This document shows, in pieces, positions 1 through 64,000 of a DNA stretch of 64,000 bases; position 1 is the first letter of the stretch, and each line of letters opens with the position of its first letter. The stretch comes from Micromonospora sp. WMMD1102. GTDB taxonomy: Bacteria > Actinomycetota > Actinomycetes > Mycobacteriales > Micromonosporaceae. The translations under genes were made by a program, and so were the position numbers. Below the pieces are notes generated by a model that was not told the DNA's origin, did no database searches, and worked only from the letters and a program-made list of their open reading frames with translations. The DNA is taken from the NCBI RefSeq assembly GCF_029626265.1, contig NZ_JARUBN010000001.1, forward strand, positions 8,559,001 through 8,623,000, read 5' to 3'.

Positions 1-996
1 CTCGTGCTCCTGCCCCCGGTAGCCGCCGATCAGCAGGGTGGAGCGGATCGCGTCGCCGGTCGAGACGTACTCCTGGTCGGGTGCGACCCCGGGCACCGCG
101 GCCAGCAGGTGCCGCCAGCGCGGCCCGGCCATCCGCAGCCAGCCGCGCTGTTCCGGCTGGTACGTGTAGAGCACCACCTCGTCCCCGTCCGGGGTGTGCG
201 CCAGCAGGGCGGCGTTCGCCGGCAACGGCAGGTCGGCGAAGTCCCGGGTGACGAACTCCGGGATCAGGTGCCGCCCGCTCGGGGTGAACCCGGTGCCGAG
301 TACCGGCGGGCCGACCCGGTCGTGTGGCGGCATCGTCGTCAGGCCCCGGTGGGTGCCGGCCAGCGGCGCGACGTAGTCGACCGGGTCGGTGGCCCGCCAG
401 CGCAGCAGGTACGCCACCTCCGGCACCGCCCGCCCCGCCTCCGAGTCGGTACGCAGCAGCATCTGGTCGGCCGGGGTGCGCAGGTGCGCCACGTCGTACT
501 CGCGGTAGCAGAAGCCGTACGGCAGCCAGCCGCGCAACAGGAATCCGGCGAACTGCTGGGCGGAGAGCGCCTTGACCATCTGGCTGCCCCGGCGCACGGT
601 CGCCGACTCGCGTACCGAGACCAGCACCGGGTCCTCGGCGGCGGCCGGGCTCTGGCTCAGGCCGTGGATGTCCGTCCAGCCGAGGACCCGGTTGAGTGGT
701 GCGGTCAGCGGACTGTCCGGCACCCCGAGGCCGTTCGCCCGCTCGGCACCGGGTCCGGTACCGCCCCGGTGCGGGTCGGGCAGCCGGCCGACCTCGCTGG
801 CGTGGGCGTACCGGTGGTAGGGGTAGCGGGCGTCGGGGCGGCGGTCCCGGTCGAACCCGGCCGCCGGCTCCGCGCTGAACAGCTCGTATGCGGCACCCCG
901 GGCCAGCTCCGCAGCCGGGTGCACGCCGCCGCCGTACCGGACCCGGAGCCCGGTCGGCGTCTCGGGCACCGCACTGGCCGGCGGGGACACGCTCAC
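1..996 (-). CDS. Hypothetical protein, 3' end beyond window
   Basis: This is a long high-GC frame running off the left edge of the window, so its C-terminus is missing. It encodes at least 332 residues with actinobacterial codon use. I chose the GTG at 994-996. The frame stays open upstream with another GTG near 1029, so the true N-terminus may be longer. No signal peptide, membrane segment or catalytic motif is recognisable. The protein looks soluble, with several aromatic-rich stretches such as GWLPYGFCYREYD and LYTYQPEQRGWLRM. I do not recognise the family. It is transcribed away from tatD, with about 260 bases between them. Confidence 0.6.
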   Translation of the reverse strand, partial: MSVSPPASAVPETPTGLRVRYGGGVHPAAELARGAAYELFSAEPAAGFDRDRRPDARYPYHRYAHASEVGRLPDPHRGGTGPGAERANGLGVPDSPLTAPLNRVLGWTDIHGLSQSPAAAEDPVLVSVRESATVRRGSQMVKALSAQQFAGFLLRGWLPYGFCYREYDVAHLRTPADQMLLRTDSEAGRAVPEVAYLLRWRATDPVDYVAPLAGTHRGLTTMPPHDRVGPPVLGTGFTPSGRHLIPEFVTRDFADLPLPANAALLAHTPDGDEVVLYTYQPEQRGWLRMAGPRWRHLLAAVPGVAPDQEYVSTGDAIRSTLLIGGYRGQEHE

Positions 997-1117
997 CGCG
1001 CCGACGCTAAGACCGGTCGGCACCGGCCGAGTGAACGTCGGGTTACCGACCGGGGTAGCCAGGGCCGGAGCCGGCCGGATCTGCCGGTTCGGCTGGCCGC
1101 CCGGCGCCGGTCCGACA

Positions 1118-1194
1118 CCCGCCGCCCGCCGATCGACCCACCGCTCCGGTCCGGCCCCCGCCGCCCGCCGATCGATTCACCGCTCCGGTCCGGC
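1118..1194. repeat. Two-copy 39-bp tandem repeat
   Basis: Two near-identical copies lie at about 1118-1155 and 1157-1194 (period 39) in the gap between the partial minus-strand gene and tatD. Each contains CCGCCCGCCGATCGA followed by CACCGCTCCGGTCCGGC. The copies differ by two bases inside the compared segment. No role is evident. Confidence 0.7.
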
Positions 1195-1256
1195 AGCCGC
1201 CGCCCTGCCGGAAGGCCCCACCTGGTACGCCCGCGTACGCGGCCCCCGACCGGTGT

Positions 1257-2165
1257 GTGATGCTGGCGGCGATGAGTCAGCAGCCGACCGAGAGCCGCCG
1301 CCAGCGGGCCGCCCGCCGGGCGGGAGAGTACCCACCGGTGCCCGAGCCCCTGCCGGTGCCGGTGCTCGACAGCCACACCCACCTGGACATCACCCTTCCC
1401 GAGGCGGGTACGCCGCCGTGGCACGGCCGGTCGGACGATCCGGTGGCGGCGGCGGTCGAGCTGGCCACCGAGGTCGGGGTGGACCGGTTGGTGCAGGTCG
1501 GCGTGGACGTGGTCTCGTCCCGGTGGGGTGCCGAGGTGGCGGCGCGGCAGCCGGCGGTGGTCGCCACGGTGGCGCTGCACCCGAACGAGGCGCCCCGGCT
1601 CGCCGACCTGGACGAGGCGCTGCGGGAGATCGAGTCACTCGCCGCCGAGGAGCGGGTCCGCGGCATCGGCGAGACCGGGATGGACTTCTTCCGTACCGGT
1701 GCCGAGGGCCGGGCCGCCCAGGAGACGAGTTTCCGGGCACACATCGCGATCGCCAAGCGGTACGCCAAGCCGCTGGTGATCCACGACCGGGACGCGCACG
1801 CCGACGTGCTGCGGGTGCTGGACTCCGAGGGCGCACCGGAGACGGTGGTGCTGCACTGCTTCTCCGCCGACGCCGAGTTCGCCGCCGAGTGTGTCCGGCG
1901 CGGCTACCTGCTCAGTTTCGCCGGCACGGTCACCTTCGGCAACGCGACGGCGCTGCGCGAGGCGGCCAGGGTCACTCCGGTGGAGCAGATCCTGGTGGAG
2001 ACCGACGCCCCCTACCTGACGCCGATGCCGCACCGGGGTCGGCCGAACTCGGCGTACCTGATCCCGCTGACCGTCCGGTCGCTGGCCGAGACGACCGGCG
2101 CCGACCTCGACGAACTCTGCGCGGCGATCTCGGCCACCGGCGACCGGGTCTTCGGCCCCTGGTAG
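1257..2165 (+). CDS. tatD: TatD-family metal-dependent hydrolase / deoxyribonuclease
   Basis: A 302-codon TIM-barrel hydrolase of the TatD family (3'-5' DNase and metal-dependent hydrolase; cytoplasmic). The metal-binding HxH is in DSHTHLD near the N-terminus. It is followed by GIGETGMDFF (conserved Glu), KPLVIHDRDAH (His), VVLHCFSADAEFA (His) and the C-terminal ILVETDAPYLTP (Asp), all in the usual order and spacing. Starts GTG 1257, ATG 1260 and ATG 1272 are all in frame; 1272 (MSQQPTES) gives the most typical N-terminus. In actinobacteria tatD commonly sits close to rsmA and ispE; here a peptide-utilisation cluster separates them. The family assignment is firm; the physiological substrate is not shown by sequence. 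Confidence 0.92.
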   Translation: MMLAAMSQQPTESRRQRAARRAGEYPPVPEPLPVPVLDSHTHLDITLPEAGTPPWHGRSDDPVAAAVELATEVGVDRLVQVGVDVVSSRWGAEVAARQPAVVATVALHPNEAPRLADLDEALREIESLAAEERVRGIGETGMDFFRTGAEGRAAQETSFRAHIAIAKRYAKPLVIHDRDAHADVLRVLDSEGAPETVVLHCFSADAEFAAECVRRGYLLSFAGTVTFGNATALREAARVTPVEQILVETDAPYLTPMPHRGRPNSAYLIPLTVRSLAETTGADLDELCAAISATGDRVFGPW

Positions 2166-2172
2166 GCCACGG

Positions 2173-3348
2173 TCAGGCCGGTGTGCGGCGGCTGGCGCGG
2201 GTGGGGCGGCCGTTGCCGGGCGACGGGGTGCCGGCGCCTGGCTGTGCCGGCACCAGCTCGCCGGCCGAGCCGTCGCCGGCCGGACCGAGCCCGCCGATGC
2301 CTTCGCCGCTCGCCCTGCCCGCGCCGTCGCCGTCCGCGTCATCGCCGTCCAGACGGCCCTCGGCGGCGAGTCGGCGGGCCGCCCAGGGGGTGATCACGAA
2401 GCCGCGCTTGACGGTCAGCAGCTGCACCCCGGCGGTCCACGCCTGGATGCCGTCGATCCCGCCGAGGGTCTTGGTGGTGAACTCGAAGACGTCGGCGTGG
2501 GTCGGCAGGATCACCTCGCACATCAGCGACTCCTGGCCGAGCGTCGCGGCGACGTACCGGACGCCGCGCAGCGCGGCCAGCTCCCGGGCCACCCCGTCGA
2601 GCCGGGACGGCGCCACCGAGAGCCAGAACAGGATCTCCGCCTCGAAGCCGAGCGCCGCCGCCGGGACCAGCGTGATCACCTGTACGCAGCCGGTGTTGTA
2701 GAGCGACTCGAAGCGCCGCCGGACGGTGCTCTCGCTGACCCCGAGCCCGCCGGCCACCGCCTGGAAGCTGTTCCGGCCGTCCTCGCGGAGCGCCGCGATG
2801 ATCCGTTCGTCCAGCTCGTCGAGGTGTGCCGGCGGGCAGTCGTGCACCGGTGGCGGGGCGACGAGCTGGCTTCCGGTGCCGAGCAGGTGCCGGGACCACT
2901 CGTGGGTCGACTTGTAGGTGTGCAGTTCCAGGTCGGCGACGCTGCCCTGGATCCCGGGGATCTTCTGCAACCCGTTGAGCAGCACGCTGTGCAGGCTGGT
3001 CCCCTTCGGCACGAGTACCTCGGCGACCAGGTCGTAGACCCCGGTGACCAGGGCGACGAAGCGGATCTCGGGCATCGCGGCCAGCGCCTGCGCGGCGGCG
3101 AGCTGGCTGCCGGCCGCGCAGCGGATCCGCACGATCAGCAGGTCGGCCGGGCCGCCGCCGGGCTGCGGGGCGGCGGCGACCTTCACCAGCCCGTCGGCGA
3201 AGAGCTGCTGCGCCCGGCGGGCCACGGTGGTGACCGAGGTGCCGGTGAGCTGGGCGATCTCGGTCCAGCTCGCCCGGCCGTTGACCTGGAGCGCGGCGAC
3301 GATGCGCCGGTCGGTCGGATCGAGGTCGTAGTTGTCGCTCGGGATCAT
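2173..3348 (-). CDS. Two-module AsnC/Lrp-family transcriptional regulator
   Basis: A 391-codon protein with two consecutive AsnC/Lrp modules. The first HTH is near residues 10-55 (LDPTDRRIVAALQVNGR ... TSVTTVARRAQQLF) and is followed by a ligand-binding RAM-like domain. A second HTH (LDELDERIIAALREDGR ... VSESTVRRRFESL) precedes a second effector domain. Standard Lrp proteins have one module of about 150 residues, so this is a tandem or fused form that could act as an internal pseudo-dimer. A low-complexity Gly/Asp/Ala tail follows. The ATG at 3346-3348 overlaps the stop of the upstream hydrolase (ATGA), suggesting translational coupling. As the last gene of the peptide-catabolism operon it is the obvious candidate regulator of that operon. 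This is inference from context. Confidence 0.88.
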   Translation of the reverse strand: MIPSDNYDLDPTDRRIVAALQVNGRASWTEIAQLTGTSVTTVARRAQQLFADGLVKVAAAPQPGGGPADLLIVRIRCAAGSQLAAAQALAAMPEIRFVALVTGVYDLVAEVLVPKGTSLHSVLLNGLQKIPGIQGSVADLELHTYKSTHEWSRHLLGTGSQLVAPPPVHDCPPAHLDELDERIIAALREDGRNSFQAVAGGLGVSESTVRRRFESLYNTGCVQVITLVPAAALGFEAEILFWLSVAPSRLDGVARELAALRGVRYVAATLGQESLMCEVILPTHADVFEFTTKTLGGIDGIQAWTAGVQLLTVKRGFVITPWAARRLAAEGRLDGDDADGDGAGRASGEGIGGLGPAGDGSAGELVPAQPGAGTPSPGNGRPTRASRRTPA

Positions 3349-4226
3349 GCCGGGTACGCCGGTACGCCGGCCAGGAACTCCCGGACGACCTGCTGGAACC
3401 GCTCCGCCTCCTCCAACTGCGGGGAGTGTCCGGAGTGCTCGAAGACCACAAGTTTCGCATCCGGGATCAGCCCGGCGATGGTTTCGCTGCATTCCACCGG
3501 CGTGATCCAGTCGTGTCGACCCACGGTGACCAGGGTCGGGCAGGAGATCCCCGGGAGCAATGCCTTGATGTCGTAATTAGGCTGGTTTACAGCGAATGCG
3601 AAGTTGTGCGTGGCGTACCGGTACGGCGTCTGCTCGACCCGCTCCCGCACCCGCGCCCAGTCCAGGTCGTGGTCGTAGAGCGGCAGGATCTCCGCCCAGC
3701 AGTCCCGCAGGTCGGCCTCGTCCCGGACCGTCCCCGACATGATCCGGTCCAGCTTCGCCCGGTCGATCGTCACCCGGGCCGAGGCGAGCGCGTTGCGCAA
3801 CGCCAGCTCCTGGTTGGCGTTGTCGGCGGCGGTGTCCCGGAGCACCAGCGCGGCCACCCGCTCCGGATAGCGGATCGCGTACTCCATCGCGACGAAGCCG
3901 CCGTACGAGCCGCCGGCCATCACGATCCGCTCGGCACCGGCCCACTGTCGCAGCCCGTCCACGTCGGCCGCCCACTGCTCGTGCGTGAACGGCTCGTTCC
4001 CCTCGCTCGCCCCGGAACCCCGGGCGTCGAAGACCACCACCCGGTACTCGTCGGCGAAGGGCGCGAACGACACCCTCGGCTCGGCCATCGAGCCCAGCCC
4101 CGGCGCGCCGTGGTGCACGACCATCACCGGCTTGCCCGGCGCGTCGTCCCCCAGCACCAGCACGTTCAGCCGGTTGCCGTTGATCTCCACCGTCGTCGGT
4201 CCGCCGCTCGTCGGTCCGCCGCTCAT
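3345..4226 (-). CDS. Alpha/beta hydrolase, proline iminopeptidase-like
   Basis: A 293-codon alpha/beta-hydrolase fold protein. The oxyanion loop is VVHHGAPG (about residues 36-43), the nucleophile elbow is GGSYGG with Ser107, the acid is in VGRHDWITP and the catalytic His is in EHSGHSPQ. The cap-domain layout and overall similarity suggest an S33 prolyl iminopeptidase or related amidase removing N-terminal residues from short peptides; an esterase role cannot be excluded. The gene lies between an M24-fold gene and a regulator in a peptide-uptake operon, which fits a cytosolic peptidase. Start ATG 4224-4226 is only 2 bases from the stop of the upstream gene. Confidence 0.85.
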   Translation of the reverse strand: MSGGPTSGGPTTVEINGNRLNVLVLGDDAPGKPVMVVHHGAPGLGSMAEPRVSFAPFADEYRVVVFDARGSGASEGNEPFTHEQWAADVDGLRQWAGAERIVMAGGSYGGFVAMEYAIRYPERVAALVLRDTAADNANQELALRNALASARVTIDRAKLDRIMSGTVRDEADLRDCWAEILPLYDHDLDWARVRERVEQTPYRYATHNFAFAVNQPNYDIKALLPGISCPTLVTVGRHDWITPVECSETIAGLIPDAKLVVFEHSGHSPQLEEAERFQQVVREFLAGVPAYPA

Positions 4227-4228
4227 CT

Positions 4229-5395
4229 TCACGCTCCGATCACGATCTCGTCGAGGTCCCGGGGATAGCTGGTGAGCCGGCACGGCCCGTCGTCGGTCAC
4301 CAGTACGGTGTCCGAGATGCGGTAGCCGGCGTGGCCGGGGACGTACACCCCCGGTTCGCTGGAGAGCACCATGCCGGGCGCCAGCACCGTGTCGTCGCCG
4401 TCGGCCACCCAGGGCGGCTCGTGGAAGCCGAGCCCGATCCCGTGCCCCTGCCGGTGCCGCAGGTATTCGCCGAGTCCGGCCCGGCGGACCACCTCCAGGC
4501 AGGCCCGGTTCGCGTCCACGCACCGCACCCCCGGCCGCAGCGCCTCGGTGCCGACCTGCTGCGCGTCCCGGACCACCTGGTAGTAGCGGCGCTGCTCGAC
4601 GGTCGGCGCGCCGAGCAGGAAGGTCCGCTCGCTCTCCACGAACCGGCCGCCGACCGCACAGCCGAGGGAGAGCATGAACGGCTCGCCGCGTCGCAGCCGG
4701 TCCGCGCCGGGCAGCCGGTGCGGCTGCGCCGAGTTCGGGCCGCCGTAGACGAGTCCGCCGGTGAGCATCGGCACCACCACCACGTCGTCGTGCTCGGCGT
4801 ACATCTTCGCGGCGCCGTACCTGGTGACGTGCCCGGCCAACTCGGTCTCGGTGGGCAGCTCGCCACCGCCGGCCGCCGCCTCGGCGACCAGCCGGACCCC
4901 CTCGGCCAGCATCGCGTCGGCGATCCGGGCCGCCTCGGTGTGCAGGGCGACCTCCTCCGGCGTCTTGCGCAGCCGCAGCGTCCCGACCAGGTCGGTCGAC
5001 GTCCAGGTGGTCCCCGGGAAGGCGGCGCCGAGCGCGCCGACCCGGGCGACCGCCGTGGACGGGGCGTAGCCGGCCCGGACCGGCGGCACCGGCACCGCGT
5101 CCCGGAGCACCCCCCACGGGCTCCGCTCGCCGGGGAACTCCGGATAGACCACCAGGGTGGCGGCGGCCCGCTGGTCGGCGGCGTACTCCCGCTCCAGGTC
5201 CGGGACGAGCAGCAGCACCGCGCCGTCCCGGGCCAGGTAGGCGGCGACCGGGCGCTCGTTGGGGAAGTGCGCGAAACCCGTCAGGTACGCCATGTCGAGC
5301 GGATCGTCCAGCAGCAGCGCGTCCAGCCCGGCCCGGTCCAGTTCGGTCCGGACCCGCTCGTGCAGGGTGGCGTAGAAGGAAGCGGCCAGTCGCAC
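4229..5395 (-). CDS. M24 (pita-bread) family protein with altered metal ligands
   Basis: A 388-codon protein with the N-terminal creatinase-type domain and C-terminal pita-bread fold of Xaa-Pro aminopeptidases and creatinases. Catalytic-region motifs are QGHGIGLGFHEPP (His318, His325) and SSEPGVYVPG (Glu347). The usual first metal Asp is Ser243 (MLSLGC), the second Asp is Glu254 (FVESERTF), and the last Glu is Ser361 (GYRISDTV). Three of the five canonical metal ligands are therefore changed. That pattern resembles metal-free relatives such as creatinase more than a working dinuclear aminopeptidase. It lies 2 bases before the alpha/beta hydrolase gene and 7 bases after the permease. Likely an amidine or peptide hydrolase acting on the imported substrate; the substrate is unknown. 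Confidence 0.83.
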   Translation of the reverse strand: MRLAASFYATLHERVRTELDRAGLDALLLDDPLDMAYLTGFAHFPNERPVAAYLARDGAVLLLVPDLEREYAADQRAAATLVVYPEFPGERSPWGVLRDAVPVPPVRAGYAPSTAVARVGALGAAFPGTTWTSTDLVGTLRLRKTPEEVALHTEAARIADAMLAEGVRLVAEAAAGGGELPTETELAGHVTRYGAAKMYAEHDDVVVVPMLTGGLVYGGPNSAQPHRLPGADRLRRGEPFMLSLGCAVGGRFVESERTFLLGAPTVEQRRYYQVVRDAQQVGTEALRPGVRCVDANRACLEVVRRAGLGEYLRHRQGHGIGLGFHEPPWVADGDDTVLAPGMVLSSEPGVYVPGHAGYRISDTVLVTDDGPCRLTSYPRDLDEIVIGA

Positions 5396-5402
5396 CGGCT
5401 CG

Positions 5403-6341
5403 TCACCTCGTCCTCGGATTGCGGGCGTCGTTGTACGCCACGGCGAGCAGGGTGGTCGCCACCACCAGCAGCAGGATGGCCAGCGACGGGAAGAGCGTGG
5501 TCCACCAGGCGGTGGCGAGCGATCCGGAGCGCTGCGCCTGGTGCAGGATCGTCCCCCACGACCAGCTGTTCGGGTCGCCGAGGCCGAGGAAGGAGAGCCC
5601 GGCCTCGGACAGCACCGCCCGGGAGGTGGTCAGCACCACCGAGACCGCGACCACCGGCGCGACGCCGGGCAGTACGTGCTTGCGGATCACCCACAGGTGC
5701 GAGCCGCCGATCACGTGCGCCGCCGAGACGTACGGCATCGGCACCACGGCCAGTCCCTGCGAGCGGACCACCCGGGCCACCTCCGGCCAGCTGAAGACCG
5801 CGATCACCACCACCAGGGTCGGCACGCTCGGCCCGGCCAGCGCGGCGACCAGGATCATCAGCGGTAACACCGGCAGCGACAGCGAGACGTCGACGATCAC
5901 CCCGAGGACCAGGTCGGCCGGCCGGAAGTAGGCGGCCAGCACCCCGACCAGTACCCCGATCACGATCGCCAGCAGGCTGGCCGCCAGGCCGACCACGATG
6001 CTGACCCGGGTGCCCCAGACCACCTGGGCGAAGACGTCCCGCCCCAGGTCGTCGGTGCCGAACCAGTGCCCGGCACCGGGGCCGGCCAGCACCTGCTCGC
6101 CGTACCCGCTGGGATAGTCGGCGATCAGCGGCGCGGCCAGCGCGACCAGGCCGAGCAGCAGCAGGATGCCGGCGCTTACCAGGCCGAGCGGGTTGCGCCG
6201 GAACGACTGCCAGGTCTGCCGGGCCACCGACTCCGACGGCGGCAGCCCGCCGGCCGACGGACTGCCGGTGGCCGGAGTGCCGGCGGTGGCGGCCGGCGGC
6301 GGGGTGTCGCCCGGCGACGGCATCACGAGTTCGGCGGTCAT
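5403..6341 (-). CDS. Peptide ABC transporter permease (DppC/OppC type)
   Basis: A 312-codon inner-membrane permease. A Pro/Ala/Gly-rich N-terminal tail of about 40 residues precedes a DppC-type signature (ARQTWQSFRRNPLGLVSAGI) and the first membrane helix. The HWFGTDDLGRDVFAQVVWGTR motif is typical of OppC/DppC, and further helices surround the EAA-like loop (AAHVIGGSHLWVIRKHVLP). It partners the DppB-type permease upstream; its ATG at 6339-6341 overlaps that gene's stop (ATGA). Together with the ATPases at 10.4-12.6 kb and the binding protein it would import di- or oligopeptides or similar compounds. Confidence 0.93.
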   Translation of the reverse strand: MTAELVMPSPGDTPPPAATAGTPATGSPSAGGLPPSESVARQTWQSFRRNPLGLVSAGILLLLGLVALAAPLIADYPSGYGEQVLAGPGAGHWFGTDDLGRDVFAQVVWGTRVSIVVGLAASLLAIVIGVLVGVLAAYFRPADLVLGVIVDVSLSLPVLPLMILVAALAGPSVPTLVVVIAVFSWPEVARVVRSQGLAVVPMPYVSAAHVIGGSHLWVIRKHVLPGVAPVVAVSVVLTTSRAVLSEAGLSFLGLGDPNSWSWGTILHQAQRSGSLATAWWTTLFPSLAILLLVVATTLLAVAYNDARNPRTR

Positions 6342-7303
6342 GCGGTACGCACCCTCGGGTCGAGCAGCCCGTAGGCCAGGTCGGTGAGGAGGTTGGCGGC
6401 GATCACCGCGAAGGCGAGCATCAGGAACGCGCCCTGCAACACCGGGAAGTCGAGCTGCCCGACCGCCTCGAAGATGGCCCGGCCGACCCCCGGGTACGCG
6501 TAGATCGACTCGGTGAGCACCGCCCCGCCGACCAGGAAGCCCAGTTGCAGCCCGACAAGTGTGGTGGTCGGCAGCAGCGCGTTGCGCAGCGCGTGCCGCC
6601 AGACCACCTTCCGGTTCGGCAGCCCCTTGGCCCGGGCCAGCGTGCAGTAGTCCTCGCCGAGCGCGTCGATCAGGGTGCTGCGCAGGGTCAGCACGTACGA
6701 GCCGAGCTGCACCAGCACCAGCGACAGGCAGGGCAGCACCAGGTGCAGTGCGATGCTGCCGTACGCGGCCAGCCCGTAGACGTCGTCGTCCATCGCCCCG
6801 CCGATCGGCAGGATCCCGAAGACCACCCCGAAGACGTAGAGCAGGAAGACCCCGATGCTCGGGATGAACAGCGACTGTCCGGTGATGCCGCCGACCTGGA
6901 TCAGCCGGTCCAGGGTGCCCCGGGCCCGGGTGGCGGCGAGCACCCCGAGCGGGATGCCCAGGGCCACCGTCACCAGCAGCGCGGAACCGGCCAGCAGCAG
7001 GGTCCAGGGCAGCCGTTCCAGCAGGATGTCCCGCACCGGCTGGTTCTGCCGGAACGACACCCCGAGGTTGCCGTGCAGCAGCTGGGTCAGGTACTCCCAG
7101 TACTGCACCGCCAGCGGCCGGTCCAGGCCGTAGTCGCGGAGCAGTTCGGCCCGCAGTTCCTCGGTCATCCCCGGGTCCGCCACCGCCAGGGCCGGGTCGC
7201 CGGGCAGCAGCCGCAACAGGAAGAACGTCACGGTCACCGCGAACCACATGGTCAGTACGCCGCGCAGCAGGCGGCGGGTGACGAACCGCGCACCAGCAGC
7301 CAC
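6338..7303 (-). CDS. Peptide ABC transporter permease (DppB/OppB type)
   Basis: A 321-codon permease with an N-terminal helix (RLLRGVLTMWFAVTVTFFLL), the DppB-type periplasmic motif LPGDPA, LRDYGLDRPLAVQYWEYL and GNLGVSFRQNQPV, then five further hydrophobic helices and the cytoplasmic loop DYCTLARAKGLPNRKVVWRH that contacts the ATPase. Start GTG 7301-7303 has a strong GGAGGAG ribosome site 3-9 bases upstream. It lies downstream of the binding-protein gene, separated by an 80-base gap holding a strong hairpin, and overlaps the DppC-type gene by 4 bases. Confidence 0.94.
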   Translation of the reverse strand: MAAGARFVTRRLLRGVLTMWFAVTVTFFLLRLLPGDPALAVADPGMTEELRAELLRDYGLDRPLAVQYWEYLTQLLHGNLGVSFRQNQPVRDILLERLPWTLLLAGSALLVTVALGIPLGVLAATRARGTLDRLIQVGGITGQSLFIPSIGVFLLYVFGVVFGILPIGGAMDDDVYGLAAYGSIALHLVLPCLSLVLVQLGSYVLTLRSTLIDALGEDYCTLARAKGLPNRKVVWRHALRNALLPTTTLVGLQLGFLVGGAVLTESIYAYPGVGRAIFEAVGQLDFPVLQGAFLMLAFAVIAANLLTDLAYGLLDPRVRTA

Positions 7304-7321
7304 GTCTCCTCCTCAAGCTGA

Positions 7322-7381
7322 GGTGTAAGGAAGGGCCCCCCGTTATCGCTTTCTGCTGTAGCGGGGGCCCTTCCTTGCACT
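7322..7381 (-). terminator. Strong intercistronic hairpin between binding protein and permease genes
   Basis: A near-perfect inverted repeat. The arm at about 7327-7340 (AAGGAAGGGCCCCC) pairs with 7363-7376 (GGGGGCCCTTCCTT), and pairing continues outward several more bases (to 7322/7381) with G-U allowed. The loop is about 22 bases. In the mRNA it follows the binding-protein stop and precedes the permease ribosome site. It could be a partial terminator or a 3' stabiliser that keeps binding-protein transcript in excess, a common arrangement in ABC operons. It lacks a U-tract and could also be a dispersed palindromic repeat. Confidence 0.7.
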
Positions 7382-7384
7382 TGG

Positions 7385-9001
7385 TTAGCTCTTTGTTGCT
7401 TGGGCGATCGAGACGGGGTTGACGATGGAGAGCAGCTCGCTCGGCTGGACCAGGAAGTTGGACCACTGTGCCGAGTGCGCGATCGTGAACTCCTCGACGT
7501 AGAGCACGTTGTCGTACACCTTGTCGGTGATGATCTTCGCGGCCTGCTGGATCGGGCCCTTCTGGCCGGCCTGGTCCAGCTGGGTCCGGGCCTGGTCGAT
7601 CAGGGCGTCCAGCTCCGGGTCGCAGGCGTTGGCGTAGTTGATGAAGCCCTTGCACTTGAACGCCAGCGCCAGGTTGGCCGGCGGGTTCTCCATGATCGCC
7701 CAGGAGCCGGCGTAGATGTCGTAGTCCCGGGCGGTGTACTTCTCCACGTACGTGTTCCGCTCCAGGCCCTCCAGCTTGATCTCGATCCCGGCCTCCTTGC
7801 CGGAGTCCCGGACCAGCTGGGCCCACTTGGAGATGTTCGGGTCGGCCTGGTCGTAGATCATCCGCAGGCTGAGCCCGTCGAAGAGCCCGTCACCGTTGCC
7901 GTCTTTGAAGCCCGCCCCGGTGAGCAGCGACTTCGCCTTCGCCGGGTCGTGCGCGTACTCCTTGGCGGTCGGGTCCTGCCACTGCTTCAGCGTCGGGGTC
8001 AGCACCGAGGAGTTCGACGAGACCGCCTTGCCCTGCAACGCCACCCGGCGGATCGCCTCGTAGTCGACGGCGGCGGCGAGCGCCTGGCGTACCTCCAGCC
8101 TGTCCAGCGGCTTGCGGGTGGTGTTGTACTGCATGTGCGCCCAGCCCAGCGACGGCACCTTGACCAGCTTCAGCTTGCTGTCGCCTTCGAGGGTCTTGGC
8201 CAGCGGCGGCGGCAGCGCGTTGGCGATCAGGTCGACGTCGCCGTTGCGCAGCGCCAGCGCCTCGGTGTTGACGTCCGGGAAGACCCGGAACACGACTTCC
8301 TTCGTCTTCGGGCCGCCCTCGACCAGCGGGAAGTTCTCCATCCGCTCCAGCACGTACCGCTGGCCACGCTCCACTGTGGTCAGCTTGTACGGCCCGGCCG
8401 AGACCCAGTCGGAGTCGTTCGCGAACTTCTGCACGCTGCCGACCTTGCCGAACACGTGCTCCGGAACGACCGGCATCCAGAAACCGACGTTCTCCAGGAA
8501 CGTCCCGTCCGGCTGGGAGAGCTGGAACTCGATCTCCGTCGGCGAGATCACCGTGGACTTCTGGTACGACGAGATCAGCCCGGCCACCACGCCGATCTTC
8601 TCCTTGGCGACGGCGTCGATGGTGAACGCCACGTCCTCGGCGGTCACCTTCTCCCCGTCGCTCCAGGTGAAGTCGTCCCGGAGGGTGAACTTCGCCTTCC
8701 GCCCGCCGTCGAGGTACTCCCACTTGCTGGCCAGGTACGGCGAGCGCACCCCGTCCATCCCCATGCTCATCATCCGGGGGTACATCAGGTTGGTCACCCA
8801 GGTGTCGGTGCGGCTGTTGCCGACCAGCGGGTTGTAATTGAGCACGTCGGCGGTGGTGCCGATCGTGATCCGGTCCGCCGGGCCGCCGTTGCCGCCGCCG
8901 GCCTGGCTGTCCGGGTTGCTGGGCGAGCAGGCCGCAGCCGCCAGCCCTATCGAGAGCGTGCCCGCCGCCACGGCGAGGGCGCGCCGGAATGTACGCATCA
9001 C
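7385..9001 (-). CDS. Peptide ABC transporter substrate-binding lipoprotein
   Basis: A 538-codon family 5 extracellular solute-binding protein (SBP_bac_5). The N-terminal signal peptide (RTFRRALAVAAGTLSIGL) ends in lipobox LAAAAC, so the mature protein is anchored outside the membrane. Family features include the FTLRDDFTWSDGEKVTAEDVAFTI-like region, YNTTRKPLDRLEVRQALAAAVDYEAI and the C-terminal lobe with YTARDYDIYAGSW. Either GTG 9001 or ATG 8998 may be the start; both overlap the TGA of the dipeptidase gene upstream. It delivers a peptide-like ligand to the two permeases encoded next. The exact ligand is not readable from sequence. Confidence 0.94.
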   Translation of the reverse strand: MMRTFRRALAVAAGTLSIGLAAAACSPSNPDSQAGGGNGGPADRITIGTTADVLNYNPLVGNSRTDTWVTNLMYPRMMSMGMDGVRSPYLASKWEYLDGGRKAKFTLRDDFTWSDGEKVTAEDVAFTIDAVAKEKIGVVAGLISSYQKSTVISPTEIEFQLSQPDGTFLENVGFWMPVVPEHVFGKVGSVQKFANDSDWVSAGPYKLTTVERGQRYVLERMENFPLVEGGPKTKEVVFRVFPDVNTEALALRNGDVDLIANALPPPLAKTLEGDSKLKLVKVPSLGWAHMQYNTTRKPLDRLEVRQALAAAVDYEAIRRVALQGKAVSSNSSVLTPTLKQWQDPTAKEYAHDPAKAKSLLTGAGFKDGNGDGLFDGLSLRMIYDQADPNISKWAQLVRDSGKEAGIEIKLEGLERNTYVEKYTARDYDIYAGSWAIMENPPANLALAFKCKGFINYANACDPELDALIDQARTQLDQAGQKGPIQQAAKIITDKVYDNVLYVEEFTIAHSAQWSNFLVQPSELLSIVNPVSIAQATKS

Positions 9002-10203
9002 CAGACCTCCTCAAGGACGCGCATGATGTTGCCCCCCAGGACCTTGCCGATCTCGTCGTCCGAGTAGTCGTGGTCGACCAGCCAGGAGACGATGTTCCAG
9101 TAGCACTCGGCCGGGTTTTCCAGCCCGTCCACGTAGGGCACCCGGGGGTGCTCGACGTGGCCGTGTGCCTCGGCGATGCTCAGGTGTGCGGCGAAGGTGT
9201 CGTGCAGGCCGACGTGGTCGCCGAAGAGGGTGTCCGGGCCGAACGCGACGTGGTCGATGCCGACCAGGTCGACGCAGTGCACGAAGTGGTCCATCACCGA
9301 CTCGATGCTGTGCTCGGGGTGGGCCGGCGAGAGCGTGGTGTGCGGTGCGGCCTCCAGGCCGAGCACCCCACCGCGCTCCGCGCAGGCCCGGATCACCTCG
9401 TCCGGCTTCATCCGGTTGGTCGGCCAGACGGTACGCGATCCGGCGTGCGTGATGAAGATCGGTTTGGTGGAGGCCGCGATCACGTCGAGCGAGGTACGGT
9501 CCCCGGAGTGCGACACGTCGATGGCGATGCCGAGCTTGTTCATCCGGCGTACGGCCTTCTCGCCGAAGTAGGTCAGGCCGCCGTCGTTGCGCTCCTTGAG
9601 CCCGCTGCCCAGGGTGTTCGCCTCGCTGTAGGCGATGCCCATCTGCCGGACCCCGAAGCCGTAGAGCATGTCGATCCGGTCCAGCTCGTTCTCGATCATC
9701 GTGGCCGCCTCGGTGGCGAGTACCAGCCCCATCCGGCCGGTCTCGTGCGCGTCGTGGATGTCGGCGAGCCTCTCCACCCGGATCAGGTAGTCCTGGTGGG
9801 CCAGGTCGGACAGCCGCATCCCGAGGTCGGCGACGACGTCGGTCCACTTCCAGCCCATCTGGCTGGTCACGCAGCAGGTGCCGTCCATCATGTTGTCGAA
9901 GACGGCGGTCATGCCGGAGCGGGCCAGTCCGGCGTACCCGGTGTGGTGCCGCGCGGTCCGGTTGTAGTCGACGGTCTGGCCGATCTCGGCCGGGAAGACC
10001 GACGGGTGGTCGTGCAGCGAGATCACGACGTTGTCGGCGAGCAGCCGGCGGACCCGGTCTCGCTGCGCGTCGGTCAGCGAGCGGCCCGAGTACGCCGGCA
10101 CCCGGCCGATCTCCGGGGCCAGCTTGAACTCCCGGTAGTCGGTGCCTGCCTCCAGGTAGCTGTAGGACGTGTAACCGGTGTAGCGCGGGGCCGGGTCGAG
10201 CAC
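8998..10203 (-). CDS. Membrane dipeptidase, peptidase family M19
   Basis: A 401-codon amidohydrolase-fold protein of the renal dipeptidase (M19) family, which hydrolyses dipeptides including those with D-residues and is often dizinc-dependent. Visible motifs are VISLHDHPSV (HxD metal site; many relatives have a GHNDLP-like motif), MIENELDRIDMLYGFGVRQMGI (bridging Glu), GIAIDVSHSG (His) and IFITHAGSR (His), plus FGPDTLFGDHVG near the C-terminus. Start GTG 10201-10203 follows GGAGGGAG; the longer upstream frame lacks such a site. It is the first gene of the minus-strand operon and overlaps the binding-protein start. Its position indicates that transport is coupled to dipeptide cleavage. Confidence 0.9.
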   Translation of the reverse strand: MLDPAPRYTGYTSYSYLEAGTDYREFKLAPEIGRVPAYSGRSLTDAQRDRVRRLLADNVVISLHDHPSVFPAEIGQTVDYNRTARHHTGYAGLARSGMTAVFDNMMDGTCCVTSQMGWKWTDVVADLGMRLSDLAHQDYLIRVERLADIHDAHETGRMGLVLATEAATMIENELDRIDMLYGFGVRQMGIAYSEANTLGSGLKERNDGGLTYFGEKAVRRMNKLGIAIDVSHSGDRTSLDVIAASTKPIFITHAGSRTVWPTNRMKPDEVIRACAERGGVLGLEAAPHTTLSPAHPEHSIESVMDHFVHCVDLVGIDHVAFGPDTLFGDHVGLHDTFAAHLSIAEAHGHVEHPRVPYVDGLENPAECYWNIVSWLVDHDYSDDEIGKVLGGNIMRVLEEVW

Positions 10204-10331
10204 GCCGCTCCCTCCTTCGGGTCGGGTCCCACGGTCGGCGGCGCGTGGTGAAATTCGGCGCCGTGACCTGATGTGGGTGTGGAATGTCGGCGATGTGGGA
10301 GCAGAGATTGCCAGGATCAGGCGCAACGTGT

Positions 10332-10347
10332 CAACATGTTGGCCAAC
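10332..10347. promoter_or_regulatory. Overlapping palindromes in divergent promoter region
   Basis: The 216-base gap (10204-10419) separates the dipeptidase-led operon from the divergent ATPase genes. In it, CAACATGTTG (10332-10341) and GTTGGCCAAC (10338-10347) are both perfect 10-bp palindromes sharing GTTG, giving three alternating GTTG/CAAC half-sites. This is a good candidate operator for controlling both directions, possibly by the two-module AsnC-type protein at 2.2-3.3 kb. No binding data exist; the call rests on symmetry and position. Confidence 0.45.
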
Positions 10348-10419
10348 TCCGGCGCAGATCACGGGCTGGGTGACAGAAATCGTTACGGCGGGAAACAACA
10401 CGGAAATTCGGGAGGTGTA

Positions 10420-11454
10420 GTGACCAGCGGGGTAACAGGCACAGAGCGGTCAGCCGATGCCGACCTGCCGGCCGCACTGCGGGTCCGGGACCTCGACGTC
10501 ACCTTCACCGGCCGGCGCGGCACCGTCCCGGCGGTCCGCGGGGTCGACCTCGACATCGCCGCCGGCGAGGTGCTGGTGCTGCTCGGCGAGTCCGGCTCCG
10601 GCAAGTCCGTCACCGCCCGCGCCGTGATGGGACTGTTCGACACCGGCGGGGTGACGGTGCGCTCCGCGCAGACCGCGGTCGCCGGGCACGACCTGACCGG
10701 CGCCCACCCCGAACAGGTCCGGAAACTGCGCGGCGCGACAATGGCGCTGGTCTTCCAGGACGCGCTCTCCGCGCTCAACCCGGTGCTGTCGATCGGCGAC
10801 CAGCTCGGCGAGGTGTTCCGGATCCACCGCGGACTCTCCCGCCGGGCCGCCCGGGCCGAGGCCGCCGAACTGCTCCGGCTGGTCGGCATCCCGGCCCCGG
10901 ACCGCCGGGTACGCGACTATCCGCACCAGTTCTCCGGCGGGATGCGGCAACGGATCCTGATCGCCATGGCGGTCGCGCTCGGCCCCCGACTGCTGATCGC
11001 CGACGAGCCGACCACCGCGCTGGACGTGACGGTGCAGGCACAGATCCTGCAACTGGTCGACCGGCTGCGCACCGAACTCGGGATGGGCGTCCTGCTGATC
11101 ACCCACGACCTCGGGGTCGCCGCCGAGATCGCCGACCGGGTCGCCGTGATGTACGCCGGCCGGATCGTCGAGACCGGCACCGTGGCCGAGGTACTCGACG
11201 GGCCGGCCCACCCGTACACGGCGGCGCTGCTGCGCTCCGTACCCGACCTGGCCCAGCCCGGCGACCGGCTGCGGCCGATCCCGGGCAGCCCGCCGAACCT
11301 GCTGGCACTGCCGAGCGGCTGCGCCTTCCACCCGCGCTGCGACCGGGCCACCGACGAGTGCACGGTGACCCGCCCACGGCGGCGGCCGCTCGCCGTACCC
11401 GGCAGGACCGCCGCCTGCCACCACGCCGAGGAGGCCGTCGATGCCCCCGTCTGA
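10420..11454 (+). CDS. Peptide ABC transporter ATP-binding protein (DppD/OppD type)
   Basis: A 344-codon ATPase. Walker A is GESGSGKS, the signature is FSGGMRQR, Walker B is [12 protein letters not shown], and the H-loop is LLITHDLG. The C-terminal oligopeptide-transporter extension ([14 protein letters not shown], then a Cys-containing segment [12 protein letters not shown]) is present, marking it as a DppD/OppD subunit that may carry an Fe-S-like Cys cluster. Start GTG 10420 is supported by GGGAGG immediately upstream; the open frame extends to 10273 but lacks a comparable site. It is divergent from the dipeptidase-led operon and overlaps the next ATPase by 14 bases. Confidence 0.94.
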
Positions 11455-12634
11455 CCACCCGGCCGGGCCCGGCCAAGCCTCCTCCGGCCCGGCCGGGTCC
11501 AGCCCCGGCGCCGGGATGCCGACCGTCCTCTCCGCCTCCGCCGGCCCGGACACCGCCGGTCCGCTGACCGCGGCCGGCCCGGACACCGCCAGCCCGTTGA
11601 CCGCAGCCGGCCCGGCCACCGCCGGCATGCCGGCTGCCGGCCGCGAGCCGCTGCTGGTCGCCACCGGGGTCCGCAAGAGCTACCGGGCCGGACGCGGCCT
11701 CGGCGGCGGCGCCCGGGTGCACGCCGTGGACGGGGTTGACCTGAGCGTGGCGGCCGGCGAGACCCTCGGAGTCGTCGGCGAGTCGGGCTGCGGCAAGTCC
11801 ACCCTGGCCCGGCTGCTGGTCGGGCTGGAACGCCCGGACGCCGGCCGGGTCCGCTACGCCGGACTCGACGTCGGCTCCGCCCGGGGCAGCCGCCGCCGCG
11901 AACTGCGCCGGGCGGTGCAGATGGTCTTCCAGGATCCGGTCACCTCGCTCAACCCGAGGATGCCGATCCTGGACGTCGTCGCCGAACCGCTCGACGTGCA
12001 CAGACTCGCCCGGGGCGCGGCGGCCCGCCGGGACCGGGTCGCCGAACTGCTCGAGATGGTCGGGCTGGCCCCGGACATGATGCGCCGGTTCCCGCACGAG
12101 TTCTCCGGCGGGCAGCGGCAGCGGATCGGCATCGCCCGGGCGCTGGCCACCGAGCCTCGGGTGGTGGTCTGCGACGAGCCGGTCTCCGCCCTCGACGTCT
12201 CGGTGCAGGCCCAGGTGGTGAACCTGCTCGCCGAGTTGCAGCAGCGGCTCGGCATCGCCCTGGTCTTCATCGCGCACGACCTCGGGGTGGTCCGGCACGT
12301 CTCGCACCGGGTCGCGGTGATGTACCTCGGCCGGCTCGCCGAACTCGGCCCGTCCGGCACCGTCTACCAGGACCCGGCCCACCCGTACACCCGGGCCCTG
12401 CTCGGCTCGGTGCCGGTACGCCACCCGCGCGAACGGGGTCGCGAGCGGATCGCGCTGGCCGGCGACCCGCCCAGCCCGGTCGACCCGCCGTCCGGCTGCC
12501 GCTTCCACACCCGCTGCCCGATCGCCCAGGACGTCTGCGCCCAGCAGACACCGGCACTGCTCGTCCCGGCCGGCGACACCGCAGGCCCGGCCGGCGAACG
12601 GGTCGCCGCCTGCCACTTCGCCGGTACCCGGTAG
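11441..12634 (+). CDS. Peptide ABC transporter ATP-binding protein (DppF/OppF type)
   Basis: A 397-codon ATPase with Walker A GESGCGKS, signature [16 protein letters not shown], Walker [14 protein letters not shown]-loop FIAHDLGVV and the C-terminal oligopeptide domain ([24 protein letters not shown]). The first about 65 residues are a low-complexity Ala/Pro/Gly/Thr tail made of an imperfect repeated segment ([20 protein letters not shown]). This is unusual for the family, and the real start could lie further in. It partners the ATPase encoded upstream (14-base overlap), and the pair powers the minus-strand permeases. Confidence 0.92.
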
Positions 12635-12701
12635 CACCGCCGGAGGCGGCGGGTCCGAGTTCGTTCCCTCCGGTCACCGGCGCGCGTACCGCACGGGTGC
12701 C

Positions 12702-12989
12702 TCAGGTGCGGGCCGGGCCGGCGAACGGATGGTCGATGACGTACTTCCAGGCGCCGTCCGGCTGACGGCGTACCAGCTCGCAGGTGGTGCCCGTCAGGTC
12801 GGTGGGCACCCCGTCCGGCCCGCTGGCCCCGGTGATCCGGAACGCGATGCTCAGCAACGCGAGGTCACCGGCGGTGAGGCAGAAGACCCGGTCGAAGTCG
12901 ATCGTCCCGCCGAGCCTCAGCAACCCGCCCAGGTTGGCGCCGATCGCGTCCAGCCCGGCGACCGCCTGCGCGCCGGGTGTCCAGGTCGA
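12702..12989 (-). pseudogene. 5'-truncated SnoaL/DUF4440-like gene
   Basis: The readable segment encodes [50 protein letters not shown] and ELVRRQPDGAWKYVIDHPFA, which matches the C-terminal half of NTF2-fold SnoaL/DUF4440 proteins (about 130 residues when whole). The N-terminal half that normally begins with the first helices of the cone fold is absent. Upstream in this frame the sequence becomes Pro/Arg-rich low complexity next to the rsmA start, with no start codon supported by a ribosome site. I read it as a deletion remnant. Confidence 0.6.
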
Positions 12990-13096
12990 GCGGCCCGCCC
13001 GGCGCGGTGGCGGCGGGTGGGGTGGCGGCGGGCTCGGTAGTGGCGGCGGGTGGGGTGTGCGGGGTGGTGGGCGGGGGCGCCGTAGGCTGTCGCAGC

Positions 13097-13969
13097 ATGG
13101 CCGCAGACCTGCTCGGACCGGCGGAGATCCGGGAACTCGCCGCCCGGCTCGGGGTGACGCCGACCAAGAGGCTCGGCCAGAACTTCGTGCACGACCCGAA
13201 CACGGTGCGCCGGATCGTCGCCGCCGCCGGGCTGACCCCGGACGACGTGGCGCTGGAGGTCGGGCCGGGACTCGGCTCGCTCACCCTGGGACTGCTGTCG
13301 GCGGCCGGGCACGTGCACGCGGTCGAACTCGACCAGGTGCTGGCCGGGGCACTGCCGGAGACGGTCGCCCGGCACGCCGGCCCGGACGGCGCGGCCCGGC
13401 TGACCGTGCAGCACGCCGACGCGCTGCGGACCACCGCCGCCGACCTCGATCCGGCACCGACCGCGCTGGTGGCGAACCTGCCCTACAACGTCGCCGTGCC
13501 GGTGGTGCTGCACCTGCTCGCCGAACTGCCCGGCCTGCGGCACGGCCTGGTGATGGTGCAGAAGGAGGTGGCCGACCGACTGGTCGCCGGCCCGGGGTCG
13601 CGCACCTACGGCGTGCCGTCGGTGAAACTCGCCTGGTACGCCGACGCCCGCCCCGCCGGCCGGGTGCCGCCGAACGTCTTCTGGCCGGTGCCGAACGTCG
13701 ACTCCGGGCTGGTCGCCTTCACCCGACGCGAACCGCCCCGACCCGACGTACCCCGCCGACAGGTCTTCGCGGTGGTCGACGCGGCGTTCGCGCAGCGCCG
13801 CAAGACCCTGCGGGCCGCGCTGGCCGGCTGGGCCGGCGGCCCGGACGGGGCGGCGGCGGTGCTGGTCGCGGCCGGGGTCGATCCCGGCGCCCGGGGCGAG
13901 GCGCTGACCGTCGCGCAGTTCGCCGCGATCGCCGCGTCGGCCCCGGTGACCACCCCGGCCGCCGAGTAG
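13097..13969 (+). CDS. rsmA: 16S rRNA (adenine1518-N6/adenine1519-N6)-dimethyltransferase
   Basis: A 290-codon KsgA/RsmA enzyme that dimethylates two adenines at the 3' end of 16S rRNA during 30S maturation, using S-adenosylmethionine. Motifs are [10 protein letters not shown] at the N-terminus, the SAM-binding [18 protein letters not shown] (acidic residue), and catalytic [11 protein letters not shown], followed by the C-terminal RRKTLRAAL segment. I chose ATG 13097 ([19 protein letters not shown]), which fits family N-termini; the frame is open upstream through low-complexity Gly/Val codons. The close position to ispE is typical of actinobacteria. Confidence 0.96.
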
Positions 13970-14001
13970 GCTGACGGCGTGTCTGGTAGGAGGTGGTCGG
14001 C

Positions 14002-14589
14002 GTGACGGCCGAGCCCGTCGATCCCGCGTCCCGGCGGCCCTGGTCACCCGACCCGGTCCGGCAGCGGCTGGCGAACCACACCGTCGAGGACATCCTGGCC
14101 CTCCCCGACGACGCCCCCCGCGTCGAGCTGCGCGATGGAGTGATCATCGTGGTTCCGTCCCCCACCTTCGGGCACCAGAAAATCAGTCACCGGTTGTGGC
14201 GCTGGTTCGAGGACCACGCACCGCGCGAGTTCGAGCCGAGCGCCGCCACCGGCGTTCTGGTCGGGTCGAAGCAGACCCTCGAACCGGACGTGCTGCTGCT
14301 CCGGGCCGAGACGCTGCGCTACGGCAGTCACTACGCCCCGGCCGAGGACGTCGTACTCGTGGTCGAGGTGGTCTCGCCGGGGACGCGGCGTCGGGACCGG
14401 CTGGAGAAGCCGGCCGACTACGCCGCCGCCGGCATCCCGCACTACTGGCGGGTGGAGCAGGACCCGGTGCACGTGTACGCGTACGACCTGGTCGGCGACC
14501 GGTACGAGCTGGTGGCCGAGTCGGCCGACGAGCTGGCGCTGGCCAAGCCGTTCGAGGCCCGGCTACGGGTCCGGGACATCGCTGCATGA
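14002..14589 (+). CDS. Uma2-family (DUF820) PD-(D/E)XK endonuclease-like protein
   Basis: A 195-codon protein with the Uma2 core: VEDILALPDD, RVELRDGVIIV, FGHQKISHRLWRW, then the nuclease-like motif EPDVLLL (Asp), VVLVVEVVSPGTRRRDRLEK (E..K) and the conserved YAAAGIPHYWRV. Start GTG 14002 lies 8 bases after AGGAGG. Proteins of this family are abundant in actinobacteria and cyanobacteria; their cellular role is largely unknown. Its TGA overlaps the ispE ATG (ATGA), so the two are translationally coupled. Confidence 0.9.
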   Translation: MTAEPVDPASRRPWSPDPVRQRLANHTVEDILALPDDAPRVELRDGVIIVVPSPTFGHQKISHRLWRWFEDHAPREFEPSAATGVLVGSKQTLEPDVLLLRAETLRYGSHYAPAEDVVLVVEVVSPGTRRRDRLEKPADYAAAGIPHYWRVEQDPVHVYAYDLVGDRYELVAESADELALAKPFEARLRVRDIAA

Positions 14590-15542
14590 CCGAGGCGTGG
14601 CGGCCGGACGAGGACGACGAGCGTCCGCGCCGGAGGATGGCCGGCCCGGTCCGGGTACGGGTACCAGCGAAGATCAACCTTCATCTCGGGGTCGGGCCGC
14701 TGCGCCCGGACGGCTACCACGAGCTGAACACCGTCTACCAGGCGATCTCGATCCACGACGAGCTGACCGCCCGGCGCGGTGACACCCTCACCCTCACCAT
14801 GGAGGGCGAGGGCGCCGGCGAGCTGGCCCTGGACGAGTCCAACCTGGTGATCCGGGCGGCCAGGGCGCTGGCCGCGCACGCCGGGGTGCCGGCACACGCC
14901 CGGCTGCACCTGCGCAAGCAGATCCCGCTCGCCGGTGGCCTGGCCGGCGGCAGCGCCGACGCCGCCGCCGCACTTGTCGCCTGCGACGCGCTCTGGGGCA
15001 CCGACCTGAGCCGCGACGACCTCGCCGGGATCGCCGCCGGGCTCGGCTCCGACGTCCCGTTCCTGGTGTACGGCGGCACCGCGCTCGGGACCGGCCACGG
15101 CGAGACGGTCAGCCCGATCCTGGCCCGCCCGGTCACCTGGCACTGGGTGGTGGCGATCGCCGACAGCGGCCTCTCCACCCCGGCCGCCTACGCCGAACTC
15201 GACCGGCTGCGCGCCGAGCAGGCCGCCCCGCCGCCGCTGCGCAACGCCGACGCACTGCTCGCCGCCCTGCGCGGCCGGGATCCGGCCCGGCTCGGCCGGG
15301 CACTCGGCAACGACCTCCAGGCCGCCTCGCTCTCGCTGCGCCCGGCGCTGGCCGAGACGCTGAAGGCCGGCGAGGCGGCCGGGGCGCTCGCCGGGATCGT
15401 CTCCGGCTCCGGCCCGACCTGTGTCTTCCTGGCCACCGACGGCGGGCACGCCGAGCGGATCGCCGCCGAGTTGGCCGCCTCCGAACTGTGCCGGGAGGTC
15501 CGCACGGCGTACGGGCCGGTCCCCGGCGCACGGGTCGGCTGA
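14586..15542 (+). CDS. ispE: 4-diphosphocytidyl-2-C-methyl-D-erythritol kinase
   Basis: A 318-codon GHMP kinase of the MEP isoprenoid pathway that phosphorylates CDP-ME with ATP. Motifs are VRVPAKINLHLGVGPLRPDGYHEL at the N-terminus, the ATP-binding glycine-rich loop PLAGGLAGGSADAAAAL, GSDVPFLVYGGTAL and the C-terminal SGSGPTCV. ATG 14586 overlaps the preceding stop and adds an Asp/Arg-rich leader of 17 residues; ATG 14638 (MAGPVRV) is an alternative start that better matches typical family N-termini. It sits between the Uma2-type gene and an ABC-F gene in the conserved rsmA-ispE block. Confidence 0.95.
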   Translation: MTEAWRPDEDDERPRRRMAGPVRVRVPAKINLHLGVGPLRPDGYHELNTVYQAISIHDELTARRGDTLTLTMEGEGAGELALDESNLVIRAARALAAHAGVPAHARLHLRKQIPLAGGLAGGSADAAAALVACDALWGTDLSRDDLAGIAAGLGSDVPFLVYGGTALGTGHGETVSPILARPVTWHWVVAIADSGLSTPAAYAELDRLRAEQAAPPPLRNADALLAALRGRDPARLGRALGNDLQAASLSLRPALAETLKAGEAAGALAGIVSGSGPTCVFLATDGGHAERIAAELAASELCREVRTAYGPVPGARVG

Positions 15543-15566
15543 CCGGGGCGACTACCGTCTGAGCAC

Positions 15567-17387
15567 ATGGCCAACATCGTCAATCTGGACCGGGTCTCCA
15601 AGGGGTACGGCGCGGCGGGGCAGTTGCTCACCGACGTCTCCCTGGGCCTGGAGGACTCGGACCGGATCGGCGTCGTCGGGCTGAACGGCACCGGCAAGTC
15701 CACCCTGCTGCGGCTGCTGACCAAGACCGAGGAGCCGGACAGCGGCCGGGTGACACACCGCCGGGACCTGCGGGTGGCCTGGCTGCCGCAGAATCTCGTC
15801 CTCGACCCCGAGGCCCGGGTCCGGGACGTGGTGCTCGGCACCGCCTGGCTCGACGAGGGGTTCGGCGCCGAGCACGAGTGGGCCGGTGACGCGGGCGTAC
15901 GGGCGATCCTGGACGGGCTCGGCATGCCGTACCTCGGGTTGGACCAGCCGGTCGGGCCGATGTCCGGCGGCGAGCGGCGGCGGGTCGCCCTGGCCGCCCT
16001 GCTGGTCCGCACCGCCGACCTGCTGATCCTGGACGAGCCGACCAACCACCTGGACGTGGCCGGGGTGGACTGGCTGGCCCGGCACCTGGTCGGCAAGCGC
16101 GGCGCGCTGGTGGTGGTCACCCACGACCGGTGGTTCCTGGACGCGGTCTGCACCGACACCTGGGAGGTCGCCGACCGGACGGTACGCGCCTACGAGGGCG
16201 GCTACGCCGCCTGGACGCTGGCCAGGGCCGAACGGGAACGGGTGGCCGCGGCCACCGAGGCACGCCGGCAGAACCTGCTGCGCAAGGAGATCGCCTGGCT
16301 GCGGCGCGGCCCGCCGGCCCGGACCTCCAAGCCGCAGTTCCGGATCGACGCGGCGAACGCGCTGATCGCGGACGTACCGCCGCCGCGGGACACCGTGTCG
16401 CTGCAACGGCTGGCCACCGCCCGGCTCGGCAAGCAGGTGTACGACCTCGCCGACGTCACCCTGCACGCCGGGGAGAAGCTGATCCTCGAGGACCTGACCT
16501 GGCAGGTCGGGCCGGGGGACCGGATCGCGATCGTCGGCGCGAACGGTGCCGGTAAGACCACCCTGCTCCGGCTGCTGGCCGGGGTACGCGGCCCGGACGG
16601 CGGGCAGCTGCGGACCGGCTCCACCGTCCGGCCGGCGTTCCTCTCCCAGGAACTCGCCGAGCTGCCGGGGCAACTGCGGGTGCTGGAGGCGGTCGAGGAG
16701 GTGGCCCGGCGGGTCGTACTCGGCGACCGGGAGGTCAACGCGTCCCAGCTCGCCGAGATCTTCGGCTTCGACGACCGCCGGCTCTGGACCCCGGTCACCG
16801 ACCTCTCCGGCGGTGAGCGGCGCCGGCTGCAACTGCTGCGGCTGCTCGCCACCGAGCCGAACGTGCTGCTGCTGGACGAGCCGACGAACGACCTGGACAC
16901 CGACACCCTGGCCGCGCTGGAGGACCTGCTCGACTCCTGGCCGGGCACCCTGATCGTGGCCAGTCACGACCGCTACCTGGTCGAACGGGTCACCGACGTG
17001 GTGTACGGGATGTTCGGCGACGGCCGGCTGGTGCACCTGCCCGGCGGCGTCGACGAGTATCTGGCCCGGGCCGGCACGACCGGTACCCCGGCCACCCCGA
17101 CCGGCCCGGCCGGGCGGGACAACGGTGCGGTGGCGCCGGCCGAGCGGAACGGTGCGGGGCTCTCCGGTGGCGAGTTGCGGGCGGCCCGCAAGGAGCTGAA
17201 CCGGCTGGAACGGCAAATCGGCAAGCTGGAACAGCGGGAGGCGACGCTGCACGGCCAGATGGCCGAGCACGCCACCGACTACGGCCGGATCAGCGAGCTG
17301 GACGGCCAGCTCCGGGCGGTACGGGCCGAGCGGGAACAGGTCGAGGAGGCCTGGCTCGCCCTGGCCGAGCAGGTACCCGAGGGCTGA
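15567..17387 (+). CDS. ABC-F family ATPase
   Basis: A 606-codon soluble protein with two ABC domains and no membrane segments. Domain 1 has Walker A GLNGTGKST, signature MSGGERRRV and Walker B LLILDEPTNHLD. A linker with basic helices (AGWTLARAERERVAAAT-type and RKEIAWLRRGPPARTSKPQ) follows; domain 2 has Walker A GANGAGKTT, signature LSGGERRRL and Walker B VLLLDEPTNDLD. A C-terminal coiled-coil-like tail (KELNRLERQIGKLEQREATL) resembles Uup. ABC-F proteins act on ribosomes. This one could be a translation factor or an antibiotic-protection protein; its housekeeping position downstream of ispE favours the former. Confidence 0.93.
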   Translation: MANIVNLDRVSKGYGAAGQLLTDVSLGLEDSDRIGVVGLNGTGKSTLLRLLTKTEEPDSGRVTHRRDLRVAWLPQNLVLDPEARVRDVVLGTAWLDEGFGAEHEWAGDAGVRAILDGLGMPYLGLDQPVGPMSGGERRRVALAALLVRTADLLILDEPTNHLDVAGVDWLARHLVGKRGALVVVTHDRWFLDAVCTDTWEVADRTVRAYEGGYAAWTLARAERERVAAATEARRQNLLRKEIAWLRRGPPARTSKPQFRIDAANALIADVPPPRDTVSLQRLATARLGKQVYDLADVTLHAGEKLILEDLTWQVGPGDRIAIVGANGAGKTTLLRLLAGVRGPDGGQLRTGSTVRPAFLSQELAELPGQLRVLEAVEEVARRVVLGDREVNASQLAEIFGFDDRRLWTPVTDLSGGERRRLQLLRLLATEPNVLLLDEPTNDLDTDTLAALEDLLDSWPGTLIVASHDRYLVERVTDVVYGMFGDGRLVHLPGGVDEYLARAGTTGTPATPTGPAGRDNGAVAPAERNGAGLSGGELRAARKELNRLERQIGKLEQREATLHGQMAEHATDYGRISELDGQLRAVRAEREQVEEAWLALAEQVPEG

Positions 17388-17519
17388 CCGCCGCCAGCGC
17401 CCCGACAGCGGCGGCGGGCGCCCGATCCTGCCCGACGGGGGTGTCCGGCGTCACCCGGATGCCATGCGGAAGAATCTGCACCCGACCCTCACTGGCAACG
17501 GCGATGGAGACTGCTGATC

Positions 17520-17972
17520 ATGCACAACCCCATCAACCACCCCGCGCGGCCGGTCTTCCGGGCGATCGGCGGGCTGATCGGCCTCTACCTGGTGGCCTTC
17601 GGTGTGCTCGGCTTCGTCCAGATCGGTGGCGGCGAGTTCTTCGCCCAGGACGACACCCTCGTGCTGGGGCAGGGAACCAACCTCGGCTACTCGGCGCTCG
17701 CCACGGCACTCGGCCTGGTGATCCTGCTCGCCACCCTGTTCGGCCGCAACGTCGACACGGCTGTCGACACGTTCCTCGGGTACGGCCTGATGGCGCTCGG
17801 CCTGGCCGCACTCTGCGTGCTGCGTACCGACGCCAACTACCTCAACTTCAGCCTGGCCACCAGCATCGTGACCATGGTCCTCGGCCTCGTCCTGCTGATG
17901 TGCGGCATGTACGGCAAGGTCGGCTCCGAGGAGGAAGCCAAGGCCTGGCAGGACGCCCGCCTGGTGCTCTGA
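17520..17972 (+). CDS. DUF4383 integral membrane protein (copy 1)
   Basis: A 150-codon membrane protein with four predicted helices and the DUF4383 signature NHPARPVFRAIGGLIGLYLVAFG near the N-terminus and RTDANYLNFSLATSIVTMVLGLVLL near the C-terminus. The start ATG follows a GGAGA site. Function is unknown for the family. The next gene is a paralogue in tandem. Confidence 0.88.
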   Translation: MHNPINHPARPVFRAIGGLIGLYLVAFGVLGFVQIGGGEFFAQDDTLVLGQGTNLGYSALATALGLVILLATLFGRNVDTAVDTFLGYGLMALGLAALCVLRTDANYLNFSLATSIVTMVLGLVLLMCGMYGKVGSEEEAKAWQDARLVL

Positions 17973-18052
17973 TCGGGGCGTTCGCCGGGCGAGCCCCGTC
18001 GGCCCGGGTGACAATCCGGTAGGAAAGTCACCCGGTGCGACGAGGAGGGGCC

Positions 18053-18526
18053 GTGGCGCACATTCCGGTCAACCATCCGGCCCGGCCGGTCTACCGGGTA
18101 CTCGCCGGGCTGATCGGCCTCTACATCGTGGTCTTCGGCGTCTTCGGGATCGTCGAGACCGCCGGGGACGACCTCTTCAGCCGGGGCAGCCACTGGGTGC
18201 TCGGGCTGCGCACCAACCTGGCGTTCGCGCTGGCCTCGGTGGTCTTCGGCCTGGTGGTCCTCTTCGGCGCGGCACACCGGGGAAACCTCGGGCATCTGCT
18301 GAACCTGACCATCGGGGTGGTCTTCCTGGTCGTCGGCATCGCGATGTTGACCGTGTTGCAGACCGACGCGAACTTCCTCAACTTCTCGATGTCGACAGTC
18401 ATCGTGTCGATGCTCTTCGGCCTGGTGCTGCTCGCCACCGGCCTCTACGACAAGGTCGGGCCGCCGGAGGGCGCCGAGCCGGAACCCGAGGTGCGGGACA
18501 ACTCCGGCGCCCACCCCGGCCGCTGA
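18053..18526 (+). CDS. DUF4383 integral membrane protein (copy 2)
   Basis: A 157-codon paralogue of the preceding gene, sharing the NHPARPVYRVLAGLIGLYIVVFG opening and the QTDANFLNFSMSTVIVSM motif, with four helices and an acidic C-terminal tail. I chose GTG 18053, which follows GAGGAGGGG; an in-frame GTG lies at 18035. The pair arose by tandem duplication and has diverged markedly. Confidence 0.87.
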   Translation: MAHIPVNHPARPVYRVLAGLIGLYIVVFGVFGIVETAGDDLFSRGSHWVLGLRTNLAFALASVVFGLVVLFGAAHRGNLGHLLNLTIGVVFLVVGIAMLTVLQTDANFLNFSMSTVIVSMLFGLVLLATGLYDKVGPPEGAEPEPEVRDNSGAHPGR

Positions 18527-18570
18527 CGCCGGCAAGCGGCGGGCGGCAAGCGGCGGGCGGCGTCCGGCTC

Positions 18571-19365
18571 TCAGCGGGTACGTCGGGTGAGCAGGGCCGG
18601 CTTCGCCTCCAGGTGGGACAGGCCGTTCCAGGCCAGGTTCACCAGGTGCGCCGCCACGGTCTCCTTGCGCGGCTTGCGTACCTCCAGCCACCAGCGGCCA
18701 CTGAGCGCCACCATGCCGACCAGGGACTGCGAGTAGAGCTCGGCGAGCTTCGGGTCGTACCCCCGGCTCTTGAACTCGGCGCCCAGGATGTGCTCCACCT
18801 GGTGCGCCACGTCGTTCATCACGCTGCTGAAGTTGCCGGTCGCGGAGAGCAGCGGCGACTCCCGGACGAGCACCCGGAAGCCGTCGGTCTCCTCCTCGAT
18901 GTAGTCGAGCAGGGCCAGCGCCGCCTGCTCCAGCAGCTCCCGCGGGTGTCCGGCGGTCAGCGCCGTGGTGACCCGGTAGAGCAGGGCGCGTACCTCCCGG
19001 TCGACGACGACCGCGTAGAGACCCTCCTTGCCGCCGAAGTGCTCGTAGACCACCGGCTTGGAGACCTTGGCCCGGGCGGCGACCTCCTCGATCGAGGTGG
19101 CGTCGAAGCCGCGCTCGGCGAAGGCCTGCCGGCCGATCGCGATGAGCTGCTCCCGGCGCTGCGCCGCGGACATGCGTACCCGGGAGACGGGCTTGGCGGG
19201 CGGCGGCGGTGGGGGCGGCGGTGTCGGGGCCGGGGCCTGCCGGCGCCCGGCCCCGCGACTGTCACCCGGACCGTCCGTCACCTCGTCGTCCCGCTGCTGT
19301 TGTCGTCCCGCGATGCTGGGCTGGTCCTTGTCGTTCCTGGTGGCGCCTTCGTTGCGCTCGGTCAC
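18571..19365 (-). CDS. TetR-family transcriptional regulator
   Basis: A TetR regulator of about 264 codons. A disordered N-terminal tail containing a run of eight prolines precedes the HTH (REQLIAIGRQAFAERGF, TSIEEVAARAKVSKPVVYEHFGGKEGLYAVV). A ligand-binding domain of about 170 residues follows. Possible starts are GTG 19416, GTG 19365 and GTG 19281; I use 19365, after AGGATGG. It lies immediately downstream of a fatty-acid desaturase gene on the same strand and may regulate it in response to acyl-CoA-like ligands. That link is inferred from adjacency. Confidence 0.88.
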   Translation of the reverse strand: MTERNEGATRNDKDQPSIAGRQQQRDDEVTDGPGDSRGAGRRQAPAPTPPPPPPPPAKPVSRVRMSAAQRREQLIAIGRQAFAERGFDATSIEEVAARAKVSKPVVYEHFGGKEGLYAVVVDREVRALLYRVTTALTAGHPRELLEQAALALLDYIEEETDGFRVLVRESPLLSATGNFSSVMNDVAHQVEHILGAEFKSRGYDPKLAELYSQSLVGMVALSGRWWLEVRKPRKETVAAHLVNLAWNGLSHLEAKPALLTRRTR

Positions 19366-19419
19366 CTGGCCATCCTGCCAGGCATACGCTCGTGGCCGGG
19401 CGCCCGGGCGCGTCACGGA

Positions 19420-20391
19420 TCACCGCGACGGTGCTGATTTGAGCAGTTTGGCAGCAATCCGGTCGGGCTTCGGCCACCGCACGTCGTACGCGGCGCCGAC
19501 CTTCTCGAACAGCCAGATCGCCCGGGCGGAGATGTCCACCTGACCACGGAGTACGCCGTGCCGGGCGCAGGTCGGGTCAGCGTGGTGCAGGTTGTGCCAG
19601 CTCTCCCCGAAGGAGAGGATCGCCAGCGGCCAGAAGTTCGTCGCCCGGTCGCCCTGGCGCACCTCGAACGGGCGCTCGCCGTAGACGTGGCAGACCGAGT
19701 TGATCGACCAGGTGATGTGGTGCAGCAGGGAGATCCGGACCAGACCCGCCCAGAAGAAGGCGGTCAGTGCGCCCTGCCAGGACCAGGTGATCAGGCCGCC
19801 GAGCAGTGCCGGGGTGAGCAGTGAGAGGGCCACCAGCAGCGGGAAGAGCCGGTCGACCCGGCTGATGTCCTTGTCGGCGATCAGGTCGGGGGCGAACCGC
19901 TCGCGGTTGGAGAGCTCCCGCTTGAACAGCCAGCCGACGTGCGCGTGGAACAGACCCTTGGTCAGTCCCCGGACGCTGGCGCCGAACCGCCACGGCGAGT
20001 GCGGGTCGCCCTCGACGTCCGAGAAGGCGTGGTGCCGGCGGTGGTCGGCGACCCACTGGGTGATGTCGCCCTGTACGGCGAACGAGCCGGCGACCGCCAG
20101 CGTGACCCGCAGCCAGCGCTTGGCCTTGAACGACCCGTGCGTGAAGTACCGGTGGAAGCCCACCGTGATGCCCAGCCCGGCGACCACGTACCAGACGCCG
20201 GCGATGGCGATGTCGGTCCAGCTCAGCCAGCCGCCCCAGGCCACCGGCACGGCTGCGAGCAGGGCGAGGAAGGGAACGGTGACGAAGGACCACAGGGCGA
20301 AGAGGATGCCCTTGGACTGGACGCCGTCGGTGAGTGGCTTGGGACCCTTCTTGGCCCCGGCGGCCGGTGGGTCGAGCAGGACGGAGGACAT
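19420..20391 (-). CDS. Acyl-CoA (delta-9 type) fatty acid desaturase
   Basis: A 323-codon integral-membrane diiron desaturase. The three histidine boxes are HRYFTH, HRRHH (WVADHRRHHAFSDVEGDPHSP) and HNLHH (SFGESWHNLHHADP), with four or more hydrophobic helices between them. It introduces a cis double bond into long-chain acyl-CoA, maintaining membrane fluidity. The start ATG 20391 follows a GAGGTGCC-type site. A TetR gene lies 54 bases downstream and a symmetrical element lies upstream. Confidence 0.94.
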   Translation of the reverse strand: MSSVLLDPPAAGAKKGPKPLTDGVQSKGILFALWSFVTVPFLALLAAVPVAWGGWLSWTDIAIAGVWYVVAGLGITVGFHRYFTHGSFKAKRWLRVTLAVAGSFAVQGDITQWVADHRRHHAFSDVEGDPHSPWRFGASVRGLTKGLFHAHVGWLFKRELSNRERFAPDLIADKDISRVDRLFPLLVALSLLTPALLGGLITWSWQGALTAFFWAGLVRISLLHHITWSINSVCHVYGERPFEVRQGDRATNFWPLAILSFGESWHNLHHADPTCARHGVLRGQVDISARAIWLFEKVGAAYDVRWPKPDRIAAKLLKSAPSR

Positions 20392-20420
20392 GGCACCTCG
20401 CTGAGCGTAGGGGGAGAGCG

Positions 20421-20456
20421 CTAACTTACGCCTACGTCACCGTAACCTACGCTCTC
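20421..20456. promoter_or_regulatory. Repeat-rich upstream element of the desaturase gene
   Basis: Within 30-65 bases of the desaturase start, TTACG (20426-20430) and CGTAA (20441-20445) form inverted arms, while CCTACG occurs twice in direct orientation (20431-20436 and 20446-20451). TACG-TCAC-CGTA forms a smaller inner dyad. The element is A/T-richer than its surroundings and may hold both promoter and operator, possibly for the adjacent TetR. Candidate only. Confidence 0.4.
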
Positions 20457-20539
20457 GTAGTCTGCCATGGACGCGAACCTGAAAATCCGCTGGCAGCCAT
20501 CGACGGATCCTGTCGTACGTCTGTTCTAGCGTGCTGGTC

Positions 20540-21398
20540 ATGGTCGATCCGTTGGCCGCCGAGGCGCGCCGGTTGCGCACCGTCGAGATGCTCTCCGCGC
20601 GGGAGATCCGGCGGCGCCTGGGCATCGGCAAGGACCGGTTGTCGGCGTTGCTGGCAGATGTTCCCCCACCGGAGTGGACGAAACGGCCGAACGCCAAGGA
20701 CGGGTTGCGGGCCCGGGCCGTCGAGCTGCGCGGGAGCGGACGCTCGGTGCCGGAGATCGCCGTCGAGCTGGGGGTGGCGAAGTCGACGGCGTACCGCTGG
20801 GTCCGGCACCTCCCGCTGGACCGCGACCCGGAGGCCGAGGCGGACCGCCGCCGCGCACACTCCCGCCGGATGACCGACGCGAGGTGGGACTCTCACCGAG
20901 TGGCCCGTGACGCGGCCGAGGCGGCGGAACACACCCGAGCGGCCGAGCGGCTCGGGCAGATCGATGAACGCGATCTTCTCGTCCTCGGGGCGGCGATCTA
21001 CTGGTGCGAGGGGGGCCAAGTCGAAGCCGTGGCGCCGTGACGATCGCGTTGTCATCATCAACAGTGATGTCCGACTGTTGGCGCTCTTTCTCCGCTTCCT
21101 GGAGTGCTGTGGAGTCGATCGAGGCGTTCCGACCTATCGCCTGAGCATCCACGAGTCGGTCGATGCCGAGGTTGCCGCCCAGTGGTGGCAGGAGACGCTC
21201 GACCTGCCGGCTGAGCGGTTCCGTCGACCCACGCTCAAGCGCCATCGGCCGAAGACCGTCCGCTACAACACGGGCGTTGACTGCCATGGCTGTTTGATAA
21301 TCAACGTCCCACGCAGCCGCGAGCTCTACTGGCGCATCGAAGGCACGATCAACGCGCCGTTCGCTGCGGTGAGTGCGGTGCCGGCGGATGATCGATGA
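20540..21398 (+). pseudogene. Frameshifted HTH DNA-binding gene beside tRNA-Gln
   Basis: The first frame (to 21040) encodes two HTH-like segments (LSAREIRRRLGIGKDRLSAL and VPEIAVELGVAKSTAYRWVRHL) and reaches YWCEG, then turns into QVEAVAP and stops. The continuation is in another frame (to 21398): AKSKPWRRDDRV, INSDVRLLALFLRFLE, HGCLIINVPRSRELYWRIEG. The switch occurs at a run of six G near 21010-21016; deleting one G gives a continuous protein of about 285 residues. The second half (YWxEGxK, NSD..LL.LFLRFLE) resembles LAGLIDADG-like domains found in some actinobacterial HTH proteins. It could be a real inactivation or a sequencing error in the homopolymer. Confidence 0.7.
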
Positions 21399-21419
21399 GC
21401 CGCTAGGCTGTTACCCCGA

Positions 21420-21491
21420 TGGGGTGTGGGGTAACGGCAACCCGCAGGCCTTTGGAGCCTTGAGCTTCTGGTTCGAATCCAGACACCCCAG
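21420..21491 (+). tRNA. tRNA-Gln (anticodon TTG)
   Basis: The acceptor stem TGGGGTG (21420-21426) pairs with CACCCCA (21484-21490); the discriminator is G21491 and CCA is not encoded. The D arm is GGG/CCC around TAACGGCAA. The anticodon loop CTTTGGA gives anticodon TTG; its stem CAGGC/GCCTT has one mismatch at the outer pair. The T arm is TCTGG-TTCGAAT-CCAGA. The TGGGGTG...TTTGGA layout is typical of glutamine tRNAs. Confidence 0.93.
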
Positions 21492-21606
21492 CATAAATCG
21501 GACATCACTTATTTGCCTGCTCCATCCCTGGGCCCAAGAGCATGGTGGCTATTGTCTGGTTAGCATGGGGCCGCATACTGCCGGCCGTCCTGACGGGAGC
21601 ATTCTC

Positions 21607-23121
21607 GTGTCCCAGCCCCGCCTCCGCACCGTCGTCGTCCTCGCCGCCGGTGAGGGCAAGCGGATGAAGTCGGCGCTACCCAAGGTGCTCCATCCGATCC
21701 TCGGCCGCACCCTGCTCGGCCACGTGCTGGCCGCGGCCGCCCCGGTGTCGCCGGACCGCACGCTTGTGGTGGTCGGGCACGGCGCCGACCAGGTCAGCGC
21801 GCACCTGCGCGACGTCGCCCCGCACGCCGAGCCGGTGCTCCAGGCCGAGCAGAACGGCACCGGGCACGCGGTCCGGATCGCCCTGGAGAGCGCACCCGAG
21901 ACCAGCGGCACCGTCGTGGTGCTCAACGGCGACGTGCCGCTGCTGCGCCCGGAGACCGTCACCGAACTGGTCGCCGCGCACGAGGCGGCCGGAGCGGCGG
22001 CGACCGTGCTCGCGGCCGAGGTGGCCGACCCGACCGGCCTGGGCCGGATCGTCCGGGGCGCGGACGGCGGGCTGGAACGGATCGTCGAGGAGCGGGACGC
22101 CAGCCCGGCGCAGCGGGCGATCCGGGAGATCAACGCCGGGATCTACGCCTTCGACGGCGCCCTGCTGCGCGACGCGCTGGGCAAGCTCTCCACCGACAAC
22201 GACCAGGGCGAGGAGTACCTCACCGACGTCTTCGGCCAGTTCGCCGCGACCGGCGAGTCGGTGGCGGTGCACGTGGCGGCGGACGCCACCGAGACGCTCG
22301 GCTGCAACGACCGGGTCGAGCTGGCGGCGCTGCGCCGGTTGCTGCGCGACCGGGTCAACGAGGGCTGGATGCGCAGCGGGGTGACCCTGCTCGACCCGGC
22401 GACGACCTGGATCGACGTCACCGTCACGCTCGGCCGGGACGCCGTCGTCGACCAGAACACCCAGCTCTGCGGCGCGACCACCGTCGGTCCGGAGGCCGCC
22501 ATCGGCCCGGACACCACGCTTGTCGACACCACCGTCGGGGCCGGGGCCACGGTGGTCCGGGCGCACGCCACCGGCGCGGCGGTCGGCCCGGGGGCCAGCG
22601 TCGGCCCGTACGCGTACCTGCGGCCGGAGGCGACGCTGCGGGAGAAGGCGAAGGTGGGCACCTTCGTCGAGGTGAAGAAGTCCGAGATCGGCGAGGGGGC
22701 CAAGGTGCCCCACCTGAGCTACGTCGGCGACGCGACGATCGGGCCCCGGGCCAACATCGGTGCCGGGACGCTCTTCGTGAACTACGACGGGGTGAACAAG
22801 CACCACACGGTGGTCGGGGAGGCGGCCTTCGTCGGCTGTGACACGAGTCTGGTCGCCCCGGTCGAGGTGGGCGCCGGGGCGTACGTGGCGGCCGGCAGCG
22901 CGGTGACCTCCGACGTACCGCCCGGCGCGCTCGCGGTGACCCGGGCACAGCAGCGCAACGTCGACGGCTGGGTGCTGCGTCGCCGGCCCGGCACCAGGTC
23001 GGCTGCGGCGGCGGAGCGTGCCGGACAGGTGCCGCCCGGCGCAAGCGAAGGTGAGCCAACGCACGAGGGCTCCGGAGCGGATGAAGCTCGCCCGGCCTCG
23101 GGAGATACTGCAACCGAATAG
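21607..23121 (+). CDS. glmU: Bifunctional UDP-GlcNAc pyrophosphorylase / GlcN-1-P acetyltransferase
   Basis: A 504-codon GlmU that makes UDP-GlcNAc for peptidoglycan. The N-terminal uridyltransferase has VVVLAAGEGKRMKSALPKVLHP, NGTGHAV and NGDVPLL; the C-terminal left-handed beta-helix acetyltransferase has many hexapeptide repeats, then GTFVEVKKSEIGEGAKVPHLSYVGDA and NYDGVNKHHT with the catalytic His. A disordered acidic/Ala tail of about 45 residues ends the protein. I chose GTG 21607 (VSQPRLRTVVVLAAG), with GGGAGC 8 bases upstream, although the frame is open back through the tRNA. The prs gene follows, as in most actinobacteria. Confidence 0.96.
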   Translation: MSQPRLRTVVVLAAGEGKRMKSALPKVLHPILGRTLLGHVLAAAAPVSPDRTLVVVGHGADQVSAHLRDVAPHAEPVLQAEQNGTGHAVRIALESAPETSGTVVVLNGDVPLLRPETVTELVAAHEAAGAAATVLAAEVADPTGLGRIVRGADGGLERIVEERDASPAQRAIREINAGIYAFDGALLRDALGKLSTDNDQGEEYLTDVFGQFAATGESVAVHVAADATETLGCNDRVELAALRRLLRDRVNEGWMRSGVTLLDPATTWIDVTVTLGRDAVVDQNTQLCGATTVGPEAAIGPDTTLVDTTVGAGATVVRAHATGAAVGPGASVGPYAYLRPEATLREKAKVGTFVEVKKSEIGEGAKVPHLSYVGDATIGPRANIGAGTLFVNYDGVNKHHTVVGEAAFVGCDTSLVAPVEVGAGAYVAAGSAVTSDVPPGALAVTRAQQRNVDGWVLRRRPGTRSAAAAERAGQVPPGASEGEPTHEGSGADEARPASGDTATE

Positions 23122-23173
23122 TCTCTCCGCCCAACACAGGGTGACCCACCGACAAACGGGAGCAGACGAGCCG

Positions 23174-24154
23174 ATGGGCAGCATCGTCGCCGAAAATCGC
23201 AAGAGTCTGATGCTCTTCTCCGGGCGGGGTTTCCCGGAGTTGGCAACGGAGATCGGTGAGGTGCTCGGGGTGGCGCCGACACCGGCCGACGCGTACGAGT
23301 TCGCCAACGGTGAGATCTTCGTGCGGTTCAAGGAGTCGGTGCGTGGTTCGGACGCCTTCGTGGTGCAGTCCGTCACGCACGGCGTGAACAAGTGGGTGAT
23401 GGAGACTTTGATCATGGTCGACGCGCTGAAGCGCGGTTCGGCCAAGCGGATCACCGTCGTGCTGCCGTTCTATCCCTACTCCCGGCAGGACAAGAAGCAC
23501 CGTGGCCGGGAGCCGATCTCGGCCCGGCTGGTGGCGGACCTGCTCAAGACGGCCGGGGCCAACCGGATCCTCACCGTCGACCTGCACACCGCGCAGATCC
23601 AGGGCTTCTTCGACGGGCCGGTGGACCACCTGTTCGCGATGGACATCCTGGCCGAGTACGTGCAGCGCAAGTACGCCGGCCGCCCGATGACTGTGGTCGC
23701 CCCCGACTCCGGCCGGGTACGTGTGGCCGAGCGCTGGACCGACCGGCTCGGCGGCTGCCCGCTGGCCTTCATCCACAAGACCCGCGATCCCTCCAAGCCG
23801 AACCAGGTGGTGGCGAACCGGGTCGTCGGGGACGTCGAGGGCCGGGTCTGCCTGATCGTCGACGACATGATCGACACCGGCGGCACCATCTGCAAGGCGG
23901 CCGAGATCCTGCACGAGGCGAAGGCCGCCGACGTGCTGGTGGCCTCCACCCACGCGCTGCTCTCCGACCCGGCGACCGAGCGGCTGAAGAACAGCCGGAT
24001 CAGCGAGGTGGTGGTGACCAACACCCTGCCGCTGCCGCCGGAGAAGCAGCTCGACAAGCTCACCGTGCTCTCCATCGCCCCGCTGCTGGCCCGGGCGATC
24101 CGCGAGGTCTTCGACGACGGCTCGGTGACCACCCTCTTCGGCGGCCTGAGCTGA
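23174..24154 (+). CDS. prs: Ribose-phosphate pyrophosphokinase
   Basis: A 326-codon PRPP synthetase (ribose-5-phosphate + ATP to PRPP + AMP), the entry point for nucleotide, His and Trp synthesis. Motifs are FSGRGFPELATEI, FANGEIFVRFKESVRG, FYPYSRQDKKHRGREPISA (ATP-site region), DLHTAQIQGFFDGPVDHL and the PRPP loop VDDMIDTGGTI. Start ATG 23174 gives the usual MGSIVAENRKSLMLFSG opening. It is about 50 bases downstream of glmU and likely co-transcribed with it. Confidence 0.97.
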   Translation: MGSIVAENRKSLMLFSGRGFPELATEIGEVLGVAPTPADAYEFANGEIFVRFKESVRGSDAFVVQSVTHGVNKWVMETLIMVDALKRGSAKRITVVLPFYPYSRQDKKHRGREPISARLVADLLKTAGANRILTVDLHTAQIQGFFDGPVDHLFAMDILAEYVQRKYAGRPMTVVAPDSGRVRVAERWTDRLGGCPLAFIHKTRDPSKPNQVVANRVVGDVEGRVCLIVDDMIDTGGTICKAAEILHEAKAADVLVASTHALLSDPATERLKNSRISEVVVTNTLPLPPEKQLDKLTVLSIAPLLARAIREVFDDGSVTTLFGGLS

Positions 24155-24537
24155 GCACCGGCGCTGCCGGGCCGGGTGCGTGCGGCCGGACCGTCGGCGC
24201 TGCCGTGCCCGGTGCGCGCGGCTGACCCGCCCGCTGGGTGCCACGGCGCCGGGTGCGGGCGGGCGGGGCGGTAGGGGGAATTGGCGGATCGCGAAGCTGC
24301 CGGGCTGACTGGGCGGGTACCGCCGCAGACCCGCATCCGGGCTCGGGTAGACTGGTGCGGTTGCCACGGCGAGGGTGCTCTGCGGGCCGCTGAAAGCAAG
24401 CGCCGCACGGAGACACCGTCATCGACGCGGTGCTCCGGGCAGTGGCCACACGCGCAAGCCCCCAGCGAGCCCCTCGCCCTAGCACCGCCAACCGCCAGCC
24501 GACGTAGCGCCGCAGTGACAGTATCAGGAGTCTTCCC
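24155..24537 (+). promoter_or_regulatory. Long 5' region of rplY with direct repeat and candidate promoter
   Basis: No gene is apparent in these 383 bases. A 26-bp direct repeat with three mismatches (24161-24186 and 24197-24222, beginning GCGCTGCCG) lies just after prs. A plausible -10 box TAGACT lies at 24348-24353, without a convincing -35. This would leave an untranslated leader of about 180 bases before rplY. Such a leader could carry autoregulatory L25 structure, but I could not fold one with certainty. The ribosome site is AGGAG, about 10 bases before the GTG start. Confidence 0.4.
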
Positions 24538-25227
24538 GTGTCCGAGGTAAAGATCAGCGCCGAGCCCCGTACCGAGTTCGGCAAGGGTGGTGCCCGTCGT
24601 ACCCGCCGGGCCGGTAAGGTGCCCGCCGTGCTGTACGGCCACGGCGAAAAGCCCAAGCACATCGCGCTGCCCGCGCGTGAGTTCGCCGCCGCCATCCGGC
24701 ACGGTGGCGCCAACCAGTTGTTCGCGATCGAGATCAGTGACGGCACCCAGGCGCTCGCGCTGCCGAAGGCCATCCAGCGTGACCCGATCAAGGACACGCT
24801 CGAGCACATCGACCTGCTGCTGGTCCGGCGGGGCGAGAAGGTCACCGTCGACGTGCCGGTGCAGCTGACCGGCGAGGCGGCCCGGGACACCCTGGTCGTG
24901 CACGAGCGGGACACCCTGTCGGTGACCGCCGACGCGACCCGGCTGCCGGAGGGCTTCGAGGTCTCGATCGAGGGCCTCGAGGTCGGCTCCCAGGTGACCG
25001 CGGCCGACGTGCGGCTGCCGCAGGGTGTGGAGTTGGCCGCCGACCCGGAGCAGATCCTCGCGCTCGTCACCCAGGCGCCGACGGCCGAGCAGATGGCCGC
25101 CGAGGCCGGCGAGGAGCCGACCGAGGAGGCCGAGGAGGAGGCCGGTGCCGAGGGCCCCGGTGCCGAGGCCGCCGAGGCCGAGGGCGACAACGAGGGTGCG
25201 CCCGAGCAGGCCGCCGCCCAGGCCTGA
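24538..25227 (+). CDS. rplY: 50S ribosomal protein L25 / general stress protein Ctc
   Basis: A 229-codon long-form L25 (TL5/CTC type). The N-terminal 5S-rRNA-binding domain has EPRTEFGKGGARRTRRAGKVPAVLYG and IQRDPIKDTLEHIDLLLV; the beta-rich C-terminal domain has GLEVGSQVTAADVRLPQGVEL. The protein ends in an acidic Glu/Ala-rich tail of about 50 residues. The start codon is GTG 24538 after AGGAG. The gene lies between prs and pth, the standard actinobacterial order, and is followed by a strong terminator. Confidence 0.96.
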   Translation: MSEVKISAEPRTEFGKGGARRTRRAGKVPAVLYGHGEKPKHIALPAREFAAAIRHGGANQLFAIEISDGTQALALPKAIQRDPIKDTLEHIDLLLVRRGEKVTVDVPVQLTGEAARDTLVVHERDTLSVTADATRLPEGFEVSIEGLEVGSQVTAADVRLPQGVELAADPEQILALVTQAPTAEQMAAEAGEEPTEEAEEEAGAEGPGAEAAEAEGDNEGAPEQAAAQA

Positions 25228-25241
25228 GCCACGACCGTCTG

Positions 25242-25273
25242 ACAGGCGCCCCCGGACGTTCGGGGGCGCCTGT
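25242..25273 (+). terminator. Rho-independent-type terminator after rplY
   Basis: A perfect 13-bp stem: ACAGGCGCCCCCG (25242-25254) pairs with CGGGGGCGCCTGT (25261-25273) around a six-base loop, beginning 14 bases after the rplY stop. A short pyrimidine-rich tail follows. Confidence 0.85.
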
Positions 25274-25354
25274 TCGCCTTACGAGGACCGCCCACCGGCC
25301 GCCCGCATCCGCGTCGCCGAAGGGGCCGGGAAGTGAGAACTGGGGGAGAGCGGC

Positions 25355-25945
25355 GTGGCGGAGGAGCTTGGACCGTGGTTGCTGGTCGGTCTCGGCAACC
25401 CCGGCAAGGAGTACGCGCGGCACCGGCACAACGTCGGCTTCATGGTGGCCGACCTGCTCGCCGAGCGGATCGGTGCCAGGTTCGGCCGGCATCGGCGGGC
25501 GGTCGCCGAGGTGGCCGAGGGGCGGCTCGGGTTCGGCGGGCCGAAGCTGGTGCTGGCGAAGCCGACGACCTACATGAACCTCTCCGGCGGGCCGGTGACC
25601 GCGCTCGCACAGTTCTACAAGGTGCCGGTGGATCAAATCGTCGCCGTGCACGACGAGCTGGACATCCCGTACGGGCAGATCCGGTTGAAGCAGGGCGGTG
25701 GCGAGGGCGGGCACAACGGGCTGCGCTCGATGTCGAAGTCGCTGGGGACCAAGGACTACCTGCGGGTGCGGTTCGGGATCGGGCGGCCGCCGGGGCGGCA
25801 GGACCCGGCCGACTTCGTACTCTCGGATTTCTCCACCGTGGAGCGCAAGGAGCTGGAGTTCCTGGTGGACCGGGCGGCCGACGCGGCGGAGACGGTCGTG
25901 AGCCGGGGCCTGGAGTGGGCGCAGAACGCCTACCACGGCGGCTGA
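25355..25945 (+). CDS. pth: Peptidyl-tRNA hydrolase
   Basis: A 196-codon Pth enzyme that recycles peptidyl-tRNA released by ribosome drop-off. Motifs are [22 protein letters not shown] (catalytic His in RHNVG), [38 protein letters not shown] and [20 protein letters not shown]. The start codon is GTG 25355. It lies downstream of rplY, separated by a terminator, so it probably has its own promoter in the 80-base gap. Confidence 0.97.
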
Positions 25946-26022
25946 CGTTCACCTCCGGGCGCCGGTCGCCGGTGGTGCGCGGCGGGACCGGTAGTCTGTG
26001 CCGCGGGGTGAGGAGGCTAACA

Positions 26023-26076
26023 ATGATCCCGTGTCAGGTGGCCGGCCACGACGGCTTTCCGGAGGTGTGCCGATGA
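26023..26076 (+). CDS. Short upstream ORF with two Cys codons before cysQ
   Basis: ATG 26023 lies 6 bases after a consensus AGGAGG (26011-26016) and opens a 17-codon frame, MIPCQVAGHDGFPEVCR, whose TGA (26074-26076) overlaps the cysQ ATG (26073-26075). A candidate -10 box (TAGTCT, near 25993) lies just upstream. The strong ribosome site and the ATGA overlap suggest that it is translated and coupled to cysQ. Two Cys codons, the second only two codons before the stop, make a Cys-tRNA-sensing leader conceivable, since Cys-rich leader ORFs regulate sulfur genes in mycobacteria. Not tested. Confidence 0.5.
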   Translation: MIPCQVAGHDGFPEVCR

Positions 26077-26936
26077 CCGCGCCGCCCGTGATCGACGGTG
26101 AGTTCGCCCGTTGGCTGGCCGGCCGGGCCGGCCAGGCGCTGCTGGAACTGCGGGACGAGCTCGGCTTCGCCGATCCCGGGGCGTTGAAGGCGGCCGGCGA
26201 CAAGGTCTCGCACGAGCTTCTCCGCACCGAGCTGGCCCGGTGGCGGCCGGCCGACGCGGTGCTCTCCGAGGAGGACGAGGGGGCCCGGCTGGCCTGGGCC
26301 GCGGGGGCCGAGCCGGAGGTGGCGCCCCGACTCGGCGCCGACCGGGTCTGGATCATCGACCCGCTGGACGGCACCCGGGAGTTCTCCGAGGAGGGCCGGG
26401 CGGACTGGGCGGTGCACGTGGCGCTCTGGTCCCGCCGGGCCGGGACCGCGCACGGGCTGGTCGCCGGTGCGGTCGGGCTGCCCGCCCAGCACCGGGTGGT
26501 CGCCACCGACCAGCCACCGGCGTACCCGCCGATGACGCTGCCGACGGCGGCCGGGCAGACCGGGTCGACCGAGTCGGACGGCGCCGGCCGGCGGGTCAGG
26601 CTGGCGGCGAGCCGGAGCCGGCCGCCGGTCTTCCTCACCGACCTGGCCGCCGAGATCGGCGCCGAGCTGGTGCCGATGGGCTCGGCCGGCGCGAAGATCG
26701 CCGCCGTGATCAGCGGCGAGGTCGACGGGTACGTGCACGCGGGCGGCCAGTACGAGTGGGATTCGGCGGCGCCGGTCGCTGTGGCGACGGCCACCGGGCT
26801 TTTCGCTTCCCGTATCGACGGATCCGCGCTGAAATACAACCAGCCCGATCCCCGATTGCCGGATCTCGTGGTGTGCCGCAAGGATCTCGCTCCCCGGTTG
26901 CTCGCAGCGTTGCAGCAGCACCTCCGGGTAGCCTAG
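26073..26936 (+). CDS. cysQ: 3'(2'),5'-bisphosphate nucleotidase CysQ
   Basis: A 287-codon inositol-monophosphatase-fold enzyme that removes the 3'-phosphate from PAP/PAPS and so controls sulfur assimilation. Metal-site motifs are SEEDEG, WIIDPLDGTREF (DPxDGT) and the C-terminal EWDSAAPVAVATATG. ATG 26073 follows GGAGG by 7 bases and overlaps the stop of the short upstream ORF. It is followed by cysD and cysN, so the three genes form a sulfate-activation unit. Confidence 0.92.
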   Translation: MTAPPVIDGEFARWLAGRAGQALLELRDELGFADPGALKAAGDKVSHELLRTELARWRPADAVLSEEDEGARLAWAAGAEPEVAPRLGADRVWIIDPLDGTREFSEEGRADWAVHVALWSRRAGTAHGLVAGAVGLPAQHRVVATDQPPAYPPMTLPTAAGQTGSTESDGAGRRVRLAASRSRPPVFLTDLAAEIGAELVPMGSAGAKIAAVISGEVDGYVHAGGQYEWDSAAPVAVATATGLFASRIDGSALKYNQPDPRLPDLVVCRKDLAPRLLAALQQHLRVA

Positions 26937-26981
26937 GCCGGGCGATGGCGACTTAACCGACCGGGAGGATCTGGAATTCCC

Positions 26982-27041
26982 ATGGGCGAGCAGCACGGGC
27001 GAGGGTCGGCATGCGCCGGAACGGGCGGGGTGACGGCATGA
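26982..27041 (+). CDS. Second short upstream ORF, overlapping the cysD start
   Basis: ATG 26982 opens a 19-codon frame (MGEQHGRGSACAGTGGVTA) with one Cys codon. Its TGA (27039-27041) overlaps the preferred cysD ATG (27038-27040). A GGGAGG site lies about 13 bases upstream, longer than ideal spacing. The same stop-start overlap as at cysQ is the main reason to list it; it could be chance. Confidence 0.3.
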   Translation: MGEQHGRGSACAGTGGVTA

Positions 27042-27949
27042 CGTCACCCGCTGCCTACCGGGTCTCGCATCTCGACGCGCTGGAATCCGAGAGCGTCTTC
27101 GTCATCCGCGAGGTGGTCGCCGAGCTGGAGCGGCCGGTGCTGCTCTTCTCCGGCGGCAAGGACTCGATCGTCATGCTCCGGCTGGCCGAGAAGGCGTTCG
27201 CGCCGGCCCGGATCCCGTTCCCGGTGATGCACGTCGACACCGGGCACAACTTCCCCGAGGTGCTCGAATACCGCGACCGCCGGGTGGCCGAGCTGGGGCT
27301 GCAACTGGTGGTGGCCAGCGTGCCGGAGGCGTTGGAGTCCGGGCTGGTGCAGGAGCCGGCCGACGGGATGCGCAACCGGATCCAGACGCCGGTGCTGCTC
27401 GACGCCGTGGAGAAGTACCGTTTCGACGCGCTCTTCGGCGGCGCCCGACGGGACGAGGAGAAGGCCCGGGCCAAGGAGCGGGTGTTCAGCTTCCGCGACG
27501 ACTTCGGCCAGTGGGACCCGAAGAACCAGCGCCCCGAACTCTGGTCGCTCTACAACGGTCGGCACCACCCCGGCGAGTCGATCCGGGTCTTCCCGCTGTC
27601 GAACTGGACCGAGCTGGACATCTGGCACTACATCGCCCGGGAGGGGCTCGCCCTGCCGTCGATCTACTTCGCGCACGAGCGGGAGGTCGTCGAGCGGGAC
27701 GGCATGCTCTACGCGGTGAACGAGTTCATCCGGCCCCGGGCCGGCGAAACGCCCTTCGTCGAGCAGGTGCGCTACCGCACCGTCGGCGACGCGTCGTGCA
27801 CGGCGGCGGTCCGCTCGGTGGCGGACACCGTCGAGTTGGTGATCGACGAGGTGGCGGCGACCCGGATCACCGAACGCGGTGCCACCCGGGGCGACGACCG
27901 GGTCAGCGAGGCGGCGATGGAAGATCGCAAGCGGGAAGGGTACTTCTGA
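27038..27949 (+). CDS. cysD: Sulfate adenylyltransferase subunit 2
   Basis: A 303-codon PP-loop enzyme; with CysN it makes adenosine 5'-phosphosulfate from sulfate and ATP. Motifs are VLLFSGGKDSIVMLRLAEKAF (SGGKDS PP-loop), MHVDTGHNFPEV, FGGARRDEEKARAKER and FPLSNWTELDIWHYI. I use ATG 27038 (MTSPAAYRVSHLDALE), which matches family openings; ATG 27011 is nine codons upstream with a GAGGG site and cannot be excluded. The cysN ATG begins 1 base after this gene's stop. Confidence 0.95.
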   Translation: MTSPAAYRVSHLDALESESVFVIREVVAELERPVLLFSGGKDSIVMLRLAEKAFAPARIPFPVMHVDTGHNFPEVLEYRDRRVAELGLQLVVASVPEALESGLVQEPADGMRNRIQTPVLLDAVEKYRFDALFGGARRDEEKARAKERVFSFRDDFGQWDPKNQRPELWSLYNGRHHPGESIRVFPLSNWTELDIWHYIAREGLALPSIYFAHEREVVERDGMLYAVNEFIRPRAGETPFVEQVRYRTVGDASCTAAVRSVADTVELVIDEVAATRITERGATRGDDRVSEAAMEDRKREGYF

Positions 27950-27950
27950 G

Positions 27951-29243
27951 ATGACCGCGACCGTGGTCCCACCGGCCGAGGCCCGCGCGATGGACCTGCT
28001 CCGGTTCGCCACCGCCGGCAGCGTCGACGACGGCAAGTCGACCCTGATCGGCCGGCTGCTCTACGACACCAAGTCGCTCTTCACCGACCAGCTCGAAGCG
28101 GTCGAGGCGGTGAGCGCGGCGCGGGGCGACGAGTACACCAACCTGGCGTTGCTCACCGACGGGCTGCGGGCCGAGCGGGAGCAGGGCATCACCATCGACG
28201 TGGCGTACCGGTACTTCGCCACCCCCCGGCGGAAGTTCATCATCGCCGACACCCCCGGGCACATCCAGTACACCCGGAACATGGTGACCGGGGCGTCCAC
28301 CGCCGACCTGGCGCTGATCCTGGTCGACGCCCGGAAGGGGCTGGTCGAGCAGTCCCGCCGGCACGCCTTCCTCTGCTCGCTGCTCCGGGTGCCGCACCTC
28401 GTGTTCTGCGTCAACAAGATGGACCTGGTCGACTGGTCCCAGGAGGTCTTCGAGCGGATCGCGGACGAGTTCACCGCGTTCGCGGCCAAGCTCGACGTGC
28501 CGGACCTGACCGTGGTGCCGATCTCGGCCCTGCACGGCGACAACATCGTCAGCCGCTCCGACAACTCGCCCTGGTACGAGGGCCCGTCCCTGCTGCATCA
28601 CCTGGAGCACGTGCACATCGCCAGCGACCGCAACCTGGTCGACGTACGGTTCCCGGTGCAGTACGTGGTCCGTCCACAGTCGACGACGGTCACCGACTAC
28701 CGGGGCTATGCCGGGCAGGTCGCCTCGGGGGTGCTGAAGCCGGGCGACGAGGTGATGGTGCTGCCGTCCGGGTTCACCAGCCGGATCGCCGCGATCGAGA
28801 CCGCCGACGGACCGGTCGAGCAGGCGTTCCCGCCGATGTCGGTGACGGTACGCCTCACCGACGAGATCGACATCTCCCGGGGCGACCTGATCTGCCGGCC
28901 GCACAACGCCCCGGCGGTCGCCCAGGACATCGAGGCGATGCTCTGCTGGATGGACGAGACGAAGCCGTTGCGGGTCGGCGGCAAGTACGCCATCAAGCAC
29001 ACCACCCGGTCCGCTCGGGCGGTGGTGCGCGGCCTGCAGTACCGGCTCGACGTCAACTCGCTGCACCGGGACGAGTCCGCCGCCGAGCTGAAACTCAACG
29101 AGATCGGCCGGGTACGGCTGCGGACGACGGTGCCGCTGCTCGCCGACGAGTACCGGCGAAACCGGACCACCGGCGGCTTCATCGTGATCGACGAGTCGAC
29201 GAACCGTACGGTCGGCGCCGGCATGATCGTCGAGACCGGCTGA
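27951..29243 (+). CDS. cysN: Sulfate adenylyltransferase subunit 1 (GTPase)
   Basis: A 430-codon translation-factor-type GTPase that drives CysD. G1 is GSVDDGKSTLIGRLLYD, G3 is DTPGHIQYTRNMVTGAS and G4 is NKMDLVD, followed by EF-Tu-like domains 2 and 3. No APS-kinase (CysC) domain is fused, so APS kinase, or direct APS reduction, must be provided elsewhere. Start ATG 27951 is 1 base after the cysD stop. A hairpin terminator follows. Confidence 0.95.
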   Translation: MTATVVPPAEARAMDLLRFATAGSVDDGKSTLIGRLLYDTKSLFTDQLEAVEAVSAARGDEYTNLALLTDGLRAEREQGITIDVAYRYFATPRRKFIIADTPGHIQYTRNMVTGASTADLALILVDARKGLVEQSRRHAFLCSLLRVPHLVFCVNKMDLVDWSQEVFERIADEFTAFAAKLDVPDLTVVPISALHGDNIVSRSDNSPWYEGPSLLHHLEHVHIASDRNLVDVRFPVQYVVRPQSTTVTDYRGYAGQVASGVLKPGDEVMVLPSGFTSRIAAIETADGPVEQAFPPMSVTVRLTDEIDISRGDLICRPHNAPAVAQDIEAMLCWMDETKPLRVGGKYAIKHTTRSARAVVRGLQYRLDVNSLHRDESAAELKLNEIGRVRLRTTVPLLADEYRRNRTTGGFIVIDESTNRTVGAGMIVETG

Positions 29244-29289
29244 CTCCGGTCGCCTCCGGCCCCTTGCTGACCTGGCGCCGCCACTGACC

Positions 29290-29327
29290 TGGCCGGGGCC
29301 CCTCCCGCTCGGGAAGGTCCCCGGCCA
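29290..29327. terminator. Bidirectional hairpin terminator
   Basis: TGGCCGGGG (29290-29298) pairs with CCCCGGCCA (29319-29327); the interior (CCCTCCC...GGGAAGG) extends pairing partly. It lies between cysN and the convergent minus-strand gene and probably serves both. Confidence 0.7.
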
Positions 29328-29345
29328 CGCCGTGGTCGAGGTCGG

Positions 29346-30170
29346 TCAGGGCAGTTGGCCCGGCCGGTCGACGATCGCGACCCGGAGCAGCGCCGACGCG
29401 GAGTGCAGCGACTCCTTGCCGTCAGGCAGGTGCGACAACCGGGTACCGAGGTAGGCGTGGGTGTCCCGGTCGAAGATGAGGTCGTAGTGAGCGCCGATCA
29501 CACCAGGCATCCGAATCGCCACCCCGTGCCGGCCGGCCGCGTCCACCACGTCATCCGAGACGACAACCGCTCCGGGCTCCTCCGCCAGCAGTTCGAAGAG
29601 CGCGGCCAGCGCTCGGGGCGGCACATAGCCGTCGAGCATCGACCGCGCGGTGACGTACGGCATGTGGTCGGACGACGCATCCTCGTCGGCGCCCTCCGGC
29701 AGATGCAGCTCGACCGGGTGCTCACGGAGGTATCGGAGCAGCTCGTCCGGGTCGATGGGCAGGTCGCCGTGGTACGCGGGCGGCGGGAACGCGTCGAGTT
29801 TCTTGTCGGGGTCCGCGGGGTCGTCCAGACGGAGCACCTCCAGTTCGCTCCACCCGTCCGGCTCGGTCTCCGACTGGTGTCGCCGTTGAGTGTGTGCCAC
29901 TCCGCCGGCCGATGTCCACAGCTGCACCCGGCCAGTCACGTACGGTCCCGTGCCCGGCTTGTCCTGCGACGTTGCCAGGACTTCCGTGAAGACGTACTGG
30001 CCGGGGCGGGCGGTGAGTTCGGGCTGCTGCCGCGCGGCAGAGGCCGCCAGGCGGAAGATCTCCGACGCGCTCGCCGTGGGCGGCGGCTGGTCGCCCGCCT
30101 CCATCGTCTGGACCGCCAGCACACCGACGGTCAGGGCGGCCGCCAGCCGAATGCGCCGGCGAGCCGCCAA
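29346..30170 (-). CDS. CU044_5270-like membrane-anchored protein, possibly 5'-truncated
   Basis: A 274-codon protein beginning with a basic stretch and one membrane helix (RRRIRLAAALTVGVLAVQTM), then an exported domain with TASASEIFRLAASAA, QYVFTEVLA and GVAIRMPGVIGAHYDLIFDRDTHAYLGTR. This layout matches the CU044_5270 family, which is usually encoded beside an ECF sigma factor and carries a cytoplasmic N-terminal segment of about 40 residues. Here only TTG 30170 is available as a start before an in-frame TGA upstream, and no sigma-factor gene is adjacent, so the N-terminus may have been lost. Function is unknown; an anti-sigma-like role has been assumed for similar pairs. Confidence 0.65.
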   Translation of the reverse strand: MAARRRIRLAAALTVGVLAVQTMEAGDQPPPTASASEIFRLAASAARQQPELTARPGQYVFTEVLATSQDKPGTGPYVTGRVQLWTSAGGVAHTQRRHQSETEPDGWSELEVLRLDDPADPDKKLDAFPPPAYHGDLPIDPDELLRYLREHPVELHLPEGADEDASSDHMPYVTARSMLDGYVPPRALAALFELLAEEPGAVVVSDDVVDAAGRHGVAIRMPGVIGAHYDLIFDRDTHAYLGTRLSHLPDGKESLHSASALLRVAIVDRPGQLP

Positions 30171-30500
30171 CCGTGCCGGAACCGGGCACGGGCGCCGAGC
30201 GGACGGGCCGCCCGACTCGCTGGCTACCCCGGTCCCCGTTCACACCCCTTCTTCGTACGGCGGTCACCAAGTGTTACTCCTCTCGGCGGAATGGCCGCAG
30301 CCGGCGGCTGACGGTCGTACCCCCTCGACCGGGTCGAACGGGTCACCGAACGAGCCGGCTACCGAGTGCCATCCGCCGATAACCCGAGCGCGCGGGTTGT
30401 CGCGAGGTCACTACGCTGGGGTGCCTGCCGCTGACTTGTCCGGACGAGGCCACAGCGGCGTCGACGTCACACAGCGGGACGGAACAGGAGGCGTGCACCG
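30171..30500 (+). promoter_or_regulatory. Upstream region of pglW
   Basis: I see no gene in these 330 bases. A possible -10 (TACGCT, 30412-30417) lies about 90 bases before pglW, with no clear -35. AGGAGG at 30486-30491 is the pglW ribosome site, 9 bases before the ATG. Confidence 0.4.
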
Positions 30501-33500
30501 ATGCAGGACGCCCGGTGGACGACGATCACGCCGTCGCAGTTCGACCACGAACGGGCCGCGTTGGAGCACATCCGCCGGCTACTGCCCGACGCCGAGCCGT
30601 ACCGCGCCTGGTCGAACTTCACCTTCACCGCCGACACCGGCCACGTCTACGAGATCGACCTGCTGGTGGCAGCTCGGGCCGGCCTCTACCTGATCGAGAT
30701 AAAGAGTCTGCACGGCCGGCTGACCAACAGCGGTCCGAACTGGATCGCCGACAACCAGCGGGACAACCGGGGATCGGTCCGCACCTTCGACAACCCGTTG
30801 CACCTGGCCGACCTCAAGGCCAAGCGACTCCGCTCGCTGCTCGACCGGCAAGCTGCGAAGCAGAAGCTCAAGGTGCGGGTCCCGTTCATCCAGGGGGCGG
30901 TGTTCCTCTCCGCGCCGGACCTCCAGGTCCAGCTCGACGAGCACCAACTGCACGGGGTGTACGGTCCGGAGCCGCACCCGGGGCAGCCGGCCGGGCCGCT
31001 GCCGGGCATCTGGTCAGACCTGCTCGGTGCGCTGCCCCGCGACGAGCGCCGCCAGGTGACCCCGGAGGTGTCGAGGGCGCTGCCCAGGTTGCTCCGGGAG
31101 GTGGGCATCGCGCGGAGCCGCCGCTACGAGCAGGTCGGCTCGTGGCAGCTTCAGGCCAAGCCGTTCGACGTCGGCCCGACCTGGCAGGACCATCTGGCGG
31201 AGCACGCCCAGTTCGCGCACGAGCAGCGCCGGATCCGGATCTATCTCCTGGAGCGCAACTCCGCCAAGGCGGAACGGGCCAGCATCGAGCGGGCCGCCCG
31301 CCGGGAGATGATCGCCCTGCACGGGATCAGCCATCCGGGGATCGTGCAGGTCGACACGATGGAGCCGCACGAGGGCGGCCCGGCGTTGATCTTCCGGCAC
31401 GACCCCCGGGCGGTCCGGCTCGACCACTTCATGGCCCAGTACGGCGAGCGCCTCGACGTCGGCACCCGGATCGGGATGGTCCGGCAGCTGGTGGAGGCGA
31501 TCGGGTACGCCCACGGCCGCCGGCTCTACCACCGCAGCCTTTCGGCCCGGGGTGTCCTGGTCAGGCCGGGCCACCGGCAGCGGGGTGAGCCGGAGGAGGC
31601 GGCCTGGCTGCGCCCGCAGCTCCAGATCAGTGACTGGCAGGCGGCCACCCGCGGGCCCGACTCGGTCGGCGGCAGCGCGGACGCGCTGCGCATCTCCCCG
31701 TCGTCGCGGCTCGGTCCGCACCTGGAGCGCTCCGCCGAGGCATACCTGGCGCCGGAGTTGAGCGCGCCGGCACCGGACCCGGTGGCCCTGGACGTCTTCG
31801 GGCTGGGCACCCTCGCCTATCTGCTGCTCTCCGGTCAACCGCCGGCCGCCAGCCGGGCCGAGCTGCTGGCCAGGCTGGCGAAGGAGGACGGCCTCCGCCC
31901 GTCGTCGACTGTCGACTCCGTCTCCGAGTTCATGGACGAGCTGGTGCAGGCGGCCACCGCGCCGGTGCCGGCCCGCCGGCTCGCCTCCGTGGCCGAGCTG
32001 CTGGAGATGCTGCAACTGGTCGAGGAGGAGTTCACCGCGCCACCGGCGGTTGCCGAGGAGCAGATCGACGTCCTGGAGGCGAAGCTCGGCGACACGGTGC
32101 TCGACTGGCAGATCAGGAAGAAGCTCGGCACCGGTTCGACCTCCCGGGCCTTCCTGGCGGAGAACACCCGGACCGGCGCGCTGGAGGTGCTGAAGGTCGC
32201 ACTCTCCGACGAGAAGGCGGCCCGGTTGAGCCACGAGGCCCAGGTGCTGCGCGGGCTGCACAAGGACTCCCGGGTGATCAGGCTCGCCCGGGAGGAGCCG
32301 ATCGAGGTACCGCCGCGCTGGATGATCGTCCTGGAGCACGCCGGGGAGAAGACGCTCGCCCGCAAGCTCCGCGAGGACGGCCGGCTGACCGTCGACGAGT
32401 TGGAGACGTACTCCGACTATCTGTTCGGGGCGGTCGACCACCTCCAGGGCGAGGGAGTCTTCCACCGGGACATCAAGCCGGACAACATCGCGATCAGGAT
32501 CCGGCCGAACCGCACCCGCCAGCTCGTCCTCTTCGACTTCTCGCTGGCCGCGTTGCCGGTCGACGAGATCGAGGCGGGCACCCCCCGCTATCTCGACCCG
32601 TTCCTCGGCACCACCACCCGGCCCGTCTACGACGAGCAGGCAGAGCGGTACGCGGTCGCGGTCACCCTGCACGAGATGGCCTCCGGTGAGATCCCGGTCT
32701 GGGGTGACGACCTCACCAACCCGCTGCACACCGAGGGGCCGCCGGTGCTGGCGGTCGAGGCGTTCGACCCGGCGATCCGGAGCGCGCTCGTCGGCTTCTT
32801 CCACCGGGCGCTGCACCGGGACGCCGGGCAGCGGCACGCGTCGCTGAAGGAGATGCGGGACGCCTGGCAGCAGGTGTTCCGGCAGTCCGACCACACCGCC
32901 CCGGTCGGCTCGGAGCACCCGGCCGGCTCGGAGCATCCGGATGTCGAGGTCGAGACGACGGTCGCGGACCGGGACGAGGCGGCGGCCAGGGCGACCCGGG
33001 CGACCGTACTCGAAGCTTCCGGGCTGACCCCCCGGGCGGTGTCGGCGGCGCACCGGCTCGACGCGACCACCGTCGGGGACCTGCTCGGCCTGGGCTCGAA
33101 GCAGCTCTTCACTCTGCCGGGTCTGGGCGCCAAGACCCGGGGCGAGTTGCAGCAGCGGTTGCGGGAGTGGCGGGGCCGCCTCGGCGAGCAGGAGTCGGGT
33201 CCGGCGCCGTCGCGGAACCGTGCGGAGGCGCGCGCCGAGATCGCCGCCGAGACGGTACGCGCGGACGAGCGGTCGGGCGCCGACGGCAGGTCGCCGGCGG
33301 ACCTCGCCCGGATCGGGCTGGACGCCGTCACCGCCTTCCTGGTGCCGCAGCACCCGAACCAGAAGCAGGTGGAGGCGGTACGCCTGTTGCTCGGTCTGCC
33401 GGACGAGGCGGGTGCACTGCCGGACCTGCCACCCTGGCCGCTGCAGTCGCAGGTGGCGAAGCGGGTCGGGGTGACCCCTGGCCGGGTGGCGCAGTACCTG

Positions 33501-34931
33501 ATAGCCGAGCGCAAACGCTGGCACGCCGACCCGGTGCTGGCCAGCGTCCGCGCCGAGCTGATCACCCTGCTCGCCGAGAGCGGTCGGGTGATGGAGGCTA
33601 CCGAGCTGGCCACCGCGTTGCTGGTACGACGCGGATCGGGGGAAGACTTCGAACCGGTACGCCGGGCGGTGGCCCTTGCCGTGGTCCGGGCGGCCGTCGA
33701 GATCGACCCGCTCGCGGACGAGCCGAGATTCGCCGTACGGCGGCACGGTGATCCGTCGCCGGAGAGCCGGAACCGCGACCGGCTGCTGATCGCCCTAGAG
33801 GTGGCGGCCGACGAGTCACCCGACACCCCGTCCGCGCCGGCGCTGCTCGACCTGGCCGACGCGCTCGGCAAGGCGGCGGACCGGCTCGCCGAGCTGGAGG
33901 TGCTGCCGAGCCCGGCGACGGTGCTGCGCGAGCTGGCCGCCGTCACCGTGGGCGAGCAGGGCTTCCGGCTCGACGACCGGCGGATGGTGCAGTTGGCGGC
34001 GGTGGCTTCGGCGCGGGCGGCGGCCTCGCCCCGGCTGGAGATCTATCCGCGTGATCTCGATCCGGTGCGGGCACTGCGGCTGACCCAGGCCGGCCTGGTG
34101 CCGCCGTCGACCACCCAGCGGCGTGCCGAACTGCGCGAGAAGGACATCCAGCAGCGGGTCGCCGCACGGTTTCCGGAGATGCCGCCGCTGCCCGGCCATC
34201 CCCGGCTGGGGCACCTGCTCGCCGAGGCGGGCTTTCCGCTGATCTACCGGAACGGGGCCTATCACGCCCGGCCGGGGACCGGCTCGTCGACCAGGATGTC
34301 GTCGCAGCAGCGGCGGTCGACCGACAGCAGGATGACGATGTGGAACGCGGCCTCACCGGAGTTGGCCGCCGCGTTCCGGGCCGAGCAGCAGCTCAGCCGT
34401 ACCGGTGAGGAGGGCGGGTTCCGGGCGTTGACGGTGCGCACCGACCGGTATCCGGCCGCTCAGCACGAGCTGGTCCACCGGCTGAACGCGCGTCCGTGCA
34501 ATGTGGCGGGACGGTTCCTGGCGCAGCTGCGTACCCTGGTCGAAGCCCGGCCGAAGCCGACCTGGAAGACGGTGCTCGCCGCCGACGCGGCCGACCCGAA
34601 CTCGCGGGACGCGTTGAAGCTCGCCGAGTTCGCCACCCGGACCTGGCAGCAGCTCCGGCCGGAGCTGCTGGCCCTGCCGGACCCGCGGCTGCCGCTGCTG
34701 CTCTTCGACGCCGCGCCGCTGGCCCGGTACGGCGCGATGGAGCTGCTGGAGGAGTTGGCGGACCTGGCCCGGGGTGGGGCGGGGGCGGTGTGGCTGCTCT
34801 GCCCGATGGAGGATCCGGGGCAGCTTCCCCGGCTCGACGCCACGGTGGTGCCGGTGGCCCAGGACGAGTGGGTGACGCTGCCGGACGCCTGGGTGGCGAA
34901 CGAACACCGGAACGGCCGCCCGCCGCGGTGA
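30501..34931 (+). CDS. pglW: BREX type 2 serine/threonine kinase PglW
   Basis: A 1476-codon protein. The N-terminal NERD nuclease-related domain (about residues 15-130: EIDLLVAARAGLYLIEIKSLHG) is followed by a first kinase-like domain with a degenerate catalytic loop (LYHRSLSARGVLV, Ser instead of Asp). A second kinase domain then has P-loop LGTGSTSRAFLAE, catalytic HRDIKPDN (His655-Asp657) and DFS (Asp679) in place of DFG. A helix-hairpin-helix segment (VGDLLGLGSKQLFTLPGLGAKTRGEL) and a long C-terminal region follow. Domain order and size match PglW of the phage growth limitation/BREX-2 system, in which the kinase is needed for phage resistance. pglX and pglY lie further downstream on the same strand, separated by inserted gene blocks. 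Confidence 0.93.
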   Translation: MQDARWTTITPSQFDHERAALEHIRRLLPDAEPYRAWSNFTFTADTGHVYEIDLLVAARAGLYLIEIKSLHGRLTNSGPNWIADNQRDNRGSVRTFDNPLHLADLKAKRLRSLLDRQAAKQKLKVRVPFIQGAVFLSAPDLQVQLDEHQLHGVYGPEPHPGQPAGPLPGIWSDLLGALPRDERRQVTPEVSRALPRLLREVGIARSRRYEQVGSWQLQAKPFDVGPTWQDHLAEHAQFAHEQRRIRIYLLERNSAKAERASIERAARREMIALHGISHPGIVQVDTMEPHEGGPALIFRHDPRAVRLDHFMAQYGERLDVGTRIGMVRQLVEAIGYAHGRRLYHRSLSARGVLVRPGHRQRGEPEEAAWLRPQLQISDWQAATRGPDSVGGSADALRISPSSRLGPHLERSAEAYLAPELSAPAPDPVALDVFGLGTLAYLLLSGQPPAASRAELLARLAKEDGLRPSSTVDSVSEFMDELVQAATAPVPARRLASVAELLEMLQLVEEEFTAPPAVAEEQIDVLEAKLGDTVLDWQIRKKLGTGSTSRAFLAENTRTGALEVLKVALSDEKAARLSHEAQVLRGLHKDSRVIRLAREEPIEVPPRWMIVLEHAGEKTLARKLREDGRLTVDELETYSDYLFGAVDHLQGEGVFHRDIKPDNIAIRIRPNRTRQLVLFDFSLAALPVDEIEAGTPRYLDPFLGTTTRPVYDEQAERYAVAVTLHEMASGEIPVWGDDLTNPLHTEGPPVLAVEAFDPAIRSALVGFFHRALHRDAGQRHASLKEMRDAWQQVFRQSDHTAPVGSEHPAGSEHPDVEVETTVADRDEAAARATRATVLEASGLTPRAVSAAHRLDATTVGDLLGLGSKQLFTLPGLGAKTRGELQQRLREWRGRLGEQESGPAPSRNRAEARAEIAAETVRADERSGADGRSPADLARIGLDAVTAFLVPQHPNQKQVEAVRLLLGLPDEAGALPDLPPWPLQSQVAKRVGVTPGRVAQYLIAERKRWHADPVLASVRAELITLLAESGRVMEATELATALLVRRGSGEDFEPVRRAVALAVVRAAVEIDPLADEPRFAVRRHGDPSPESRNRDRLLIALEVAADESPDTPSAPALLDLADALGKAADRLAELEVLPSPATVLRELAAVTVGEQGFRLDDRRMVQLAAVASARAAASPRLEIYPRDLDPVRALRLTQAGLVPPSTTQRRAELREKDIQQRVAARFPEMPPLPGHPRLGHLLAEAGFPLIYRNGAYHARPGTGSSTRMSSQQRRSTDSRMTMWNAASPELAAAFRAEQQLSRTGEEGGFRALTVRTDRYPAAQHELVHRLNARPCNVAGRFLAQLRTLVEARPKPTWKTVLAADAADPNSRDALKLAEFATRTWQQLRPELLALPDPRLPLLLFDAAPLARYGAMELLEELADLARGGAGAVWLLCPMEDPGQLPRLDATVVPVAQDEWVTLPDAWVANEHRNGRPPR

Positions 34932-35140
34932 AGTTGACCGTCTACCTTGTCGGCGACATCGACATGGATCGGCTGCGAGCTGTGCTCTCCGGCTGGCTCG
35001 GAAAGCATGAACCTACCCTGACCATCCTGTTCGTCGCCGGACTCGTCGGTTCCAGCTTTCGGGCCCGGCCCGGTGAGGGGTTTCGAAAGATTCTCATCGC
35101 TGTCCTCGGTCATTGGCTTCGTCGACGAGATCCGCTGTAG
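34928..35140 (+). pseudogene. RidA-like C-terminal fragment after pglW
   Basis: GTG 34928 overlaps the pglW stop (GTGA) and opens a 70-codon frame. Its first part, VKLTVYLVGDIDMDRLRAVL then GWLGKHEPTLTILFVAGL, resembles the C-terminal half of RidA/YjgF-family proteins (KVTVYL.D..D...V, PA.T...V..L). The N-terminal half is missing and the end drifts into unrelated sequence, so this looks like a remnant at the edge of the inserted block rather than a working gene. Confidence 0.45.
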
Positions 35141-35186
35141 CCCTGCTGGTCTGTCACTTCGGCCGCCTAGGGCGGTGGGGGCTGGA

Positions 35187-35903
35187 TCAGTTCGGGCCGG
35201 TACGGGAGAGATGGGCCACGGCCTCCTCGGTGATGGATTCCACGAACTCTCGAAGGAAGGCGAGAACCTGCTCGACCTGCGGCGTAGTTGCCCGAGCATG
35301 CAGGTCCGTACTGATGAGAAGGTTCCCGTGCCGGAGTTCGTAGATGACCTCTACCGCGGCAGCGTCGAGATTCTCAATGCTCGGGTACTCTTTTGGATCC
35401 ATCGGGAGCATCAACTGGACGTAGACTCCTTCGTCCCACCAGCCACTGATCTGCTGGGATGACGCACCGAACTGGCCGGCCCGTTCATGAGTTCTCAGCG
35501 AGAACACCTTCGACTTGTGGTCGCGTTCGGCATCCTCGTGGGTCGGGTACGTGCTCAGACTGACGGTGCCCCTCGGCTCGAATTTGCCGATCCCGGTGCG
35601 GAAGCGATCACTCTCGTCATAGGCACTGACGCCACAGCTCAGGTAGACGTAGCTACCACGAGTGTCGAACTTTACTGTCGGATCGTCTGAGGATCTGAGT
35701 TTCAGACCGGACCCTGCCGCGACCTCCCCCATCTTCATACCCTCGCACGTGTCAGCGGTTGGCTGCCCATACGTCACGCGTGGTTCTTGGGTCTTGGTCG
35801 GCTCCGGGCCGGAATCGCATCCGCTCATGACGAGGGCGCTCACAGCGGCCAGTGCTGCCCAGCGTCGAGCGATGGGATAGCGGGTCCGACGGCGCACGTG
35901 CAT
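35187..35903 (-). CDS. Lipoprotein of unknown function (DUF3558-like context)
   Basis: About 238 codons. A basic N-terminus and hydrophobic helix end in lipobox VMSGC, followed by an exported domain with a conserved-looking CEGMKMGEVAAGSGL, CGVSAYD and SLSTYPTHEDAERD. I chose ATG 35903, 8 bases after GGAG; ATG 35921 would overlap the preceding stop (ATGA). It is the last gene of a minus-strand set with two helical type VII-like proteins, so it may be an envelope partner or immunity-type lipoprotein for a secreted product. No specific function is readable. Confidence 0.7.
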   Translation of the reverse strand: MHVRRRTRYPIARRWAALAAVSALVMSGCDSGPEPTKTQEPRVTYGQPTADTCEGMKMGEVAAGSGLKLRSSDDPTVKFDTRGSYVYLSCGVSAYDESDRFRTGIGKFEPRGTVSLSTYPTHEDAERDHKSKVFSLRTHERAGQFGASSQQISGWWDEGVYVQLMLPMDPKEYPSIENLDAAAVEVIYELRHGNLLISTDLHARATTPQVEQVLAFLREFVESITEEAVAHLSRTGPN

Positions 35904-35917
35904 GCCGACAACTCCGT

Positions 35918-37030
35918 TCATCGGGCCTGCGGTAGATAGAAACCACTGCTGTTGGTGCCGTCGAGCAGCCGGGGCTGCGGGGGCACCAAACGTCCGTCCT
36001 TGCCGTCCGGGGCATACCGAATCACGTCCATCCGGGCGAGCACGGTCTGCACGTCGTCGTTGAGGGCGTAGTACTGCCTCTCCGAGTTTCCATCGATCAG
36101 AGTGATGGCATCGGTCAGGGCGTGGAGTAGTTCTTCGGCGGTGCCTCCGGTCAGGGCATGCTCATCCATGGGGTTTGGAGCTGCGCCGCTCGTAACTGCA
36201 GAGGTGGCGGCGCTGGCCATGTCGAGGCTGTTGGCCCAGAGATCCCGGCCCTTTGCCATGGGTACGAAGGCGCTGACGATGATCATGGCGTGCTTGGTGG
36301 ACTGTTCCTGCTGCTGCGCTGCCGCCTGCTGGGGGCGTCGGCGTAGCTGCTCCAGGAGCGCTTCGCGGGTGGCGTGCAGCACGTTCATCAGGCTCTGCTG
36401 GGTGAGGTCGACAGTCGCGTGCGCGGCCTCCAAGCCGGCGACGAGCGAGGCGAGCATCCGATGATGACTTGCCAAGGTGTGCTCGAACGGGTCGTAGAAG
36501 TTGCCGGCAAAATCATCGGCCGCCTCACCAGACCAGTTACCCAGGGTGTGCCGCAGCTTGCCGAAGTCGTGGGGCACGAAGTCTTCCAACCGGGCCAGTG
36601 CGTCCCGCACCGGTTGGACGATGTCGTTGAGATAGACGGATCCGGTGGGATGCGCCAGCGGCTTGACCATCGTTCTGATCGAGTCCATGTTGTCCGACGC
36701 CCACCCTGCCGCTTTTGTCTTGAACTCGTCAATCTGCTTCTGGATCACCTCCTCTATCGAATCCTGCCAGATCAGGCGTGGTGGGAAGGGCGGCGGCACG
36801 CGCCACATACGGCTGAACGAGACAGTCCCGGTGAAGTCCACCTTGATCCAGGAACCGGGGGCGCTCCCGAGAGCGGCTATCTCGGCGAAGATGTCGAACG
36901 CACTGGACTCGATATCTTGCATGTACGCGAAGACCTGGTCGATGTAGTGCAACTCGGCCAGGTAGGTGCCGATTTCGTTGAGGTACTGGTGCATCTGGCG
37001 ATAGTCGAAGGGGATCGAGTTGTCGACCAT
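35918..37030 (-). CDS. Type VII secretion-like helical protein
   Basis: A 370-codon, mainly helical protein. Around residue 170 it has LGNWSGEAADDFAGNFYDPFEHTLASHHRML, a WxG turn between helices as in WXG100/ESX proteins; preceding and following helices are amphipathic. No signal peptide or membrane helix is present. The C-terminal about 120 residues show no toxin motif I can name. ATG 37030 follows GGGAG. It sits 21 bases after the 165-codon WXG-like gene and overlaps or abuts the lipoprotein gene, implying one operon of an ESX-associated effector or structural set. Confidence 0.65.
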   Translation of the reverse strand: MVDNSIPFDYRQMHQYLNEIGTYLAELHYIDQVFAYMQDIESSAFDIFAEIAALGSAPGSWIKVDFTGTVSFSRMWRVPPPFPPRLIWQDSIEEVIQKQIDEFKTKAAGWASDNMDSIRTMVKPLAHPTGSVYLNDIVQPVRDALARLEDFVPHDFGKLRHTLGNWSGEAADDFAGNFYDPFEHTLASHHRMLASLVAGLEAAHATVDLTQQSLMNVLHATREALLEQLRRRPQQAAAQQQEQSTKHAMIIVSAFVPMAKGRDLWANSLDMASAATSAVTSGAAPNPMDEHALTGGTAEELLHALTDAITLIDGNSERQYYALNDDVQTVLARMDVIRYAPDGKDGRLVPPQPRLLDGTNSSGFYLPQAR

Positions 37031-37051
37031 GGCGTCTCCCGTCTGGCCAGG

Positions 37052-37549
37052 TCAGTCAACGACGTTGCGGGGAATGCGGGGATCTGCCAGGGGTGGATCC
37101 CCAGGGGCCGGGGGATCGGGCGGGGCGAGGGCGGGACGCTGGTAGTCCGAGGCGTTGTTGCCCAGGAGCCGGCTGAACTCATTGGCAGCCGCCTCGTCCG
37201 TGGCCGCGTACCGGTCGGCGATCGTGACCAGCGCGGCGCCGACCTCCGACATCCGCAGCGAGGTCAACCGCAGCACGTCCTGCACCTCGGCGCGCAACTC
37301 CAGCAGACGCTGCTGGGCCGGACCGATGCCTCGGTCGGGCAGATGGAACTGCCCTTCCATCGCCCCGGCCGTCCGGTGGACGATCACGGCCACGTCGGCG
37401 TAGGTCTTGGCGATCTGGGGCAACTCGTTGCGGCCGGCCCGGTAGAGGTAGTAGAGGTGGGCACCGAGTTCCCTGCCCGAGCCCACGTCGCCGACGCTGG
37501 CGTCAGCCCCTCGATACTCCGGCCGCCACCCAGGCTCGGTTGTCTCCAT
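37052..37549 (-). CDS. Small type VII secretion-associated helical protein
   Basis: A 165-codon protein with helices around GAHLYYLYRAGRNELPQIAKTYADVAVIVHRTAGAMEG and LLELRAEVQDVLRLTSLRMSEVGAALVTIADRYAATDEAAANEF. The latter resembles the C-terminal helix of ESX/PE-like proteins (YxxxD/E-type motif YAATDEAAANEF). A Pro-rich tail follows. The ATG 37549 promoter lies in a 134-bp segment that is duplicated at 38.7-38.9 kb. Confidence 0.6.
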   Translation of the reverse strand: METTEPGWRPEYRGADASVGDVGSGRELGAHLYYLYRAGRNELPQIAKTYADVAVIVHRTAGAMEGQFHLPDRGIGPAQQRLLELRAEVQDVLRLTSLRMSEVGAALVTIADRYAATDEAAANEFSRLLGNNASDYQRPALAPPDPPAPGDPPLADPRIPRNVVD

Positions 37550-37645
37550 GATCCGATTACCCCCGGTTGCAGGTGAATTTGCTTCGGAGGTTATAGCACG
37601 ATGGGCGACTATCTCGTCACGCTACAGTCGGAAACCTGTGGATAA
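37512..37645. repeat. Direct repeat copy A: promoter and first codons of the 37549 gene
   Basis: This segment is an imperfect duplicate (132-134 bp) of 38724-38855. Shared blocks include GGCTCGGT-GTCTCCA, GGTTATAGCACGA, CTCGTCAC and GGAACCTGTGGATA (with one substitution). It holds the first dozen codons of the 37549 gene and its promoter; read on the minus strand, TGCTATAACC could be an extended -10. TGTGGATAA at 37637-37645 is the complement of a consensus DnaA box. Confidence 0.8.
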
Positions 37646-37784
37646 CCTCGAGTCAACAGACTGTCCTACCCGAGCTGGCATCGTCGCCACGGTAAGGCGG
37701 TCCGCCATCATGGTCCGGCCGGGTCCAGCAATCCTGGCTATCCTCCGACCGCGGGCGGGGTCGCCCAACTATCCGGTGATCCTG

Positions 37785-38660
37785 TCAGTTGACAGGCTGA
37801 AACGGGCCCGGAGGTAAGCCACTGCTCGGAGCCACATCACAGTAGACGTTGACCTCGGTACGGGCCAGGTCCGCATCGGGCAGCCTGCTGCCGAAAACCA
37901 GCGCCCGTGGGCTGAAGTCGCCTGCCGCGCAGAAATCAGCTTCTCGGGTACCGTCGAACGCCCCGCCGACCACCGCTCCGGCTGCATTGCGGAACACCAT
38001 GCTCATGCCCCGGCCGCCAAGGGCACGGCAGGCGTTGGAGTTTGCTGCCAGGCGCACGGTGACGAGATCGTCCTCCGCCAGCGGCGGCTGTGTGGGGTCG
38101 GGTTGTGCGCTGATCGCCGGGAACGTCCCCGTGTCGGTCTCCGGAATCCATTGGGTCCGGAACAGGTCGAGGTGGGCTCGGGCGACTTGAAGCCAGATGC
38201 CTGTCCGGCGGAAGTTCGTCGAGTTGAGCGACGCATAGGTGCCGACTACCGCACGCTCACCGGGCCGGATGATCGGAATCTCGAAGTGGTAGTGGAACAG
38301 CGCCGGATCGTCGAGCGCATAGTCACCGTCCGCGGCATGGGCTCGGAAGAACGCCCGCGTCCGGTAGGCCACGCGGGAACTCGTATTCTCCAAAACGGCA
38401 CCGATGCTGACCGCGCTGTCGTTCTCGGTCTGTGTGAAGCCGGTGTCGATCACTGTGACGGCACCGCCTGACGGTGCCGCGATCCTCGTCCGGTCGTAAC
38501 GATCGGGAACCGCCAGGGACAACGTCTCGGGCACTTTCGGGTACGGGCAGGCCGCGGTCTTTGGCTTGTCGTCCGGCTGCTGTGCCCACCACACGCCCGC
38601 CGCAGTCAACAGCAGCACCATTACGGACGTGCTGGCGATGACGATCGTGCGGCGCGTCAC
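37785..38660 (-). CDS. Membrane-anchored exported protein, unknown function
   Basis: A 291-codon protein: basic start, one membrane helix (IVIASTSVMVLLLTAAGVWW), then an exported beta-rich domain (ACPYPKVPETLSL, TVIDTGFTQTENDSAVSIGAVLENTSSRVAYRTRAFF). The NDSAVSIGAVLENTS pattern resembles exported immunoglobulin-like (DUF4352-type) domains. GTG 38660 follows GGGGA and overlaps the stop of a small remnant ORF (GTGA). It is separated from the type VII-like genes by a 235-base gap. Confidence 0.7.
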   Translation of the reverse strand: MTRRTIVIASTSVMVLLLTAAGVWWAQQPDDKPKTAACPYPKVPETLSLAVPDRYDRTRIAAPSGGAVTVIDTGFTQTENDSAVSIGAVLENTSSRVAYRTRAFFRAHAADGDYALDDPALFHYHFEIPIIRPGERAVVGTYASLNSTNFRRTGIWLQVARAHLDLFRTQWIPETDTGTFPAISAQPDPTQPPLAEDDLVTVRLAANSNACRALGGRGMSMVFRNAAGAVVGGAFDGTREADFCAAGDFSPRALVFGSRLPDADLARTEVNVYCDVAPSSGLPPGPFQPVN

Positions 38661-38761
38661 TGGCTTCCCCGCATCCTCAGCAGGTTGCCCGAGCCGAGAC
38701 CTCGGACGCGGACGTCGTCGCCACGATACGCAGACCGCCAGCCCGGCTCGGTGGTCTCCAA
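38657..38761 (-). pseudogene. Remnant 5' end of the 37549-type gene
   Basis: Within repeat copy B a TTG-started frame encodes LETTEPGWRSAYRGDDVRV, corresponding to METTEPGWRPEYRGADASV at the start of the intact gene, then GLGSGNLLRMRGSQ and a stop that overlaps the GTG of the downstream gene. The ATG of the intact gene is TTG here. It is a vestige left by duplication of the promoter region and may now serve only to deliver ribosomes to the 38660 gene. Confidence 0.6.
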
Positions 38762-38855
38762 GATCCGGCTCCCCCGATTGAGGCGAATTTGCCTCGAAGG
38801 TTATAGCACGAAGAGCGATTGCCTCGTCACTCCAGGGTCGGGAACCTGTGGATAG
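38724..38855. repeat. Direct repeat copy B, upstream of the 38660 gene
   Basis: This is the second copy of the promoter/5'-end segment also found at 37512-37645. The ribosome-site-to-promoter part is the best conserved, including GGTTATAGCACGA. The DnaA-box-like nonamer has one substitution (TGTGGATAG). Confidence 0.8.
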
Positions 38856-38885
38856 CGCCGATGCTCCTACCACCCGACCCTCCGA

Positions 38886-40526
38886 TCAGGGTCCGTCCTC
38901 CTGGGTGGTGTTCCAGGTAGTTTCCTCGCCGCCAATCTGCTGGATGAACTGCTGCTCCAGGCTGACGAGGGCAGCGGCGCGTTCCCGGATGAAGTTTTCG
39001 CGGTGATCGGCGAGCAGTTGGGCCAGCGCTGCCGGCGGGATGCCGTGGCTGACCGTCACGGGCCGTAGCAGTTTCAACGGAAGATTGCGCAGAGCGTCGC
39101 GTACGGGGGTGCCGGGCGGGGTGGGTAGGACGATGCGGTTGGCGATGCTGGCGGCGCCCCGGGTTCCGGTGACGATCCGGCGGTAGGCGGCAGGTCCCGA
39201 GCGGGCCAGCAGGTCGACCAGGTCGATCGGCTCACCGTCGAGCCCGTAGCGCTGGCCGAAGTGGTTCAGCTCCCAGAGCAGGAAGGCGCGTACCCGGCCG
39301 TCCTCGGTGTCGAAGCGTTCCGGCAGCGCCTGGGGCGCCTGGCCGGGTAGGCGGAGCGGGGCGCGGCCGGTGGCGTAGGCGCGTATGTGGTGCAGGGCCC
39401 GGCGGAGTTGGAAGGCGTTGCCGCCGACGAAGACCGTCGACCACGAGGTGTTCCAGAACCAGCGGACCAGGTCCCGGCTCTGCGCCCCGTCCGGGTCGGG
39501 GCGGTGGTGGAAGAAGAGCGCGAGCAGCGTGAGCTGCTGCGGGTACGGCACCAGCCAGGCCACCGGCACCCCGGCCTCGTACCGGAGGAACCGCACCGCC
39601 CGGTGCAGGGCGACCTCGGCCTGCCCGACGATCCCGTCGAGAGTGTTGTCGACCCGGTCGGCGAGGGCGGTCCAGCGGGCGCCCTGCACGTCGTCCTCGC
39701 CGGTGATCGCGACGATGGTCTGGAAGACCGGTTCGGCCGCGACGTCCCCGAACCCGCTGTCGGCGATGCTCTCCCGGATCCCGGAGATACGGTCGGTGAG
39801 GGTTTCGGTGTGCTCGGCCTGGTAGGTCAGCGCGGAGACCATCTGGTCCGGGCTGATCTGCCGGCCGCTGCTGTTGACCCGGGAGAACGCCTCGACCGCG
39901 TGCTCCAGGTCGCCGCCGAAGAGCCGGATCACCGGAATCTTGTACGCCTTGATCCGCTGGGCGACCTGCTCGGCCTCGTCGACCAGGGCGTCGGAGGTGT
40001 CGGCGGTGGTCGGGTCGCGGGCGAGTCGGCGGGCGTGCGCGAGGAAGTCCATGGTGCGCAGTACCGCCTGCATCGGGAGCAGGTTGGCGGGCGGGGCATG
40101 CTTTCCCCAGTGCTGGAACAGCAGGTCCCGCTGGTCCGGGGCGCCGAGGGTGCGATAGATCCACCACTGCCGGTCCTGGCCGGTGCCGGCCGGTTCGGGG
40201 CGGTGCACGAGGGTGCCGAAGAGGGTGGAGAGTCGCTGGTGCCCGTCGAGCAGGTAGGCGATCGGGCCGTCCGGGGCGGGCGGGACCTCGATGCCGGCGA
40301 CCCGGTCGAGGCTGGGCAGGGCGCGGCTGGTCTCCCAGACCAGGATGCTGCCGATCGGATAGCCGCGCTCGATGCTGTCGTAGAGGTCGAGCATCTGGTG
40401 CGGCTGCCAGACGTAGGGGCGCTGGAACCGGGGGACCCGGAGCCGGCCGGAGCGGACCTCGTCGAGGAGCTGTTCCAGCAGCAGCACCTCCACTCTGATG
40501 CTGAACTCCTCGGTCCGCACGGCCAT
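38886..40526 (-). CDS. DUF262 (GmrSD N-terminal-type) protein
   Basis: A 546-codon protein with the DUF262 ParB/sulfiredoxin-like core: VPRFQRPYVW (residues 31-40), LYDSIERGYPIGSILVWE, LLDGHQRLSTLFG (92-104) and FSRVNSSGRQISPDQMVSAL. The motifs resemble those of GmrS and BrxU, which couple nucleotide use to cleavage of modified phage DNA. I see no DUF1524 HNH nuclease domain at the C-terminus; instead there is SIANRIVLP, then an HGIPPAALAQLL segment and a final helical ENFIRERAAALVSLEQQFI. It is the last gene of a three-gene minus-strand operon, 45 bases after the TOPRIM-like gene. A nucleic-acid-targeting defence role is inferred. Confidence 0.85.
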   Translation of the reverse strand: MAVRTEEFSIRVEVLLLEQLLDEVRSGRLRVPRFQRPYVWQPHQMLDLYDSIERGYPIGSILVWETSRALPSLDRVAGIEVPPAPDGPIAYLLDGHQRLSTLFGTLVHRPEPAGTGQDRQWWIYRTLGAPDQRDLLFQHWGKHAPPANLLPMQAVLRTMDFLAHARRLARDPTTADTSDALVDEAEQVAQRIKAYKIPVIRLFGGDLEHAVEAFSRVNSSGRQISPDQMVSALTYQAEHTETLTDRISGIRESIADSGFGDVAAEPVFQTIVAITGEDDVQGARWTALADRVDNTLDGIVGQAEVALHRAVRFLRYEAGVPVAWLVPYPQQLTLLALFFHHRPDPDGAQSRDLVRWFWNTSWSTVFVGGNAFQLRRALHHIRAYATGRAPLRLPGQAPQALPERFDTEDGRVRAFLLWELNHFGQRYGLDGEPIDLVDLLARSGPAAYRRIVTGTRGAASIANRIVLPTPPGTPVRDALRNLPLKLLRPVTVSHGIPPAALAQLLADHRENFIRERAAALVSLEQQFIQQIGGEETTWNTTQEDGP

Positions 40527-40571
40527 CCGTTCCCCCTGGTCCCGCTGGTGTGGCAGCTGGTTGTCGTACCG

Positions 40572-41558
40572 TCAGATTCTGCCGGCGATGGTCGCGAGCA
40601 GCGCGCGAAGCTCGGCCACGACGTCCGGCCCGAGCTGGGCGAAGTCGTGCTCGGTGAGCGCCTCACGACAGGTGTGCATCCGGCTCAGCAGGTCGGAACC
40701 GAAGCCGTCGTGCAGGGCGGACCGGGTCCGGTGGTCGAGGTCGGGGAAGAGTTCGGCGTGGGCGCGGGTCGCGTCCGGCGACTTGTGGATCTTGGTGAAG
40801 CCGTGCTTCATGTCGTAGTGACCGCGCTGTTCCGGCGTCAATTGTTTGAGCCGGTCGAGCCGGGCGGACGCCTCGGCGAGTTTGCCGACCCCGGCGAGCA
40901 CCTTGTCGGGTACGTAGTTCTCGGCCTCCCGGCGGACCAGGACGTGCACGCCGATGTCCAGTTCCTTGAGGGTTCTGGCCTTGTCGTGGCTGCCGGTCCG
41001 CTGGCGCGGGATGAGCCGGTCACTGTCGAGGACCGCGACGACCCGGATCACCCGGCGGAAGCGGTTGCCGGCGGCCAGCGCCGCCTTCATCAGGTCACTG
41101 CCGCCGCCGTGCCCGATCTCGACCCAGCGGTTGCGGAACGCGGTAAGGATCCGCTCATGATTGAGTACGTAGGCGACGGTCTCCAGGAAATGGCCGTCGG
41201 ATTCCTGGTTCTCCACCACGATCACCGCACGCTGGCACAGATCATCGGAGTAGTCGGCGAGGTTGGCCCGGGACACGGTCACCGGTTCGGTGGTCGCCTG
41301 GGTGGTGCCGGTCCAGGCGTTGACGGCCACGGCCGCGTCCTCGGCGAGCGCGGTGTAGGTGCCGGCGAGCTTCGGCAGGTGGCTCGACACGAAGTCGCGT
41401 ACCGCGGCGACGACGGCCACGTCCGCGACGACCCACTCGTGCCGCTCCTCGGCGAAGCAGCGCAGCAGGTCGTAGACGCGGTGCAGGTCCGCCAGGGAGT
41501 ACGGTCCGGTGCGGTCGTCGGTGTCGGCGAAGACCTCCGGGGCCAGCTCAACCCGCAC
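40572..41558 (-). CDS. TOPRIM/OLD-like (DUF4435-like) protein
   Basis: A 328-codon protein with a TOPRIM-like pattern in its middle: VIVVENQESDG (Glu116), VVAVLDSDR (Asp178, Asp180), then VHVLVRREAENYVPD with the ENY found in OLD-type and DUF4435 nucleases. The first 100 residues and the C-terminal helical part are not recognised. The start GTG 41558 overlaps the ATPase gene by 11 bases. A TOPRIM partner encoded beside an SMC-like ATPase recalls split OLD systems (PARIS AriA/AriB; compare fused GajA). Assignment is by motif only; a profile search would settle it. Confidence 0.6.
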   Translation of the reverse strand: MRVELAPEVFADTDDRTGPYSLADLHRVYDLLRCFAEERHEWVVADVAVVAAVRDFVSSHLPKLAGTYTALAEDAAVAVNAWTGTTQATTEPVTVSRANLADYSDDLCQRAVIVVENQESDGHFLETVAYVLNHERILTAFRNRWVEIGHGGGSDLMKAALAAGNRFRRVIRVVAVLDSDRLIPRQRTGSHDKARTLKELDIGVHVLVRREAENYVPDKVLAGVGKLAEASARLDRLKQLTPEQRGHYDMKHGFTKIHKSPDATRAHAELFPDLDHRTRSALHDGFGSDLLSRMHTCREALTEHDFAQLGPDVVAELRALLATIAGRI

Positions 41559-42849
41559 TGGCGTCCCGCTTCGCCCACTGGGCCCGGGCCAGCGCCCGGG
41601 TCTCCGTGTAGTCCTCGGAGAAGATGCCGGTCGGCCAGTAGTCGAGGTTGCCCTCGGCGTCGATCGTGATCCGCCGGGCCTGGGCGGCACCGTCGGACGG
41701 TTCCACGAAATAGACGGCCACGGTGTCGGGGTCCACCTTTCCTTCGGCGATGCGTCGCCGGAGCCGGAGCAGGAACGTCTCGCTGTGCGTCTCGATCAGG
41801 AACCGGACCGGGGTGGCGTCGACAGCCGCGAGATAGAGGTCGGCGAGGTCGGCGTGCGCGGCCGGGTGCAGGTGCAGCTCCGGCTGCTCGATGATTTCGA
41901 GTACGGGTCGATCCGGTGGACTGACCACGTCGAGTGCCCGCTGGACGAAGATCGGCAGGGCCTGGGCGACCCCGGTGCCCGCGTCGGCCAGGTTTACCGC
42001 GAAGTCGGTGCCGGCCGCGGAGCGGAGTACGACGGACCAGACCTCGCCCCGGCTGACCAGGTCCAGGGTCCAGCCGGGCAGGAGTTCGGCGAGCCCGGTA
42101 TTCACCTGCCGGATCAGCTCGCCCTGCCGGCCGGCGGTGTCGCTGGCGAGGATGCCGGCGGCGTGCAGTCCGGTGCTGCCAAGCTCCTTCGGCATCCGGG
42201 CGGGGAGCAGGTAGCGTCGCTGCGGCTGCTCCCGGAACGGCCCGAAATAGCGGACGGAGGGAAAGTAGTTCCGGAACCTGACTGCGGCCAGCAACTCGTT
42301 GACCATCTCGTTCGGAAGCGACGGATCTTCCCGCCGCAGCAGGGGTGGCTCGGCGGGCAGTAGCCCGTGGAAGGGGACCGGCAGGTCGCTCCACACCTGG
42401 TCGCCCAACTCGACGGCATAACGGGATGGCTCGGAAGGGTCGTTCAGCTCCCACTCGAGGTGGGCCAAGCGCACCCCGGACTGGGACAGCTCCAGTTCGG
42501 AGACCACCTGGGTGTCGTAGCGGTCGCGGTTGACGTTCTGCACCGTGGCCCTGAGTCGGGTCGGCGAGAGCGGGCTGTCGACGGTCAGGTCGAGGTTGAT
42601 GCTGCCGTGCGGGCGGCGGCCGTGGATCAGGTCGACGAAGAGGCCGACCAGCCCTTCGCCGAGGGCGTCGAGGTCGAGTGGGGTCGGCGCGTCGGTGTGG
42701 ATGCCGGAGTCGAGCAGCACCGGGGCGCGTACCAGGGCGCTCTTGCCGGAGTTGTTGCGGCCGAGGACCAGTGTGATGGGCCGCAGCTCGATGTCCTGCC
42801 GTTGGGCAAAGCATCGATAGTTGCCGAGGGCCATCCGGACCAGAGACAT
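41548..42849 (-). CDS. AAA ATPase, DUF3696-type (OLD/AAA15-like)
   Basis: A 433-codon SMC/OLD-like ATPase: Walker A GRNNSGKS (residues 30-37), a coiled insertion, signature-like region NLADAGTGVAQALPIF, Walker B with EQPELHLHPAAHADLADLY, and LIETHSETFLLRLRR. The C-terminus has ITIDAEGNLDYWPTGIFSE, matching the DUF3696 pattern. I chose ATG 42849 (MSLVRMALGNYRCF). It is the first gene of the operon and divergent from the WXG gene at 42933 across an 83-base gap. It probably powers or senses for the TOPRIM-like and DUF262 proteins encoded after it. Confidence 0.88.
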   Translation of the reverse strand: MSLVRMALGNYRCFAQRQDIELRPITLVLGRNNSGKSALVRAPVLLDSGIHTDAPTPLDLDALGEGLVGLFVDLIHGRRPHGSINLDLTVDSPLSPTRLRATVQNVNRDRYDTQVVSELELSQSGVRLAHLEWELNDPSEPSRYAVELGDQVWSDLPVPFHGLLPAEPPLLRREDPSLPNEMVNELLAAVRFRNYFPSVRYFGPFREQPQRRYLLPARMPKELGSTGLHAAGILASDTAGRQGELIRQVNTGLAELLPGWTLDLVSRGEVWSVVLRSAAGTDFAVNLADAGTGVAQALPIFVQRALDVVSPPDRPVLEIIEQPELHLHPAAHADLADLYLAAVDATPVRFLIETHSETFLLRLRRRIAEGKVDPDTVAVYFVEPSDGAAQARRITIDAEGNLDYWPTGIFSEDYTETRALARAQWAKRDASAG

Positions 42850-42932
42850 GGGCCACACCATAGTCGGGTGATCGGTTGGTTGCGTACCGCCATGATGGAG
42901 GGCCTGGCCGGCCGGCGGTAGCGTGGACAAGC

Positions 42933-43262
42933 ATGGGGGACGAGGTTCGTGCCGACCCGGTGGAGATCGTCAGGGTCGCGCAGTCCTATCTGGACAACTC
43001 CAGCGAACTCGCGTCCGCGTTGCGTGCGGTGCGCGCCGACGCCGTGCTCTCGCCGGCCGACTTCGGGCAGGTCAGCCCGGCCGGGCAGCTCACCGACGCC
43101 TACAACACGGTGACTGCCGCTGCCGGCACGGCCGTCGAGCGGGTCATCGGGGTGCTGGAGGTCGACAACGAGAGTCTGCTCCACGTCGCCTTCGCCTATC
43201 GGCAGGCCGACGAGCGGGCGGCCGAGCGGCATCGTCGCGACCATCCGAACATCCCGATCTAG
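42933..43262 (+). CDS. WXG100/ESX-like small helical protein
   Basis: A 109-codon protein of two long helices: VEIVRVAQSYLDNSSELASALRAV and SPAGQLTDAYNTVTAAAGTAVERVIGVLEVDNESLLHVAFAYRQADERAAE. The ending YRQADERAAE is of the YxxxD/E type found on type VII secretion substrates. It lies 14 bases before the large RTX-toxin gene, so it is probably a chaperone or co-secreted partner of it. Confidence 0.7.
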   Translation: MGDEVRADPVEIVRVAQSYLDNSSELASALRAVRADAVLSPADFGQVSPAGQLTDAYNTVTAAAGTAVERVIGVLEVDNESLLHVAFAYRQADERAAERHRRDHPNIPI

Positions 43263-43276
43263 GAGAGGACTCGCCG

Positions 43277-45109
43277 ATGGGCATCCCGCCGGAGGATCGG
43301 GAGATCCGGGTCGACGCCGCGTTCTGGGACCTGCAGGCCAACCCGGGCCGGATCGAGAGTGCGGCGTCCGCGTGGCGGCGCTTCGGCAGGGCGACCGTCG
43401 CGGTCGGCGACGACATCGAGGCGGACAGCCGGAACCTGCTCGGCTCGCAGTGGTCGGGAGCGGCTCGCGACTCGTTCGGCCAGCACCAGTCAAAGGTGTT
43501 CGGCAGCCTCGACACGATGGGCGGCCAGGCCGACCGGCTCGCCTCGGCGCTGGAGGGTGTGGCCGAGCTGCTGCGGTGGTATCAGAACGCGCTCGATGGC
43601 GAGCGTGAGCAGATCATGGGCGCTGTGCCGAGCTGGCGTTCGGGTGGTCAGATCGTCTTCCGGTGGAACCAGCCCGAGCAGGCGACCCAGGTCAGCGAGG
43701 CGACCAACCGGGCCGGCAACCTGCGCAAGGAGCTTGCGGATGCCCTGAAGGGCAAGCTGAGCGGCTTCTCCGCCGCGGAGTGGGACGCCGTCTCGACGCA
43801 GTGGGACAGCGTCTCCTCCGGTACGGCCGATCCGTTCATGCTGCCTGCGGAGGTGACCGGCGTCTCGGTGCTGATGGTCGACGGCCGGGCGGTGGTCAAC
43901 ACGGGTCCGGGCAACGACAACGTCAGGGTGACCCGGGACCCGGCGACCGGGCAGGTGGTCGTCGAGGTCAACGGCGTCGCGTATCGCTACCCCGAGGGCA
44001 CGCCGGTGACAATTCGCGCCGGGGAGGGCAACGACACGGTCGAGGTGCCCGCGGGCGCCAACCTGAGTCTCACCCTGCTCGGCGGCGACGGCAGCGACAA
44101 ACTGCGTGGCGGGGACGGCGACGAACGGATCGTCGGCCTGCACGGCGACGACACCATCTCCGGCGGCGCCGGGAACGACTATGCCTCGGCCGGCTCCGGC
44201 CGGGACTACGCCGACGGCCAGGGCGGCGACGACCTGCTGGCCGGTGGGCGGGGCGACGACGTCGTCTACGGGCTGTCCGGGAACGACAACATCGCCGGCG
44301 GTGAGGGCCGGGACTACCTCGAAGGCGCGACCGGCGACGACACCGTGCACGGCGGGACCGGCCGGGACATCGTCTCCGGTGGCCGGGACAACGACCGGCT
44401 CGACGGCGGCTCGGGCGACGACGTGGTCTACGCGGGGCATGGCCGCGACACGGTCTCGGGTGGCGGTGGGGCCGACACCGCCTACCGGCAGGACGAGGAC
44501 CAGGTGGCCGGGGTGCGCCAGGACATCCGGATCGAGGTGAGCGACGCGGCACACTACATCAAGATCGACGGGCCGGCCGAGTTCCAGGAGCGGGTCCGTG
44601 CCGACCTCGACATGATGCGCGCCTCCCCGATCGGGCAGCAAATGCTCGCCGAGCTGGACGACATCCACAACGACTCGGCCGCCGTCGCCGCCGACTGGCC
44701 CGTGCTCGGGGACATCGCGTACCAGGGCAACCCGCTGGTCATCGTCGCTGACGACGCCAACAAAGCCTCGTACAGGACGAACTGGGTCCTGGGCGAGGAC
44801 TACAAGGTCAGCTACAACCCGGAGCGGCTGTCGACGGTGCCGTCGAACGAGCGCCCGCCGGTTGTGGGTCTCTTCCACGAACTTGCGCACGTCTACGACT
44901 TCGGAAACGACACCTCCGCCTCCGGCACCCATCAGGGGCCGGACGATGTCGGGGTCAATAACAGCGAACGGCAGGCGGTCGGCCTGCCGATCGACGAGGA
45001 CGAAGACCCGAGCACGCCCGACCAGGTCGACCCCGACCACCCCTACCAGTACACCGAAAATGCTCTGCGTGACGAACTGGGCCTGCCGAAGAGGACGTCC
45101 TATTCATGA
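43277..45109 (+). CDS. Type VII-type polymorphic toxin: WXG, RTX repeats and M91-like metalloprotease
   Basis: A 610-codon protein. Residues 1 to about 190 form a helical WXG/ESX-like region (NLLGSQWSGAARDSFGQHQSKV). Residues about 268-402 carry some 15 consecutive RTX-type nonapeptides (GGxGxDxxx, e.g. LRGGDGDER, ISGGAGNDY, LDGGSGDDV), expected to bind calcium after export. The C-terminal domain has a zinc motif HELAH (His534, Glu535, His538), then TSASGTHQG and NNSERQAVG, resembling NleD-like M91 effector peptidases. The ATG at 43277 follows AGGAGAGG. The next gene overlaps the stop. Most likely a secreted toxin against competitors or host; the cleavage target is unknown. Confidence 0.8.
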   Translation: MGIPPEDREIRVDAAFWDLQANPGRIESAASAWRRFGRATVAVGDDIEADSRNLLGSQWSGAARDSFGQHQSKVFGSLDTMGGQADRLASALEGVAELLRWYQNALDGEREQIMGAVPSWRSGGQIVFRWNQPEQATQVSEATNRAGNLRKELADALKGKLSGFSAAEWDAVSTQWDSVSSGTADPFMLPAEVTGVSVLMVDGRAVVNTGPGNDNVRVTRDPATGQVVVEVNGVAYRYPEGTPVTIRAGEGNDTVEVPAGANLSLTLLGGDGSDKLRGGDGDERIVGLHGDDTISGGAGNDYASAGSGRDYADGQGGDDLLAGGRGDDVVYGLSGNDNIAGGEGRDYLEGATGDDTVHGGTGRDIVSGGRDNDRLDGGSGDDVVYAGHGRDTVSGGGGADTAYRQDEDQVAGVRQDIRIEVSDAAHYIKIDGPAEFQERVRADLDMMRASPIGQQMLAELDDIHNDSAAVAADWPVLGDIAYQGNPLVIVADDANKASYRTNWVLGEDYKVSYNPERLSTVPSNERPPVVGLFHELAHVYDFGNDTSASGTHQGPDDVGVNNSERQAVGLPIDEDEDPSTPDQVDPDHPYQYTENALRDELGLPKRTSYS

Positions 45110-45702
45110 TCAGGAAGTTGCCTCTCTTCGGCTGCGCTGCGATGACCGTCGTCATGCTGGCCGGCTGCGCGGACCCGTACGATGATTTCGAGCCGGAGTG
45201 GGTCCCGACCGGCACCAAGCCAACGGCGAGCTTCGACGCCGAAGTCACCCCTCGATCGGAAACCGCGCTGGCCATCCGCTACACACTGCGCAACCAGGGG
45301 ACGGAACCGATCGTCGCCTACGTTGGGGTGGAGGACGGCGTCGCGTCGCATGCCAACGATGTCTACGTGAGCGTGCGGAAGGATGGCACGGTCGAGCTGG
45401 CCAAGCGCACCTTCGACATCCCGCCCGGAGTGAACGCCGACGGGATCGTCACCATCGAAGGCACGGTCGTCGCACCCGGCAAGGAGTTCACCGAAGAACT
45501 CACGACCTACCTGCCGCTGGAGGGCAACCGCCCCTACGTCGGCAAGGTCAAGCTCCCGGAGCCGGTGCGGGAAGTGGTCTTCTGTCTCGGCGTCGTGCTG
45601 CAGAGCGAGGCTCCCGCGCCGAAACCGGCCGACGAAGGGCGCGGGAAGTATCCGCTGAACGGGCCACAGCATCTCTTCTGTTCGCCGCCCGCGACGCTGT
45701 AA
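45106..45702 (+). CDS. Lipoprotein, candidate immunity protein of the RTX toxin
   Basis: A 198-codon lipoprotein with signal peptide RKLPLFGCAAMTVVMLAGC (lipobox MLAGC), followed by a beta-sandwich-like domain (ALAIRYTLRNQGTEPIVAYVGVEDG) and a conserved-looking CLGVVLQSE. Its ATG overlaps the toxin stop (ATGA), which gives tight translational coupling. This is a hallmark of toxin-immunity pairs. An external lipoprotein could protect the producer's surface from an exported metalloprotease. No homologue family is recognised, so immunity is inference. Confidence 0.7.
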   Translation: MIRKLPLFGCAAMTVVMLAGCADPYDDFEPEWVPTGTKPTASFDAEVTPRSETALAIRYTLRNQGTEPIVAYVGVEDGVASHANDVYVSVRKDGTVELAKRTFDIPPGVNADGIVTIEGTVVAPGKEFTEELTTYLPLEGNRPYVGKVKLPEPVREVVFCLGVVLQSEAPAPKPADEGRGKYPLNGPQHLFCSPPATL

Positions 45703-45823
45703 TCGGCGCCTGCCCGGGGGACGGGTGGTGCACCGGTTGCGGCCGGACGGCTGCGGAGAGCGGCGGCGCCAGCCCGGTACGGTGGGGCGGTTCGGTGCGG
45801 GGCAAGCGTGAGGTGGGCGGACT

Positions 45824-48001
45824 GTGATCGATCGTCGGGCGCTGCTGAAGGACCTTCAGGGCCAGGTCAGGGCGTTGGAGAAGGACCTGGCCGAGCAGAT
45901 CGGCGGCTCCGGCGAGCACTACGACAAGCTGCGGTCGGAGTACGACCGGGCGTTTGCTTTGAAGCGCACGGCGGCGACCTGGGCGGCGTGGCGGGACGAG
46001 CGGGTGACCCAGACGGCGGTGGCCTGGGTGTTGGGCTCGGTCTTCGTCAGGTTCTGCGAGGACAACGGGCTCTTCGGTGACGTCTGCTATCTGGCCGGGC
46101 CGGAGAAGGACCGGGCAGTGCTGGCCGAGGAGTCGCAGGACGACTACTTCCGGCGACACCCGGAGCGGACCGACCGGGACTGGCTGCTGGCGTCGTTCGA
46201 GCACATCGGCGGGACGCAGGCCGGGCGGCTGCTCTTCGACCCCGAGCACAACCCGGCGTACCGGATCCCGATCAGCCACGACGCGGCCAAAGCGCTGATC
46301 GGGTTCTGGCGGCGGCGGGACCAGGCCGGGACGCTTGTGCACGACTTCACCGACCCGGAGTGGGGGACCCGGTTCCTCGGCGACCTCTACCAGGACCTGT
46401 CGGAGGCGGCACGGAAGCGGTATGCGCTGTTGCAGACGCCGGAGTTCGTCGAGGAGTTCATCCTCGACCTGACGCTGACCCCGGCGGTCAACGAGTTCGG
46501 CCACGAGACCATCAAGGCGATCGACCCGACGTGCGGGTCGGGGCACTTCCTGCTTGGCATCTTCCGAAGGTTGATGAAGGAGTGGGAGGAGCAGGACCCG
46601 GAGCGGGACCGCTGGGAGATGGTCAGGGCGGCGCTGGAGTCGGTACACGGGGTCGACATCAACCCGTTCGCGGTGGCTATCGCGCGATTTCGCCTGCTCC
46701 TCGAAGCCATGCGCGCTGCCGATTTCGCAGACTTCAAGCGAGCCCGCAGGTATGAGTTTCCCATCCGGATTGCGGTCGGCGACTCCCTAATCAAGAACCG
46801 TCAGGGAACCCTCTTCGATGACGTAGATGAGTTGGCTCAGTTTCGATACGTTACCGAGGACATCGACAAATTCCCGGGACTCCTGACAGAGAACCGGTAT
46901 CACGTCGTTGTTGGCAATCCACCTTACATTACGCCGAAGGACAAGGAGTTGAATGAGCTGTACCGAAGGCTCTACAAGGACGTATGCACCGGAAAGTATG
47001 CGCTATCAGTTCCCTTTGTGAAGCGGTTCTTTGGCCTGGCTAAGCGACCTGAGTCCGATGGACGTGGATCGGGCTACGTGGGCCAAATCACAGCGAATTC
47101 ATTTATGAAGCGCGAGTTCGGTCGGAAGCTTATTGAGCACTACTTAGCCGAGAAGGTTGACCTCGCTTACGTCATCGATACGTCAGGTGCACATATACCT
47201 GGCCACAGTACACCAACTGTAATCCTTGCTGGTCGGCGCACATCGGCAATACAGCGTGCCGACACGATCCGTACAGTAATGAGCAACCGCGGAGAACCAG
47301 AGGAACCTTTCGAGCCAGATAATGGCAAGGTCTGGCGCGCGATTAAAGCCCAGTATAACCAGCCTGGCTCGGAGAGTGAGTGGATCTCTGTCGCAGATTT
47401 GCCTCGAACTCAGCTTTCAATTTACCCCTGGAGCCTCGCTGGAGGCGGCGCCGGGGAGCTAATGGCGGCACTCGAGAACGGTTCGTTGGCAAAACTCTCC
47501 CAGTTCACAGAGCTTGCTGGATTCGTGGCCATTACGGCTGAAGATGATGCCTTCTTCTCGGGATTGCGGCATCTGCAACGTAAGCGGATCGAATCGATCA
47601 GGCCAGTGGCTACCGGGGAAGTTGTCCGGGATTATGCAATATCTTCGCACTTGCACTGCATCTTCCCTTATGATGCCGATCTTCGCCCCGAGAAGCTCGG
47701 TAATATCTCGCAATCCATCAAGCTACTGTGGCCCAACAGGCGGATGCTCCAACGCCGCAAGCGCTTTGGCGTCGTAATCGAGGCGATTCCTTCGCTGAGG
47801 TGGTATGAGTTCGGTGAACTCTATCGCGACAAGCTGTCGACGCGCCTTTCGATTGCCTTCGCATTCGTTGCAACCCATAATCAATTTGTGCTTGACCGAG
47901 GTGGAAAGGTGTTCAACCGGTCGGCCCCTGTCCTTAAGTTGACGGATGGGATGCCTGAAAGTGACGTAACTAATCAGGTCGGTCGGTTCGGGCCGGTTTG
48001 A
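45824..48001 (+). pseudogene. pglX: PglX adenine methyltransferase, N-terminal part cut by IS66 element
   Basis: The frame encodes 714 PglX residues plus 11 residues read from the inserted element (VTNQVGRFGPV). Methyltransferase motif I is DPTCGSGHFLL (Asp234) and motif IV is VVGNPPY (Asn365-Tyr368), diagnostic of the BREX-2 N6-adenine methyltransferase PglX. The GTG start follows GAGGTGGG. Base composition drops sharply from about 46680 onward (28 of 60 bases G/C at 47101-47160 against 44 of 60 at 46201-46260), suggesting an exchanged target-recognition segment. Both catalytic motifs lie before the break, but the fragment lacks the last 482 residues and is unlikely to work. Confidence 0.93.
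47958..47965. repeat. Target site duplication, left copy (IS66-type)
   Basis: AAAGTGAC, identical to 49468-49475. Eight-base duplications are characteristic of IS66-family insertions. Confidence 0.92.
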
Positions 48002-49467
48002 TCTTGGCGGGGTTGTTGGGCAGGATGTCCGGGTGCCGGAGATGCCGTCCATCGTGGAGTTGCTGGAGCGGCTCGTCGCGTTGGAGAAGGCCGTCGCGGA
48101 GCGGGATGCCCGGATCGCGGTCCTGGAAGCGGAGAATGCCGAGTTGCGGCGTCGTCTGGGTCAGTCTCCGCGGAACTCGAACATGCCGCCCTCGGCGCAG
48201 GGGTTGGACAAGCCCGCGCCGAAGTCGTTGCGGGGCCGGTCCGGGCGCCGCTCGGGTGGCCAGGACGGCCATCCGGGTCGTACGTTGCGGCAGGTCGAGA
48301 GCCCGGACGAGACCGTTGTTCATGAGCCGGTCGCGTGTGGCGGGTGCGGCGGCGGGCTGGCCGGCGCGCCGCTGGCCGCGGTGACCCGCCGTCAGGTGTT
48401 CGAGATTCCCTCGGTCGTAGCCCGGGTCACCGAGCACCGGCTGAACATTCGCCGGTGCGGGTGTGGTGCGGTGACCTGCGCGGACGGCCCGGCCGGGGTG
48501 GACGCGCCGGTGCAGTACGGGCCGAGGCTGGCCGCGATCGTGGTGTATCTGCTGGTCGCGCAGTTCGGGGCGCAGAAACGCGTCGCCCAGGCCGTCGGGG
48601 ATCTGTTCGGGGTGCCGATCTCGCAGGGCAGCGTCGCGGCGTTGACCGCCCGCGCCGCCCGCCGGCTCGAGGGTGACTTTCTGGCCGCGATCCGCACCGC
48701 GCTGACGGCGGCACCGCTGGTGCATTTCGACGAGACCGGGTTCCGGGTCGCAGGCAAACTGCACTGGGTTCACTCCGCATCGACAGGTAAGTACAGCCTG
48801 CTCTACGTGCACCCGAAACGCGGCCGGGACGCCATCGACGCCGGCGGGGTCCTGCCCGCTTTCACCGGGATCGCCGTGCACGACGCCTGGGCACCTTATG
48901 ACTGCTACCCACAGGCCACCCACGCCCTGTGCTGCGCCCATCTGCTGCGGGAACTGGTAGCCGCCGCCGAGCTCGACCCGTCGGCAACCTGGGCCGCGCA
49001 AGGCATCGACGCCCTGCTGGCCCTCAAGAAGGCCACGGACGATGCTGTGGCAGCCGGCCACGATCGCATCGATCCCGAGATTCTGGCCGCGGGGGTCGCC
49101 TCGTTCCGCCACGCCGCTCTGGTCGGGGTCAAGGACCACACCGGCCAAACCACAGCGATCGGCAAGAAACTGGCCGCGCTGGCCCGCCGGATGACCGAAC
49201 GCATCGACGACTACCTCCGATTCGCGCACCAGCCAGGACACTGCCCGTTCGACAACAACGCCGCCGAACGGGAAGTCCGCATGGTCAAAATCCGGCAGAA
49301 AATCTCCGGCGCGATGCGCACCCTGACCGGCGCGGAGCAGTTCTGCCACCTGCGCTCATATCTCGCCACCGCCGCCAAACACGGCATCAATCTCTACGAC
49401 GCCCTCGTCCAGCTAACATCGGGCCGACCCTGGATCCCCGCAATCAACTGATGACCTGAGTAGTCAC
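47966..49467 (+). mobile_element. IS66-family insertion sequence (1502 bp) inside pglX
   Basis: The termini are GTAACTAATCAGGTC (47966-47980) and GACCTGAGTAGTCAC (49453-49467), inverted repeats matching at 13 of 15 positions. The element carries one transposase gene and no accessory ORFs, as in the ISBst12-like branch of IS66. It is flanked by the perfect 8-bp duplication AAAGTGAC. Removing the element and one duplicate joins ...GMPESD to HLGLVGLLNSSSG in frame. The transposase reads in the same direction as pglX. Confidence 0.93.
48033..49451 (+). CDS. IS66-family transposase
   Basis: A 472-codon DDE transposase. A leucine-zipper-like N-terminus (LLERLVALEKAVAERDARIAVLEAENAELRRRL) is followed by the IS66 zinc-binding region (CGGCGGG ... 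CGCGAVTC). Catalytic residues lie in VHFDETGFRV, VHDAWAPYDCYP and DNNAAEREVRMVK. The C-terminal EQFCHLRSYLATAAKHGINLYDAL is the conserved IS66 tail. The stop lies at the inner edge of the right inverted repeat. It appears intact, so the element may still be mobile. Confidence 0.96.
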   Translation: MPEMPSIVELLERLVALEKAVAERDARIAVLEAENAELRRRLGQSPRNSNMPPSAQGLDKPAPKSLRGRSGRRSGGQDGHPGRTLRQVESPDETVVHEPVACGGCGGGLAGAPLAAVTRRQVFEIPSVVARVTEHRLNIRRCGCGAVTCADGPAGVDAPVQYGPRLAAIVVYLLVAQFGAQKRVAQAVGDLFGVPISQGSVAALTARAARRLEGDFLAAIRTALTAAPLVHFDETGFRVAGKLHWVHSASTGKYSLLYVHPKRGRDAIDAGGVLPAFTGIAVHDAWAPYDCYPQATHALCCAHLLRELVAAAELDPSATWAAQGIDALLALKKATDDAVAAGHDRIDPEILAAGVASFRHAALVGVKDHTGQTTAIGKKLAALARRMTERIDDYLRFAHQPGHCPFDNNAAEREVRMVKIRQKISGAMRTLTGAEQFCHLRSYLATAAKHGINLYDALVQLTSGRPWIPAIN

Positions 49468-49475
49468 AAAGTGAC
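49468..49475. repeat. Target site duplication, right copy (IS66-type)
   Basis: AAAGTGAC directly follows the right end of the element and repeats 47958-47965. Confidence 0.92.
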
Positions 49476-50924
49476 CACCTAGGTCTGGTGGGTCTGCTGA
49501 ATAGTTCCAGTGGATGTTTCTGGTTAAAGCAGGTCAGTCACGATAAGGGGAGCCAATCTGGCACTGGCGGCTTTATGCACGACGAGTGGGAACGGTTTTA
49601 CGAGTTTACTGCTACAAAGTTGCAGGAGTTTCCGCTGCCGAAGGCGTACCCGTTGGAGTTGGCGCGGGAGTTGGATGCGGCGGCGCAGCGCTTGACGGCG
49701 GTGAGCCCGGCGGCGGTCGCGGAGGAGGGCGTGCCGACGCGGGAGCGGTTGTCCGCTGCGGAGGCTGAGTGGCAGTCGACGCGGGGACGGATGATCGCGC
49801 TCCAAGAGGAGCTGGACTGGCAGGTCTACCACCAGTATGGGTTGTTGCCGGACGAGCTGACCGCGCCAGCCGAGTCTGTGCCGGCGTTGCGGCTTGGCGA
49901 GCGTGCCTTCGAGATCGTGCTCGCTCGCAAGATGGCGGAGGGTAAGGCTGAGACGCAGTGGTTCGCTCGGCATGGGTCGACGCCGATCACCGAGCTGCCG
50001 CAGCACTGGTCGCCCGAGTATCGGGCGGTGGTGGAGAACCGGATCGCGGTCATCCAGCAGAACCGCTACCTGGCGCTGATCGAGCGGCCCGAGTGCAAGC
50101 GGCGGTGGGCCACCGAGGGCTGGGACCGGATGCTCGACAAGGCGCTACGGGACTGGCTGTTGGACCGGTGCGAGGCGCGTGAACTGTGGTACGCCCCGGA
50201 CGAGAATGGCGTTCCGCAGCCTCGTCCGCTGTCGGTCGCGCAGCTTGGGGACGAGCTGCATCGGGATCCGGACTTCCTCGCCGTGGCGGACCTCTACGAC
50301 CCGGGCAAGGAGCTGTCGGTCCTGCTCACCGAGCTGATTGAACCCGAGCACGTGCCGTACCTGGCGGCGTTGCGCTACACCGCCACTGGGCTGGAGAAGC
50401 GGGCCGGCTGGGAGCACGTGTGGGACCTGCAACGGCAGGAGGACTCGGCGCCCGACGAGCCGGCCAAGCGGAAGATTCGTGACCAGATCCCGGTGCCGGA
50501 GAAGTACAAGCCGGCCGACTTCCGCAAGAACAGCTACTGGAGCAACCGGGGCAAGCTCGACGTGCCGAAGGAGCGGTTCATCTCTTACCCGCAGGCGGGC
50601 CGGGACAACGATCCGTCGCTGCTGATCGGCTGGGCTGGCTGGGACCATCGGGAGCAGGCGCAGGCGCTGGCCGTACTCATCGTGCAGCGTGATGAGCAGG
50701 CAGGCTGGTCGGGGGAGAAGTTGACACCCCTGCTGGCTGGGTTGCGGGAGGTAATGCCCTGGGTGAAGCAGTGGCACGGCGAGTTCGACCCGGAGATCGG
50801 TGACTCGCCCGACGCTATATATGACGGCTTCCTCGCCGACCGGCTTAATGTTCACGGCCTCACCGGCAGTGATCTAACGGCGTGGGGCCCTCCTGCCGCA
50901 GCACGGGGCCGACGACGGGGCTGA
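49476..50924 (+). pseudogene. pglX: PglX, C-terminal part after the IS66 element
   Basis: The frame continues PglX with HLGLVGLLNSSSGCFWLKQ and SHDKG, then the typical C-terminal segments LPKAYPLELARELDAAAQRL, ELDWQVYHQYGLLPDEL, WERHG-like RWATEGWDRML and LIGWAGWDHREQAQALA. This supplies 482 residues that complete a 1196-residue PglX when joined to 45824-47965. The first open start here (GTG 49488) has no ribosome site, so separate translation is unlikely. Composition returns to high GC from about 49620 (43 of 60 G/C at 50101-50160). Confidence 0.92.
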
Positions 50925-51101
50925 TCCCTCGCTCAGAGTTACTGCACTGGGAAGTCTTCTCAGCTACGGGTTGCTTCCGGTGCAAACCCTGGCTCGTCCG
51001 GGAACCAAGGTCGCAAACCCGACAAGAAAAATGCCTCACTGGCCGCGCTGTCTCGGCGACCGGTGGCCATACCGCAACTAAAGGTTGTGCTGCGCAGTAC
51101 G

Positions 51102-52469
51102 CAGGGTCATTGCGTTCTGGGGTAGCTGCTGGTCATTGCAGTGATGAGGTCGTGCGGGCGACGGTCGGCGCGTCTGGTGGCGCGGGCGATGTTGGTATCG
51201 CCGTTGGTGCGGTGGTAACTGGCCGCGGTGTTACGTAGCGTCGCCATGATTGCGGGGCCGGTGCCGGTTCTGGCTTGGTGGAGGTCTTCACGGAACGTGA
51301 CGTCGCGGACATGATGGACCTGATTCTCGATCAGCCACTCGTTTCGGGCCCAGGACTGCAGGTCCGCGGGTTGGGCGTGCTCGGCGGGGAGGGAGATGGT
51401 GTAGTAGGCGGTTTCCCTGGTGGTCTTGCCCTTGAGGGTGCGGGTGCGGGTGATCCGGACGGCCTGCTCGGCGTGAGGGAACAGCAGACCGCCGGGGGTG
51501 GCTACGGTGAGCGCCTTGACCGTGCGGGTCTCCCGCCGGCCGTGACCGGTTTCGCGGCGTCGGTCACCCACCGGGACCTGGGCCCAGGGCAAGGCCTTGA
51601 GCTGGGCAAACACGGTCGGCTGGTTACCTTTGACCGGGATGAGCAGGTCGGCGCCGCGAGCGGCGACCTCGGTCGCGTGGCTGGTCTGTGTATGGAGGGC
51701 GTCGGCCACGAAGATGAGGCCGTCCAGGCTACCCAGAACCTGTTCGACCGCGTCCAGCAGTGGGGTGAACGCGGGGATTTCGTTGCTTTTCGCGGCCACG
51801 GTGACCTGAGCGAGCACGATGCCGGTGCTGGTGTCCAGCGCGGACAGCAGGTGGACCCGGCTGCCATCGGCGCGGCGGGCGCCGCGCATGGTCTTGCCGT
51901 CGATGGCGATGACGATCCGGTACCGCCGAGGTCGGGGCGTGACCGGAGGCGGGACGCGGGTACGCAGCCAGTCGGCGAGCACGGTGGCCAGCAGGTCAGC
52001 GTCCAACCTGGTCAGCAGCCGCCAGATCGTGGTCGCGGCCGGGACGGCGCGGATGAACCCGAGCCGGGCCCTGGCGAGGTCATCGAGGTCGTGCAGCCAG
52101 TCCGCGATGGCCGCGAACGATGATGCGCCGGCGGTCACGGCGCACACCGCGACGGTCAGTAGCCCGACGAGCGGGTAACGCGCCCCACGCGGGGACCGGG
52201 GGTCCGCGATGGTGGCCAACGAGTGCTGGAGCCCAGCTTCTTCACCCTCGGTGACAAGGCGCGGTGGCGAGTCGGTGGGGGTGCGAACTGCGGACAGTAC
52301 CTGAATCGGGCATGCTGACATCGCGGGTGAGGTCCTCAAGGTGTCCGGGAGCGTCGAGAACTCCATGATCACCTACAGGCCTCACCCGCCTTCCTCAACC
52401 CCGCAAGGGTCCGCCCACCCCGGGAATCCCCAGTTCAACGGCCACTCGACCAAACACGCAATAGCCCTG
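51102..52469 (-). mobile_element. ISAs1-family insertion sequence (1368 bp)
   Basis: The ends are CAGGGTCATTGCGTTCTGG (51102-51120) and CAAACACGCAATAGCCCTG (52451-52469), imperfect inverted repeats sharing CAGGG..ATTGCGT. They are flanked by a perfect 10-bp duplication GCGCAGTACG (51092-51101 and 52470-52479). It lies in the gap downstream of pglX and interrupts no recognisable gene. The flanking host sequence is otherwise unremarkable. Confidence 0.9.
51107..52372 (-). CDS. ISAs1-family transposase
   Basis: A 421-codon transposase with ISAs1 (H-repeat-associated) hallmarks: LATIADPRSPRGARYPLVGLL, the first catalytic Asp in IAIDGKTMRGARR, the second in FVADALHTQTSHA, and the C-terminal WLIENQVHHVRDVTFREDLHQARTGTGP containing the Glu. 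The start is GTG 52372 or ATG 52366. The gene is intact and fills almost the whole element. Confidence 0.95.
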   Translation of the reverse strand: MIMEFSTLPDTLRTSPAMSACPIQVLSAVRTPTDSPPRLVTEGEEAGLQHSLATIADPRSPRGARYPLVGLLTVAVCAVTAGASSFAAIADWLHDLDDLARARLGFIRAVPAATTIWRLLTRLDADLLATVLADWLRTRVPPPVTPRPRRYRIVIAIDGKTMRGARRADGSRVHLLSALDTSTGIVLAQVTVAAKSNEIPAFTPLLDAVEQVLGSLDGLIFVADALHTQTSHATEVAARGADLLIPVKGNQPTVFAQLKALPWAQVPVGDRRRETGHGRRETRTVKALTVATPGGLLFPHAEQAVRITRTRTLKGKTTRETAYYTISLPAEHAQPADLQSWARNEWLIENQVHHVRDVTFREDLHQARTGTGPAIMATLRNTAASYHRTNGDTNIARATRRADRRPHDLITAMTSSYPRTQ

Positions 52470-52617
52470 GCGCAGTACGCGCCTCGATTGGTTGCCACCT
52501 GATTAGATGCTGCCAGAAGACGGTTGTGGGAATGCGCTTCTGGAAGCCCTGTGGCACGGTCGTGAGGGCTCTTTACCGTGCGGGGTGAATGAGCGTTAGC
52601 TTGAAGGCGGCCACAGT

Positions 52618-53421
52618 ATGAACATGCCCGATAATTCGGCCCAGAACCAGCCTCCGGTGGGCCAACAGTTGCCCCCTACTGCTCAATTTCAGCAGGTTCC
52701 TGGACCGCATCCGCTGCCTCCTGCAGGCTGGCAGTCATCCGTTCCGTCACAAGGACCCAATACCCGTGGGCGTCCGTCCTGGCTCATGCCCACTCTTATT
52801 GGTGCGGCCGCGTTTGTCGTGCTGTGTTGTGGTGGCACTATCGCCTTGGGATTAGCCGGTGATACTGGCAAAAATACGGAGTCCGCCAGCGGTGTTTCAG
52901 TAGTCACTCCCACTGCGTCGGCTTCGGAGGCGGAAGTCCCGACCCCGTCAAGCCCGGCACAGGTCAACCCGAAACCCTCCAAGACCCCTGACCTGCCGCT
53001 TCCGACCAAAGCAAAGACCTTTGGAATCGGTGACAAGGTACGGGGTGGGGACTTCGAGTTCACGGTGCACAAAGTGAAGTGCGGGATTTCCCGTGTCGGT
53101 AACGACTTCCTCAATGTCAAGGCGCAGGGCAGCTACTGTCAGATTACCGTGACCGCGAAGAACGTCACCAAAAAAGCTCACCTGTTCCACGCCGACAGCA
53201 CTCTTACTGCCCAGGACAGGGCCGGTCGGGAGTACAGCCCAGATGGACAGGCTGGTATTTACGGCAACCAGGATGCGCAGGGCTTCCTCGACGAGATCAA
53301 CCCGGGAAACTCGGTGCGTGCGAATGTCTATTTCGATGTCCCCAATGGCACGAAACTGAAGTCCGTAACTTTTAGTGCCGGTCTGTTCACGCTGGCGGAG
53401 GATGCTGTTGTCAGTCTCTGA
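52618..53421 (+). CDS. Membrane-anchored DUF4352 protein
   Basis: A 267-codon protein. A Pro/Gln-rich cytoplasmic N-terminus of about 55 residues precedes one membrane helix (PTLIGAAAFVVLCCGGTIALGL), a Ser/Thr/Pro linker and an exported immunoglobulin-like DUF4352 domain (IGDKVRGGDFEFTVHKVKCG, NVKAQGSYCQITVTAKNVTKKAHLF, FDVPNGTKLKSVTF). Two Cys flank the domain as usual. Function is unknown; family members are widespread in Gram-positive envelopes. It lies alone between the ISAs1 element and the STAND-WD40 gene. Confidence 0.8.
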   Translation: MNMPDNSAQNQPPVGQQLPPTAQFQQVPGPHPLPPAGWQSSVPSQGPNTRGRPSWLMPTLIGAAAFVVLCCGGTIALGLAGDTGKNTESASGVSVVTPTASASEAEVPTPSSPAQVNPKPSKTPDLPLPTKAKTFGIGDKVRGGDFEFTVHKVKCGISRVGNDFLNVKAQGSYCQITVTAKNVTKKAHLFHADSTLTAQDRAGREYSPDGQAGIYGNQDAQGFLDEINPGNSVRANVYFDVPNGTKLKSVTFSAGLFTLAEDAVVSL

Positions 53422-53666
53422 CCCGTCGCCAAGATAACTCCGTGGTCGGGGAGGACTGCGTCTGCATCTGATAATCACAGGACCGATCAGAGTCTGGCCA
53501 GCGCGGTGCATGACGAGGACAAGCAACGACTTACTGGGAACAGGACGAGCGGGTAGACGTCGAACCTCGCGGTGCCTGTGCAGCCGTGGCACCCTTCGAT
53601 CCACCCTGTTACTGATCGCTCACGAGCGACTACTGTAGACGCGGGCTGACGACGGGGAGGCGGGTC

Positions 53667-56600
53667 TTGGGGCAGCGGCGTGCGTCGAAGGCTCTGCAAC
53701 TGTCTCTCCTGGTCGTGGCTGTGCTCCTCGAACTCGCGACAAACGTCCTCGCCAACGACGACAGCTCCTGGTTCGTTGGCCTGATGAAGACGGTCGCGGG
53801 GCCGGCGCTGATCATTTTGCTGGCCGGGCTGCTCGTGGGAAACGCGGTCGTGTACTGGTGGGAGAACCCACGCAGTAGACGGCTGACCTGGAACGCGGAC
53901 CGTTCGCCGTACCCGGGCCTTGCGGCCTTCCAGGAGGAGGACGCGGCCGTCTTCTTCGGCCGAGGGGCGCAGGTCTCGGATCTCGTAACTCGGCTACACG
54001 CCCTTGGCGCCGAAGGCTCCTCCCGGTTCGTTTGCGTCACCGGTGCCTCGGGTAGCGGGAAGTCCTCCCTGGTACATGCCGGAGTAGTGCCGCGTCTGCG
54101 GCGCCATCGGTGGCACGTCTTGCCGGCAGTCGCTCCGGCCGGGGAGCCGCTGACCCGGATGGCGTCGATGGCAGCAGACCTGTCCGGTGGTGACCGCGTG
54201 GCACTGCTGCGGGAGCTGCGTTCCCGGCCAGACAGTCTCACGCAGGTTCTGGCCAGGTGGCGGGCCGGTAGCGGCAACCGATACGGGCGGGTGCTGCTGG
54301 TCATCGATCAGATCGAGGAACTGTTCACCCTGTCTGGACCAACCGAGCGGGAACTGTTCCTCGACCGGATCGCGTCCGCACTGGCCGCGGACCGGCGGCT
54401 GTGGGTGCTGGCCACCCTGCGGGTCGAGTTTCTGGCGGATGTCCTCGCCGGTGCACACGCGTCGCTGTTCGCCGCGCCAGTGGCGTTGGGCACCGTCCGC
54501 CCCGCCGACCTGGTGGCAGTCATCGAGCAGCCGGCCCGGCTCGCGGGGATGAGCTTCGAGCCCGGACTGGTCGACGAGATCGTCGAAGACACCGGCACGG
54601 CGGACGCGCTGCCGCTGCTGGCGTACCTGTTGCAGGAGTTGTATCTGGCAACCGGTCCGGATCGGGTGGCGACCCGGCGGGTGTACCAGGAGTTGGGTGG
54701 GGTCGCCGGTGCCCTGGCGCGGCAGGCGGACACGGTCCTCGCCGAGCTGCGCAACTACCACGAACCGGAGACGATCCTGGCCACCCTGCTGCGCCTGGTG
54801 GCGATGGAGGGTCCGGAGCCGACCCGGCGGAGGGTGCCGACCACCGAGTTGGCCGCCGACGAGCGACGGATAGTGCAGGTGTTCACCGATGCACGGCTGT
54901 TGACCACCGATGTCTCCGACGGCGTACCGATCGTGCAGGTTGCCCACGAGGCGCTGTTCCGGCAGTGGCCGCCGTTGCGGCAGCAGGTCGCCGCACGGGC
55001 GGAGGCGTTGAAGCGACGGACAGAACTGGACCGCTGGGCGGGCGACTGGCTGCGGTCCGGGCGCAGCCCGGACTATCTGCTCACCGGCGCTCGGCTTGAG
55101 CTGGCAGGGCAGTGGCTGGAGGCGATGACCTCAGCCGGCCAGGACTCGCCGAGCGCCCGCGCGCTGGTGGAGGCGTCGCAGGCCCGGGACACCGCGTTCC
55201 TGCGCCGGGTGTCGGAGTCGGTCGGCAGGTACGCGATGACCAACATCGACCGATATCCGGAGCTGGCGATCCTGCTCACCTCGGCGGCGCTCGTCGAATG
55301 CCCGCCCACGCCGATCGCTCGGCACGCGCTGATGGCGGCTCTGGCGTTCAGCCATGGTGAGGCCGTGCTCGCCGGCCACACCGACGCGGTACGCGGGGTC
55401 GCCTGGTCACCCGACGGGCGGCACCTGGCGAGCGCCTCACGAGATGGCACGGCGCGGATCTGGCACACCGACGGCGAAACGGTGCTGCGGGTGCTGCGCG
55501 GGCATACCGGAATGGTCGAGGCCATCGCCTGGTCACCGGATGCGACGACGGTCGCGACGGCGTCTCGGGATGCCACGGTCAGGGTCTGGAACGCGGAAAC
55601 CGGGGCCACGATCCAGGTGTTGGAGTGCGGCGACTCCGCGCGAGGGGTGGCATGGTCGCCGGACGGCACACTGCTTGCCGGCACAAGCCGTGATCAGGCT
55701 GTGCGACTCTGGGACACCGCCACCTGGCAGCTCCGGAACACCCTCACCGAACATAGCGGTGATGTCTGGGGTGTCCACTGGGCGCCCGACTCCACCCGCC
55801 TCGCTACTGCCTCGCACGACCGCACCGTAATCGTGTGGGACGTGGCCACTGGTCGCCCGACTGTCACGTTGCGCGGGCACCAGGACTTCGTCGAAGCGGT
55901 GGCGTGGTCGCCGGACGGGCAGTCGATCGCGACCGGCTCGGGAGATCACACCATCCGGTTCTGGAATCCACGCACAGGTGACCAGCAGACGTCTCTCGGT
56001 GGTTACCGCGATCCCATCTGGTCGATCGCGTGGACACCTGATGGGGAACGGATCGTGTCCGCCAGCGGCGACGGTACGGCCCAGGTGTGGGACGTACACC
56101 GGTCGCGAGAAGTCGCGGGGCTGCGCGGGCACTCGCAGACCCTCTGGTGTGTGGCGGTTTCTCCGGACGGCCATCGCGTCATCACCGGCTCCGGAGACAA
56201 CACCGCTCGGCTCTGGTCCTTGCACCCACCAGGGGCGGAGCGGGCGAGCCTGGCTGACCATCGGGATCGTGTCACCGCGGTCGCCGTGTCGAGTGCCGGC
56301 GTGGTGGTGACCGGTTCGTCTGACGCCAGCGTTCGCCGATGGCGTCCTTTCGCGTCCAGCCGTTCAACCGTCGCGGTCGGCGCGCCCGTCATCGCGCTGG
56401 CGCTGCCCCGAGCTGCCGACCCTGCGGCCGTCGCGTTGCAGGACGGCTCAGTGCGCCTCATCCACTCCGACGGGGAAGACGTGCTGCTCGCCGACGGCTT
56501 GGAGTACGAGTCGATCGCCTGGTCACCGGACGGGACGAGGCTTGCCGCCGGTGGCAAGGACAACACCATCCATCTCTTCGACGCACGTACGCGAGCGGCT

Positions 56601-57194
56601 GCCGGCACACTTCGGGGCCACACTGACTGGGTCGGAGCGTTGGCCTTCTCGCCCAGCGGACGCTATCTGGCGTCAGGCTCCGATGACCGAGTCGTACGTG
56701 TGTGGGACATGGAGAACCCGAGCAACGTGATCGTCTTGGCCGGGCACCAAAACTATGTCGACGGGGTGTGCTGGGCTCCCGACGAACGATCCCTCGCCAG
56801 TTGCTCGGCCGACTGGACCACTCGCGTCTGGGATCTGCCCGCAGGCACCTGCGCCCAGGTGCTCACCGGACACGAACGCCGGGTGCGGGCTGTCGCATGG
56901 TCCCCCGATGGCCGCTGGCTGGCCTCCGGGTCCGACGACCGCACCGTCCGCCTCTGGTCGCACGATCACGAGTTCCGGTCTGAGATTATCGGCGTACACC
57001 GCGACGCCGTCACCAGCATCGCCTGGATGCCGGACGGTGAGCAGGTGGTCACCGGGTCAGTGGACGCAACCGCTCGTGTCTGGGCCATCGAGGTCGATCC
57101 GCAGGAACTTGCGGCTGCCGCGCGTTCCCGGGTGTTCCGGGGATTGACGGCCGACGAGCGGCGTGCGCATCTGCTGCCCGTTCAGCACGAGTAG
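53667..57194 (+). CDS. Membrane-anchored nSTAND1-type NTPase with 14 WD40 repeats
   Basis: A 1175-codon protein. Two hydrophobic segments occur at residues about 10-30 and 42-65, then the PYPGLAAFQEEDAAVFFGRG opening typical of nSTAND1 proteins, Walker A TGASGSGKSS (125-134) and Walker B LLVIDQIEELF. A helical arm is followed by 14 consecutive WD40 repeats (each with GH...V..VAWSPDG...SGS.D.T.R.W), enough for two seven-bladed propellers. The start codon is TTG 53667 after GGGGAGG. STAND proteins of this layout act as ligand-triggered sensors, some in anti-phage defence. The location inside a BREX island supports that, but no effector domain besides the membrane segments is visible. Confidence 0.88.
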   Translation: MGQRRASKALQLSLLVVAVLLELATNVLANDDSSWFVGLMKTVAGPALIILLAGLLVGNAVVYWWENPRSRRLTWNADRSPYPGLAAFQEEDAAVFFGRGAQVSDLVTRLHALGAEGSSRFVCVTGASGSGKSSLVHAGVVPRLRRHRWHVLPAVAPAGEPLTRMASMAADLSGGDRVALLRELRSRPDSLTQVLARWRAGSGNRYGRVLLVIDQIEELFTLSGPTERELFLDRIASALAADRRLWVLATLRVEFLADVLAGAHASLFAAPVALGTVRPADLVAVIEQPARLAGMSFEPGLVDEIVEDTGTADALPLLAYLLQELYLATGPDRVATRRVYQELGGVAGALARQADTVLAELRNYHEPETILATLLRLVAMEGPEPTRRRVPTTELAADERRIVQVFTDARLLTTDVSDGVPIVQVAHEALFRQWPPLRQQVAARAEALKRRTELDRWAGDWLRSGRSPDYLLTGARLELAGQWLEAMTSAGQDSPSARALVEASQARDTAFLRRVSESVGRYAMTNIDRYPELAILLTSAALVECPPTPIARHALMAALAFSHGEAVLAGHTDAVRGVAWSPDGRHLASASRDGTARIWHTDGETVLRVLRGHTGMVEAIAWSPDATTVATASRDATVRVWNAETGATIQVLECGDSARGVAWSPDGTLLAGTSRDQAVRLWDTATWQLRNTLTEHSGDVWGVHWAPDSTRLATASHDRTVIVWDVATGRPTVTLRGHQDFVEAVAWSPDGQSIATGSGDHTIRFWNPRTGDQQTSLGGYRDPIWSIAWTPDGERIVSASGDGTAQVWDVHRSREVAGLRGHSQTLWCVAVSPDGHRVITGSGDNTARLWSLHPPGAERASLADHRDRVTAVAVSSAGVVVTGSSDASVRRWRPFASSRSTVAVGAPVIALALPRAADPAAVALQDGSVRLIHSDGEDVLLADGLEYESIAWSPDGTRLAAGGKDNTIHLFDARTRAAAGTLRGHTDWVGALAFSPSGRYLASGSDDRVVRVWDMENPSNVIVLAGHQNYVDGVCWAPDERSLASCSADWTTRVWDLPAGTCAQVLTGHERRVRAVAWSPDGRWLASGSDDRTVRLWSHDHEFRSEIIGVHRDAVTSIAWMPDGEQVVTGSVDATARVWAIEVDPQELAAAARSRVFRGLTADERRAHLLPVQHE

Positions 57195-57198
57195 GGAT

Positions 57199-57495
57199 CT
57201 ACAGCACTGTCTCCACCTGGCGGACCTGCTCATCGAGTAGGAACTGCGACGGATCGAGGTTCACCGCTTCTCGCTGCGGAGACGCCCAGTAGCGGGCGTT
57301 GGCCTCCTCGAACGAGTCGTCCCCGTCGTAGGAGATCACCCAGATGTGCTCGCTGCGCTCCCGGTCCACCCAGGAGCCGGAGATCTCGAAGCCGAACTGC
57401 TGGCGCAGCGGAACCACCAACGTGCGCCACTTGGCCACCCACTCGTCCAGCCGCTCCGGCCGCACTGTGTAGGTGCGGATCTGACTGAGTCTCAC
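57199..57495 (-). CDS. NIPSNAP-family protein
   Basis: A 98-codon protein of the dimeric alpha/beta-barrel NIPSNAP family: LSQIRTYTVRPERLDEWVAKWR at the N-terminus, SGSWVDRERSEHIWVISYDGDDSFEEANARYWASP in the middle. GTG 57495 has GGGAG 9 bases upstream; GTG 57513 is in frame too. Function is unknown. It is convergent with the STAND-WD40 gene, with 4 bases between the two stop codons. Confidence 0.8.
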   Translation of the reverse strand: MRLSQIRTYTVRPERLDEWVAKWRTLVVPLRQQFGFEISGSWVDRERSEHIWVISYDGDDSFEEANARYWASPQREAVNLDPSQFLLDEQVRQVETVL

Positions 57496-57898
57496 TGGAC
57501 ACGCTCCCGACACGAGTACCTTCCGGACCTGCCTCGCCGTGCGGGGATAACCAGCACCGCAGCCTAACGTCGAACCTTACGCTGCAATGTCGACTTCGCT
57601 ACGCCAAGCGGTACCACCAGCACTACCGGGTGCGCTACTGGCGGTAACTTCAGTGACCCTCCGTGACGAATGGCCTGGGTGCGTCTATCGATTGGCTTTC
57701 TCTCATGCCGAGAAGAGTGCGTTCGTTTCCAGAAGAAGAGTACATATACGGGCGAAACTTCTGAATCCGCCTAACCCGACCGAGGACCCCACACCCTAGG
57801 ATCCCGAATTGATCAACCGCTCTCTCAACCAGGCGACTCTTCGACGGAAGTTGCACAGCATCTAGTAGGATGGCGCGACTGGTCACTTGGGGGTAACC
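57496..57898. other. Intergenic stretch, nothing identified
   Basis: I find no convincing gene, RNA or repeat in these 403 bases. The right half is A/T-richer than average. GGGGG just before 57899 could serve as a ribosome site for the next gene. Confidence 0.5.
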
Positions 57899-58863
57899 GT
57901 GGCAGTGAAGCGAGCGCGGCAGGTCAAGGCATTCGTAATGCACGGTCGTACGCTGCGCAGCCTCCTTAACTACGATGGCTTCTTTCGGTGGTTGGCCAAC
58001 CTCCCGTATGCCGATACCGAGGCGGCAGTAGCTCAAGATCAGGTTATCGCCGTAACTGCGGCCACGATCGAAGACGACCTTATCCATTTCCGTTTCGTGA
58101 GTGGAAATCCGAGGGAAATTCCCCTTCTGTTTGATCGCCAGACCGGTGCAACGATGGAAGCAAGGACGCCCGACAATACTTGGCTCGCCGAGGCGACGCG
58201 CGTCTCGGTTATGCGCAGGATCGCCTCATATTCATTGAAAACCGCCGTCGCGGTGTCAGTGCCACGAGTCTTGAGCGCTACTTCTTCCGAATTAGCGCTA
58301 ATCGCGGGTACGGTCCGGTTGACCTAGATCTAGACCCATTGCCGGCACTCTCCCTAGAGCGCGAGATCCTGGACCTGAGTCGGATCAAAGAGGCATCGAT
58401 TGTAGTTAACCGTCCAAATGTCGATTGGAACGATGCGAGTGATGTTCTTTCCGAGCTTGCAGGTGATTCGAAGGGCAAGGATGCTGCGGTTGTTATTCAT
58501 GCTCCCCGAGGGGAATCCCTGAGCAAAGAAGAGGGTATCATTAGCGTTATTATCGGGAATATCCGGCGACGGCTTCCTAACGTGCGCGACATGCGTGTGG
58601 TGGGTCGCCGTGAGGGCGAAACGACCGACCACACAGTCTCGCTTCAACGGCATCAGTTGCGCGTGAAAGCGCAGGTCGACGATGGAGCTCCCGCAGAGGA
58701 ACAAGATGAGAGCGTCTGGGTAGCAGTGAGGCGCCTTGCCGCAGAAGCCCGCTTGATCGTCCGGGGCGAGGCTCCAGCTCCTGAGCCCGACATATCGCTT
58801 CTTCCAGTGAGCGAGCCGCGAACGCTTCAGGACGCGGGCGACAACGACAGTCCCGGCAGCTAG
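57899..58863 (+). pseudogene. Frameshifted gene of unknown family, upstream of a four-helix membrane protein
   Basis: The first frame encodes 100 codons (KRARQVKAFVMHGRTLRSLL ... TPDNTWLAEAT) and then drifts. From 58201 another frame continues RLGYAQDRLIFIENRRRG, SATSLERYFFRISANRGYGP, AAVVIHAPRGESLSKEEGII to 58863. Two extra bases (58199-58200, in a CGCGCG run) separate them; without them the product would be 320 residues. The protein is cytosolic and not recognised. Its size and the membrane partner next to it recall Kiwa (KwaB about 315 residues with a four-helix KwaA), but gene order differs and I cannot confirm a DUF4868 domain. Confidence 0.6.
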
Positions 58864-58910
58864 AGGGCCCGTAGGTCAAAGTTGTCATACCCCAGCCATA
58901 TGCTCTTGCT

Positions 58911-59627
58911 ATGAGCGGCACCTCGGAGGCCCCAGGCGGCACCATGAAGGAAAGCCGTGCGATGCCAAGACAACGAACCTTCAGATTTACGCGGCGTTAT
59001 CTACTTCCGAGGCTTTGGGAAACCATCCTCCATAAGAATGCTGCCTTGAGTGTGCTGTTCTCCGGAGCTCTGACTTTTTTAGCGTTCCGTTTTGCTTGGG
59101 TTCCTGCCTTGCAAAAGGTGGCAGTCAAGGACCTTGTCGCAGGGATGCTGGCCTTCTCCGCCTTGGGTTTCGGCGCCGCCACAGCTGCTACTGTGCTTGC
59201 GTTAGGTATTCCCCGCGGTCAGCTTTATTACACCATGATCACCAACGGCCCTGGTGCGCCACGTGCTCGAATCACCAAGACTGACACCGGCTGGCAAGCA
59301 GAGGCTGTCGACCCGGACGAGGAGCCGCTTCTTGAATCGAAACTTTATGGTCAAAGGTTCCGATCGTTTTACGGCGATCTAATCTTCACCTTCGTGTGGA
59401 CGCTAGGCGCTCAGCTTGGCCTCGGAGTGGTTAGTCTTTTATACTTCGCGATAGCGGGTGACCTAAATATGGTTGATTGCTCGAACTGCCGCCGATCGAG
59501 TCTTGGTCTTTTCATAATGGCATCCGCAACCATCTATGCCATTCTTCAGATGGGGTCTCTCCTTCGTGCGATGGCCGACTACGCCCTAAATCAAGAAATT
59601 TACGATAGGCGCGAGATCGGTCTTTAG
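58911..59627 (+). CDS. Four-helix integral membrane protein, unknown function
   Basis: A 238-codon protein with four hydrophobic segments near residues 44-63, 74-97, 157-180 and 198-220, and a soluble loop of about 55 residues between helices 2 and 3. The N-terminus is strongly basic (RQRTFRFTRRYLLPRLWE). No motif is recognised. It follows the frameshifted gene by 47 bases on the same strand, both have lower GC than the surroundings, and together they look like a transferred two-gene unit (cytosolic sensor plus membrane effector). Confidence 0.7.
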   Translation: MSGTSEAPGGTMKESRAMPRQRTFRFTRRYLLPRLWETILHKNAALSVLFSGALTFLAFRFAWVPALQKVAVKDLVAGMLAFSALGFGAATAATVLALGIPRGQLYYTMITNGPGAPRARITKTDTGWQAEAVDPDEEPLLESKLYGQRFRSFYGDLIFTFVWTLGAQLGLGVVSLLYFAIAGDLNMVDCSNCRRSSLGLFIMASATIYAILQMGSLLRAMADYALNQEIYDRREIGL

Positions 59628-59900
59628 CTGTTGCGGCGCGGCAAATAATCCCGTAGAGGCGGCCAGAAGCAGGTGTTCGGCTCGGCTCTACTCGGCAGTG
59701 CACACGAATCTCGTTGGATCTTTCGTTCAGTGCTTTCGGAACACTTGTGACGGGCTCTCATGCCGCTGACGGCGCGGCGATACCAACGGGGTGGATGCTC
59801 CTCGCAGCCGGCCCGCTGTAGTCCGGCTTCTGCGCAAGAGCGGACGTCACCCTCCGAACGAGCCAACTTGGAGGTGGCGATGCCGGCGGCATTTCTCGGC

Positions 59901-60128
59901 TCAGGCCCTGCCGTTCAGCGCGCTTGTGAGTCCGGGGTCTCGCTGTAGACCGCTGGTGAAGCTGGTCCAGGCGTGCGGGGTGAACCGAAGCACTGGCCCC
60001 GTCGGATCCTTCGAATCCCGTACCCCGACCGCCGCTGCTAGTCCGGTGACCTCGACGCAGTTCGAGTCGTTGGCACCACTGCGGCTGCTCTTGCGCCAGG
60101 CGGCCTGACTCAGGTCGGGGGCGGTCAT
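59901..60128 (-). CDS. DUF397 protein
   Basis: A 75-codon protein with the DUF397 signature: AAWRKSSRSGANDSNCVEV, VGVRDSKDPTGPVLRFTPHAW and F. ATG 60128 follows GAGGAG. It is 19 bases after the HTH-DUF5753 gene. Such pairs (WhiJ/BldB-associated in Streptomyces) are small regulatory modules, and the DUF397 protein antagonises the HTH partner in some studied cases. Confidence 0.92.
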   Translation of the reverse strand: MTAPDLSQAAWRKSSRSGANDSNCVEVTGLAAAVGVRDSKDPTGPVLRFTPHAWTSFTSGLQRDPGLTSALNGRA

Positions 60129-60147
60129 GGTCGTCTCCTCGTACGGA

Positions 60148-61002
60148 TCACCCGGGGTAGCTGTCTGCCACCCGAGCCAAGAACTCGCCCGACTGATCGG
60201 GGTCGAGTGCCTTCGCGCGCAGATGGTCGAACGTGAGTCTATAGCGCGCGACCTGCGCCTCCTTCTCCATGAGCAGGGTGCTCGTGTCATTGCCGATGTA
60301 GACGACCGTCGGGTCAAGCACCGGGTCGTCGTAGTCCAGGATGGTGAACGCACCGCCCATGGCAGCGTGGGCTCCGGCGTCGAACGGCAGTATCTGCAAC
60401 ACGATCGACGGGTTGGCACACGCCTCGATCAAGCGTCCCACCTGGGCCCGCATCACCTCGGTGCCTCCCACGATCCGGCGGAGTGCAGCTTCGTCCAGCA
60501 CGATCCAGAGCTTTGGCGGAACGTCGCGGGAGAGCAACGCCTTCCGCGCCAGGCGGGCGGCGACGATGCGGTCGACCTCTTCTGGGTCGGCCGAGACTCG
60601 ACCGGCGTGGATGATCGCTCGGACGTACTCCTCGGTCTGTAGCAGGCCCGGCACGTAGCTGCTCTCGTAGGAGCTGATCGAGGAAGCTTCCGCCTCGAAG
60701 CCCACGTAGGCGTCCGGCAGCACGTCGCCGTACGCGTTCCACCAGCCCTTCTGCCTGGCCTGTCGAACCAGGGTCGTCAGCTTCTCCTGGTCTTCCTCCG
60801 AGGCTTTGTAGAGCGTCAGCAGGTCTCGGACATCATTTTGGGTGACCCGTGAGTGGCCAAGCTCGATGCGGATGACCTTGGTGCGATGCCAGCCCAGGTC
60901 GTTTGCTACCTCCTCCGCGATCAGGCCGGCTTGGTCGCGGAGCCGCCGCAACTCGCGCCTCAGCCGGCGAGCTCTGATGGTCGGACTGGGGATCTGCGCC
61001 AC
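60148..61002 (-). CDS. XRE-family HTH regulator with DUF5753 domain
   Basis: A 284-codon regulator. The N-terminal XRE HTH (LRRLRDQAGLIAEEVANDLGWHRTKVIRIELG) is followed by the DUF5753 domain beginning EAEASSISSYESSYVPGLLQTEEYVRAII and ending with MGGAFTILDYDDPVLDPTVVYI. The start codon is GTG 61002. It is divergent from the two small genes that run into pglY, so the 174-base gap (61003-61176) probably holds promoters for both directions and this protein may control pglY expression. That link is inferred from position. Confidence 0.92.
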   Translation of the reverse strand: MAQIPSPTIRARRLRRELRRLRDQAGLIAEEVANDLGWHRTKVIRIELGHSRVTQNDVRDLLTLYKASEEDQEKLTTLVRQARQKGWWNAYGDVLPDAYVGFEAEASSISSYESSYVPGLLQTEEYVRAIIHAGRVSADPEEVDRIVAARLARKALLSRDVPPKLWIVLDEAALRRIVGGTEVMRAQVGRLIEACANPSIVLQILPFDAGAHAAMGGAFTILDYDDPVLDPTVVYIGNDTSTLLMEKEAQVARYRLTFDHLRAKALDPDQSGEFLARVADSYPG

Positions 61003-61176
61003 TACCTCGCCCTTCTGTGAGTTCCGTCGATTCTTGCCTCATCACCATGCAGCGTCAATCATCCGGTTCAAGCTCCTCCATCAGATCTCACATGTGACGT
61101 TGCATAACTAAGCCGGTTCGTCCATGCTCTCTGTAGCGCGCCGTTCACCCATGACGATCAACGCCTGGAGGTACGC

Positions 61177-61806
61177 GTGACTCAGAACAACTCGCCGCAC
61201 TGGGAGCAGCCGCGCCGCGATCGGACCCCTCCCGAGGACCCCCACCCCGACCCAGCCGCCCACAGTGCAAAGCCCGACCAGTACGCCGATCTCTTCGCCG
61301 TCCTCGACCGGGCCGACGTCTCCGAGGCCGTCCGCGCCGCGCTCGCCCACGCCCTCAACCCACCCACCCCGCCCGACCTACCAACCGACCCCGACGCCCA
61401 CCGCCAACTCCACGCCGCCCGCGAGACCAGCCCCAACCTGCGACTCCGCTCCCTCGGCCGCACCCCCGAGCCCCGCCGCCGCTACACCCTGCACGTCACC
61501 TTCCCGGCCCACGACCTGCTCGCCGCCCGCAGCAAAGCCGCCGCCTACACCGAGGCGCTCCTCCTGCTCCGCCCCGAGCTGACCGCACACCCGGCCCTGC
61601 TGTCCCGCGCCGACCAGTGGAACCACAACGAGCCGGTCACCTGTGGCCGACCCGGACCCGACGGCGAGGTCTGCGTCCGGGGCGCCGACCATCCCGGCTG
61701 CCACTGGGACAGCGTCCTCGGCGGCTCCTGCTGGAGCATCGAAAACTGGAGCACCGAAAAGCCGACCGGTTCGGCCAGCTACTGCGACCGGACGGAGGAT
61801 CGGTGA
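61177..61806 (+). CDS. Unknown protein upstream of pglY (Cys-containing C-terminus)
   Basis: A 209-codon protein with a Pro-rich N-terminal third, a middle domain (YADLFAVLDRADVSEAVRAAL, YTLHVTFPAHDLLAARSKAAAYTEALLLL) and a C-terminal region with several Cys (CGRPGPDGEVCV, HPGCHWDSVLGGSCW) that could bind zinc. The GTG start at 61177 follows GGAGG. Its stop overlaps the next gene's GTG (GTGA). Not recognised. Coupling to pglY suggests a BREX-2 accessory role or simple operon sharing. Confidence 0.65.
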   Translation: MTQNNSPHWEQPRRDRTPPEDPHPDPAAHSAKPDQYADLFAVLDRADVSEAVRAALAHALNPPTPPDLPTDPDAHRQLHAARETSPNLRLRSLGRTPEPRRRYTLHVTFPAHDLLAARSKAAAYTEALLLLRPELTAHPALLSRADQWNHNEPVTCGRPGPDGEVCVRGADHPGCHWDSVLGGSCWSIENWSTEKPTGSASYCDRTEDR

Positions 61807-62066
61807 GTCGGCCGACCCGGGGCGGGCCGCTGCCGCCGTACCCCCGGGTCTGTCCCTGCCGGCACTGCGGCCTGGCCGTGCTGCGCGACAACGACGACAA
61901 CTGGATCCACGCCAGCCTCTCCTACGCCTGCCGGGACCGCTGGGGCCGCGCCTACGGCACCACCGCCGAACCGACCTCGCCGGCCCTGGTCCGGACCGCC
62001 GCGACCGGGCGTCCCGGACCGGACTCCGGGTCACTGGCCTGGGGTGACGGTTCCGCTACGGTGTAG
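61803..62066 (+). CDS. Small Cys-rich protein directly upstream of pglY
   Basis: An 87-codon protein with CPCRHCGLAVLRDNDDNWIH near the N-terminus and a further Cys in SYACRDRWG, resembling a small zinc ribbon. GTG 61803 overlaps the preceding stop, and only two bases separate its stop from the pglY ATG. Not recognised as a known BREX component. Confidence 0.6.
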   Translation: MSRPTRGGPLPPYPRVCPCRHCGLAVLRDNDDNWIHASLSYACRDRWGRAYGTTAEPTSPALVRTAATGRPGPDSGSLAWGDGSATV

Positions 62067-62068
62067 CC

Positions 62069-64000
62069 ATGCCGGAGCAGACCCCCTTACCGCTGCTGCG
62101 CGACGTCATCGTCATCCCGGAGTCCCCGTCCGCGAGTGACCTGGTGCTCCGGCTCGCCGACGGCATCACCGACGCCGAGGCGACTTTCAAGGAGTACGTC
62201 ATCCCGCCCCGCCTGGTCGACAACTTCGACCAGGCGCTCCGGCTGATCCAGAACGCGCTCACCACCGGAGTTTCCCGGGCCGCCTATCTGCACGGCTCGT
62301 TCGGCTCCGGCAAGTCGCACTTCATGGCAGCGTTGCACGCCCTGCTGCGCGGTGAGCACGCCGCCCGCCGCCGGGAGGAGTTCGCCCCGCTGCTGGCCCG
62401 GCACGACGGCTGGCTCGACGGCCGGCGCTTCCTGCTGGTGCCCTTCCACATGATGGGGGCGAAGTCGCTTGAGCAGCGGGTCCTCGGCGGCTATGTCGAG
62501 TATGTCCGCAAGCTGCACCCGGAGGCCCGGATCCCGGCGGTGCACCGCACCGACGCGCTGCTCGACCAGAGCCAGCACCTGCGCGCCCAGATCGGCGACG
62601 AGGCGTTCATCGCCGGCCTGCCCGGCGGCGAGGAGGACGACTGGGGCGACTCCGACGGCTGGACCAGCGAAAAGCTGGACGCCGCCTTCGCCGCCGCCCC
62701 GCTGCACGACCCGAAAACTGCCACCCCCCAGGACGAGCTGCGCCGCGACCTGGTCAACGACCTGCTCAGCACCTGGCAGCAAGGGTTCTTCCGGAACGCC
62801 CTCGAAGACAAGGAAGGCTTCGTCTCCCTCGACCGGGGGCTCACCGAGATCGCCGCGCACGCCAAGGAGCTGGGCTACGACGGCCTGGTCCTCTTCCTCG
62901 ACGAGCTGATCCTCTGGCTCGCCAACAGCATCGGCGACCAGCGCTTCGTCGCCCGCGAGATCCAGAAGATCACCAACTTCGTGGAGGGCTCCGAGGCCAG
63001 CCGCCCGATCCCCATCGTCACCTTCATCGCCCGGCAGCGTGACCTGCGGGAACTCGTCGGCGAAGACGTCACCGGCGCGCACGACCTGGCCTTCCACGAC
63101 ACCCTCAACCTGGCCAGCGGCCGGTTCGACGTGATCAACCTGGAGGACCGGAACCTGCCGGCGATCACCCGGGCCCGGGTGCTCAAACGGGTCGGCGAGG
63201 ACGAGCAGAAGCACGCCCCCGCCGAAGCGGCGATAAACGAGGCGTTCCAGCGGATCACCCGGGTCCGCTCCGACGTCTGGGACGTGCTGCTCGGTACCGA
63301 CACCGGCAGCGGCGCCGACCTCGACTCCTTCCGGCTCACCTACCCGTTCAGCCCCGCCTTCCTCTCCACCCTGGTCTACGTCTCCAGCGCCCTGCAACGC
63401 TCCCGCACCGGCCTCAAACTGATGCGGCAGATGCTCGTCGACCGCCGCGACGAGCTGCGGCTCGGCCAGCTCGTCCCGCTCGGCGACCTCTACGACGTAC
63501 TCAGCCGGGGCGGCGACCAGCCGTTCACCGAACGGCTCAAGGTCGAGTTCGAGACCGCGCAGAAGCTCTACCAGACCCGGCTGCGGCCACACCTGATGGA
63601 CGAGCACCGCGTCACCGACGACGACCTCGAACGCGCCCGGCGCGGCGAGCAGCTCGACCGGGCCCTCGCCGGCCGGGTCCGTGCCTTCACCGGCGACGAC
63701 CGGATCGTCAAGACCCTGCTGCTCGCCGCCCTCGCCCCCTCGGTGCCAGCCCTGCACAACCTCACCCCGCGCAAGCTCTCCGCACTCAACCACGGCAGCA
63801 TCACCAGCCCGATCCCCGGCGGCGAGGTCGGACTGATCGGCCGCAAAATCGAACAACTGGCCGCCCGGTTCGGCGAGATCAAGATGCTGGACGGCGACGG
63901 GGTACGCCTCGAACTCGTCGGCGTCGACGTCGGCAGCGTGCTCAACAACGCCCGGCACCTCGACTCCGACGGCGGCCGGCAGAACATGGTCAAACGGCTG
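62069..64000 (+). CDS. pglY: BREX type 2 ATPase PglY, 3' end beyond window
   Basis: The first 644 codons of PglY, the large P-loop ATPase of the phage growth limitation/BREX-2 system. It opens with LLRDVIVIPESPSASDLVLRLADG, followed by Walker A HGSFGSGKSH (residues 75-84) and Walker B GLVLFLDELILWL (Asp278, Glu279). The following RQRDLRELVGEDVTGAH and FPYSPAFLSTL-type segment (YPFSPAFLSTLVYVSSAL) also fits PglY/BrxC-like ATPases. The full-length family is roughly 1200-1300 residues, so about half is present. pglZ would be expected next, outside the window. Confidence 0.93.
   Translation, partial: MPEQTPLPLLRDVIVIPESPSASDLVLRLADGITDAEATFKEYVIPPRLVDNFDQALRLIQNALTTGVSRAAYLHGSFGSGKSHFMAALHALLRGEHAARRREEFAPLLARHDGWLDGRRFLLVPFHMMGAKSLEQRVLGGYVEYVRKLHPEARIPAVHRTDALLDQSQHLRAQIGDEAFIAGLPGGEEDDWGDSDGWTSEKLDAAFAAAPLHDPKTATPQDELRRDLVNDLLSTWQQGFFRNALEDKEGFVSLDRGLTEIAAHAKELGYDGLVLFLDELILWLANSIGDQRFVAREIQKITNFVEGSEASRPIPIVTFIARQRDLRELVGEDVTGAHDLAFHDTLNLASGRFDVINLEDRNLPAITRARVLKRVGEDEQKHAPAEAAINEAFQRITRVRSDVWDVLLGTDTGSGADLDSFRLTYPFSPAFLSTLVYVSSALQRSRTGLKLMRQMLVDRRDELRLGQLVPLGDLYDVLSRGGDQPFTERLKVEFETAQKLYQTRLRPHLMDEHRVTDDDLERARRGEQLDRALAGRVRAFTGDDRIVKTLLLAALAPSVPALHNLTPRKLSALNHGSITSPIPGGEVGLIGRKIEQLAARFGEIKMLDGDGVRLELVGVDVGSVLNNARHLDSDGGRQNMVKRL

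Follow-up and report, generated by a model that had tools for sequence, protein, structure and literature searches.

Does an insertion sequence that splits the methylase gene of a BREX type 2 defence locus act as a reversible switch, or has it simply broken the gene? This question is raised by pglX of Micromonospora sp. WMMD1102, which lies in the window, i.e., the whole 64,000-nucleotide stretch of contig NZ_JARUBN010000001.1 analysed here. The first-pass annotation had proposed the former. The most probable explanation is a simple insertional knock-out of this locus (locus A), without a programmed switch, by a recently amplified IS66-family element of the ISBst12 type sitting in the pglX recognition region; we put the probability of this reading at roughly 0.88.

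The interrupted gene and its locus

The features are collected in Table 1. The genes pglW, pglY, pglZ, brxD and brxHI of locus A are open frames with near end-to-end profile matches. Together with the split pglX, they make up the six genes by which BREX type 2 is recognised, and they are spread over about 42 kb, with pglW at one end, brxHI at the other and further genes interspersed. pglX is the only visible defect of the locus.

Table 1. Coordinates of locus A and of the mobile elements in the window (beyond it, coordinates refer to record L019)
Feature	Position	Strand	Evidence or remark
pglW of locus A	30501..34931	+	PDLC02512, E=0, 1-1398 of 1403
pglX 5' part, codons 1-714: methyltransferase domain and most of recognition region	45824..47965	+	PADLOC PglX profile PDLC02529, 1-715 of 1189; Eco57I 273-455
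Left copy of 8-bp target duplication AAAGTGAC	47958..47965	.	sequence reading
IS66-family insertion sequence, ISBst12-type, single ORF	47966..49467	+	1502 bp
Left terminal inverted repeat of IS66-family element	47966..47980	+	inverted-repeat pair, 15 nt
TnpC-like DDE transposase, 472 aa	48033..49451	+	PF03050, PF13005, PF20042
Right terminal inverted repeat of IS66-family element	49453..49467	-	inverted-repeat pair, 15 nt
Right copy of 8-bp target duplication AAAGTGAC	49468..49475	.	sequence reading
pglX 3' part, codons 715-1196 and stop: end of recognition region, spacer, DUF7008	49476..50924	+	PDLC02529 714-1185; DUF7008
ISAs1-like element downstream of pglX	51102..52469	-	transposase domains, arms, flanking GCGCAGTACG(C) repeats
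pglY start of locus A	62070..64000	+	continues past window
Locus A beyond window	pglY L019:2070-5879; pglZ 5876-8914; brxD 8326-10236; brxHI 10233-12398		all open

Joining the two parts of pglX at the empty site gives 714 + 482 codons in one continuous frame with zero stops, so the uninterrupted 1196-codon PglX described earlier is indeed recovered. The junction was compared with 120 homologous loci, with the own genome excluded and with named and unnamed loci partly duplicating genomes. A single match to each half, both in the same frame, was found in 115 loci. For 83 of them, the residues aligned to 714 and 715 are direct neighbours, without a gap through the insertion point, and this supports the empty-site junction. 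The aligned ends of the remaining 32 are offset by 0–63 bases. Relative to the closest intact homologue (G092), dN/dS is 0.165 and 0.181 for the two pglX halves, 0.211 for pglW, 0.347 for pglY and 0.459 for pglZ, and, from partial sequence only, 0.159 for brxD and 0.200 for brxHI. Both halves are undecayed. The gene has a higher AT content in its middle than at its ends or in pglW. Among the matches listed, Micromonospora sp. HM5-17 and Plantactinospora have the named PglX proteins nearest to this one, which would place the host near Plantactinospora within the Micromonosporaceae.

The assignment of the inserted element to IS66 holds: its transposase carries DDE_Tnp_IS66 (PF03050, E=5.9e-42, profile 2-283 of 284), zf-IS66 and DUF6444 domains (Pfam). 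The PADLOC PglX profile is matched on both sides of the element. An inverted-repeat search recovered the same 15-nt arms that had been noted before, matching at 13 of 15 positions (87% complementary); the flanking AAAGTGAC is identical on both sides, and every tested coordinate holds. The transposase ORF occupies most of the element, on which basis it is classed as having a single ORF and no tnpA or tnpB.

It can be expected that translation of pglX would end 11 codons into the element and yield a 725-aa methylase that lacks the last part of the recognition domain as well as the spacer and DUF7008; the border of the recognition domain in type-2 PglX is drawn from a model and a type-1 structure. 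With such a protein, locus A would neither mark host DNA nor restrict phage. Its defence has very probably been switched off by the insertion, as far as can be judged from sequence. Nevertheless, residual or two-piece activity of PglX may persist, with the entire catalytic domain retained in the 714-codon piece and the 3' piece forming its own open frame from GTG at 49488.

Identical copies and the age of the insertion

At least five full-length copies of the IS66 element, 100% identical and including the one in the window, are present in the genome (40 of 506 first-look candidates were scored). All five bear perfect 8-bp flanking repeats, which all differ from one another (AAAGTGAC, CTCGCCGC, GGCGCAAG, CTTTCCGG, GTCGATTT). 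Because the five copies are identical with perfect duplications and the pglX halves are undecayed, with no stops, the insertion is recent, as had been claimed. The 8-bp duplication in each copy, together with ends that resemble those of ISDge4 by eye, places the element by its sequence features in the ISBst12 group of the IS66 family. ISDge4, of the same group, likewise has a single transposase ORF and an 8-bp duplication, and its ends, GTGACTACTCAGCA/GTAACTGCTCAGCA, are nearly the same as GTGACTACTCAGGTC/GTAACTAATCAGGTC here (PMC12898284). Whereas movement of ISDge4 was observed, into a phytoene desaturase gene (PMC12898284), that of the present element is deduced from its identical copies. 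Matches to the element at E <= 1e-100 occur in 7 of 300 family genomes, the own genome included, with 69–85% identity outside it (two candidates scored per genome).

The other copies also lie in or near genes. The copy at 3273734 is inside an HsdS-like gene adjoined by an HsdR-like frame, and truncates it 35 aa short of the gene end. Another ends the frame of a GMT-wHTH protein 5 codons early. An unknown frame is split by one of the remaining two, and the other sits close to the beginning of such a frame. With two of the five copies, a specificity gene of a modification system has been hit, a suggestive pattern that could nevertheless reflect insertion into accessory islands. The second element of the window, which we take to belong to the ISAs1 family, is present in at least 17 copies at 100% identity, the window copy included. 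It starts 178 bp past the stop codon of pglX, outside the coding sequence, and was rejected as the cause of the loss. Since both elements occur in identical copies, five and 17, the genome looks to be in a phase of IS expansion.

Lesions of pglX and its neighbours in relatives

PglX was matched at E <= 1e-60 in 76 of 300 family genomes and is present in 52 of 394 genomes of the class, with the own genome belonging to both sets. The strain comparison covers one genome per species, and the surveys scored two candidates per genome, so second copies and pieces can escape. The closest relative by PglX identity (89–91%), G058 of the same genus, retains a pglX remnant with stops, in which codons 1-148 and a portion of the 3' end are left; pglW, pglY and pglZ were not found there in the family genome searches. 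In the comparison with relatives proposed by the first-pass annotation, another kind of lesion accounts for the loss of pglX in this closest relative, and no second strain was found in either state, occupied or empty. Relatives with the same insertion and further decay, which would have pointed to fixation, did not appear either; the insertion was seen in no relative.

Other genomes carry other elements. In M. haikouensis (G275, a contig end of which is contained within the locus of the named record), pglX breaks off near codon 707, where one contig ends; about 65 codons are missing, and the gene is taken up again where another contig ends, next to the end of a DDE_Tnp_4 transposase. No Pfam match was obtained for the left-end frame; we infer a single IS between the pieces. 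There, pglW is in two frames, and pglY, pglZ, brxD and brxHI are open. In the pglX of an actinomycete of the class set (G495), there is an insertion close to codon 239 of that gene (near 219 in the alignment). Its ends are GTAGCTGTTCAGCT/AGCTGAACAGCTAC, and it comes with an 8-bp repeat CTGCAATC and a DUF6444-bearing frame like that of the window transposase. It is of the IS66 type, but the two contigs on which it lies do not include its middle. The pglX halves of G534 are inverted, one on either side of pglW. Judging by these contigs, pglX has been interrupted by mobile elements repeatedly, in separate lineages, with different elements at different places; ordinary gene loss is enough to account for this, and no switch has to be invoked.

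Several candidates were set aside. The pglX stop in G274 coincides with the natural protein terminus, and the tblastn alignment of G266 has no internal stop. The genes of G162, G504 and G450 are split where contigs end and show no foreign sequence, and the splits were treated as assembly breaks; the two-piece matches of G202 and G259 are one open frame each. A hot spot was considered, with breaks at codon 714 in the window, about 707 in M. haikouensis and about 723, followed by a tail, in the metagenome protein P0011. This idea was dropped because the protein search favours pieces of such length, the elements differ, and G495 breaks near 239. Decay of other kinds was also observed: in Streptomyces philanthi (L067), pglX contains both stops and changes of frame and pglW contains stops, G460 keeps a stop-bearing 3' piece of pglX, and P0026 (845 aa) has, by eye, an apparent frameshift further on.

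For the control genes, which were read from match tables rather than base by base, pglY and pglZ (73 of 300 genomes each) have no stop and no IS-type split, although pglY of G074 is in two pieces on two contigs and G033 is cut at contig ends. Some copies of pglW (88 of 300) are broken or partial, with two frames in G275, a stop in G060 and several part matches. Among 80 named loci, pglX has a match in 80 (76 complete, 2 odd, 2 cut), pglY in 45 (29 complete, 16 cut, 0 odd) and pglW in 72 (61 complete, 9 cut and 3 odd, with one of the loci in two of these classes); pglZ, with 25 (18 cut, 0 complete, 8 odd), is uninformative, as the loci end there. The class-level search was for pglX only, which leaves G495 without a control. 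The family set has two IS-interrupted pglX genes, while no such case is visible in pglY or pglZ; preferential loss would shift the counts this way, but the numbers are too small.

Alternative explanations, known systems and a second locus

Phase variation by the element would mean precise entry into and exit from pglX, frequent enough to give mixed on/off populations. The perfect duplication and the continuous empty-site frames are compatible with this, and a review that regards IS events as typically low-frequency and one-way, rather than as phase variation, cites one exception (PMC11868660). Phase variation of pgl is real in Streptomyces; in S. coelicolor it is attributed to a G tract in pglX, with rates of 10^-2 to 10^-4 (PMC4365076). 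There pglX likewise goes off, but by slippage of the tract, and here by a 1.5-kb insertion. No slippable tract is present in this pglX, where the only runs of at least five are GGGGG at 46362 and 50711, so the parallel drawn earlier with classical pgl phase variation does not extend to this gene. Of the elements studied, the best match is ISDge4, for which copy-and-paste movement is described and which the authors set apart in this from other IS66 members (PMC12898284). An element of this sort stays where it has inserted, and element-driven precise loss is therefore not expected here. Copy-and-paste movement of the pglX element, by analogy with one paper's statement on a relative, would fit the five identical copies without being proven by them. 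A clean target duplication should not be taken for a switch: each of the five copies of this element, which has moved recently, carries one, at five differing sites, and this says "recent" and not "reversible". No on/off pair was found, since among the best 120 of 7928 protein matches only the window's own exceeds 76% identity. The proposed switch is thus unsupported rather than disproved, and we consider it highly improbable. Restoration of pglX would be a rare, host-driven event.

Selection is a somewhat better candidate, though still an unlikely one. Losing a modification-dependent defence might be favoured, through a cost of PglX or a gain of foreign DNA, and IS insertions would then be kept. 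This would agree with the identical copy in the HsdS-like gene, with the broken pglX beside transposase sequence in M. haikouensis and the IS66-type element in G495, with the family counts for pglX, pglY and pglZ, and with the toxicity of PglX without PglZ in S. coelicolor (PMC4365076). However, those counts are small, with the divided pglY of G074 among them, and pglW has broken or partial copies too. Islands receive IS insertions without selection, the AT-richer middle of pglX could bias targeting, and pglZ is open here, so relief from toxicity is not needed. The broader idea that IS elements repeatedly and selectively silence modification-based immunity, leaving a dormant defence that could be revived by rare precise loss or by recombination with another pglX allele, is equally doubtful. 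A split but working PglX, assembled from the N-terminal methylase piece and a C-terminal piece translated on its own, could draw on the two open pieces, the shared direction of IS and pglX, and the GTG start; it seems even less credible than a switch, with the cut predicted by the model to fall inside the recognition region and no sigma-70-like site in 49300–49700 in a search for this type only. An assembly artefact is practically negligible, given a contig of 8.67 Mb, five copies each with its own distinct duplication, and a perfect 8-bp repeat that is not expected from a misjoin.

The plain knock-out has known counterparts. A survey of natural IS insertions in cas genes (163 cases, 20 IS families) likewise describes inactivation of prokaryotic immune genes (PMC10359306); the target here is a BREX-2 methylase, and the words BREX and IS66 are absent from the main text of that survey. 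In type-1 BREX, pglX has been found truncated, interrupted or partial (PMC9716671, PMC7513527), with interruption across diverse microorganisms (PMC9716671). Those lesions, a truncation and a partial copy beside a site-specific integrase, differ from the one in the window (PMC9716671, PMC7513527). No published IS-interrupted BREX-2 pglX was met in the titles and abstract beginnings of the open-licence literature searched. It is a real, recent and clean knock-out of a BREX-2 methylase, new as an instance, by an element of a known kind, and bears on how often insertion sequences, as opposed to slippage, turn BREX-2-type systems off.

The claim that loss of the element would reactivate BREX-2 overlooks a second BREX-2-type locus (locus B) at 5.498–5.530 Mb of the same genome, where pglW, pglX, pglY and pglZ are all open. 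Its proteins are 35–55% identical to those of locus A (47–55% for the PglX pair). The surrounding 76.5 kb has no match to brxD or brxHI, so the six genes of BREX type 2 are not assembled there, and the sole strong BrxHI match genome-wide is at locus A, the others having E >= 5.6e-43. Across 1309 taxa with type-2 BREX, BrxHI is kept in 91% and BrxD in 88% (PMC12839542). Locus B either works without BrxHI and BrxD or borrows those of locus A. A natural methylase knock-out beside a second, divergent locus offers a ready test of whether the two act independently; locus B might supply PglX in trans to locus A.

Mobile elements and a second BREX-2-type locus

An HsdS-like gene, which adjoins an HsdR-like frame, has been cut short 35 aa from its end by an IS66 copy identical to the one that splits pglX (L005, G000:C1:3273734-3275235 in the source genome). 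On sequence evidence, a second IS type has also been recently active in this genome, namely, the ISAs1-like element that lies next to pglX in the window. It is flanked by repeats of 10-11 bp, and 17 genome copies, its own included, are printed as 100% identical.

A second BREX-2-type locus lies in the same genome at G000:C1 5.498-5.530 Mb (L017, L018), where pglW, pglX, pglY, and pglZ all have open frames. Neither brxD nor brxHI was found in the 76.5 kb examined around it. An IS66 relative that is 70% identical sits between its pglW and a GmrSD-like gene.

Genes surrounding pglX

Relatives of the GmrSD_N / PDC-M55C protein adjoin pglX in this second locus and lie near pglX in M. haikouensis and in G092, the source of the closest intact pglX homologue. 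The 551-aa frame had no family matches. With five stops in its G092 relative and three in that of M. haikouensis, it may be either decaying or no gene at all.

Features around pglX in the window
Feature	Position	Strand	Location
GmrSD_N / PDC-M55C protein	38886-40526		between pglW and pglX
551-aa frame	41279-42934	-	
Protein matching RTX repeats and peptidase M91, as well as WXG100 (below cut-off)	42923-45109		inside island
ISAs1-like element	51102-52469	-	shortly downstream of pglX
STAND-WD40 protein	53667-57194		inside island

Variation and breakage of pglX

The middle of pglX (window 46724-49625, IS left out) has a GC content of 51-60% vs 63-73% at the ends, and this AT-richer middle is also seen in the average over 30 homologues. 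Relative to G092, the 5' part of pglX has a synonymous divergence (dS) of 1.0, compared with 0.34-0.55 in six other genes; a further gene (window 60148-61002) stands at 1.35. The composition and dS of pglX perhaps reflect the exchange of recognition-domain alleles.

In the genome G495, pglX (contigs C7/C50; L166, L167) carries, near its own codon 239, an independent IS66-type insertion with a clean 8-bp duplication. Two pglX halves lie in opposite orientation, one on each side of pglW, in G534:C23 (L165), which is a possible inversion. The genome G058 (L134), the closest relative by PglX identity, retains only a pglX remnant with an internal deletion and stops, and pglW, pglY, and pglZ were not found in it within the 300-genome family set. 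In a metagenome protein (P0011), PglX is truncated at about codon 723 and is followed by a tail.
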